In this document: one piece after another, positions 1-35,223 of the stretch
Numbering within the stretch: the first letter of the stretch is position 1
Layout: each line of letters starts with the position of its first letter
NCBI RefSeq assembly: GCF_025698965.1
Contig: NZ_JAILWL010000008.1
Location: forward strand, 1 to 35,223
Source: Roseibium sp.
GTDB taxonomy: Bacteria > Pseudomonadota > Alphaproteobacteria > Rhizobiales > Stappiaceae
Length of the DNA stretch: 35,223 bases
Direction of reading: 5' to 3'
The notes under the pieces: model-generated
Databases searched by the model: none
The model's input: only the letters and a program-made list of their open reading frames with translations
Told to the model about the DNA's origin: nothing
Program-made: the position numbers and the translations under genes

Positions 1-797
1 GAACCGTGCAGCGCCAATCTGGTTTCAAAAACACCGCTCTGACCTTCAAAAAAACGGTCCAGCTCTTCCTGAATCTGATCGGTCACCTCTGTCCGGCCGA
101 AACCGATCTGCCCTTTGGCAAAGGCTTGCAGTTTCTTGAATTCCGCGGGCAACGCCTTGCGGTCCAGAAACTCCAGCAGATGAAGCTGCGTGCTGTCGGT
201 GACGGCAATCAATGGCCCCAGGGGCGACGATACCCAGTCGGCAAAGAGCAACGGTGACTGGGAAAACGTACCGGGAGCCTGACCGAGAATCTTGGCGAAC
301 GCTTCACGAAAGGCACTCGGGGATTCAAACCCAGCAGTCATCTGAGCATCGATCACCTTGCCGCCTTCGGCGAGTGTCGAAAAACCTTCCTGAAGGCGGC
401 GCTGGCGCGCCATTTCCAAAAAAGTCATGCCGAAATGACGTTTGAACGCCCGCCTGACCGTGGACGGGTCGAGACCCATGCGAACCAGATCCGGTTCCCC
501 CCAACGATAGCCCGGGCGCTTTTCCAGCGCCTCGATCAACGGTTTCACCACCGGATCTGCACTGGCTTCCGGTGTGGTGGGCTTGCAGCGCTTACAGGGC
601 CGGAACCCGGCTTCGATGCATTCGCCGACAGTTTCGTAGAATGTGCAGTTTTCCCGTTTTGGCTTTCGCGCCGGACATGTAAGCCGGCAGAAGATGCCGG
701 TGGAGGCCACACAGACGAAGACGCGCCCATCATAGGACGGATCACGTTGCAAAAGCGCTTCATAGAGCGTGTCGAAACTTGGTCGTATCATCAGCAT
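1..797 (-). CDS. ada: Ada-type bifunctional DNA repair methyltransferase / AraC regulator, 3' part missing
   Basis: Partial gene; about 265 N-terminal residues lie in the window and the 3' end runs off the left edge. The Ada zinc domain occupies roughly residues 8-75. Its four ligand cysteines are all present: C37 and C41 in FCRLTC, C68 and C71 in FRPCKRC. In Ada the first of these accepts methyl groups from phosphotriesters. An AraC-type helix-turn-helix follows at about 85-180 (LDPSTVRRAFKRHFGMTF, then SPSAFREAF). The start of the O6-methylguanine methyltransferase domain follows, but its PCHR active site would lie outside the window. ATG at 797 was chosen; ATG at 791 is equally possible because neither has a clear Shine-Dalgarno. 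No E. coli-type Ada box was recognised upstream. The gap to panB is 81 bases, so co-transcription is uncertain. The family call is firm. Confidence 0.93.
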   Translation of the reverse strand, partial: MLMIRPSFDTLYEALLQRDPSYDGRVFVCVASTGIFCRLTCPARKPKRENCTFYETVGECIEAGFRPCKRCKPTTPEASADPVVKPLIEALEKRPGYRWGEPDLVRMGLDPSTVRRAFKRHFGMTFLEMARQRRLQEGFSTLAEGGKVIDAQMTAGFESPSAFREAFAKILGQAPGTFSQSPLLFADWVSSPLGPLIAVTDSTQLHLLEFLDRKALPAEFKKLQAFAKGQIGFGRTEVTDQIQEELDRFFEGQSGVFETRLALHG

Positions 798-878
798 GAA
801 CCAAAGCTAGACAGTTTCCAGTGCAACCGCAGCCGAAAATCGGGCGTTTATTCAAATATCGGCTTCGAACGGCGCCCC

Positions 879-1688
879 CTACCGGTAAACCTGATCTTCG
901 GTCGGGAAACTGCGCTCCTTGACTTCATCGGCATAAGCTTTGACGGCAGCTTCGATCTGACCGCCGAGATTGCCGTAAACCTTGACGAATTTTGGCGGTG
1001 TCGGATTGAGACCGAGCATGTCTTCCAGGACCAGGATCTGACCGTCACATTCAGCCGACGCACCAATACCGATGGTCGGGATCGGAATTTCCTTGGTGAT
1101 CTGTGCTGCCAACGGCTCGACCATGCCTTCCAGCACGACGGAAAAGGCTCCGGCTTCGGTAACTGCTGACGCATCTTCGAAATGCTGATCCCAGTCGTCT
1201 TCGTGCCGCCCCTGTGTCTTGAACCCGCCCATGACGTGGACCGATTGAGGGGTCAGACCGATATGCGCCATTACCGGAATGCCGCGTTCTGTGAGGAAGC
1301 GGATGGTCTCGGCCATGCGCACGCCACCTTCAAGTTTGACCGCACCGCACTGGGTTTCCTTCAAGACCCTCGCAGCATTGCGGAATGCCTCGGACGGGCT
1401 TTCCTCGTAAGTGCCAAAAGGCATGTCAACGACCACAAGTGCCCGTTTGGTGCCGCGCACGACTGCCTTGCCGTGCATGATCATCAGGTCAAGCGAAACA
1501 CCAACGGTCGATTCCATGCCGTGCATGACCATTCCAAGACTGTCGCCAACCAGAATGAAGTCAGCATATTTGTCGACAATCGCCGCAGTATGCGCGTGAT
1601 AGGATGTCAGCGAAACGATCGGGTCCCCACCCTTGCGCTTGGAGATTTGGGGAGCTGTGATCCGGCGAACTGGTTTTTGGGCGCTCAT
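879..1688 (-). CDS. panB: 3-methyl-2-oxobutanoate hydroxymethyltransferase (PanB)
   Basis: Transfers a hydroxymethyl group from 5,10-methylene-tetrahydrofolate to 2-oxoisovalerate to give ketopantoate, the first committed step of pantothenate and CoA synthesis. The protein has 269 residues, full length for the family, and acts in the cytoplasm. The metal-binding residues are visible as D48 (VGDSLGM), D88 (DMPFG) and E120 (KLEGG). The catalytic glutamate is E187 (VLEGMVEP). The signature HIGLTPQ is at 142-148. The start is supported by an AAAGGA Shine-Dalgarno just upstream. It follows panC by 51 bases on the same strand, so the two are almost certainly one transcript. Confidence 0.97.
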
Positions 1689-1739
1689 ACGGCATCCTTT
1701 CGAAAAACATCAGGGTCCAAACCCTTGAAACGGATGAAG

Positions 1740-2591
1740 TTAGCTGGTCGGTGCCACGACACGTTGATCGATCAGCAGCACAGAGCCAAAACGGACGGCC
1801 AGCAGGATCACTGCGGGGCGGTCGATTGAACCGGAGATTTCAGCCAGGGTTTCCGCATCGCGGATGTCAACACTTTTGACCTCAGCCGAGGCTGCCGTGG
1901 CAAGCGTGTCCCGCACCATGGCTTCGAGTTCGGCGATCGTCGGCCCGGTCCTCGCCATTTTTTCGGCTTCGTCCAGGGACCTGTTCAGGATTGTTGCCTC
2001 TCGCCGATGGTCGTCCTGCAGGCGAATGTTGCGGGATGACATGGCCAGACCATCCCCTTCACGCACAATCGGATGGCCAATTATTTCCAGCGGCATATCC
2101 AGGTCACGGACCATTTGCCTGATCAGGATAAGTTGCTGGTAGTCCTTCTCACCAAAGACAGCCAGATCCGGTGTGACAATGTTGAAGAGTTTGGTCACAA
2201 CGGTTGAGACACCGCGAAAATGGCCGGGCCGCAAGGCTCCCTGCAATATCCCGGAAAGACCCGGCACCTCGACATGAGCATCGCCACCGGCACCGTACAT
2301 CTCTTCCACGTTCGGCATGAAGACCGCGTGCACGCCTTCGGCTTTCAGAAGCTCAAGGTCCCGCTCTTCATCTCTTGGATAGGTCGCCAGATCTTCGTTC
2401 GGGCCGAATTGTGTCGGATTTACAAAGATGCTTGTAACAACTCGATCAGCCTTTTTGCGAGCGAGGCGAACCAACCCCAGATGACCTTCGTGAAGGTATC
2501 CCATCGTCGGCACCAGCCCCACACTGATGCCTTCCCGCTTCCAGTCGCGCACGGTTTCCCGCATTTCCGCCTTTGTTCGGCAGATAATCAT
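1740..2591 (-). CDS. panC: Pantothenate synthetase (PanC)
   Basis: ATP-dependent ligation of pantoate and beta-alanine to pantothenate, through a pantoyl-adenylate. At 283 residues it has the normal length. It carries the HIGH-type nucleotide-binding motif H34-E-G-H37 within PTMGYLHEGH, the SIFVNPTQF pantoate-binding stretch (54-62), VFGEKDYQQL (145-154) and the KMSKS-like SSRN (185-188). A GGGAGG ribosome-binding site lies 8-9 bases before the ATG. The order panC then panB, 51 bases apart, is the usual pantothenate pair. A TPP enzyme lies 103 bases upstream on the same strand and may be co-transcribed. Confidence 0.97.
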   Translation of the reverse strand: MIICRTKAEMRETVRDWKREGISVGLVPTMGYLHEGHLGLVRLARKKADRVVTSIFVNPTQFGPNEDLATYPRDEERDLELLKAEGVHAVFMPNVEEMYGAGGDAHVEVPGLSGILQGALRPGHFRGVSTVVTKLFNIVTPDLAVFGEKDYQQLILIRQMVRDLDMPLEIIGHPIVREGDGLAMSSRNIRLQDDHRREATILNRSLDEAEKMARTGPTIAELEAMVRDTLATAASAEVKSVDIRDAETLAEISGSIDRPAVILLAVRFGSVLLIDQRVVAPTS

Positions 2592-2694
2592 TCCAGTCCC
2601 TCCCAGGCCCCGGGTTCCCGCCCAAGGTCACGTTTCCTTCGCAGGTGCAGCATAAGCACACATGCGGGGAAGGTCCAGTCATCCAAAAAGCAGA

Positions 2695-4311
2695 CTAGAA
2701 TGTTCCGTCATAGGCCCGGCGCGAAATCCGGCAGGCAAGCAGTGTGAAGCCGTCTCTTTTCAACGCGTCTTCCGCTTCCTGTCTCAGATCATCCGTGTTT
2801 TCGATCCAGACCCCATGACCACCATAGGCTTTTGCCACGGCGGGAAAGTCGGTCTCGCCAAAATCCACGCCTACATTCGGTCTTTGGCTGCCACGTTGCT
2901 TCAGCTCGATCAAGGCAAGGCTGGTATCAACCAGAACGCAGATAATGACCGGAATTTTCAGGTCACGCAGTGTCGAAAGTTCGCCAAGACACATTTCCAA
3001 ACCCGCATCGCCGACAAAAGCAATGACCGGAGACGGCCCATCAACCAGGCGATGTCCCATGGCAAGCGGCACGGCACAGCCCATGGTGCAGAGAGCAGAG
3101 GATTGCAGCATCTGACGCGGCATCGGGCAGCGCCAGATCTGACTGACCAGAATGCGATGGGCGCCACTGTCTGCCGTCGCCACCGTGTCCGCCGGCATAA
3201 TCTGGCGCAGGGTGTGAAACACGGTGCCGGGCCCCCAGCCGGAGGCCTCCGGTTCAAATGCCTGCACCAGCTCCCGCCGAATCCTGACCGGTTCATCGTT
3301 CTGCCAGGAAGGTTTTTCCGGATCCCTTGCCTCCGTCAGAAGTTTGAGCACCGGTTCTACCGCACTGCGCAAGGTTGCCGTCACGCTGTGCATACCGTGG
3401 GTTCTCAACACCGGGGTAATGTCGATAACCGATGCGTCCGCATCCCAGGGATTGCGCCAGTTGATCCGCATCTCGATCGGATCGTAGCCGAGCAGCAAAA
3501 TGCAATCGCTCTCGTTGATCAGCGGCAGCAGATGACCATCGGCCTTGGGAGACAGGCCCGCTCCGCCAAGGGCAAGCGGATGGTTCTCGTCAAGCAGGCC
3601 CTTGCCCTTGTAGCTGGTAACAAGCGGGATGTTGAAACGCTGGCAGAAATCGGAAATCGCCATGGATGCGTTTTCGTTGACGGCATCTACCCCGGCAATC
3701 GCAATTGGCCGCTCCGCGTTTGCGAACAGCTCTAGTGCGGTTTCAAGATCCGGTCCGGCAACAGGCGCTGTTGCCACGGGAGCCGATTGGAAGGTTCTTG
3801 TCCAGCGCTCGTCGGTTTCGGTTTCAGCGACCTTGATCGGAACATCGATATGCACAGGGCCCGGTTGGCCGTCGAGTGCGATTGCCAAGGCCTTTTCCAT
3901 CATCACATCGAGCGCGCCTAACCTCGCTGAAAAGCTCGCCTTCACGATCGGTCGCAGCAATTGCTGGTGATCAAAGACCTGATGAGTGTAGCTTTCGGCC
4001 TCGCCGTGATCGACACAACCGGTCAGAAAGATCAACGGAACCCGGTCCTGCCAGGCATTGGCAATGACGTTGACCGCATTGGCCGCCCCCGGACCGAGCG
4101 TTGCCAGCAGGACACCGGGAGCACCATCGGCGTGCCAACCACCTTCAGCCATGAACCCGCCCGCATTTTCATGCTTCACCAGCACGAATTCCAGACCTGC
4201 CTGATCGAGAGATTGCATCAACGCCAGAACTTCACCTCCTGGGATGCCGAACGCATAGCGACAGCCTGCTGCGTGGAGTTTGCCTGCTATGATATCCGCG
4301 CCGGTAGTCAT
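2695..4311 (-). CDS. TPP-dependent enzyme of the acetolactate synthase / 2-oxoacid decarboxylase superfamily
   Basis: 538 residues with the three-domain fold of acetolactate synthase, oxalyl-CoA decarboxylase and benzoylformate decarboxylase. The N-terminal PYR domain (about 1-165) has the TPP-activating glutamate E48 (VKHENAGGF) and GPGAAN. A central FAD/ADP-type domain follows (about 185-325). The C-terminal PP domain holds the metal motif starting GDAGLEM at 434. The second half of that motif, normally NN, reads VD at 461-462 (VLVDTSLALIELKQ), so metal binding may differ from textbook enzymes. The ATG overlaps the stop of the upstream CoA-transferase (ATGA). That pairing resembles oxalyl-CoA decarboxylase with formyl-CoA transferase, but the sequence is not clearly of that subgroup. 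A role supplying acetolactate towards pantoate is only suggested by the panC-panB neighbours. Substrate unknown. Confidence 0.85.
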   Translation of the reverse strand: MTTGADIIAGKLHAAGCRYAFGIPGGEVLALMQSLDQAGLEFVLVKHENAGGFMAEGGWHADGAPGVLLATLGPGAANAVNVIANAWQDRVPLIFLTGCVDHGEAESYTHQVFDHQQLLRPIVKASFSARLGALDVMMEKALAIALDGQPGPVHIDVPIKVAETETDERWTRTFQSAPVATAPVAGPDLETALELFANAERPIAIAGVDAVNENASMAISDFCQRFNIPLVTSYKGKGLLDENHPLALGGAGLSPKADGHLLPLINESDCILLLGYDPIEMRINWRNPWDADASVIDITPVLRTHGMHSVTATLRSAVEPVLKLLTEARDPEKPSWQNDEPVRIRRELVQAFEPEASGWGPGTVFHTLRQIMPADTVATADSGAHRILVSQIWRCPMPRQMLQSSALCTMGCAVPLAMGHRLVDGPSPVIAFVGDAGLEMCLGELSTLRDLKIPVIICVLVDTSLALIELKQRGSQRPNVGVDFGETDFPAVAKAYGGHGVWIENTDDLRQEAEDALKRDGFTLLACRISRRAYDGTF

Positions 4312-5588
4312 GAATTCGCTTGTCCTTTTTTGCGGGCTCCAGCACCCAGATCCAGAATGCCCTTGTCCGCCAGTTCACAAAGTCGTTCCGAGTCCAGGCC
4401 GAGATGGCGGCTCAAAATGTCTTGCGTGTCAGCGCCAAGCATCGGTGGCGCCTTGGCATAGGCGACCGGCGTTTTTTCCATGTTGATCGGAGACCCGATC
4501 AGATCGACCGTGCCACTCAATGGATGTGGCAGCGTGATGCGCATTTGCCGTTCCCTCACCTGAGGATCGGCAAAAACCTGTCCCAGATCATTCACCGGTC
4601 CGCAGGGTACGCCGGCTTCCTCCAGCAGTCTGATCCATTCCGCTGCCGTCTTTTCGATGGTCAATCTGCGGATCAGCGGGATCAGTGTCTTGCGATTGCG
4701 CACCCGGTCAGCGTTTTTGGCATAAAGCGGGTCTTTTGCCAGGTCTGGATCACCGGCAACATCGCAGAATTTCTGGAACTGGGTGTCATTGCCAACAGCG
4801 ATGATGAAGGACTGGTCGGCAGCCGGGAAGGTCTCGTAGGGGACAATGGTCGGATGACCGTTACCGAGCCGTCCCGGGACTTCGCCGGATACCAGATAGC
4901 CGGCCCCCTGGTTGATCAGCCAGGAGACCTGCGCGTCGAGCAGCGAGATATCGATATGCTGTCCCTCACCTGTGGCGTGACGGTGATTGAGCGCCGCCAG
5001 GATCGACACAGTCGCATACATTCCGCACATGACATCGGCAATACCAACGCCGCATTTCGTTTCCGTCCCGCCCTCGTCGTCCGGAAAGCCGGTCAGGGAC
5101 ATGATACCGCCCATACCCTGGATGAGGAAATCATACCCCGCCCGGTGTGCGTAAGGCCCGGTCTGGCCGAAACCGGAAATCGAGCAATAAATCAGCTTCG
5201 GGTTACGCTGCTTAAGGGTGTCGTAATCGAGGCCGCGGCGCTTCAGGTCGCCCACCTTGAAGTTCTCGACGAGAATGTCGGCCTTGGCGGCCAGCTCCGC
5301 GATCAGCTCCTGCCCCTCGGCACTTGCCAGGTCGATGGCAACCGAGGACTTGTTCCGATTGGAAGACAGGTAGTAGGCGCTTTCCTGGGTTTCGTTTCCG
5401 GCCTTGTCTTTCAGGAACGGAGGCCCCCAGCCGCGCGTATCGTCGCCTCGGTCCGGACGTTCGATCTTGATAATCTCCGCACCAAGATCGCCCAGGACCT
5501 GAGTGCAGGTCGGGCCGGCCAGAATGCGCGACAGATCTAGGACAACGAGACCGGCAAGGGAGCCGGGAGCGGCAGCAGACTGGGACAC
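4308..5588 (-). CDS. CaiB/BaiF family (class III) CoA-transferase
   Basis: 426 residues, typical for class III CoA-transferases, which move CoA between carboxylic acids through an aspartyl intermediate. The N-terminal nucleotide fold has VLDLSRILAGP (16-26) and GDLGAEIIKIERP (33-45). YYLSSNRNKSS (72-82) and the segment SGFGQTGPY (138-146) are family signatures. The catalytic aspartate is D185 in GIADVMCG. Overall the sequence looks closest to the succinyl-CoA:glutarate/dicarboxylate type rather than to formyl-CoA transferase, but the acid substrate cannot be read. The start is GTG at 5588 with AGGTG just upstream. It overlaps the next gene by ATGA, so CoA-transferase and TPP enzyme are translationally coupled and probably act on the same metabolite. 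Confidence 0.9.
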   Translation of the reverse strand: MSQSAAAPGSLAGLVVLDLSRILAGPTCTQVLGDLGAEIIKIERPDRGDDTRGWGPPFLKDKAGNETQESAYYLSSNRNKSSVAIDLASAEGQELIAELAAKADILVENFKVGDLKRRGLDYDTLKQRNPKLIYCSISGFGQTGPYAHRAGYDFLIQGMGGIMSLTGFPDDEGGTETKCGVGIADVMCGMYATVSILAALNHRHATGEGQHIDISLLDAQVSWLINQGAGYLVSGEVPGRLGNGHPTIVPYETFPAADQSFIIAVGNDTQFQKFCDVAGDPDLAKDPLYAKNADRVRNRKTLIPLIRRLTIEKTAAEWIRLLEEAGVPCGPVNDLGQVFADPQVRERQMRITLPHPLSGTVDLIGSPINMEKTPVAYAKAPPMLGADTQDILSRHLGLDSERLCELADKGILDLGAGARKKGQANS

Positions 5589-5634
5589 GCATCACCTGGA
5601 AATTAGAGCGCTTTCACGAAGTTTAGGAAAAGGC

Positions 5635-5662
5635 CATATAGCCCCCTTCCCGTCAACTGCAA
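5635..5662 (-). promoter_or_regulatory. Candidate sigma-70 promoter of the CoA-transferase operon
   Basis: Read on the minus strand, TTGCAG (5662-5657) and TATATG (5640-5635) are 16 bases apart. Transcription would begin about 40 bases before the GTG of the CoA-transferase. The boxes match the consensus only in part; this is a pattern call. Confidence 0.35.
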
Positions 5663-5717
5663 GGGTGCAGTGTCCCGAACACCTCGCCTCACTTTGTCGT
5701 TAAGGTATGGTGATCCC

Positions 5718-6569
5718 TCAGCTTTTCTTGGTCCAGCCCTTCATGTCGCCAAGTTCACGCCAAGCGCGCTTGATCCACCTGGCCTCAACACTGTGACCGC
5801 CATCGTGAAGACAGAGTTCCAGGAGCCCGGCTTTTGGCGTCCAGCGTTCGCATTCCAGATTGCCGTCCTTGAATCTTTTCGGTTCGGCGTCGGTCAGGTC
5901 GTTCTGTCGGCGCCAGACATCAAAGCTCTCGAATACATCGCCCTGTTTCCATTGCCCGCCACCCAGCCAGCGCCCCGCCAGAGGAACAACCGTGTCACCC
6001 GTACCGTGCACATGGAACAGGTAGGGGTTTTCGGTCGGGCAATTGTCCGGTAACGGCTCCCAGAATGCACCCGCGATCGGCGCATAGCCGGAAAACCGGC
6101 CAGAGTCTTCACAGGCCAGATACCAGGTCATGAACCCGCCGGACGAAAACCCGGAGAGCATCGTACGATCCTTATCGACCCCGAAACGGTCCGAAAGATC
6201 GTCCAGTACCCGGTCAAAAAACTCCGACTCGTTGCGCAAACTGCGCGGTGCCGTCGGGAAAGACCATGTGCCGTTGACACCCTGCACCGCTACAAAGGCG
6301 ACCCCGAGCTCATCTGCCATCCGCTGAAACCCCTTGTTGCGGATCGCATTGACGGCTTTGCCGCGGTGACCGTGCAAATAAAGGATTGCTCCAAGAGGCT
6401 CCTCGCCCTGCCGGTTCTCCGGCAAGTGCACGTAATATTGGCCGTTCTCAATTTCACACGGCATTTCCTCGCCGCATGAAGCCGTCTCTGCCGCGTATGT
6501 GGCTGGAGATGAAATCAGGGAAGCCAGAAGGGATGCACAGGCCAGGGACAGGAAAAACTTCGTATGCAA
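5718..6569 (-). CDS. Secreted alpha/beta hydrolase of the PHB depolymerase / feruloyl esterase-like family
   Basis: 283 residues from TTG at 6569, chosen because AGGAG stands 6 bases before it. A longer frame from TTG 6584 has no such site. Residues 1-26 form a signal peptide (lysine at 4, hydrophobic core, cleavage near ATYA/A), so the enzyme is exported. The hydrolase core shows LYLHGHRG (64-71) at the oxyanion-hole strand, the nucleophile S142 in GFSSGG, D192 in HGTGDTVVP and H259 in HDGGHS, a complete catalytic triad. Similar LpqC-type proteins are annotated as polyhydroxybutyrate depolymerases, but substrates in this family vary and no PHB-binding domain is present. It lies between the K+ channel gene (123 bases upstream) and the CoA-transferase, same strand, with no obvious functional link. 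Confidence 0.85.
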   Translation of the reverse strand: MHTKFFLSLACASLLASLISSPATYAAETASCGEEMPCEIENGQYYVHLPENRQGEEPLGAILYLHGHRGKAVNAIRNKGFQRMADELGVAFVAVQGVNGTWSFPTAPRSLRNESEFFDRVLDDLSDRFGVDKDRTMLSGFSSGGFMTWYLACEDSGRFSGYAPIAGAFWEPLPDNCPTENPYLFHVHGTGDTVVPLAGRWLGGGQWKQGDVFESFDVWRRQNDLTDAEPKRFKDGNLECERWTPKAGLLELCLHDGGHSVEARWIKRAWRELGDMKGWTKKS

Positions 6570-6692
6570 TACCGGCTCCTGCAAAAGCGTCAGCGGAAAA
6601 TGACCGCCGGGTTGGGTTCTGCTGCAAAGATTGGATTTCAGCGGGAAATTGTCCAGCTTCCCCTGTTCACAAATCAGCGAGACGCCTTGGCG

Positions 6693-7478
6693 CTATTCCC
6701 AGGCGCCCTCGGTTGGAATGTTGAGTACACGGCCGCAATGCTTGCAGTGGACCGCATCCGTGTCATGGCGGCTGAGACCGCAATCCGGACACGAGACCTG
6801 GGCTTTTGACGGCCGGAATATCGTTTGAACCAGGCGCAGAAACAGCGCAACACCGAAAATCATGATCAGAACCGTCATGAAGCGGCCAACGCTGTCGGTC
6901 ATGGTGATGTCGCCATAACCGGTCGTCGTCAACGTGGTAACGGTAAAATAGAGCGCATCCAGATAGGTGTTGATATTCTCGTTCCGATCATCCTCCACGA
7001 CAAAAACAATTGCCGTTACCACGAAGATGAACACAACGAGATTAACTGCGGATTGCATGATCTCCTCGTTCCGCCGAAACCAGCTGGATGCTTCACGCAG
7101 CTCCTTCAAAAGGTGGTAGGAGCGCATCAGGCGCAGCATTCTGACGACGCGCAGGAAAGCGAAGTTCTCAAGGAATGCCGGCGCGATCAGGGATGCGATT
7201 ACGATCAGATCGGCAAGCGAGGTGAATGTGACGGCATATCGGGCCGGGTTTGCCGCCGCGATCATCCGGGCAAAATAGTCCAGGGTCAGAACGCTGGCGA
7301 TCGCGTAGTCCAGTTCGTGGTGAACCCGGTTGGGATCCAGTACGGAGGAGACGATGAAATAGCCGATAGTGATCAGATCGAAAGCCAGCAGACCATACCG
7401 GAAGGCACGAGCCTTCACTGAATGCCCAAAATAAAGTTGGCGCAAAAATGTCTGTAAAGCCGGTATCTCGACCGTCAT
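6693..7478 (-). CDS. Voltage-gated-type potassium channel with C-terminal zinc ribbon
   Basis: 261 residues from ATG 7478 (a TTG directly before it is the alternative). It looks like a six-helix channel: S1-S3 within about 25-105, and an S4-like helix with arginines every third residue (FLRVVRMLRLMRS, 108-120). S5, a pore helix and the selectivity filter TTTGYGD (184-190) follow, then S6 to about 220. After S6 the usual RCK or cyclic-nucleotide domain is absent. Instead a short tail carries two CxxC knuckles (CPDCG and CKHCG), a zinc ribbon of about 25 residues. It should conduct K+ across the inner membrane; the ribbon could sense metal or redox state or aid assembly, which is inference. The gene is divergent from the SDR gene across a 226-base region. 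Confidence 0.9.
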   Translation of the reverse strand: MTVEIPALQTFLRQLYFGHSVKARAFRYGLLAFDLITIGYFIVSSVLDPNRVHHELDYAIASVLTLDYFARMIAAANPARYAVTFTSLADLIVIASLIAPAFLENFAFLRVVRMLRLMRSYHLLKELREASSWFRRNEEIMQSAVNLVVFIFVVTAIVFVVEDDRNENINTYLDALYFTVTTLTTTGYGDITMTDSVGRFMTVLIMIFGVALFLRLVQTIFRPSKAQVSCPDCGLSRHDTDAVHCKHCGRVLNIPTEGAWE

Positions 7479-7582
7479 CAATGTTGCCCCATACCCTGTT
7501 GTTCAAATTCTTGGCCACCCGACAAGAAGCAGCGTTAAAAGTCAATCCGCCATACCCGCAAACCCGGGAGGCTTCTTACCAT

Positions 7583-7601
7583 TCGTGCGGAATCCGCACG
7601 A
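7583..7601. promoter_or_regulatory. 19-bp perfect palindrome between divergent genes, candidate operator
   Basis: Arms of 9 bases (TCGTGCGGA / TCCGCACGA) flank a single central A. It lies 104 bases from the channel start and about the same from the SDR start, where a repressor could control both genes. The protein that would bind is not known. Confidence 0.45.
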
Positions 7602-7704
7602 CCGTGTTGCAAACAAGCGGTTTATTCCTCGCCCATCTCCTACTAAATTCGCTCCACGAGAAACAAGGCCGCTGCAGGCCAGGTTGATAAATGCGGGGAA
7701 TTAG

Positions 7705-8466
7705 ATGTTTGATTTGTCGGGACAAGTTGCCCTGGTGACCGGCGCGAGCCGTGGTATCGGTGAAGCCGGTGCCCGCAGCCTTGCCAAACACGGTGCAAAG
7801 GTTGTGCTGGCAGCCCGGACCAGTGGCGATATTGAGCGTATCGCAGCCGACATCGTTGCATCCGGCGGCGAAGCCAAGGCCATCACCTGCGATGTTGCAA
7901 GTTATGAGGATGTTGCCAACGCGGTAGAGGTCTGCATCGACACATATGGTGGCATTGACATTCTGGTGAACAATGCCGGGGTGATTGAACCAATAAGCCG
8001 GATTGAGACTTCCGACCCGGCAACCTGGGGCAATGTCATCGATATCAATGTGAAGGGTGTCTATCACGGCCTGCGTGCCGTCGCGCCCTACATGCTTCAA
8101 AAAGGGTCGGGAACCATCGTCAACATCAGTTCCGGCGCTGCTGCGGGGGCGTTGGAAGGCTGGAGCCAATATTGTTCGTCGAAGGCCGCCGCCCTTTCGC
8201 TGACACGCTGTGGCGACAAGGAATTTGGCGACAAGGGCCTGCGCGTCGTTGGCCTCAGCCCGGGAACAGTTGCAACTCAGATGCAGGTCGACATCAAGGC
8301 CTCCGGAATCAATCCGGTCAGCCAACTCGATCCGGCCGTCCACATACCGCCAGAATGGGTAGGTGAAGCGATCTGCTGGCTGTGCACGGATGCGGGTGAT
8401 GCCTATCGTGGCACCGATTGCTCCTTGCGCGATGAAGATGTGCGCAAGGCCATCGGTGTCATCTGA
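7705..8466 (+). CDS. Short-chain dehydrogenase/reductase (classical SDR)
   Basis: 253 residues, the classical SDR length. The Rossmann cofactor motif is TGASRGIG (12-19). NNAG is at 89-92. The catalytic set is S142/S143 (NISSGA), Y156 and K160 in YCSSK. A basic residue, R17, inside the glycine motif and R38 after the second strand favour NADP(H), but that is a weak rule. The substrate cannot be told; FabG-like 3-oxoacyl reductases and sugar or alcohol dehydrogenases share this layout. The ATG is preceded by a GGGG stretch as a modest ribosome-binding site. It stands alone, ending at a bidirectional terminator. Confidence 0.9.
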   Translation: MFDLSGQVALVTGASRGIGEAGARSLAKHGAKVVLAARTSGDIERIAADIVASGGEAKAITCDVASYEDVANAVEVCIDTYGGIDILVNNAGVIEPISRIETSDPATWGNVIDINVKGVYHGLRAVAPYMLQKGSGTIVNISSGAAAGALEGWSQYCSSKAAALSLTRCGDKEFGDKGLRVVGLSPGTVATQMQVDIKASGINPVSQLDPAVHIPPEWVGEAICWLCTDAGDAYRGTDCSLRDEDVRKAIGVI

Positions 8467-8482
8467 GAGCCTTCGTACTGCT

Positions 8483-8511
8483 AAAAAAATGGCGGCCGAT
8501 GGCCGCCATTT
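8483..8511. terminator. Bidirectional rho-independent terminator
   Basis: An 11-base stem (8487-8497 with 8501-8511, rich in GGCGGCC) has a GAT loop. An A-run precedes it (8483-8489), which is the U-tract for minus-strand transcripts; plus-strand transcripts get only TTT. It separates the converging SDR and nuclease genes. Confidence 0.85.
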
Positions 8512-8532
8512 CTGCATTCGGGGACTGCCGGC

Positions 8533-11500
8533 TCAAGCCAGCAGGCTGTCGTTCTGCGACCCAAGGTCCAATCCAACGATGACCGGATCGTGGTCGGAAC
8601 TGGCGAAGACGTCGTCGTTATAGAAACCTGAGTCTGTGAAGCTGTCGTCATAGTTCAGCAGATCCGGCTCATCGGCATTGATGTGCCACTCGGTAAGACC
8701 GGTGACCTGCATTGCCATGCCTTCGCTCGCCAACGCCTGGTCGAGCGTGCCTTGCTGACCGTCAAAGACAAAGCTGTAGGCGTCTTCCTGCCCGATGAAC
8801 TGGTCGATCAGATCGGTGTATCCCGCATCGTCGCGCACAGCCTGAACCGGATCTTCTTCGGCATAGGCATTGAAGTCGCCCATCACCAGATAATCGGCGT
8901 CAGTAATTCCGAGACCTGACAGCGCCGCTGCATAATCGCCTTCCAGCAAGGCCACCAGCTCTGTTGCGGCATCCGTGCGCACCTGGTTCCAGAACCCCTG
9001 GCCATTGCCCTGGTCAAAGTTCGGGTCCGAGACAAGGGCCGCCAAAGCTGCTTCAACCGTTGCAATTTCAGCATCCGGGATGGAGCCTGCATCCAGCTGG
9101 GCCTGAATACTTTCGGCCAAATCCTGCAGATTGCTGTCCCCCTTGGACTTGAAATGGTTGGATGCGACCGTGAAGATCTCGCCATTCTCATCCTGGAATG
9201 TCGCAACAGTTGCCGGCCGGTTGCGCTGGAAATCACCTACCTGGTCGCCGGAAGACACATAGGGATTGAGAATTTCAGCAATCGCATAGGTATCGGCTGC
9301 GGAAGCTTCCTCGAAGACAAGCGCATCGGCATACACCAATGTCAGCTTGGTGGTATCGTAGATCATGCCTGTCATGATCGCATCCGAGCCGAGGAACCCG
9401 TCGGACCCGAGCGGATTGACATACGCATAGACAGCGCCGGTGCCGTCAGCGTCTGCCTTGGCATTCAACTCATCAACCAGAGTTGCAATCGCGGATGCAT
9501 CGTTGAAGCCGTTGTTTTCGATTTCCTGCAATGCAAAGACTTCCGCGCCGGTCTCAATCATGGCTTCAACGATCTTTGCCGTCTGCCGATCAAACTCGGC
9601 CTGATTGTCGGCACCTCGCGGATCAAGAGTACCGTCAGGTCCAGTGCCCCCTGAGAATGTGGTGAAGTAGTTCAGAACATTGAAGCTTGCGACCTGTATG
9701 TCCCCACCGACATCGGCAGGGGTGTCTTCTCGCGCACCGGAATTGGTGGTTTCGTCGATGTCCAGAGTTCCATCTACCAGAACCTTGTATTCCGGATCAC
9801 CGAAGCTGCTGACCTGCTCGACGGTGAGCACGCCTTCAATCGGAGACGCGATCTCCGCGCCTAGCCGCAGGGTCGGGCCATCTGCCGAGAAATCGTCACC
9901 GCTGCTGAGCACGCCGTCTCCGTCGTCACCGGCAGTGTCGTTGGCCACATAACCGTAGCTGTCCGGATTCTGCTGCGACGACCCGTCGGTGATAACGATA
10001 CGATTGTTCTGATTGTTCTCGATGACTTGAGCAACTTCATCGGCCTGGGTCTGCGCATCATAGAGCTGTGTCGCCTGGGTCTGGGTTCCCGCGCTTACAG
10101 AGATATCGCCGTAACGGTCGAAATTGAAGTTTTCTATGATGGTGAGTTCTTCGCCTTCGATGCCACTGGTCACCGAGATGCGCATGCCTTCATATTGCTC
10201 GAAGTTTGTCGCGATGGTGGACAGTTGGATGTTGGCGGCAGTCGGCAGCGTTGTGCCGCTTGCGATGACGTTGAGATAATCGACAGTGTCGATTTGCGTG
10301 AGCGTATTGAACTCGTCAACCAGCCCGCCAAGCTTGACCAGATCGCCGGATTGAACAGTTGGTTCGCTTCCGGTGAAAACGAAAATGCCTTCCGACGTCA
10401 GTCCGTTACCGTCTGCATCTGCGTCTTCTTCCTGCAGGAAAAAGCCGTTGCTGGTTGTGTAGGTTACGACGGCGGAGACGATGACATACTGACCCAGAAG
10501 CAGGCTTGCGGAGCCTTCACCCTGAATTTCGGAAATCAGGGTGACGTCGTCCTCGTTCTGGACAATCGTCGTCGCAATCTGGTCGGCAATCGTTCCGTTG
10601 ACAGGGTCCGTCAGCGTAACCGCCAGCGTTTCATCACATTCGTCCAGTACATCGCCGGCGATTTCCAATGTGATTGTTTTGGTTGTTTCACCTGCAGCGA
10701 ATTCCAGAGCACCCGAGAGATCTCCAGCAGCAAAGTCTTCAGCGTCAAGATCACCAATGACCTCATAGGCAACAGATCCGGCTTCGGACGTATCGCCGGA
10801 GCGACTGACCTCGAACGTGACGGTTGTGCTGCCGCTGTCACCTTCAAATATCTGAGCTTCCTGAGCCGAGACCGAGTAAGCCGGTTCTCCGGTGGAGCTT
10901 GTGTCGACTTCACCCTCGATCACCAGATTTTGCATGGCGAAGGCCTCAGAACCGCCATCCGCATTGGCCGTAAACGTGATCTCAAGCTCCGAACCCGATC
11001 CGGTGATCGACTGTGTCAGGGTCTGAAGCGCGTTTGAAAGAACGGTGCCTGTGGTGGTTTCAACCAACGGATCGTTCAGCGTGACTACCGCGCCGCCGGC
11101 CAGTGTGTAATCAAGGCTGGCGTCCTCGTCCGCCTCGAAGCTGAACAGGGTCTGTTCCTGACCGCCGTCAATGCTGTAGGTGACGGTGAAGCTGTCGGAG
11201 CTTTCAAAATCCCCCATGGCACCGGCGTCAAGCGCCACCGAAAGATTGTAGAAGCCGGAAATGTCGAACACCCAGCTTGCCGTCACCGGATCTGAATTGT
11301 CCGAATTGATCGTGTCGGTAGCACCGAAGAACTCATCCGAATTCGTCGCGCTATCGATGATCCCGAGCGTATCGGATGGGAATGAACCACCACTGTCGTC
11401 GACGATGGAAAACGGAATGCTGTCGCCGACCGTGTATTTGCCGAAACCGTCGCCGGCACTGCTGAAAACCGGGCTGTTGTTGGTAAAGCTGATCAGGTTC

Positions 11501-13215
11501 TGGCTGGCGGAACCGACCATGTCGAAAGCGACGACAACCCGTTCCGAAGCTTCTGATGCCTCGATCACCAGGTTCTGAACCGCAAAGGCCTCCGAGCCGC
11601 CATCGGCGGTACCGGTCAGTTTGACAGTCAGTTCCGACCCCGACCCCTCAAGGGATTTGGTCAATGTCTGCAACACATTGCTCAAGACCGTCGATGTTGT
11701 CGTTTCCACGAGAGGGTCATCCAGCGAAAAGGAAGAACCACCGGCAAGCGTATAGGTCTGGCTGGCATCTTCATCGGCGCTGAAGCTGAACAGCTCCTGC
11801 TCGGTTCCGCCATCGATGCTGTAGGTAATCGTGATTGTATCGGAGCTTTCGAAATCACCCATGGCGCCGGCGTCGATCGACAGAGACAGGTTGTCGTACC
11901 CTTCAATATCGAACACCCAGACGGCATTCAAAGGCCCGTCATTGTCACTGTTTTGCGTGTCGACCAGGCCAAAAAACTCGTCAGCGTTCGTGGCACTGTC
12001 AATAATGCCGAGCGTGTCAGCGGGGAACGCGCCTCCGCTGTCATCGACGATGGCGAACGGAATGCTGTCACCGACAGTGTATTTGCCGAACCCGTCACCG
12101 GCACTGCTGAACTCCGGAGCATCCGTGGTGAAGCTTTTCAGGTTCTGGCTTTGAGACCCCAGCATATCGTAGGCAACGGCCGTGCCCGGCTGCGCTTCCG
12201 CAACATCCTTGACATAGATCGCGACGTCTTTCGAGGTCACACCGCCATTGCCGTCAGATGCTGAAATCGTGACGCGATAAATGTTGTCGCCGTCAACATC
12301 TTCCGGGTTTTCAAAATCGGGTGCGGTCACGAAACGCAGTTCACCTGTCGCCGGATCGATCTCGAAATTCGCGGCGTCGTCTCCTCCGGAAATGGAGAAA
12401 GTTACGTCATCGCCCTCCGGATCATGGGCGTCGGCAATAGAAACGACAGCATCACTGTTTTCGGAAAATGCGACAACAGATGTCTGGCACAGGGCCGGTG
12501 CATCGTTTTTACCTGTGATGGTCACCGAAACGGTGGCCGTGGAGGTGCCGCCATTGCCATCGTCAACGGTGTAGGAGAACGTGTCTGTGACTGTTTCGCC
12601 TTCCTGCAACGCATCGAATTGACCTGCTGGATTGTAGGTAATCTGACCATCGATGAAGGTGATGACCGCACCCAATTCACTGAGGACGTCAACACCGGTA
12701 ACGGTCAGCGTGTCACCGTCGAAATCCGTGTCATTGGCCAACAGATCGTCTGTCGACAGGGTGAGCGCCGTGTCTTCATCCGTTGCGGCAGCGTCATCCA
12801 GTGCAAGAACCTGATTGTTCCGGCCATCAATATAGAGCGTGTAGTCTTCTTCTTCGAAATAGAGAGCCTCGACCCTTTTGAGGTAATCCACTTCGACCGG
12901 ACGACCGTCATCGCCAAAACGGGTTACGATTGCCGTTGTCGAAAACCAGCTGCAATGCAGGTCGATGTCGTAGTCGAAAATCGACCCGTCAAACGCGGCG
13001 GTATCAAAACCGCGGCCACCGTCTACAAAGTCGTTGCCGCTGCCCGCATGGATCCAGTCATTTCCACGGCCGGCAAATATCCTGTCATTTCCACCATTGC
13101 CGTAGATTTCATCTGCCCCACCGAACCCGAAGATGAAATCCGCCCAATCCGATCCTTCCAGAACATTGGCGTGATTGTTGCCGAAAACGTACCCAAAACG
13201 GAAATGCCAGGTCAT
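8533..13215 (-). CDS. Giant extracellular nuclease, ExeM/NucH family, with RTX, cadherin-like and Calx-beta domains
   Basis: 1560 residues from ATG 13215, chosen because GAGGGG stands 9 bases before it; ATG 13281 would add 22 residues. Order: RTX calcium repeats (about 19-75, GGADEIYGNGGND and similar), a VCBS/cadherin-like domain (about 140-240), a second cadherin-like domain (240-338), two tandem repeats (345-552, 560-768), Calx-beta (about 780-890), an OB-fold-type region (about 890-1165) and an endonuclease/exonuclease/phosphatase domain (1173-1560). The nuclease residues are all visible: N1179 in SFNVLNYF, E1231 in LQEIENN, H1354 in SNHFKSK, D1447 and N1449 in GDFNAY, D1541/H1542 in SSDHDPV. 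It should degrade extracellular DNA for phosphate or biofilm remodelling. No Sec signal is seen; RTX repeats point to type I secretion, although here they sit at the N-terminus. Confidence 0.93.
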   Translation of the reverse strand: MTWHFRFGYVFGNNHANVLEGSDWADFIFGFGGADEIYGNGGNDRIFAGRGNDWIHAGSGNDFVDGGRGFDTAAFDGSIFDYDIDLHCSWFSTTAIVTRFGDDGRPVEVDYLKRVEALYFEEEDYTLYIDGRNNQVLALDDAAATDEDTALTLSTDDLLANDTDFDGDTLTVTGVDVLSELGAVITFIDGQITYNPAGQFDALQEGETVTDTFSYTVDDGNGGTSTATVSVTITGKNDAPALCQTSVVAFSENSDAVVSIADAHDPEGDDVTFSISGGDDAANFEIDPATGELRFVTAPDFENPEDVDGDNIYRVTISASDGNGGVTSKDVAIYVKDVAEAQPGTAVAYDMLGSQSQNLKSFTTDAPEFSSAGDGFGKYTVGDSIPFAIVDDSGGAFPADTLGIIDSATNADEFFGLVDTQNSDNDGPLNAVWVFDIEGYDNLSLSIDAGAMGDFESSDTITITYSIDGGTEQELFSFSADEDASQTYTLAGGSSFSLDDPLVETTTSTVLSNVLQTLTKSLEGSGSELTVKLTGTADGGSEAFAVQNLVIEASEASERVVVAFDMVGSASQNLISFTNNSPVFSSAGDGFGKYTVGDSIPFSIVDDSGGSFPSDTLGIIDSATNSDEFFGATDTINSDNSDPVTASWVFDISGFYNLSVALDAGAMGDFESSDSFTVTYSIDGGQEQTLFSFEADEDASLDYTLAGGAVVTLNDPLVETTTGTVLSNALQTLTQSITGSGSELEITFTANADGGSEAFAMQNLVIEGEVDTSSTGEPAYSVSAQEAQIFEGDSGSTTVTFEVSRSGDTSEAGSVAYEVIGDLDAEDFAAGDLSGALEFAAGETTKTITLEIAGDVLDECDETLAVTLTDPVNGTIADQIATTIVQNEDDVTLISEIQGEGSASLLLGQYVIVSAVVTYTTSNGFFLQEEDADADGNGLTSEGIFVFTGSEPTVQSGDLVKLGGLVDEFNTLTQIDTVDYLNVIASGTTLPTAANIQLSTIATNFEQYEGMRISVTSGIEGEELTIIENFNFDRYGDISVSAGTQTQATQLYDAQTQADEVAQVIENNQNNRIVITDGSSQQNPDSYGYVANDTAGDDGDGVLSSGDDFSADGPTLRLGAEIASPIEGVLTVEQVSSFGDPEYKVLVDGTLDIDETTNSGAREDTPADVGGDIQVASFNVLNYFTTFSGGTGPDGTLDPRGADNQAEFDRQTAKIVEAMIETGAEVFALQEIENNGFNDASAIATLVDELNAKADADGTGAVYAYVNPLGSDGFLGSDAIMTGMIYDTTKLTLVYADALVFEEASAADTYAIAEILNPYVSSGDQVGDFQRNRPATVATFQDENGEIFTVASNHFKSKGDSNLQDLAESIQAQLDAGSIPDAEIATVEAALAALVSDPNFDQGNGQGFWNQVRTDAATELVALLEGDYAAALSGLGITDADYLVMGDFNAYAEEDPVQAVRDDAGYTDLIDQFIGQEDAYSFVFDGQQGTLDQALASEGMAMQVTGLTEWHINADEPDLLNYDDSFTDSGFYNDDVFASSDHDPVIVGLDLGSQNDSLLA
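10912..12183 (-). repeat. Tandem ~208-residue repeat pair inside the nuclease
   Basis: Two consecutive coding repeats: 12183-11560 and 11538-10912. They share long identical blocks, for example FSSAGDGFGKYTVGDSIPF, GAMGDFESSD and TADGGSEAFA-like segments, with conservative changes between. Both begin VA(Y/F)DM and end with QNLVIE. No named domain was recognised; the sequence is acidic and strand-rich, like a lectin or carbohydrate-binding sandwich. Confidence 0.9.
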
Positions 13216-13268
13216 TGATAGATACCCCTCATCTAAACGACTCTGAGGCGGTAGGTAGTCCATGCCCC

Positions 13269-13297
13269 ATGTCAGAAGCATGTCAGTCTTCTGACAT
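13269..13297. promoter_or_regulatory. Perfect 10-bp inverted repeat upstream of the nuclease gene
   Basis: Arms ATGTCAGAAG (13269-13278) and CTTCTGACAT (13288-13297) flank 9 bases. The spacer contains a further ATGTCAG (13280-13286), so the heptamer occurs three times. It lies 54 bases before the preferred start codon. It could be an operator or an mRNA hairpin near the start. Confidence 0.45.
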
Positions 13298-13540
13298 TTG
13301 ACCGTTTGGGCAAGAAAAATTTAGCCGTGAAATTAATGACTTAGATTGCAAATATGTAGAATTTCTCAACAATTGCGGTCGCAAACAACCTTGGTACAAC
13401 TTCGTAACATTCTGTTAGGAAACCACTTTTTCTCACTCGTAATTTTACGTAAGTGACAACTACTTTAGATAAGCTGAACTATGAATCACAATCAAATTTT
13501 TTCCACTGGCTGAATTTTTTTTCAACATTGATCGATTTCC
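13298..13540. other. AT-rich intergenic region upstream of the nuclease
   Basis: No gene was found here on either strand. It is visibly richer in A and T than its surroundings and must hold the nuclease promoter, but no pair of -35/-10 boxes stood out well enough to report. The motif TTACGTAA occurs once (13445-13452). Confidence 0.5.
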
Positions 13541-13570
13541 AAAACAAAAGAGGGCCGCAATGCGGCCCTC
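13541..13570 (-). terminator. Rho-independent terminator of the 31-codon gene
   Basis: On the minus strand a perfect 9-base stem GAGGGCCGC / GCGGCCCTC with an ATT loop (13570-13550) is followed by TTTTGTTTT. It begins about 30 bases after the stop codon of the small gene and would insulate the nuclease gene downstream. Confidence 0.88.
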
Positions 13571-13600
13571 CCATGAGATCTACGTGACTTGATGTCCGGA

Positions 13601-13696
13601 TCAGATCCCAGTGAAACTTTTCAACGCAAGAGGCTGCTCCAGCACCGAAACATTCCACCCAGACAATTGGGTCACGCTCAGATACTCATTAGACAT
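13601..13696 (-). CDS. 31-residue peptide gene, function unknown
   Basis: A short reading frame starting MSNEYLSVTQ and ending LALKSFTGI. The full translation is 31 residues with one tryptophan and no cysteine. It is supported by signals rather than similarity: AAAGGAGGTG, a near-perfect anti-16S match, stands 7 bases before the ATG, and a strong terminator follows the stop. It has no transmembrane stretch and no obvious signal peptide. It lies 113 bases downstream of the DUF302 gene on the same strand, and its own strong ribosome-binding site suggests high expression. It could be a signalling or RiPP-type precursor peptide, a leader peptide, or a small regulatory protein; nothing in the sequence decides. 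No maturase gene is nearby. Confidence 0.65.
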   Translation of the reverse strand: MSNEYLSVTQLSGWNVSVLEQPLALKSFTGI

Positions 13697-13809
13697 GGGC
13701 ACACCTCCTTTCTCTTGTTAACGACACAATTAATGTGAGGCTTTCAAAGCCGCATCACAAGTCCAAAACTTCAAAGATCCCCGTGCAAAACAAACATGTG
13801 AGATATGTG

Positions 13810-14289
13810 TTACTGAGAGGACACAGCCTGATCGGCGATCGTTTGAAACACGTTGTCGAGTTCTGCGGCCAGTTCAGCCAGAGCATCTCCGCCTTCTTCC
13901 ATGTAAGGCGCGAACACGAATCCGGGCGTTTTCCACGAGAGCGTCGCCGTGCCGTCACTGTTTTCGGTAACGTAGAATCGGATCGGGGCTTCAATGCCGG
14001 CGGCAATGGATGCCTCCAGCATCCGCAGCGCATAATCATTGCGGTAGACCCCGACGATCCGGTTCCCCGGGATCGTGATGCCACGCCCCTTGGCGCCGGC
14101 GGATGCACTTGCCTGCGTGACGAGCAACATCTTCTGCGCCTTTACCGCCGTTTTCAGATCTTCAACAAGATTGCCATAACTCTTGGTCGTGGGGACGACC
14201 TGCCAGCCTTCACGCGGCGAAACACTGTCCGCTCGGGTGCTTGCTGTTGCGAGCGAAAGCAGGAATATGAAACTTGCAAAAAGGCGCAT
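13810..14289 (-). CDS. DUF302 family exported protein
   Basis: 159 residues. Residues 1-20 form a signal peptide (MRLF, hydrophobic core, cleavage near TRA/D), so it is periplasmic or surface-exposed. The remainder matches the DUF302 pattern: an initial strand, a helix with YGNLVEDLKTAVKAQKM, then GITIPGNRIVGVYRN and the core APIRFYVTEN with a final helix. The function of DUF302 is not established; such proteins often sit with sulfur-oxidation or rhodanese genes. Here a YeeE/YedE sulfur transporter gene ends 73 bases upstream on the same strand, so an operon for sulfur-compound handling is plausible. A GGGAG ribosome-binding site precedes the ATG by about 8 bases. Confidence 0.85.
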   Translation of the reverse strand: MRLFASFIFLLSLATASTRADSVSPREGWQVVPTTKSYGNLVEDLKTAVKAQKMLLVTQASASAGAKGRGITIPGNRIVGVYRNDYALRMLEASIAAGIEAPIRFYVTENSDGTATLSWKTPGFVFAPYMEEGGDALAELAAELDNVFQTIADQAVSSQ

Positions 14290-14362
14290 GAACTGGACTC
14301 CCGGTGGCCGGCTTGAAGATCACAGTCAATTTACCGATCCCGAAATCACGCGTATTTCACAT

Positions 14363-15535
14363 TCAGGTGTGCGCCTTTGAAGGCTGTTCCATCCCGAACC
14401 GCACCCTGAGACGGGTCCCCAGAAGGCTGCCGAGAAAGCCGAAAACCAACCACAACCAACCATGCAGGGACCCCGAGACGAGACCTCCAAGATATGCCCC
14501 GATGTTGCAACCATAGGCGAGACGGGCCCCGTATCCCATCAGCAAGCCGCCGGCAATTGCGGTCAGAACGTCTCTCCGGCCCAATTGCCAGACCGGCGCG
14601 AACCTGCCAGCCAGTGCAGCCGCGATCATCGCACCCAGAATGACGCCGAAATCCATCACCGATGTCGTGTCGCGCAGAACTGAATTTTCCAGCGCACTGC
14701 GCTGCCAGGTCCAGTAGGGCCAGGTGTCCACCGGAATGCCCAGCGCATGAAACAATTTGCCGCCCCACAGCGCAAATGCGGAGGTGATCCCCCAGGGTCT
14801 GCCGACAACAACAAACGTCGCAATCCCCACAAGCGCCAGCATCACCGCGCCCAACATTGGCGACCAGGGGCCAGCCAGAAACGACCCCGTTCTTCGCAAA
14901 GGGGCAATGTCGCCGTGAGCACCGCGCTCGATGCGAAGTGTCGCCCATGCCAACATCCCCAAAACCAGGGCCGTAAGCAGAAAGGCACCATGGGGCCCGA
15001 ATTCGCGGATAATCGACACGGGCGGCAGTTTCGGCAGTTTCCCCCACACGTGAAGATGGGCGGTGGCAACGACCGAGCCGAGAATGAAGGCGGTCAGCGT
15101 GATCATCATCCGTGTGGAGCCGCCACCGGCTGTAAACAATGTACCGGAGCCACAGCCGCCACCCAGTTGCATGCCGATACCGAACATGAAAGCGCCAAGT
15201 GCTGCTGCCACCCCGAAAGGAAAGACGAAACCGCCCGTCGGCCAACCCAACTGGCTGCCCCAGGCGATCAGGGGAAAGGAAACCGCGCTTGTCAGGAGGA
15301 TGAGCACGAATTGGGCGCGCAGTCCTCCGCCGCGCTTTTCGGTTACGATCCGGCGCCATGCTGCCGTGAAGCCGAAGCTGGCATGATACAGTGACAATCC
15401 CGCAACTCCGCCAATCAGCGTCGCGGCGGCCTGGCGCGGACCGGCCTCCGCATAGGCACCGATCGCAATCAGAAGCAACAGGCAAGCGGCAATTCCGACA
15501 ACGGTTGCTTGCGATCTTTGAACGGTCAACGCCAT
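14363..15535 (-). CDS. YeeE/YedE family (TsuA-like) sulfur transporter
   Basis: 390 residues, almost wholly hydrophobic, with about nine or ten membrane helices. It carries the two family motifs with their essential cysteines: GGGCGSG around C128 and GARLAYGCNIGA around C343. In the thiosulfate transporter TsuA, cysteines in these positions relay thiosulfate through the membrane by brief S-H...S contacts. SFGFTAAWR near residue 53 is another family mark. Import of thiosulfate is therefore the best guess; other reduced sulfur species are possible. AGGGAT precedes the ATG. It is followed by the DUF302 gene and is divergent from the TPR gene. Confidence 0.9.
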   Translation of the reverse strand: MALTVQRSQATVVGIAACLLLLIAIGAYAEAGPRQAAATLIGGVAGLSLYHASFGFTAAWRRIVTEKRGGGLRAQFVLILLTSAVSFPLIAWGSQLGWPTGGFVFPFGVAAALGAFMFGIGMQLGGGCGSGTLFTAGGGSTRMMITLTAFILGSVVATAHLHVWGKLPKLPPVSIIREFGPHGAFLLTALVLGMLAWATLRIERGAHGDIAPLRRTGSFLAGPWSPMLGAVMLALVGIATFVVVGRPWGITSAFALWGGKLFHALGIPVDTWPYWTWQRSALENSVLRDTTSVMDFGVILGAMIAAALAGRFAPVWQLGRRDVLTAIAGGLLMGYGARLAYGCNIGAYLGGLVSGSLHGWLWLVFGFLGSLLGTRLRVRFGMEQPSKAHT

Positions 15536-15740
15536 GAATTGTCATCCCTGAGGCAGCGCCCTGCTCGACGAAAGCAGGCTGCCGATAGTTTCAATTCCAC
15601 CCTCGCATCAGTGGCCATAATTTCGCAATGAAAGTGTCATTTTGTGGCCTACACAATGCCAACACCTTTTTGTGTTTTGCAGTTCATGTGAAGCGTGCGG
15701 AATTTAGGCAGTGACTTTGCATTCAGCTGGATGGCTCCTT

Positions 15741-15755
15741 GATCGATTTTCGATC
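15741..15755. promoter_or_regulatory. 15-bp palindrome upstream of the TPR-OpgC operon
   Basis: GATCGA-TTT-TCGATC lies 40 bases before the TPR start and inside its probable leader. It may be an operator or a small hairpin. A three-codon frame (ATG 15781 to stop 15792) lies between it and the gene. Confidence 0.3.
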
Positions 15756-15794
15756 GGTTCGGGAGGCACAGCTTTGAAACCATGAAGGCCTGAC

Positions 15795-17180
15795 ATGCGT
15801 CTTAGTGACCAATTCGGATTTGACCTTACGCTGACAGACAAGGACGCCCTTGCGTCGTGGAACGCAACCGTACAGGCCTTTCTGGCCCACGGCAAAGAAA
15901 CGCCGACGCATCTGGAAACCTGCCTGCATCTTGCACCCGACTTCGCGCTTGGTCACGCGGCACGTGGCCTGTTCTGCCTCTTGCTAGGACGCAAGGAACT
16001 CAACGCCACCGCTCGAGAGTGCCTGTCCATTGCCCGAACCTCAGCAGAACACACGCCGATCACCGATCGGGAGACCGCTGTTCTCGACGCATTGGGAGCC
16101 TGGCTGCAAGGATTTCCGACAAGGTCTGCCGACATTCTAGACGCAATGCTTGTGAAAGTGCCTGAAGATGCGCTGATCATGAAACTTGTCCATGCCATCC
16201 GCTTCGTGCTCGGCGACTCGGCCGGAATGTACCAGTCCATCGAGCGCATCTATCCCGCGTTTGGAGAAGCGCATCCTGCCTATGGCTACCTCCTCGGCTG
16301 CAGAGCGTTTTCGCTGGAAGAGACAGGGGACTACAGGCAAGCGGAAGCTTCAGGCCGCCGTGGTCTGGAATTCGCCCGTGACGATGCCTGGGGACTTCAT
16401 GCGGTTGCCCATGTGCATGACATGACCGGACGGTCCGAAGAAGGGGCCGGCTGGCTGGAAAATCATCCGGACGGTTGGGCTCACTGCAACAATTTCGGCT
16501 ATCACGTGTGGTGGCACCTTGCGCTGATGTATCTGGATCAGGGCCAGGCCGACAAGGCGCTTGCGCTTTACGATGCCGATATCCGCAAGGACAAGACCGA
16601 CGACTATCGCGACATCTCGAATGCCGCTTCGCTGCTGGTACGGCTGGAGCTTGAAGGTGTGGATGTCGGTTCCCGCTGGGACGAAATCGCCCTGCTTTCC
16701 GACAAACGTGCCGAGGACGGCTGCAATGTTTTTGCCGATCTGCATTATCTGCTGGCGCTTTTGAATGGCGGTCGCCGCATGGGCGCTGACCGGCTGCTCA
16801 CCGGTTTGAAGGAACGTGCAAAACACGAGACCGATATCGGCCGGATCACTGCCGAAGCCGGATTGCCAACCGGTCTGGGTCTGGAACAGTACCGGAAAGG
16901 AAACTTCGCCTCTGCCTTCACATTGCTGACGTCGTCCAGAGACAATCTATACATGGTCGGCGGATCTCACGCCCAACGCGACGTCTTCGAGCGGATCACT
17001 ATCGACGCGGCTTTGCGTGCAGGCTTTTCGACCGAAGCGGAAGTCCTGATAAAGAGCCGCAGCCGCAAACGCGGTGCGCTTGACCGGTTTGCCGAGCAAC
17101 GTCTTGAAGTTTGCGATAAGATGCAACGCGCCGAGCAGGTGATGGAAGATGAAAAACTCCGGGCGGCGAATTCGGTCTAA
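15795..17180 (+). CDS. TTC38-like tetratricopeptide repeat protein
   Basis: 461 residues, mainly helical, cytoplasmic (no signal peptide). The central part has the hallmark of the TTC38 family: HAVAHVHDMTGRSEEGAGWL (202-221), then NNFGYHVWWHLALMYLDQG (232-250). The second stretch includes the characteristic H-x-W-W-H motif. TPR-type helical pairs precede and follow it. The biochemical role of TTC38 proteins is unknown. A GAAGG site 6 bases before ATG 15795 supports this start. The next gene, OpgC-like, begins 45 bases after the stop on the same strand, so the two probably form one transcript ending at the 18.5-kb terminator. Confidence 0.88.
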   Translation: MRLSDQFGFDLTLTDKDALASWNATVQAFLAHGKETPTHLETCLHLAPDFALGHAARGLFCLLLGRKELNATARECLSIARTSAEHTPITDRETAVLDALGAWLQGFPTRSADILDAMLVKVPEDALIMKLVHAIRFVLGDSAGMYQSIERIYPAFGEAHPAYGYLLGCRAFSLEETGDYRQAEASGRRGLEFARDDAWGLHAVAHVHDMTGRSEEGAGWLENHPDGWAHCNNFGYHVWWHLALMYLDQGQADKALALYDADIRKDKTDDYRDISNAASLLVRLELEGVDVGSRWDEIALLSDKRAEDGCNVFADLHYLLALLNGGRRMGADRLLTGLKERAKHETDIGRITAEAGLPTGLGLEQYRKGNFASAFTLLTSSRDNLYMVGGSHAQRDVFERITIDAALRAGFSTEAEVLIKSRSRKRGALDRFAEQRLEVCDKMQRAEQVMEDEKLRAANSV

Positions 17181-17225
17181 AGCCTTCCCCGCTCGAAACA
17201 TTGATTGAAATACCCTGGATTTGAC

Positions 17226-18506
17226 GTGAACGTTCATACTCAAGCGAAGCGCCCGCGTGACCCGCGACTGGATTTCTTCCGCGGGATCGGCATGTTTATC
17301 ATCTATGTCGCCCATGTGCCCTGGAACTGGTGGACCCTTTGGATCCCGGCCCGTTTCGGGTTTTCCGATGCGACCGAGATTTTCGTCTTCTGCTCCGGCA
17401 TGGCGTCAGCCATTGCCTTCGGCAAAATCTTCGATCGTCATGGCTGGGGCATCGGAGCTGCCCGTATCCTGCACCGAATGTGGCAGGTCTACTGGGCGTT
17501 TATCGGCCAATTGCTGGTGATTGCCGTTGTCCTGGTGATGATCCACGAAAGCGGTTTCCTAACCAGCTGCTGCGATCTTACGCAGGACTACGTGGTGTCG
17601 CTGAACCTTTGGCACCTTTTCGACAATACCAAGGTTGCCCTGCCCGGTATCATGACAATGACCTGGGTGCCGAACTACTTCGACATCCTGCCGATGTATG
17701 TGGTTATCCTGGCACTGATCCCCGTGATCATGCTGGTCGCCCGTTATTCCGTGCCTGGTGCCTTCGCGGTTTCAATCGGGCTCTGGCTGGCGTCCCAGTT
17801 CGGTTGGCTGGACCTGCCGGCAGAACCGTGGTCAGACCGGGTCTGGTTTTTCAATCCGTTTGCCTGGCAAATGCTGTTCTTCACTGGATTTGCCTTCATG
17901 CGCGGCTGGATCCCGGCCCCGCCGGTCAGCCGAAAACTGGTCGTCTTCTGCATTGCGGTTGTTGTCGTCACAATCCCCTTTGCCTATTTCCGGTTCTACG
18001 GTGCAAATAACTGGGATTTCGTCTGGGCACGTGAAGTGCGCGAATCCATCCGGCCGCTCTGGGTGAAGACCGAGTTCGGCCTCTTCCGCTATCTCCACTT
18101 CCTGGCACTGGCCTATCTCGGCTGGGTGGCGGCCGGAGAACACGGCAAGCGCCTGCTCGGGCACGGTGCCGTGTGGGGCTGGTTCGTCCGGATTGTCCAG
18201 AAAGTGGGCCAGCAGTCGCTTGCCGTCTTCATGGCAAGTCTGGTGATCGCCCAGGCCGCCGGTCTGCTGCGCGACATGGTCTGGGGACGCGGCGACTGGA
18301 TCCCGCAGATCCTGTCAAACCTGTTCGGCTTTGCGGCACTGATTGCGGTCGCCTATGTGGTCGGCTGGTACAAGAGCGAACCCTGGCGCAAACCGCCCAA
18401 GGTTCCACCGACCGGCTCCCCCGACATTCCGGCTCCTACACCCAAGGACACCCGGCAAGAGACCCAGAAGTCCTTGTCCAAGTCCAGCGAGCCCGCTTTG
18501 TCCTAA
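17226..18506 (+). CDS. opgC: OpgC-like membrane acyltransferase-3 family protein
   Basis: 426 residues from GTG 17226; TTG 17205 is an alternative without a better ribosome-binding site. About ten membrane helices are visible. The N-terminus has the OpgC signature: RDPRLDFFRGIGMFIIYVAH followed by RFGFSDATEIFVFCSGM. OpgC proteins add succinyl groups to osmoregulated periplasmic glucans at the inner membrane. The fold is that of acyltransferase-3 proteins and the catalytic histidine is probably H30. The last 40 residues are hydrophilic and proline-rich. The TTC38-like gene upstream is a likely operon partner. No opgG/opgH glucan synthase gene is in the window, so the acceptor is inferred from family only. 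Confidence 0.88.
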   Translation: MNVHTQAKRPRDPRLDFFRGIGMFIIYVAHVPWNWWTLWIPARFGFSDATEIFVFCSGMASAIAFGKIFDRHGWGIGAARILHRMWQVYWAFIGQLLVIAVVLVMIHESGFLTSCCDLTQDYVVSLNLWHLFDNTKVALPGIMTMTWVPNYFDILPMYVVILALIPVIMLVARYSVPGAFAVSIGLWLASQFGWLDLPAEPWSDRVWFFNPFAWQMLFFTGFAFMRGWIPAPPVSRKLVVFCIAVVVVTIPFAYFRFYGANNWDFVWAREVRESIRPLWVKTEFGLFRYLHFLALAYLGWVAAGEHGKRLLGHGAVWGWFVRIVQKVGQQSLAVFMASLVIAQAAGLLRDMVWGRGDWIPQILSNLFGFAALIAVAYVVGWYKSEPWRKPPKVPPTGSPDIPAPTPKDTRQETQKSLSKSSEPALS

Positions 18507-18510
18507 AACA

Positions 18511-18542
18511 AAAACACCGGCCAAAAGGGCCGGTGTTTTTTT
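18511..18542. terminator. Bidirectional rho-independent terminator
   Basis: A 12-base stem, AAAACACCGGCC with GGCCGGTGTTTT, loop AAAAG, and T-run 18536-18542 on the plus strand; the A-run on the left arm serves the minus strand. It ends both the OpgC operon and the Hsp20-DUF1150 operon. Confidence 0.93.
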
Positions 18543-18570
18543 GTAAGGCAGGACGTCAGGAGAGTATCGC

Positions 18571-18855
18571 TTAATGCAGCGATGCCATTTCCAGATCCGC
18601 CTCGAACGCGTTGGCAACAGCCGCCTCGCGACTGTCTGCCAGAAGGATAGGCGTGCCGTCTGCGTTCAACAGGGCATAGAGGGTCATGTTGTCATGCAGG
18701 GGCGGAACTTCCGGGAACATCTCCCGAAGATCGCTTGCCTTGATTGCCTTGATATAAGCGACATCGCCTGTACCAAGTTCCGTCAGTTCATCGACGGACA
18801 TGAATTCGGACAGTTGTATGCGGTCTGCCCAGGCCGGGCTATTTGGGTCGTGCAT
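18571..18855 (-). CDS. DUF1150 family protein
   Basis: 94 residues, acidic and soluble. The pattern TELGTGDVAYIKAI, then a central DNMTLYALLNADGTPILLADS and AVANAFEADL, is that of DUF1150, a small family restricted mainly to Alphaproteobacteria. Function unknown. It is usually next to a small heat-shock protein gene, as here: the Hsp20 gene ends 31 bases upstream. A GGAG site precedes the ATG by 7 bases. It should be co-induced by heat through the promoter at 19.4 kb. Confidence 0.9.
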   Translation of the reverse strand: MHDPNSPAWADRIQLSEFMSVDELTELGTGDVAYIKAIKASDLREMFPEVPPLHDNMTLYALLNADGTPILLADSREAAVANAFEADLEMASLH

Positions 18856-18886
18856 CAGTATTCTCCATCTGTTGGCCGACGAGGGT

Positions 18887-19315
18887 CTATTCGCCGCTGG
18901 AGATTTCTATTTTTCTTATGACACGTTCCGGTTCCGGGCGTGCCAGATCGATGGACAGGAGCCCATCTTTCAGGTCGGCTCCGAGGATCTCGATCCCCTC
19001 AGCCAGGACGAACGCCCGTTGGAACTGCCGAGCGGCGATGCCGCGATGCAGATACTGGCGGGATTTGTCATCAACCTGTCTGCCGCGAATGACCAATTGG
19101 CTCTCCTCAACGGAGACGTCGAGCTGATCTCTTGTGAAACCAGCCACTGCCAAAGTGATCCGGATTATGTCGCCCTGACCGTCGGTTTTCGGCAGTCTTT
19201 CAATATTATAGGGCGGATAACCATCATTGGCAGCCTTGGAAACGCGATCAAGCACACGCTCGATATCGTCGAACCCGAGCATAAACGGGCTAGAAAACGC
19301 TGACATGCGTGACAT
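18887..19315 (-). CDS. Small heat-shock protein, Hsp20/alpha-crystallin family
   Basis: 142 residues from ATG 19315, picked because AAGGA lies 8 bases upstream and the family usually begins close to this point; ATG 19306 and TTG 19321 are alternatives. A short N-terminal arm (1-40, with PYNIER at 35-40) is followed by an alpha-crystallin domain (about 40-137). The domain shows ITLAVAGF, the dimer-loop segment YLHRGIAARQF typical of bacterial class A/IbpA-type proteins, and GLLSIDL. The tail has an I-E-I motif. It is an ATP-independent holdase that keeps unfolding proteins soluble in heat. A sigma-32-like promoter and a structured leader precede it, and DUF1150 follows. Confidence 0.93.
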   Translation of the reverse strand: MSRMSAFSSPFMLGFDDIERVLDRVSKAANDGYPPYNIERLPKTDGQGDIIRITLAVAGFTRDQLDVSVEESQLVIRGRQVDDKSRQYLHRGIAARQFQRAFVLAEGIEILGADLKDGLLSIDLARPEPERVIRKIEISSGE

Positions 19316-19395
19316 CCTCAAAGTCCTTGTCGAAGCGACCTTGCATCCGGACCCTTACAAAGGCATCCGAACTGGAACCTTTCGGCTCCATTCAG
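19316..19395 (-). promoter_or_regulatory. Leader of hsp20, candidate RNA thermometer
   Basis: In the roughly 80-base leader an inner hairpin (GTCG-CTT-CGAC, 19339-19329) is enclosed by GGGTCC (19354-19349) and GGACTT (19326-19321). The enclosing pair would hide part of the AAGGA Shine-Dalgarno. The stem is weak (two G-U pairs, large bulge), as in thermometers. No ROSE consensus was recognised. Confidence 0.3.
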
Positions 19396-19401
19396 TATTA
19401 A

Positions 19402-19430
19402 ATATGGCGACTTGTTAAAATTGATTCAAG
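19402..19430 (-). promoter_or_regulatory. RpoH (sigma-32) type heat-shock promoter
   Basis: On the minus strand CTTGAA (19430-19425) is followed after 15 bases by CGCCATAT (19409-19402). This is close to the sigma-32 consensus CTTGAA - CCCCATNT. It fits the heat-shock gene it precedes. Confidence 0.7.
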
Positions 19431-19493
19431 GAGGATGGCTTTCTGGCCGTTTTCAGCACGGTTTTCCCGACTTTGTTCACAGGTACTCCAGTT

Positions 19494-20351
19494 TCAGAAG
19501 TGTTTTAGTTGCGGATCCTGCTTCAGAAATCGGGCAAGCGCCGAAACCGCCTGACGCACAAGCGGCTCGTGGCGTTCGTCCTGGTGCATTACCAGCCAAC
19601 GTTCCGTCTGCAGGCGATCAATGGGCTCTGAAATACGGACAAGATCCTCAAATGCTTCGCCGACAAACATCGGCAGCAGCATGCGCACCTGACCTTTGCG
19701 CACCAGCGACAGGGCCAAGGAGGCCTTGTTCACTGTGATGGTAATCTCATCACCGTGATTTTCCTTGAGCCAAAGTCCGGTCGGAAAATGGGCTTCGTCC
19801 TCAACAAGCCCGATCCATCCGATCTCGCCATCGGCCGATACGCTTCTCGCCTGATAGGCAGCAAACCTGACCACGCCGATTTTCTGCCCTGCTAGCCATT
19901 CCTGCTTTGGGCGTCGGCTTCGGATACCGATATCGATCTGCCTCCGGGCGACGTCCCTATTGTGCGGGTCGGCCAGGAACTCCGGTACCCAAGCCGCGTC
20001 CGGCATCCAGAACGCGTCAATATTGTCCATCAACAATCGGGTGGTCCAATCTCCGGCCGAAATCCGGACGCGGCGGCGTGTTCTGCCGCTCTCCCGCCAA
20101 GTGGAAATCGAACTGGCGGCCTGATCCATGCCTTCCAGTTGAAGAACCAGCTCTCGCCCCGCTGCGGTCAGCACATAGCCTCGCGCCTCCCGTTCGACCA
20201 GCCGGACATTCAGGCTTCTTTCCAATGACGACACCCGCCGACCGAGCGTTGCCGCGCTGACACCCGTTTTTTCTGCGGCACCAGCAAGACCACCTGCCTT
20301 CGCAACGGCAAGAAACAGTCTCAAATTTTCCCAATCCAGATTTCGTTTCAT
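19494..20351 (-). CDS. LysR family transcriptional regulator
   Basis: 285 residues. The winged helix-turn-helix fills residues 6-65 (WENLRLFLAVAKAGGLAGAA, then SAATLGRRVSSLERSLNVRL). The effector-binding region begins near 90 and is somewhat shorter and less typical than in standard LysR proteins. This resembles the subgroup whose helix starts WDDLRYFLAVAR. It would bind DNA in the region it shares with the divergent small gene at 20455 and probably control itself. The ligand is unknown. The start codon has no clear Shine-Dalgarno. Confidence 0.9.
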   Translation of the reverse strand: MKRNLDWENLRLFLAVAKAGGLAGAAEKTGVSAATLGRRVSSLERSLNVRLVEREARGYVLTAAGRELVLQLEGMDQAASSISTWRESGRTRRRVRISAGDWTTRLLMDNIDAFWMPDAAWVPEFLADPHNRDVARRQIDIGIRSRRPKQEWLAGQKIGVVRFAAYQARSVSADGEIGWIGLVEDEAHFPTGLWLKENHGDEITITVNKASLALSLVRKGQVRMLLPMFVGEAFEDLVRISEPIDRLQTERWLVMHQDERHEPLVRQAVSALARFLKQDPQLKHF

Positions 20352-20354
20352 TTT

Positions 20355-20370
20355 TGAAATCTCAATTTCA
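20355..20370. promoter_or_regulatory. Inverted repeat at the LysR start, candidate autoregulatory site
   Basis: TGAAATCTCAATTTCA has 6-base arms around 4 bases, immediately upstream of the LysR start codon. This type of short palindrome in the divergent region suits LysR autoregulation, but the motif itself is not specific. Confidence 0.3.
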
Positions 20371-20454
20371 CTTAGAAAACATGCAAATAGCGTCCATCTA
20401 TGAGAAATTATGCATCAAGCCTTCCATCAAAATCAAATATGAGAGGAAAAGCAG

Positions 20455-20874
20455 ATGCCCTTTCCTTATTCTCTTCAGGACTTGAACACATCCACTCAAG
20501 ACAAGCTGCGTGCCTGGAACGATCCCCGACGCGACCTGTTTCCCTACCATGACGAGTTTTGGCCGGCGGACCTCCCGGAGCACATTTATTATGAGCAATT
20601 AGCGCTAAAACTTCGGCGCCAGAAGCGGATTGAATGGACAACGGCCTTCTTTCGCTTTCACTGGCTTTCAGTGTTCAACCCGTTCGGGAAAACCGCATTT
20701 TGGCAACGATCTCTTCTTGAGAACCCGCTGAAGTCTCCAATCCCCCGGCAGAACTTCAAGGTCGGTTGCCCCCAGGACAACAAGCGGCAGGCTGCACCTG
20801 GGTCTGTGCAGCCTGGTTCAGATTTCAGTTTGAAGCGTTTGTCATCAGATCGCCGCCATGCGGGTTGTCAATGA
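20455..20874 (+). CDS. Hypothetical protein, possibly a truncated gene
   Basis: 139 residues if read to its stop; no family recognised. The start is well supported: GAGGAAAAGCAG precedes ATG 20455 and it is divergent from the LysR gene, the usual place for a regulated target. Residues 1-85 look protein-like, rich in aromatic residues (FPYHDEFWPADLPEHIYYEQ, TAFFRFHWLSVF). From about residue 90 the frame runs through a 28-base hairpin and into the 3' end of the oppositely oriented SnoaL-like gene. There the composition turns into Q, R, K, S and P, unlike the first part. The true gene may therefore have lost its 3' end, or may end by frameshift near 20720. Confidence 0.4.
   Translation: MPFPYSLQDLNTSTQDKLRAWNDPRRDLFPYHDEFWPADLPEHIYYEQLALKLRRQKRIEWTTAFFRFHWLSVFNPFGKTAFWQRSLLENPLKSPIPRQNFKVGCPQDNKRQAAPGSVQPGSDFSLKRLSSDRRHAGCQ
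20788..20815. terminator. Hairpin between converging genes, weak terminator candidate
   Basis: A perfect 10-base stem CAGGCTGCAC / GTGCAGCCTG has an 8-base loop. It lies 10 bases beyond the stop of the SnoaL-like gene. No T-run follows on either strand, so termination would be weak or factor-assisted. Confidence 0.4.
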
Positions 20875-21316
20875 CCATTTTCCAGGCGCCGTCCGACTGG
20901 CGGCGCAACACCGCGATGGACAATCCTTGCCCCTCGATCTTGTTGCCCTCCGGATCAGAGCCGGTCATCTGCCAGGGTGCGATATGAACAGCAATGTCAC
21001 CTTCCACAATCACTTCGTGACCGGAATAGGAAAACTTCGGTGAAACAGCCGAAATCTGCTCGAAAGCCGCCCTGGCTGCGTCACGGTCCGACACAGGTTC
21101 CCCGGGTTGAAACATGATCGTCTGATTGGGCTCGTAGGTCTGCATGACCGTTTCAAGATCTCCGGCTTCGAATGAGCTGGTCATCTTCTGAACGAGCGCG
21201 AGAACATCCTGCTGGTCTTGTGTCATTTTTTGAATTCCTTCCGCATATGTGGGTTGAGAAAAAACTGACACGGCAATCAAGCTTGCCGCTGCAAGGGCGT
21301 GAATTTGACGTCGCAT
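20825..21316 (-). CDS. Exported SnoaL-like / DUF4440 (NTF2-fold) protein
   Basis: 163 residues. A signal peptide covers 1-25 (MRRQ, hydrophobic core, cleavage near TYA/E). The rest is an NTF2-like cone fold: a first helix pair (DVLALVQKMTSSFEAGDLETVMQTY), a PGEPVSDRDAARAAF segment, then strands with IAVHIAPWQMTG and a final GAWKMVIDNPHG. Such proteins bind small ligands or are enzymes of varied kind; the substrate cannot be told. AGGAG stands 8 bases before the ATG. It lies 92 bases after the ECF sigma gene on the same strand and may be its target or partner. SnoaL-like domains are fused to ECF41 sigma factors elsewhere, but here the protein is exported. Confidence 0.85.
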   Translation of the reverse strand: MRRQIHALAAASLIAVSVFSQPTYAEGIQKMTQDQQDVLALVQKMTSSFEAGDLETVMQTYEPNQTIMFQPGEPVSDRDAARAAFEQISAVSPKFSYSGHEVIVEGDIAVHIAPWQMTGSDPEGNKIEGQGLSIAVLRRQSDGAWKMVIDNPHGGDLMTNASN

Positions 21317-21408
21317 AGTTCGTCTCCTGAATTTGCTCAGGCAAAGCGGTGCCAGTCCCGCTTGATGCCAAGCTGGTTAAAAGGGATTGAGGTCTGGCGG
21401 GTCCGCGC

Positions 21409-22227
21409 CTAGAGGTTTGGCGACAGAATTCTAGTCAACTGCGAACGGATCTCCTGCGGACATTCATGCTGAGGTACTGTCCCTTGCAGCTTGAAGGTCT
21501 TGAGATCGTCAACGACAGCTTCAATCTGCTGTTTCGCGTCCAGATAACTGAGTGGTGATCCCATCGAATTGGGGAACGAACCTTGACGGATGCGCCCCAT
21601 TTCGATTGCTGCCGGAAGCCGTTTTGCACAGGTGCACTTCGCCTTGTCGCTGATCAGCCCGCAATGACGGGATGTAAATCCATGCACTTCGGTGCGGGCA
21701 CGCGACAAGCGCTTGCGGTAAGTGGCGGGTGTCAGCTCCAGGACTTCCGATGCTTCAACGTGATCCATTTCCAGGACATCACCGAGCACATAGGCAAGGC
21801 GCAGGTCCATCGACAGACAAAGCAGCATTGCCATTGTGCAGGAGACCCGCAACTCATTCAGCATAAGTGCCTGGTCCGGGGCCTCAGGCGGGTCCGCGAC
21901 GAGACCGGTTTCCAGATCCGCCGCATATATTTCAAATGTCAGACCCATATCCCGCTCACGTATCCTTTTCGCGGACAGCAGATACCGAACAGCGACACTA
22001 TAGGCCCAGGTCGAAAAGGCGCTTTCACCGCGAAAGGTCGACAGCTTGGTCAGTATCTGGATCAGAATTTCCTGTGTGGCTTCATTCGCGTCCTCCGGGT
22101 TCACCAGAATTCGTCTTGCCAGAGTGTGGATCCGGTCCTGAATTCCCACCAGCACAGCTTCCAGCGCCGTCCTGTCCCCGGACTGGGCCGACTTCACGTC
22201 CTGAGGAGAAATGTCCCTGACTTTCAT
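21409..22227 (-). CDS. ECF-type RNA polymerase sigma factor with cysteine-containing C-terminal extension
   Basis: 272 residues, much longer than the 170-200 of a minimal ECF sigma. Region 2 (about 22-90: EATQEILIQILTKLSTFRGE, FSTWAYSVAVRYLL) binds the -10 element. Region 4 (about 128-180: LRLAYVLGDVLEMDHVEASE, then TPATYRKRLSRARTEV) binds the -35. After it comes an extension of about 90 residues that opens with H188-C189-G, C198-T-C200 and continues with helices. The cysteines could bind zinc or sense redox state. No separate anti-sigma gene is adjacent, so the tail may itself control activity, as in other ECF groups with C-terminal extensions. The downstream SnoaL-like gene is a likely regulon member. 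Confidence 0.88.
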   Translation of the reverse strand: MKVRDISPQDVKSAQSGDRTALEAVLVGIQDRIHTLARRILVNPEDANEATQEILIQILTKLSTFRGESAFSTWAYSVAVRYLLSAKRIRERDMGLTFEIYAADLETGLVADPPEAPDQALMLNELRVSCTMAMLLCLSMDLRLAYVLGDVLEMDHVEASEVLELTPATYRKRLSRARTEVHGFTSRHCGLISDKAKCTCAKRLPAAIEMGRIRQGSFPNSMGSPLSYLDAKQQIEAVVDDLKTFKLQGTVPQHECPQEIRSQLTRILSPNL

Positions 22228-22385
22228 TACATGATCCCGTTTTCTGTCGATCTATAGTGTTAGAGGGACTGACGCGGAAATGTGTGACATGTTTTTTTGA
22301 TCAAGCCTCGACTTGCAGGATCGAAAAAGAAACGTCACTGTTGCGCTCCCCCTTTTCTCCCTTGTTTTTCAGGCACGAGTTTCAG

Positions 22386-22745
22386 ATGACCCGCGACGAT
22401 TTTGATACCTATTGCAAGCAATTGCCTGCGACCACTCATGTGATTCAGTGGGGCAATGCCTCCGTCTGGAAGGTTGGCGGCAAGATCTTTGCAATCTGCT
22501 CCGGCTGGGGAGAAGGCGACCGTCCACGTTTCAGCTTCAAATGCTCCGACATCTCCTATTCCCTGCTCATCCAACAGGAAGGCTTGATTCCGGCACCCTA
22601 TCTTGCCCGCGCCAAATGGGTGCAGATGGAGGAAGAAGGTGCGCTCTCCGACGAAGACCTGAAAGCCTATATCGAGGCGGCTTACAAAATCATTGCAGGC
22701 AAACTGACAAAGAAAGTTCAGAAAGAGCTTGGTCTTGCTGTCTGA
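22386..22745 (+). CDS. MmcQ/YjbR family protein
   Basis: 119 residues from ATG 22386, the start that matches the family; the open frame extends further upstream but its first 43 codons look non-coding (many Cys, Phe and Ser). It has the family pattern: the N-terminal TRDDFDTYCKQLPATTHV, then VWKVGGKIFAICSG, RFSFKCSD and the C-terminal helix with AYKIIAGKLTKK. The fold resembles the CyaY/DNA-binding double wing. Members are described as DNA-binding, but the role is unclear. The ribosome-binding site is poor. Its 3' end overlaps the MFS gene by 17 bases. Confidence 0.87.
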   Translation: MTRDDFDTYCKQLPATTHVIQWGNASVWKVGGKIFAICSGWGEGDRPRFSFKCSDISYSLLIQQEGLIPAPYLARAKWVQMEEEGALSDEDLKAYIEAAYKIIAGKLTKKVQKELGLAV

Positions 22746-23922
22746 CTTTTCCGGTAAGTGGCGGTCGCTCTCGCTGCTGATGCTGGCCGAGGTCGCTGGA
22801 ATGAGCCTGTGGTTCATGTCGGCGGCAATCCTGCCGGACCTGACGCGCGAATTCGAGATTTCCGAATTCCGTCAGGCTGCACTTTCCAGTGCTGTCCAGA
22901 TCGGCTTCGTCGCCGGAGCTCTTGCTTCCGCGCTACTGGGACTGGCGGACCGGATCGACCCGCGCCGTTTCTTCGCCACTTGCGCCATTCTTGCCGCTCT
23001 CTTCAATGCCAGCCTGTTGGTGGTGGAACCCGGTGGTGATGTTTCGATTTTTGCCCGCTTCGTCACCGGCATACTGCTCGCCGGTGTCTATCCCGTCGGA
23101 ATGAAGATTGCAGTTGGATGGGGCAAGGAAGATCGCGGCCTTCTCGTCGGCACGCTTGTCGGCGCTCTGACACTCGGCTCCGCCGCCCCGCATTTTCTGG
23201 CACTTCTGGGTGGAACCGACTGGCGCTGGGCCTTGAGCGTCGCCTCCATTGCCTCGGCGCTTGGGGGTGTTGCATGCCTCTTCACCGGCCTTGGTCCCTT
23301 TCATGCCCGGGCCCCACGCATGAAACTGAAGGCGGTTCTGACAGCCTGGACCAACCGGAAAATCCGTTACGCATATTGCGGCTATCTTGGCCACATGTGG
23401 GAACTTTATGCCATGTGGGCCTGGATCGGTGTTGCGCTGACAGTGTCATTCTCCGGTCAGATGTCTTCCGACACTGCTCTATCCCTATCCAGGCTGTTTG
23501 CGTTTTTGACAATTGCCGCCGGTGGTGTTGCCAGTGTCGTTGCCGGTTTTGTGGCCGACCGCGTCGGCAAAGCCAATATTGCCATTCTGGCCATGTCCGT
23601 CAGTGGCAGCGCCGCAATTGCCACTGCACTTACCTTTGGCGGCCCGGCCTGGTTGACGACCCTATGCGTGCTCGTCTGGGGCGCGGCCATTCTGCCGGAC
23701 TCGGCCCAGTTTTCGGCACTCGTCGCCGACAATTCACCCCCCGATCAGGCCGGCAGCCTGATGACGTTCCAGACCGCCCTCGGCTTCGCCCTGACCTTCT
23801 TCACAGTACAGCTGACACCCCTTGCAGCCGACTGGATCAGCTGGCCGGGCGTCTTCGTGATCATGGCCATCGGCCCGGCGCTCGGAATTGTAGGAATGCT
23901 GCGGTTGAAACGGCTTTCCTAA
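22729..23922 (+). CDS. MFS transporter
   Basis: 397 residues from TTG 22729 (TTG 22735 is also possible), with about twelve membrane helices and the MFS loop-2/3 pattern GLADRIDPRRFFA (75-87). The first helix carries EVAGMSLWFMSAAILPDL, typical of the CynX/NarK-like part of the superfamily, and a second-half copy of the motif reads FVADRVGKAN. The substrate cannot be read. It overlaps the MmcQ/YjbR gene and must be translated from a start inside that gene. It converges on the next minus-strand gene with only 6 bases between the stops, and no terminator is visible there. Confidence 0.9.
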   Translation: MVLLSDFSGKWRSLSLLMLAEVAGMSLWFMSAAILPDLTREFEISEFRQAALSSAVQIGFVAGALASALLGLADRIDPRRFFATCAILAALFNASLLVVEPGGDVSIFARFVTGILLAGVYPVGMKIAVGWGKEDRGLLVGTLVGALTLGSAAPHFLALLGGTDWRWALSVASIASALGGVACLFTGLGPFHARAPRMKLKAVLTAWTNRKIRYAYCGYLGHMWELYAMWAWIGVALTVSFSGQMSSDTALSLSRLFAFLTIAAGGVASVVAGFVADRVGKANIAILAMSVSGSAAIATALTFGGPAWLTTLCVLVWGAAILPDSAQFSALVADNSPPDQAGSLMTFQTALGFALTFFTVQLTPLAADWISWPGVFVIMAIGPALGIVGMLRLKRLS

Positions 23923-23928
23923 TTCAAC

Positions 23929-24348
23929 TTAAGGCCGGCTCTGAAGTTCGGCGATCACCGCCCGGCGGAACCCCACATAAATCAGCGCGCCAAATACCAG
24001 GTCGAACAGCGCGAAAACCACAAATGGGCCGCCGAAAGACAGAAAGGTGATGACCATCAGCAAGCGTCCGAGAACTGCGACGACATTGGCGTAACGCTGA
24101 TTGATCGGATCGAGGGCACCGGGGACTTGCATCACCGTCACGAAAATCAGCGTCGCCCCCCAGATCGAGGGCCATTGCGGTCCCATGGTGGTCGGTAGTC
24201 CAACCACGCTGAGTGAAAAGCTTGGCAGAAGCAGAAACAAAGCGCCTATGACGATCTGCAGAGCAAGCGCGAGACCGAAGATTCTCCGGTGACGGGAGAT
24301 GAGCGTTTTGGCCTGGGCCTTGGTTGATCCGATGGAGAGGGAATTCAT
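23929..24348 (-). CDS. Small four-helix membrane protein
   Basis: 139 residues from ATG 24348, chosen because GGAG stands 5 bases before it; a longer frame reaches into the cytochrome gene and is not credible. Four membrane helices are visible at about 23-45, 58-76, 86-105 and 108-127. A loop between helices two and three reads ALDPINQRYANV. No family recognised. It begins 14 bases after the cytochrome c gene and is the last gene of the dioxygenase operon, so it may anchor or partner the cytochrome. The family and role are open. Confidence 0.75.
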   Translation of the reverse strand: MNSLSIGSTKAQAKTLISRHRRIFGLALALQIVIGALFLLLPSFSLSVVGLPTTMGPQWPSIWGATLIFVTVMQVPGALDPINQRYANVVAVLGRLLMVITFLSFGGPFVVFALFDLVFGALIYVGFRRAVIAELQSRP

Positions 24349-24362
24349 GTCAGCTCCAATGT

Positions 24363-25883
24363 TCAGAATGTGAGGAGATAGGCCAGCAGGTCCGCCTTGG
24401 CGGTCGCGTCGAGACCGACACCATAGACGTGCCCAGAATTCGAATTGCCGGGCAATCTGGTATCGAAACAATTCGGCATGTCGGGCTCACAGGCAGGCGA
24501 GACAAAACCGCCATTGCCGTCAATGACATCGCCACCCCGCAAAAAGGTGGCCGGCCGGTTTTCCGGTGCTTCGAGAAGGTCCGCGAGTGTCGGAACAGAA
24601 CCGTTGTGTAGATAGGGTCCTCTCAGCCAAAGACCGTCCAACGGTGCATTGGCATAGCCATCAGTTTTGCGGAACCTGCGGAAGGCATGTGGTGTGCCTG
24701 CAAACAGCTTTTCTTTCTGCAGATCGGAAAAAGCCTTCGTGTAGCTGTCCAATCGGGCCGGGTCGGTGCCGATTTCACCGATCAGCTCGACGGTTCCAAG
24801 CTTCGCCCCCTCGAAGACATAACCTTCACTCCCCTGATAGCCGTGGCAGGCAGCGCATTTGTCCATATAGAGCTCACGCCCACGGACGACCGCTTCGGGG
24901 TCCGGCCGGTGAGGGCTTGCCGGTGGTTCGAAATCGGACAACCAGGCTGCGACCCGCTCAATACTGGCGTGGTCTACTGTTTCAGGCGTGACGCCGGCGC
25001 CAAGAGCGGCCGACAGATTGCGTTCGGCAAGACTGTCGTTGTTGCCGTCCCAATGCAGTTGCATTCCCTCGCGCGGACCTTGCAGGAAAATTGAGGGAAA
25101 ATCCGAGGCACCCACGACTTCCGTTTCATCGAGTTCGCTTGCGGCAATGTCAAATTCAAGAACCTTATATGGATTGAACGTGTCCACACGGCCGGGGTTC
25201 CAGTCCGGCTGACGTGCAAGCAGGGGGCGAAGGCGAGCGGCCCGGTCCAGCAATCCTTCCCTGAGCCTGGGGAAAACGGCAAAGCGCCAGATTATCTTGT
25301 CCAGCGGGTCGAGCCCGACCCCTGCTTCCTCCATCGCCGCCATCAATGGCTCGGGTGCAAGTTTCGGATCACCAGAAACATCAATGACCATTTGTGTGAA
25401 TTTGCCGAGATCCAGCGTGTTGGCGGGCATTCCTGACGCCAGGTGCGGGTCGCCGCGCTCCTCCAGCCTGTATCGCCCCGTGTGACATACCGCGCAATTG
25501 AACCAGACAAGATCCACACCCTGCTGTGTGCGCTCGCTGATCCCAATCGGCAGATCGCGGTCGTCTTCATAAAGAAATCCGAAAGTCGAATAGTCCTTGC
25601 GGCCATCGAAATGCTCTGGAAACAGGAAGGGCAAAGCCTTCCAGACCCGATAAGGCAAACCTGACGCCGTTTCCGCCCCGATCGAACCAAAGCGAAAATG
25701 ATCGTCTATGTCCGCGTAGACCGTCGGACCGGACGACATGAACCGGCCGGCGACAGTGGCCAACAGAATGATCGCCAACAGGAACACGACACCCCAAAGC
25801 AGGATCAGCAGCCTCACGATGCGCCCCAGGGGCGACCGGCGGCGACGGGCGAGTTCAGCTTCGACAGCCGTTGGGTAACTCAT
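24363..25883 (-). CDS. Membrane-anchored di-haem cytochrome c
   Basis: 506 residues. A single N-terminal anchor (about 22-46) after a basic stretch RRRRSPLGR holds the protein in the inner membrane with the rest in the periplasm. Two haem-binding sites are present: C130-AV-C133-H134 and C343-AA-C346-H347. The C-terminal half has GLWLRGPYLHNGSVPTLADL (417-436), a signature shared with MauG/cytochrome-c-peroxidase-like and RoxA-like di-haem proteins. It likely passes electrons between a periplasmic or membrane reaction and the respiratory chain. The start ATG overlaps the stop of the reductase gene (ATGA) and is preceded by GGAGG 7 bases upstream. The operon places it with a lipid dioxygenase; the actual donor and acceptor are unknown. 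Confidence 0.88.
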   Translation of the reverse strand: MSYPTAVEAELARRRRSPLGRIVRLLILLWGVVFLLAIILLATVAGRFMSSGPTVYADIDDHFRFGSIGAETASGLPYRVWKALPFLFPEHFDGRKDYSTFGFLYEDDRDLPIGISERTQQGVDLVWFNCAVCHTGRYRLEERGDPHLASGMPANTLDLGKFTQMVIDVSGDPKLAPEPLMAAMEEAGVGLDPLDKIIWRFAVFPRLREGLLDRAARLRPLLARQPDWNPGRVDTFNPYKVLEFDIAASELDETEVVGASDFPSIFLQGPREGMQLHWDGNNDSLAERNLSAALGAGVTPETVDHASIERVAAWLSDFEPPASPHRPDPEAVVRGRELYMDKCAACHGYQGSEGYVFEGAKLGTVELIGEIGTDPARLDSYTKAFSDLQKEKLFAGTPHAFRRFRKTDGYANAPLDGLWLRGPYLHNGSVPTLADLLEAPENRPATFLRGGDVIDGNGGFVSPACEPDMPNCFDTRLPGNSNSGHVYGVGLDATAKADLLAYLLTF

Positions 25884-27217
25884 TGCTGCACCTCCGGAAT
25901 TTTGAGGTCAGCGCGGGTCGAATAGATCGACATCAATTCATCGATCATTGCTTTGCGAGATGGAAAACGGGCTTCTTCATAACAGCCCATCGGATTTTTG
26001 GGCGCATTGACGAGGCATTTGTTGCAATAGGTGCAAGGCCGTTCGGGCACATCTGCCCCGCCGGCCCATTGCTTGACAAGGTCGTTGTTGGCAACAAGCG
26101 AGCGCGCAATGGAGACGGCGTCCAGCTCACCCCGTTCCATGGCACCGCGTATGAAGGACGCGTTCTGATACCCTCCCGTTGAAATTACGGGGATGGAGAC
26201 TGCGTTCCGGATTGCGCGCGCTTCATCCAGACCAACTCCCTCGACCGGGCGGCCTTTCTTCATACGGAACCACATCCAGCGGAATATCGGTCTCAAGGAG
26301 GGATAGCGGAACATCAGGAAATTCCGGAACCCGTGAATGCCACTTGAAATCATGGCGTCATAGGTTACCGCCAGAATTTCCAGCGGCAGGTCTCCCGGTG
26401 GGTTCAGCGGGTGCGGAAAAAGACTGCCGGTTGAAACGTGAAGCGCATCTGCTCCAAGGGCTTCGCACCATTGCGCCACCTGTATGGTGTCAGCCAGCGT
26501 GTTGCCCTTGGATTCCCAAGGCAGGACATTGTTGTGATCGGTCGCCGACAGTTTCACCTGCAGGTGAAAATCTGAGCCAACCGTGTCGCGGATGGCTGCA
26601 ATTACCTCGAGAAGAAATCGGGCACGGTTGCGCAGGGACCCACCATAGCAGTCCGAGCGATCATTGATTGCCGAAGACAGGAACTGAGTGAAAAGATAGC
26701 CGTTGGCCGCGTGCAATTCGATACCGTCAAGTCCTGCTTCCCGGGCTCGCCAGGCAGCGCGCGCAAAGTCGCGCACCATGCGGCGCACTTCTCCCGTCGA
26801 CATCGCCTCTGTCAGAAAACCGTGCAGTGGCTCCGCTCTGGATGTCGCAGAAGGCGTGCGCCGAAGCTGATTGTGTATTCCAGGCAGATCCATCTGTCTG
26901 CCGGAATGGCTGAGCTGAAGGATGTATTTGGCTCCATTTGCCCGCACGGCCTCCCCCAGTTTCGCCCATAGGGGAATGAAGTCGTCCCGGTGAATTGTCG
27001 CGTATCCCGCAATGATGCGTCCATCGAGCCGAACGGGCACGTAGGAGGAGATGATGGCGCCAACACCTCCTCTTGCGAACTTACATTCCCAATTGATCCG
27101 CGTCTGAGAAAGAGAGCCGTCTTCATTGTCAAACCGACCCGATATATTGGACCGGAACACGCGGTTTTTCACAGTCAGGTTCCGGAAATGCAGGGGCTGG
27201 AAAATCGGGTCGGTCAC
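25880..27217 (-). CDS. Old Yellow Enzyme family NADH:flavin oxidoreductase with C-terminal cysteine cluster
   Basis: 445 residues from GTG 27217, decided by AGGAGG located 6 bases before it; the frame runs 22 codons further upstream. FMN-binding TIM barrel: FRNLTVKNRVFRS at the start, QLSHSGRQ (101-108), the proton-donor pair H169-AA-N172 in ELHAANGYL, and PVISTGGY / SIARSLVANNDL for the FMN phosphate. The tail has C395, C398, C401 and C412 in PCTYCNKC...GCYE. In 2,4-dienoyl-CoA reductase a similar cluster binds 4Fe-4S, but the FAD/NAD half of that enzyme is absent here. OYE enzymes reduce activated C=C bonds, such as enals and enones from lipid peroxidation. The GTG overlaps the upstream stop (GTGA). 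Confidence 0.9.
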   Translation of the reverse strand: MTDPIFQPLHFRNLTVKNRVFRSNISGRFDNEDGSLSQTRINWECKFARGGVGAIISSYVPVRLDGRIIAGYATIHRDDFIPLWAKLGEAVRANGAKYILQLSHSGRQMDLPGIHNQLRRTPSATSRAEPLHGFLTEAMSTGEVRRMVRDFARAAWRAREAGLDGIELHAANGYLFTQFLSSAINDRSDCYGGSLRNRARFLLEVIAAIRDTVGSDFHLQVKLSATDHNNVLPWESKGNTLADTIQVAQWCEALGADALHVSTGSLFPHPLNPPGDLPLEILAVTYDAMISSGIHGFRNFLMFRYPSLRPIFRWMWFRMKKGRPVEGVGLDEARAIRNAVSIPVISTGGYQNASFIRGAMERGELDAVSIARSLVANNDLVKQWAGGADVPERPCTYCNKCLVNAPKNPMGCYEEARFPSRKAMIDELMSIYSTRADLKIPEVQQ

Positions 27218-28065
27218 GATTTCCCTCCTGCTGCGATCCAGATCCGGGTGATCATGTGAGGGACAAATGCATGAGCCGGACACCCGCTCCAGGCATCTCG
27301 GAGAAAACCGATCGACGGATCCGGACTGCGCAGCTGTGCTTCCGCTACGTTCAGGATGACAAGCGTTCCCGGTCGGACGCGTCCTGCCAGGGTCTCGGCA
27401 ATCGACGCACCCTGCCGCACGACCCGATCCGGGACAACCAATGCCACCGCGACAACCTGCTCTGCCGGGGTCGACCGGTCGAGCGTGCGCATCGTTTCAA
27501 GCGTTTCGGCGAAATTGTGAACGGCAACGCTGATCGCATGTACCCCACTGCGGTCACCTGCCATGGCACGCGACAGCACCCGTTGCGCCTGATCCAGCTT
27601 GCCGGTCAATCGCGAAAACAGACTTCTGAACGACGGTGTCCCGAGAGATTGGTTTATGGTCTTCGCAGCTTCCCAGGTCTGGATGTCTGCCGCAAAGTCG
27701 GCAACGAAAATTCTTCCGAACAACGTTTGCGCCAGGAGACCGGGGTCTCCCTCGCCCTTCTCGACAAAAGTTGCGCATTGCTCGACCGCGCCGTTCAACG
27801 CCGCGTCCAGATCCGGATCTTTCAAACGCTCGACCAGATCCTTGCGCATCGTGCTCCGCTCACCACTGCCTCTTGGCAGGTTGCTTGGCAACGCCCCCTC
27901 CGGCGTCTTCAGCGTCTGCGCCAGTCGCCGTCGGATCATTCGAACAAGAAGAGGACCACCTTCGTTGCGGCGATCCAGATCCGGATTGTCCGCAAGGCTG
28001 CGTACCAGGGCTGGATCCGACACGCTGATCAGATCGATCAAGCCCGGAATTCTCAGCGACCTCAT
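27214..28065 (-). CDS. Short protein with cytochrome P450-like C-terminal signatures
   Basis: 283 residues from ATG 28065, which overlaps the dioxygenase stop (ATGA). It is not a standard family member. What can be seen: E190-T-M-R193, an ExxR as in the P450 K-helix; then a stretch RVRPGTLVILNVAEAQLRSPDP (229-250) like the P450 strand ahead of the haem loop; then C262 in SGCPAHAF, in the place of the haem-thiolate cysteine. The distance from ExxR to Cys is 72 residues, as in real P450s. The first 180 residues are too short to hold all P450 helices, and no AGxxT I-helix motif is seen. Rearrangement of a hydroperoxide, which needs no redox partner, would suit a protein without that motif. The alternative is an unrelated helical protein. 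The P450 call is inference. Confidence 0.5.
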   Translation of the reverse strand: MRSLRIPGLIDLISVSDPALVRSLADNPDLDRRNEGGPLLVRMIRRRLAQTLKTPEGALPSNLPRGSGERSTMRKDLVERLKDPDLDAALNGAVEQCATFVEKGEGDPGLLAQTLFGRIFVADFAADIQTWEAAKTINQSLGTPSFRSLFSRLTGKLDQAQRVLSRAMAGDRSGVHAISVAVHNFAETLETMRTLDRSTPAEQVVAVALVVPDRVVRQGASIAETLAGRVRPGTLVILNVAEAQLRSPDPSIGFLRDAWSGCPAHAFVPHMITRIWIAAGGKS

Positions 28066-29873
28066 TGCCCCCGTCTCCAGGGAAAGAAGGCGTTGCGCGC
28101 ATCGGCAAATGCAGGTGCCAAGGCCGGACAATGCCGCGTCAGCACCGAAGTGAGGGTGTTGTCCTGCACCCAACGGAAACCGGCTTCCGTGTAGATTTCC
28201 GGCCGAAAATCATCGGTGAAAAACCTGTCCGACTTCAACCGGCGTGAAGCCATGAGAATGAAGATACGGAAGGCCGTGTCGGAGAACCCGAACCTTGGCG
28301 GCTGACCGCGATCAGAGGTGGATTCAGCCAGGCAGCCAACGAGAAGGTCAACGTCTTCGACCTTGCCACCGTAAACTTCCTCCAGTTCCTTCTGCCAAGT
28401 CTCGTTGGAGGTGATGTCCGCAAAGGTTTCCGGCACCTTCATGCCGAGTTGCCGGCGGAATTCGGCAAATCGCGGGACCCCCCGCTCCCGGTCACGCAGG
28501 ATATCAATTGCCGCAAGATCCACGTGGCGCCCGTTTTCCTTGGTCAGATTGCGCAAACCTTCGGGAAAGTTATGCAGGGCAAGCGCGCCGGGATGTTCGG
28601 TGGCGAGAGAATAGACCACATCGTCAAACGGCACTTTTTTATAAAGACCGCTCACCTTGCCCTGACTGACACCCGCCAGGTCCGTGTCGAGAATTCCGAC
28701 GTCATCGCTTGCCTGCCGGAACGAGAATTGGTCCGGCATGAGCGAATGCAGCCTGTAAACGGCGGTGAATTCCTCGGTCATGGCATAGGGCGCACCATGA
28801 TGGTCCTGAGGCGAACCGGGGATGCCGCTGACCACTTCACTGTCGGACAAACGGCCGAAAGTATTGTAATAGCGCTCCCCCATCAGACCCCAGTAATTTC
28901 CGCGCATGGCCATCCGGCCAACGGGACTGTCCATAAGGGCCGGTGTCCATTCGACAGTATGGATCTTGGCGAGAAGCGCTGAAACGACCAGTCTTGCCTT
29001 GTCGAACAGCCAGGCGCCGTCCTTGTCCGGATGATCCAGTTTCAAGCGGTCGACAATCGTGTTGTGCTCACGCGTGAACAGGGTGTGCAGGACGGACAGG
29101 CCAACCCACCAGTTGCCATTGACACCACTAAGTTCCAGGTTGGGCACGCCTGACGCCTTGTCGATCGGCAGCAAACCCTGTTTGGTCAGCGCGAGTTTTC
29201 CATCCGGCAGGATGTCCTTGCCTGTGCCTTTCCGCACCGCTTCCAGACGCTGTTCGGACGAACCATAAATCTGGGATCCGTCCCACCAGTGGGTTTCGGT
29301 GTTTATGAAAGCATCGGGCCGGTTCTTGTCTGACGGACCTTCAGGCGCGCGCCGGGTTCTGAGAACCTCCATTTTGCCGTCTGGCCAATCGTCGCCTTCG
29401 GGCAACGGTATCTTGAAGGGTTCGGCGTCCTTGTCGTTCTTGCCGTGACTGAGCCAGTCATGAACCATGAACTGGATCCATGCCGCCGCAAGAACGTTGA
29501 GATGCGGTACCGGCGTGAATTCCTTGCGCGCAAGCAGGCGGTTGGAAATGAGCCTTGGCGACGGGACCATCAACCTGTCGTCTTCCCGCTCGCCAAAGGC
29601 AGATTTCAATGGAACGTTTCGGCCGAACCGGGAATTTGCCATGCCCATCCACGGCCTGCCGAGATCGTTATGGCTGCCTGCCACGGTTCGCGCGCCGACG
29701 ATATCCGTGTCCGGTGTCGGCGGCGAAGGCGGGTCTGTTTCGGTGTCGATCAGGTTGTTGGCTCTCAAATTGCCGCGGTTGCCCACGACGATTGCCAACG
29801 CCAGAACGAAAGGCCATTTAAACCAAACAATATACGGCTCTGTCAGGCGAGCCAGCGATCTGAGAAATAGCAT
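28062..29873 (-). CDS. Fatty-acid alpha-dioxygenase-like haem peroxidase
   Basis: 603 residues, the length of plant alpha-dioxygenases, which use haem and O2 to put a hydroperoxide at C2 of a fatty acid. Distal haem histidine H138 in WIQFMVHDW; WWDGSQIYG (196-204); WWVGLSVLHTLFTREHN (255-271); IHTVEWTPAL (304-313). The motif Y373-R-L-H376 equals the catalytic Tyr and proximal His pair of cyclooxygenase, separated by two residues. RDRERGVPRF (460-469) is the peroxidase-cyclooxygenase signature. The hydrophobic N-terminus (about 12-32) probably touches the membrane. No signal peptide. It is the first gene of the operon; the weak ribosome-binding site (GAG) is the only start evidence. Linoleate-type dioxygenases are relatives, so regiochemistry is not certain. 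Confidence 0.88.
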   Translation of the reverse strand: MLFLRSLARLTEPYIVWFKWPFVLALAIVVGNRGNLRANNLIDTETDPPSPPTPDTDIVGARTVAGSHNDLGRPWMGMANSRFGRNVPLKSAFGEREDDRLMVPSPRLISNRLLARKEFTPVPHLNVLAAAWIQFMVHDWLSHGKNDKDAEPFKIPLPEGDDWPDGKMEVLRTRRAPEGPSDKNRPDAFINTETHWWDGSQIYGSSEQRLEAVRKGTGKDILPDGKLALTKQGLLPIDKASGVPNLELSGVNGNWWVGLSVLHTLFTREHNTIVDRLKLDHPDKDGAWLFDKARLVVSALLAKIHTVEWTPALMDSPVGRMAMRGNYWGLMGERYYNTFGRLSDSEVVSGIPGSPQDHHGAPYAMTEEFTAVYRLHSLMPDQFSFRQASDDVGILDTDLAGVSQGKVSGLYKKVPFDDVVYSLATEHPGALALHNFPEGLRNLTKENGRHVDLAAIDILRDRERGVPRFAEFRRQLGMKVPETFADITSNETWQKELEEVYGGKVEDVDLLVGCLAESTSDRGQPPRFGFSDTAFRIFILMASRRLKSDRFFTDDFRPEIYTEAGFRWVQDNTLTSVLTRHCPALAPAFADARNAFFPWRRGQ

Positions 29874-29931
29874 TTTTATTACTCAAATTCTGAAAAAACT
29901 CTCCCCCCAATTTTTAATGCTAACCTAACGT

Positions 29932-29957
29932 AACTTCCTACGCAACCAAAGGAAGTT
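29932..29957. promoter_or_regulatory. Inverted repeat upstream of the dioxygenase operon
   Basis: AACTTCCT (29932-29939) and AGGAAGTT (29950-29957) with a 10-base spacer. It lies 59 bases before the ATG of the dioxygenase and just downstream of the candidate start of transcription, where a repressor or an RNA hairpin could act. Confidence 0.4.
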
Positions 29958-29988
29958 CAGATAAAACTCTGATACCTATCATTGTTGC

Positions 29989-30017
29989 ATTTAAGTAAAA
30001 TTGCGGAGACTTTCCAA
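29989..30017 (-). promoter_or_regulatory. Candidate sigma-70 promoter of the dioxygenase operon
   Basis: On the minus strand TTGGAA (30017-30012) and TTAAAT (29994-29989) are 17 bases apart, giving a leader of about 110 bases. The surrounding region is AT-rich. Confidence 0.4.
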
Positions 30018-30157
30018 GCCAGGATCAGAGAGGTTGGGAAGCACATTTTCAGGCCGGCGCCAATCATTGAGCGCGATGCAAGTTCACCGTCTAGTTCATG
30101 TTCCTTCAGGGCACCTTGCACAGTCTGGCGCAGCTCCCATGTCGAACTTGCTGCCGG

Positions 30158-31288
30158 CTAGTTGCCGGTCATCACCAGCTCAAATTTCGAATACCCAAAG
30201 TCCTGCCCGTTGATCCTGAGGCCGATTGCCTGTGTGCCTCCGTAGTAGACCCGGGTCGTGATCGGCCTGATAGCATGCTCGCGCGACAGCGACAGGGTCT
30301 GTCCGGGCGCCAGCTTCACCTTGGTCCATTTAAAGACCTTGGGCGACAAAGACCCGTTCGCCTTCTTGAAGTGAACCAGATAGTCGATCACCAGATCCTG
30401 AGGCTGTGGGCTTTTTGATCGAATTTCGACCTGAAAGGCCACGGAGCTGCCATAGGTAACCGTCCTGGTCGTCACTTCCGGCCCGGCGACGGCGATTTCG
30501 GGCGGTTTGAGGCCGAAGGCTTCCAGAGTTGCCTTATGTCCCTGCTTGATCAAGGACCGACAGGCATGACGCACCAGTTTTTCGCGAGGTTTGTCCGCCC
30601 CTTTCAGCCATCGCGCGGCAATTTCGGCAACCAGGTCCGGATGATCCTTGGCGATGTCGTTCAGGTGATTGGCAACAGACCGGCGCACATATTCTTCAGG
30701 ATCGTCCTTCAACGCTTCCAGAAGCGGCAGGGTCGGGGTCGGGTCTTCGACCAATTGGTTCAAACGCATGCCCCAGGGCAAGCGCGGCCGCGTACCTTCG
30801 GACACCAGACGTCGGACATGAACGCTCGGGTCGTTCACCCAGGGAGCCATGATCTCAAGGGCGCGGGACTGATCTTTGGCCAGAAACGGTCTGACTTCGA
30901 ACTCTGCGGTCGCCCGCTTGGTCATTTCCTTCAGAAGCGCAAAAGAACTGTCAAAATCCCCAAGACCGTAGTCTGTGACGACCATTCCCAACGGCATCAT
31001 GCCCCAACCGCGAATACCTTGACCATCGCTTGCCCGGTCGACACCTTCATTTTCAACCGGGTGCAGAATGGCGAGGAGAATTCGAAACTTTTCGGGAAGC
31101 GCTTCGGGTAGAGCCCTGCCGGTTTCATCGGCAATCAGCCTGGCCCTTTGTTTCAGTTCAAGATCATGCAACTTCGACAGGATCGCGGCCTCATACGCTG
31201 CCCGATCAAAATCAGGCAGGTGACGCCCCAGAAGGCAGCCAAGATTTTGCACAAGGTCGGGTGAGATGTTGTTTTTAAATGGCTCCAT
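30158..31288 (-). CDS. alkC: DNA glycosylase AlkC-type (3-methyladenine/3-methylcytosine repair)
   Basis: 376 residues. The body is made of HEAT-like helical repeats as in the AlkC/AlkD glycosylases, which remove N3- and N7-alkylated bases without flipping them. The N-terminus MEPFKNNISPDLV and the segment VHVRRLVSEGTRPRLPWGMRL (156-176) are AlkC marks. The C-terminal region (about 262-376) is strand-rich, with FQVEIRSKS and ends in FGYSKFELVMTG; this is the immunoglobulin-like domain found in the AlkC-alpha subgroup and needed for DNA binding there. GAGGGA precedes the ATG. It stands alone on its strand; an inverted repeat at 31373-31391 precedes it. It complements the ada gene at the other end of the window but is not linked to it. 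Confidence 0.87.
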   Translation of the reverse strand: MEPFKNNISPDLVQNLGCLLGRHLPDFDRAAYEAAILSKLHDLELKQRARLIADETGRALPEALPEKFRILLAILHPVENEGVDRASDGQGIRGWGMMPLGMVVTDYGLGDFDSSFALLKEMTKRATAEFEVRPFLAKDQSRALEIMAPWVNDPSVHVRRLVSEGTRPRLPWGMRLNQLVEDPTPTLPLLEALKDDPEEYVRRSVANHLNDIAKDHPDLVAEIAARWLKGADKPREKLVRHACRSLIKQGHKATLEAFGLKPPEIAVAGPEVTTRTVTYGSSVAFQVEIRSKSPQPQDLVIDYLVHFKKANGSLSPKVFKWTKVKLAPGQTLSLSREHAIRPITTRVYYGGTQAIGLRINGQDFGYSKFELVMTGN

Positions 31289-31372
31289 CAGTGCAATCCC
31301 TCGTGCATATTCAGCGGTTGCCTTTGGTGTGCCAGAGTGGTCCTCACAGTCCTAGTCCACTTGATGTCACTT

Positions 31373-31391
31373 CCTGACAAGCACTGTCAGG
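31373..31391. promoter_or_regulatory. 19-bp inverted repeat upstream of alkC
   Basis: CCTGACA-AGCAC-TGTCAGG has perfect 7-base arms. It lies about 85 bases before the alkC start, where its promoter should be, and just beyond the ugpC terminator. Operator candidate; no binding protein is known. Confidence 0.35.
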
Positions 31392-31409
31392 AGACTTCCT
31401 TAAAGCCAC

Positions 31410-31440
31410 AAAAAAGCCACCCCGGTTTCCCGGAGTGGCT
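31410..31440 (-). terminator. Rho-independent terminator of the ugp operon
   Basis: On the minus strand AGCCACTCCGG (31440-31430), loop GAAA, CCGGGGTGGCT (31425-31415), then TTTTTTG. One G-U pair. It follows ugpC by about 57 bases. Confidence 0.92.
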
Positions 31441-31496
31441 GTCCAGGGGTGGGCAGCACCCTCGTTCGCCGCCCGTCCCTATTCCGTGTCCCGGCC

Positions 31497-32573
31497 TCAG
31501 TCGACCCGGCGACCGGTGTCGGCATCAAAGAAATGCACGTTCTCGGCTGCCGCCTTGAGATACATTTTTTCACCCGGCTCGTGATGCGCATGGCTGGAAA
31601 CCCTGATCACGATTTCCTGGCCACCGTTCGGGAAGCTCGCGTAGACGTAGCTCTCGGCGCCGACCGGCTCAAGAACGTCGACATTGACTTCCAAAGCGAT
31701 GCCATCGTCCGATGGCGGACTGTCGACGACTTCCAGATGCTCCGGCCGGATACCGACGATATAGCTGTCTCTGCCCATTGTGTTGGCACCAGACAGACCT
31801 TCGCCCGCTTCCAGAGCAAGGCCGCTGCCATTCGTCTTTACGTTCAAAAGGTTCATTGCCGGCGAACCGATAAAGCTTGCCACGAAGGTGGAGGCAGGCT
31901 TGTCATAGACATCGATCGGCGCACCGATCTGCTCGATATTACCACCGTTCAGGACCACCAGGCGGTCCGCCAGGGTCATGGCTTCCAGCTGATCGTGGGT
32001 CACATAAACGCTGGTGGTACCGAGCGACTGCTGAAGTCGCTTGATTTCAACACGCATTTGAACGCGCAGTTTGGCATCCAGATTGGACAGCGGTTCATCG
32101 AAAAGGAAGGCCGCCGGTTCGCGGACAATCGCCCGGCCCATGGCAACACGCTGGCGCTGACCACCCGAGAGAGCTCTCGGCTTGCGGTCGAGATATTCGC
32201 CGATTTCCAGAATGCGCGCCGCTTCCTTTACACGCCGGTCGATCTCGTCTTTGGCCATGCCCCGGTTTTTGAGGCCATATGCCAGATTGTTGTAGACCGT
32301 CATATGCGGGTAAAGCGCATAGTTCTGGAACACCATGGCGATGTCCCGGTCTGCCGGATCGACATTGTTCACCATGCGATCGCCGATCTTGACTTCGCCG
32401 GTGGTGATGTCTTCCAGGCCTGCGACCATGCGCAACAGGGTTGACTTACCACAGCCGGACGGGCCGACCAGAACAATGAATTCGCCGTCGGCAATATCGA
32501 TGGAGACGCCTTTGACCGCCTCCACATTGCCTGCATACACCTTTCGGACGGTGTCGAGAGTAATCGTTGCCAT
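31497..32573 (-). CDS. ugpC: ABC transporter ATP-binding protein UgpC-like
   Basis: 358 residues. Nucleotide-binding domain at 1-235 with Walker [10 protein letters not shown] (37-45), Q-loop Q83, signature LSGGQ (135-139), Walker B FLFDEP (156-161) and H-loop H193. The C-terminal OB-type domain (about 236-358) is that of the MalK/UgpC subfamily and contains GIRPEHL. It powers the importer for sn-glycerol-3-phosphate or a related sugar. The gene begins 8 bases after ugpE with GAGG as its ribosome-binding site and ends at a clear terminator. MalK-like proteins can serve several importers, so specificity rests on the neighbours. Confidence 0.94.
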
Positions 32574-32581
32574 TTAAAACC

Positions 32582-33424
32582 TCACTTATCGCTCTCGACG
32601 AGCCCTTTAACAAACCAGCTTTGGAAGACCACCACGATGAGAACCGGCGGCACAATGGCGAGAATGGCCAGCGCCATGGCTTCGTTGAATGCCGGGATCT
32701 GCGCACCCACCCAGACCTGCAGGATCTGCTTGATGCCGCGGACCAGAGTGAACAGACTTTCGTCGGTGGTGATCAGGGTCGGCCAGAGATACTGGTTCCA
32801 ACCGTAAACAAACATGATGATGAAGATGGCCGCGATCATTGTCTGGGACAGCGGCACCAGGATATCCTTGAAGAATTTCCAGGGACCCGCACCATCAATA
32901 CGCGCCGCTTCCAGGAGCTCTTCGGGAACAGACATAAAGAACTGCCGGAAGAAGAAGGTGCCGGTGGCGGATGCGATCAGCGGCACGATCAGACCCGAAT
33001 AGGTGTTCACCATGCCAAGCGACTGCACGATTTCGTAAGACGGCAAAATGCGCACTTCAAGCGGCAGCAGCAGCGTTGCAAAAATCACCCAGAAACACAG
33101 CGATGCCATAGGGAAACGGAAATAGACAATTGCGTATGCTGCCAGCATCGAAATGATGATCTTGCCGATGGCGAAGCCAAAGCCCAGGATCATCGAGTTT
33201 TTCAACATGACGAAACCATCGACTTCCTTGGTAAAGCCGCCTGCCTGAAACAGAACGGTTTCGTAGTTTTCAAGAAACTTGCCGCCCGGAAGAAACTGTA
33301 CGCCTTCCTTGTAGACCGTGATGGCGTCGTGGGTGCTGGTCATCAAGGTCAGCACGACCGGTGTCACCATGAAGAATACGCCGGCTAGCAGGATGACATG
33401 ATCCCAGATCTGAATTTTTTTCAT
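32582..33424 (-). CDS. ugpE: ABC transporter permease UgpE-like
   Basis: 280 residues from ATG 33424, with AGGAGG 5 bases before it; a GTG one codon upstream is less likely. Six membrane helices. The cytoplasmic EAA loop is intact: EAARIDGAGPWKFFKDILVPL, with the conserved glycine in place, contacting the ATPase. The region MFVYGWNQYLWPTLITTDES is typical of UgpE. It forms the pore with UgpA. It starts 10 bases after ugpA ends. Confidence 0.94.
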   Translation of the reverse strand: MKKIQIWDHVILLAGVFFMVTPVVLTLMTSTHDAITVYKEGVQFLPGGKFLENYETVLFQAGGFTKEVDGFVMLKNSMILGFGFAIGKIIISMLAAYAIVYFRFPMASLCFWVIFATLLLPLEVRILPSYEIVQSLGMVNTYSGLIVPLIASATGTFFFRQFFMSVPEELLEAARIDGAGPWKFFKDILVPLSQTMIAAIFIIMFVYGWNQYLWPTLITTDESLFTLVRGIKQILQVWVGAQIPAFNEAMALAILAIVPPVLIVVVFQSWFVKGLVESDK

Positions 33425-33434
33425 CACCGCCTCC

Positions 33435-34316
33435 TTACGTGTAGTGCACGCGCCGCTCGATAAGGCGGAACTGAATGATTGTCAGAATGAACACCATCGC
33501 CATCAGAATGACCGACTGTGCCGAAGACCCGCCGAGATCGTTGCCGCGGAAGCCGTCGAGATAGACCTTGTAGACAAGCGTCACGGGGTTGTTGCCCGGC
33601 TCGTTCTTCACGATCACGTCGACGATACCGAACGTGTCGAAGAAGGCGTAGGTGATGTTGATGATCAGCAGGAAGAAGCCTGTGGGAGCCAGCAGCGGGA
33701 ACGTCACGGTCCAGAATCGGCGCAGTCCGGAACGGCAATCGATGCTGGCAGCTTCCTGAACCGACTTTGAAATACCCTGCAGGCCGGAAAGGAAAAAGAT
33801 GAAGTTGACCGGGATCTGCTTCCAGACCGAGGTCACGATCATCGCGAAACTGGTGTCAAAGTAGTCCACGCCGATTTGCATTTTCCAGCCGAACATGGCG
33901 AAAAAATCAACAATCGGACCGACATGCTGATCGAACAGAAGGACACCGATCAGACCGGCAACCGGGGGTGCGACCGCGTAGACCCACATCAGCAGCGTCT
34001 TGTAGCTGGAGGCTCCCCGCAGGACCTTGTCGGCCTTGACGGCCAAAAGCAGGGCGATCCCCAGTGACAGGAAGGTCACGAAGAAGGTGAAGACAGCGGT
34101 AAAGCGCGCCACGCGACCGTAGTCGGTCGAGGTCACCGTGTCGGTGAAATTGTCCAGACCGACAAAGGTCGAGCCGAAACCGAACGGGTCTTCCAGGTAG
34201 AAGGAGGACCGGACGGCTTCCGCCGCAGGCCAAAGGAAGAAGATTGTCACGATGGCAAGCTGCGGAAGGAGCAGCAGGTAGGGTAGCCACCGGGACTGAA
34301 ACTGAACTTTTTTCAT
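33435..34316 (-). CDS. ugpA: ABC transporter permease UgpA-like
   Basis: 293 residues from ATG 34316, the normal N-terminus (MKKVQFQSRWLPYLLLLPQ); the open frame is longer upstream but covers the intergenic hairpin. Six membrane helices. The EAA loop reads VQEAASIDCRSGLRRFWTVT before FPLL: the usual G of EAA...DGAG is replaced by Cys and the rest of the loop is shifted. This may be a tolerated change or a local sequence oddity. The ribosome-binding site is a modest GAG. It follows ugpB across a 113-base gap that holds a hairpin. Confidence 0.93.
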   Translation of the reverse strand: MKKVQFQSRWLPYLLLLPQLAIVTIFFLWPAAEAVRSSFYLEDPFGFGSTFVGLDNFTDTVTSTDYGRVARFTAVFTFFVTFLSLGIALLLAVKADKVLRGASSYKTLLMWVYAVAPPVAGLIGVLLFDQHVGPIVDFFAMFGWKMQIGVDYFDTSFAMIVTSVWKQIPVNFIFFLSGLQGISKSVQEAASIDCRSGLRRFWTVTFPLLAPTGFFLLIINITYAFFDTFGIVDVIVKNEPGNNPVTLVYKVYLDGFRGNDLGGSSAQSVILMAMVFILTIIQFRLIERRVHYT

Positions 34317-34390
34317 TATTGCGTTTCTCGACCACCGGAACCGGGAAAGCGGACTGCCAGTAAACCGGTCAGTCCGCTCAATCTTCAAGG

Positions 34391-34417
34391 AAACGGGGAC
34401 GCGTTGCGCCCCCGTTT
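34391..34417 (-). terminator. Intercistronic hairpin between ugpB and ugpA
   Basis: An 8-base outer stem AAACGGGG / CCCCGTTT encloses a small inner stem GCG-TTG-CGC. No long T-run follows. Such hairpins after a binding-protein gene usually stabilise its mRNA or reduce read-through, so UgpB is made in excess of the permeases. Confidence 0.6.
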
Positions 34418-34429
34418 TAGAAAGTCAGC

Positions 34430-35223
34430 TTAGTTGCTGGTGGTCTTTGAGAAACGCTCCAGAAGCTTGTTGCCGTCCGCTTCAATGGTTGCGAAGGCAT
34501 CTTCAACGGAGGTTTCACCAGACATGATCTTACCGTATTCGCGGTTCATGACGTCGCGAATCTGGACGTAGAAGCCCATGCGGTAACCTTTGGTCCATTC
34601 ACCACCCGGCAGGGTCAGCTGCTTGATGCCGACTTCGGCAGCCGGAGTGCTTTCATAGTAGCCGTCTTTCTTGGCCACTTCGTAAGCAGCATTGGTGATC
34701 GGCACATAACCGGTTTCCTTGTGCCACATGTACTGCACTTCCGGAGATGTCAGGTATTCGAAGAAAGAAGCCACACACTTGTTTTCTTCGTCCGGCTTGC
34801 CGGCCATGGAGAACAGGGCCGCACCACCGATGAAGGTGCCGGTGCCTGCGCCGTCAACAGCGTCCCAGTAAGGCAGGTAGGTCGCGGAGAACGGGAACTC
34901 AACGGTCTTGGAGATGCCGCCGAAAGACCCCGAGGAACCGAGCCACATGGCAACCTTGCCTTCGTTGAACGGTGTCTGGTTGTCGCCCCAGCCGGTGCCG
35001 TAATAACCGAACAGGCCATCGTCCAGCCAGCCTTTGACGGCGGTGAAGTGGTTCTTGATCGGCTCACCGAAAACCAGCGTGGTGTCCTTGGCCCCATCGT
35101 AACCGTTGTTGTTGGTTGCAAACTGCAGGTTATGACGGGACTTGAAGTTCTCGGTGAAGATCCACGGCAGGTGAGACTGAGCGAGCGGCACGTAGCCGGC
35201 TTCTTTCAGCTTCGGAGCGATTT
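34430..35223 (-). CDS. ugpB: sn-glycerol-3-phosphate-type solute-binding protein UgpB, 5' part missing
   Basis: C-terminal 263 residues or so; the N-terminus with its signal peptide lies beyond the right edge. The visible part matches UgpB: FNEGKVAMWLGSSGSFGG, then FIGGAALFSMAGK, ASFFEYLTSPEVQYMWHKETGY and VPITNAAYEVAKKDG. The last quarter has KGYRMGFYVQIRDVMN and ends ERFSKTTSN. It is a periplasmic lipoprotein-less binding protein of family 1, delivering substrate to UgpAE. Glycerol-3-phosphate is the likely substrate by family and gene order; related phosphodiesters or sugars cannot be excluded. It is the first gene of this operon seen here. Confidence 0.92.
   Translation of the reverse strand, partial: IAPKLKEAGYVPLAQSHLPWIFTENFKSRHNLQFATNNNGYDGAKDTTLVFGEPIKNHFTAVKGWLDDGLFGYYGTGWGDNQTPFNEGKVAMWLGSSGSFGGISKTVEFPFSATYLPYWDAVDGAGTGTFIGGAALFSMAGKPDEENKCVASFFEYLTSPEVQYMWHKETGYVPITNAAYEVAKKDGYYESTPAAEVGIKQLTLPGGEWTKGYRMGFYVQIRDVMNREYGKIMSGETSVEDAFATIEADGNKLLERFSKTTSN

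Follow-up and report, generated by a model that had tools for sequence, protein, structure and literature searches.

The jasmonate pathway combines a lipoxygenase (LOX), a CYP74 allene oxide synthase and an OPR-type Old Yellow Enzyme (OYE), and bacterial alpha-dioxygenases are known as biocatalysts. A literature search returned nothing on the pathway that these bacterial enzymes serve. In the DOX-CYP fusions of fungi, which include linoleate diol synthases and their relatives, a peroxidase-fold dioxygenase is followed by a P450-fold partner; PMC13049297 describes such fusions as well as the Nostoc 10S-DOX, which has a separate catalase-related lyase, and we take both as published parallels. 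According to PMC8720084, characterised plant and cyanobacterial alpha-DOXs yield fatty aldehydes, and PMC4496055 describes the FadCcp proteins as fatty-acid di-haem enzymes (Pseudomonas 10S-DOX and 7,10-diol synthase).

Herein, the window is the whole 35,223-nt stretch (positions 1-35,223) of contig NZ_JAILWL010000008.1 of Roseibium sp. (GCF_025698965.1). A reading-frame check of the window placed five genes at 23929-29873, all on the minus strand, within an accessory insertion:

28062-29873, minus strand: alpha-dioxygenase (DOX), gene 1, 603 aa (An_peroxidase and PDB matches, residues)
27214-28065, minus strand: P450-like mini-protein, gene 2, haem inferred, 283 aa (predicted fold, Cys262)
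25880-27217, minus strand: Old Yellow Enzyme-type flavoenzyme (OYE), gene 3, 445 aa (Oxidored_FMN, CxxCxxCx10C)
24363-25883, minus strand: membrane-anchored di-haem cytochrome c, RoxA/FadCcp-like, gene 4, 506 aa (Pfam, RoxA profile)
23929-24348, minus strand: four-segment integral membrane protein, gene 5, 139 aa (hydropathy, genomic neighbourhood)
29874-30157, minus strand: presumed promoter region ahead of the cassette
23923-30157, no strand: accessory insertion of ~6.2 kb (flank alignments with relatives)

ATGA overlaps join DOX to gene 2 and OYE to the di-haem gene, a GTGA overlap joins gene 2 to OYE, and the membrane-protein gene follows after a gap of 14 nt, bearing out the five-gene operon proposed in the preliminary description. 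The OYE gene starts with GTG, and Shine-Dalgarno-like GGAG or AGGAGG sequences lie ahead of genes 2-5. No sigma-70-like promoter site was found upstream of the operon (29874-30157). The enzyme families proposed at first were also broadly right, with the P450, OYE and di-haem assignments refined below. No publication on the five-gene set was found in the PMC literature search, nor was any assay of a cassette member.

Judged by its sequence, gene 1 is a plant-type alpha-dioxygenase. It matched Pfam An_peroxidase with an E value of 1e-107, and its best PDB matches were 4kvj ('fatty acid alpha-oxidase', E 2e-107) and 4hhr ('alpha-dioxygenase', E 8e-105). Homology to the plant and cyanobacterial alpha-DOXs (4kvj, 4hhr and CalDOX) extends over residues 16-599, with identical haem, tyrosine and carboxylate-pocket residues. 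H138, Y373, H376, H305, T310 and R544, which we take to be the distal His, catalytic Tyr, proximal His and carboxylate-pocket His/Thr/Arg, were kept in 92 of 92 homologues after four of 96 rows had been dropped (duplicate loci L025 and L026 and the half frames of L076, two each). In PDB chain 4kvl, the Tyr aligned with Y373 is replaced by Phe. Unlike those enzymes, the cassette DOX shares its operon with four dedicated partners. It showed no clear export signal.

For gene 2, the AlphaFold (AF2) model (pLDDT 93.3, pTM 0.90) indicates a P450 fold. When the model was compared with the PDB by Foldseek, the best 50 of 181 matches (E up to 0.001) were all P450s, 46 of them by title and the other four presumably so; the best E value was 3.6e-6 and the best TM 0.58, with an rmsd of 7.7. 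The link to P450s is thus one of predicted fold, and proof at the sequence level was sought in vain: Pfam, NCBIfam and PDB sequence and profile searches gave no significant match for gene 2, PF00067 matched neither its protein nor eight relatives (the two PF00067 matches in the genome lie elsewhere), and hhalign of the family against 30 P450 proteins gave probabilities of 0 to 5%, which are not significant. Cys262 is present in all 49 homologues reaching that column and lies directly before the last long helix of the predicted model, which makes it a candidate for the haem-thiolate cysteine that P450s carry just ahead of the L helix. His176 and Pro212 are each kept in 50/50 and Arg217 in 45/50, otherwise Lys (two of 52 rows, L025 and L026, were dropped). 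No conserved copy of the ExxR motif of P450 helix K was found in gene 2; the kept Pro212 and Arg217 belong to that region. The homologues are 30-46% identical to the window copy, indicating a fast-evolving protein. The 'P450-like' claim held for the fold of the predicted model, the protein being ExxR-less, recognised only by fold and very small (283 aa versus 354-428 for the matched P450 chains among the best Foldseek matches). Membership in CYP74, prompted by a FxxG...CVFKDF pattern in cyanobacterial relatives that resembles the CYP74 loop, found no support, PDB-chain profile searches having turned up no P450. The literature search gave no fitting title for minimal or ExxR-less P450s, and no DOX-P450 fusion genes were found among the gene 2 profile hits (open frames of 305-331, genome samples of 240 + 398).

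The OYE matched Pfam Oxidored_FMN (E 7e-62), and its sequence suggests a 4Fe-4S-type cysteine motif, CxxCxxCx10C, with Cys395, Cys398 and Cys401 in 48/48 and Cys412 in 47/48 sequences (five of 53 rows were dropped: L025, L026 and three short ones). Like the FadH/BaiCD-type OYEs, it has the FMN barrel and the four cysteines, whereas their C-terminal NAD(P)H/FAD domain is absent (445 aa versus models of 641-645). The family named in the preliminary description therefore stands, narrowed to a probable 4Fe-4S type without the NAD(P)H domain.

The di-haem protein matched Pfam RoxA-like_Cyt-c (E 4e-14), and its family profile matched RoxA chain 4b2n with an E value of 1.9e-23. It has CxxCH at 130 and 343 and a single hydrophobic segment at 26-44. 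Across the family, both CxxCH motifs occur in 72/72 and W278, the equivalent of the inter-haem Trp302 of RoxA, in 64/72, with Phe in the other eight (four of 76 rows, L025, L026 and two short ones, were dropped). The protein shares the di-haem c family with RoxA and FadCcp, and the Trp302 equivalent is mostly kept; however, Phe317, essential in RoxA for rubber cleavage, is Ala (53/72) or Asp (19/72) here, and 506 aa compare with 673 and 652 positions in the RoxA and RoxB models. With the NF040606 model, the window protein scored 139 against a cut-off of 150, and it was not among the 21 of 25 family members reaching E 1e-43, about the cut-off. A di-haem cytochrome c was thus correctly recognised earlier, but its likeness to RoxA/FadCcp favours an oxygenase or peroxidase over a mere carrier of electrons. 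The enzyme should be periplasmic and DOX has no clear export signal, so a transport step would be needed. The gene 5 protein has four hydrophobic segments by hydropathy, and its family was found adjoining the di-haem gene or DOX.

The gene order was sought in 81 DOX loci, namely the best 80 of 471 relatives, hence biased to close relatives, and the window. All five genes were present in identical order on one strand in 38 of these 81, mostly in Alpha- and Gammaproteobacteria, indicating that the arrangement is not due to chance. The order is conserved, so the preliminary description withstands the refutation that it proposed for a loss of this order among relatives, although only two of the 36 other genus genomes carry this cassette type. 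In evenly drawn samples (240 + 398 genomes), the gene 2 profile alone picked up four further genomes, two of which probably coincide with loci L063 and L041; DOX lay directly upstream in 4/4, and all five genes were present in 3/4. Gene 2 occurred in 2/240 class genomes and 4/398 phylum genomes, the window being counted in both. The five proteins show correlated distances (Spearman 0.40-0.65, Mantel p 0.001-0.004) across the 24 loci left after 14 of 15 halomonads were dropped. None of three tested partner families was present in 21/81 DOX loci within the stretch examined per locus, so DOX may work without them. The proteobacterial cassettes showed no recognisable conserved neighbour family outside the five genes; most of the large clusters were shadow ORFs. 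Several carriers are named as if from saline or plant habitats, which is partly our assumption.

The cassette is flanked by an MFS gene and a HEAT-repeat gene that converge on it with their 3' ends. The site is empty in two relatives, where the flanking alignments end ~33 and ~51 bp apart (~532 bp in a third), and the 6.2-kb insertion holds just the five genes within narrow borders. The five genes seem to move between bacteria as a group. The MFS gene at 22729-23922 was rejected as a sixth member because, as part of the genus backbone, it also occurs where the site is empty. Contamination of the contig is unlikely, since positions 1-19990 of the window matched 37/37 genus genomes searched, its own included, with 68-85% DNA identity among the listed matches of the others.

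In other loci, a catalase-like protein accompanies DOX: fused N-terminally in nine, fused C-terminally in one, adjacent in three and within ~3-5 kb in four. It occurred together with the P450-like gene in 0/81 loci, and gene 2 was present in 0/8 loci with a haem-catalase-like partner; apparently, the two proteins fill one slot next to this dioxygenase. Of the nine loci with the N-terminal fusion, eight have a RoxA-like di-haem gene following it. The two operon types are not wholly separate, as L051 has the P450-like gene plus a relative of a 487-aa gene from catalase-type operons. By eye, this 487-aa gene looked nitroreductase-like (RRTHR, AMGLGAW); it had no Pfam or PDB match. A 309-aa cyanobacterial partner, catalase-like by eye, was discarded after PDB profile, hhalign and fold prediction (pLDDT 46) gave no support. 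The catalase-type operons resemble the Nostoc 10S-DOX with its catalase-related hydroperoxide lyase and the coral AOS-LOX and HPL-LOX fusions, whereas a 10S-DOX or lipoxygenase is used there and an alpha-DOX fused to or beside the catalase-like domain here.

The reading we prefer, and consider fairly probable, is that the cassette encodes a self-contained lipid-hydroperoxide pathway that has moved horizontally, with gene 2 transforming the DOX product much like CYP74, fungal DOX-CYP and catalase-related partners. From its family and residues, DOX would act on a free fatty acid (or a similar carboxylic acid) at the membrane's inner face, oxygenating C2 with O2 to a 2-hydroperoxide. The fold, the cysteine, the missing ExxR and the pairing with DOX suggest that the mini-P450 would take this 2-hydroperoxide directly, without a reductase, and dehydrate, isomerise or cleave it, on the model of CYP74 and of fungal DOX-linked P450s acting on their own hydroperoxides. 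The OYE may then reduce or dehydrogenate the carbonyl or unsaturated product, with electrons probably arriving via its cluster and not directly from NAD(P)H. In the weakest step, the product may undergo another oxygenation or peroxidation by the membrane-anchored di-haem enzyme in the periplasm, the gene 5 protein serving as the enzyme's partner or as the product's passage. The preliminary logic of dioxygenase, haem protein and flavoenzyme is supported.

So arranged, the cassette looks like a bacterial counterpart of plant and fungal lipid-signal pathways. The P450 part of the fungal fusions uses the hydroperoxide, as gene 2 is thought to do; the cassette differs in its separate genes, an alpha-DOX instead of a linoleate DOX and a 283-aa mini-P450 without ExxR, and the resemblance in order is one of analogy. 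With the jasmonate pathway it shares the set of dioxygenase, putative hydroperoxide P450 and OYE, but it has a different dioxygenase, no cyclase that we could see, a 4Fe-4S-type OYE and an extra di-haem cytochrome. We offer only tentatively the bolder proposal of a mobile, hormone-style bacterial oxylipin pathway starting from C2, in which the DOX 2-hydroperoxide would be passed on either to a reductase-free, minimal P450 whose family has gone unrecognised or, in the parallel operon type, to the fused catalase-like domain, and a RoxA-like enzyme would finish the product at the cell surface.

Considering that characterised plant and cyanobacterial alpha-DOXs give fatty aldehydes (PMC8720084), and that TPP-dependent enzymes or patatin-like lipases lie near some other DOX loci, the cassette might instead serve catabolic alpha-oxidation, DOX removing one carbon from fatty acids by way of the aldehyde while the remaining proteins clear hydroperoxide, aldehyde and electrons. 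We judge this unlikely: alpha-oxidation needs neither an OYE nor a RoxA-like enzyme, aldehyde dehydrogenase, CoA ligase and lyase are all missing from the insertion's five genes, and in the proteobacterial cassettes no additional shared neighbour family was recognised. The accessory, patchy occurrence of the cassette and the saline or plant habitats suggested by carrier names would suit a defence or detoxification unit destroying fatty acids, lipid peroxides or electrophilic oxylipins of algae or plants, with the OYE neutralising enals and the haem proteins neutralising peroxides. However, a conserved DOX should make hydroperoxide, not remove it, and every dioxygenase residue checked is kept, which leaves this reading quite improbable. 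Rather improbable, too, is a non-enzymatic role for gene 2, as a degenerate P450-fold scaffold or a regulator of DOX. Its small size, fast evolution and missing ExxR would fit such a role, but the invariant Cys262, His176 and Pro212 and its absence from all eight loci with a haem-catalase-like partner argue for a catalytic one.

For the proposed lipid-hydroperoxide pathway, a narrow-bordered five-gene unit in cultivated species means that the pathway can be tested by moving 6.2 kb. The cassette adds a protein of predicted P450 fold clearly shorter than the chains it matches and missed by Pfam and NCBIfam, and the apparent alternation of P450-like and catalase-like proteins in one slot offers a natural setting in which to test the recruitment of hydroperoxide enzymes. 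If the bolder oxylipin proposal is true, it would add one more independent case, besides plants, fungi, corals and Nostoc, of a fatty-acid dioxygenase teamed with a hydroperoxide enzyme of P450 or catalase-like type.

All five genes of the cassette were found at 23929-29873, where the preliminary description had placed them:

29873-28062, minus strand, alpha-dioxygenase (DOX, gene 1)
28065-27214, minus strand, P450-like protein or mini-P450 (gene 2)
27217-25880, minus strand, Old Yellow Enzyme (OYE, gene 3)
25883-24363, minus strand, di-haem cytochrome c (gene 4)
24348-23929, minus strand, membrane protein (gene 5)

The tight junctions it reported were likewise present, with ATGA, GTGA and ATGA overlaps followed by a 14-base gap.

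DOX was matched by Pfam An_peroxidase (E 1e-107), and its top PDB chains were the alpha-dioxygenases 4kvj (E 2e-107) and 4hhr (E 8e-105), which we take to be plant proteins, whereas animal peroxidases and cyclooxygenases were much weaker (1.8e-29 at best). His138, His305, Thr310, Tyr373, His376 and Arg544 were invariant across 92 homologues. A second, distant animal-type haem peroxidase (L018; L-numbers denote the loci compared; G000:C79:17756-18520, a 699-aa frame, 33% over a part) lies in the same genome; its type also occurs in several genus members and is not a full-length alpha-DOX match. In one MAG contig (L076:915-2705), DOX is broken into two frames.

The P450-like protein matched no family in Pfam or NCBIfam, its family gave no match in a PDB profile search, and hhalign against 30 ordinary P450s was not significant. 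However, its AlphaFold2 model, built from 30 sequences (pLDDT 93.3, pTM 0.90), retrieved 181 PDB matches by Foldseek at E up to 0.001. The best 50 of these were P450s; 46 were titled as such, and the remaining four (FrazP2 twice, DoxA and TylHI) are presumably P450s too. The top match had E 3.6e-6, TM 0.58 and rmsd 7.7. Cys262 was kept in 49/49 rows, one truncated row being left out, and directly precedes the last long helix of the model, where the P450 thiolate ligand would stand. The ExxR motif is usually kept by P450s, but no conserved ExxR was found in the 50-row alignment. Pro212 and His176 were kept in 50/50 rows, and His183 and Asn184 in 45/50 each; residue 217 was Arg in 45/50 and Lys in the rest. 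His176, His183 and Asn184 all fall within the long helix predicted at 172-193. Cyanobacterial mini-P450 relatives near DOX (L083, L086, L096, L101 and L093; four of the five divergent) carry FxxGSSERxCVFKDF round the cysteine, closer to the classical P450 loop.

The OYE has an FMN barrel (Pfam, E 7e-62), and its CxxCxxCx10C cysteines were kept in 48, 48, 48 and 47 of 48 rows. Since it is 445 aa long against the 641-645 positions of FadH/BaiCD-type models, it lacks the pyridine-nucleotide domain present in those. The di-haem cytochrome c has a single N-terminal hydrophobic segment and two CxxCH motifs, and its family profile matches RoxA (E 1.9e-23). RoxA Trp302, the inter-haem bridge according to the available part of PMC4496055, corresponds to W278 in this family (Trp in 64/72, Phe in 8/72). 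The position of RoxA Phe317, essential for rubber cleavage, is occupied by Ala (53/72) or Asp (19/72). The membrane protein shows four hydropathy peaks and matched no family in Pfam or NCBIfam. In halomonads (L059-L071, L074 and L077) and L095, a second, divergent pair of these last two genes lies just upstream of DOX, indicating that the pair behaves as a module.

A genome-contig scan gave 471 DOX relatives, the best 80 of which were kept, a set leaning to close relatives. The recurrence of the gene order, proposed as a check, was borne out: 38 of the 81 loci, window included, carry all five genes in the same order and on a single strand. Going by their record titles, they comprise three Rhodobacterales, two Labrys, three Caulobacter, Ensifer, Rhizobium, Neoroseomonas, Elioraea, three Roseibium (window counted), 15 halomonads, two Ectothiorhodospira and six MAGs (one labelled Burkholderiales, one Anaerolineae). 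Median spacings were 5, -4, 36 and 19 nt; the values of -886 and -334 between DOX and the P450-like gene seem to be artefacts of start choice. Between the five proteins, pairwise distances covaried (Spearman 0.52-0.84 over 38 loci), and with 14 of the 15 halomonads dropped the values were 0.40-0.65 (24 loci, Mantel p 0.001-0.004). The full order was missing in 43/81 loci, for some through a contig end. Five loci had DOX and the membrane gene without the P450-like or di-haem gene, some had DOX and the P450-like gene only, and the cyanobacterial L107 and L114 lacked the P450-like gene but had the genes for the OYE, the di-haem protein and the membrane protein. To avoid the bias towards DOX, sampled genomes were searched with the gene 2 profile (itself made from rows next to DOX), which matched 2/240 of the class and 4/398 of the phylum (window counted in both). 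In the four other positive genomes, two of which are probably L041 and L063 again, DOX was directly upstream in all; three had all five genes and the fourth DOX and the P450-like gene only.

Each of the 37 genus genomes searched, among them the window's own, shares window positions 1-19990, indicating that the contig belongs to Roseibium. This backbone holds a TPP-dependent enzyme with all three Pfam domains (2695-4311); at 8533-13281, a 1582-aa protein combines RTX repeats with cadherin-like and Ig domains and gives a weak match to endonuclease/phosphatase. The insertion site was compared in four relatives: in two, the flanking alignments were ~33 and ~51 bp apart, against ~6.25 kb in the window; in the third they were ~532 bp apart, and in the fourth no right flank was found in the stretch examined. 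With the flanks nearly joined in two relatives, gain or loss must have involved the five genes together with their upstream region, and we infer that the cassette was probably transferred horizontally. The two other Roseibium cassettes are on contigs other than those carrying the left flank, and the window's DOX is closer to Rhodobacterales copies (71-72%) than to the other Roseibium copies (65%). No recombinase gene was found within it, and its G+C content (57.5% versus 56.2-56.4%) does not mark it as foreign.

A second operon type occurs in 7/36 other Roseibium genomes, where a 958-975 aa protein with a catalase-like domain ahead of alpha-DOX is followed by a RoxA-like gene; the domain was assigned by Pfam for one and by family profile for all seven. 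The same fusion is found on a Rhizobium phaseoli plasmid with a RoxA-like gene, and on a Phyllobacterium plasmid with no di-haem gene in the stretch examined. Against catalases, the domain gave E 4e-6 in the PDB, where 3e4w was matched as well at 1e-4, and 1e-11 to 4e-6 in Pfam. The family is fused C-terminally to DOX in Mycolicibacter (L108), adjoins it in Nocardia and Mycobacterium (L099, L105, L115) and is found ~3-5 kb from it in L094, L097, L098 and L110 (cyanobacteria and a Chloroflexi MAG). Of the 81 loci, 49 have the P450-like gene and eight the catalase-like gene, but none has both; treating the loci as independent, although they are not, the chance of this is ~3e-4. Among nine fusion loci, a 199-aa membrane gene was present in eight and a 487-aa gene in nine. 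The fusion operons of L027-L033 and L023 carry both, the 199-aa protein being conserved; neither protein had a Pfam match, and the 487-aa one looks, by eye, like a nitroreductase or flavin reductase. A relative of the 487-aa gene stands alongside the P450-like gene in L051, so the separation of the two types is incomplete. If those genes are what they seem, the two types may cover the same functions while using, in part, unrelated proteins. Near alpha-DOX genes there is also a ~305-310 aa cyanobacterial family (L107:3812-4741, L112, L114, L094, L097, L098, L021) that matched no family and nothing in the PDB, and whose predicted fold was not confident (pLDDT 46).

Centrally, gene 2 would use the hydroperoxide formed by DOX through putative oxygenation at C2. 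The predicted P450 fold, the pairing with DOX, the missing ExxR and the replacement by a catalase-like family, of a kind known for hydroperoxide chemistry, point to this role. Parallels to the DOX and gene 2 pairing appear in the available parts of published accounts: in Nostoc, a 10S-DOX works with a catalase-related lyase encoded separately, and fungi have DOX-CYP fusions (PMC13049297); corals have AOS-LOX and HPL-LOX fusions (PMC5617202). For the OYE and the di-haem protein, the steps proposed are guessed from their families.

Alpha-DOX has been reported from five bacterial phyla, with N-terminal extensions trimmed up to alignment position 368 (PMC8720084, available part). The words 'operon', 'gene cluster' and 'P450' are absent from the available main text of that paper, as are 'operon' and 'fusion' from the available part of PMC9305512. 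The preliminary description knew of no bacterial pathway with this gene set; no paper on it was found in the PMC literature, a coverage that leaves out most subscription papers, and the set is apparently undescribed in the literature searched. The cassette is real, conserved and accessory; its enzyme families are known, and their combination and the mini-P450 are new to the libraries used, with a function that is predicted.
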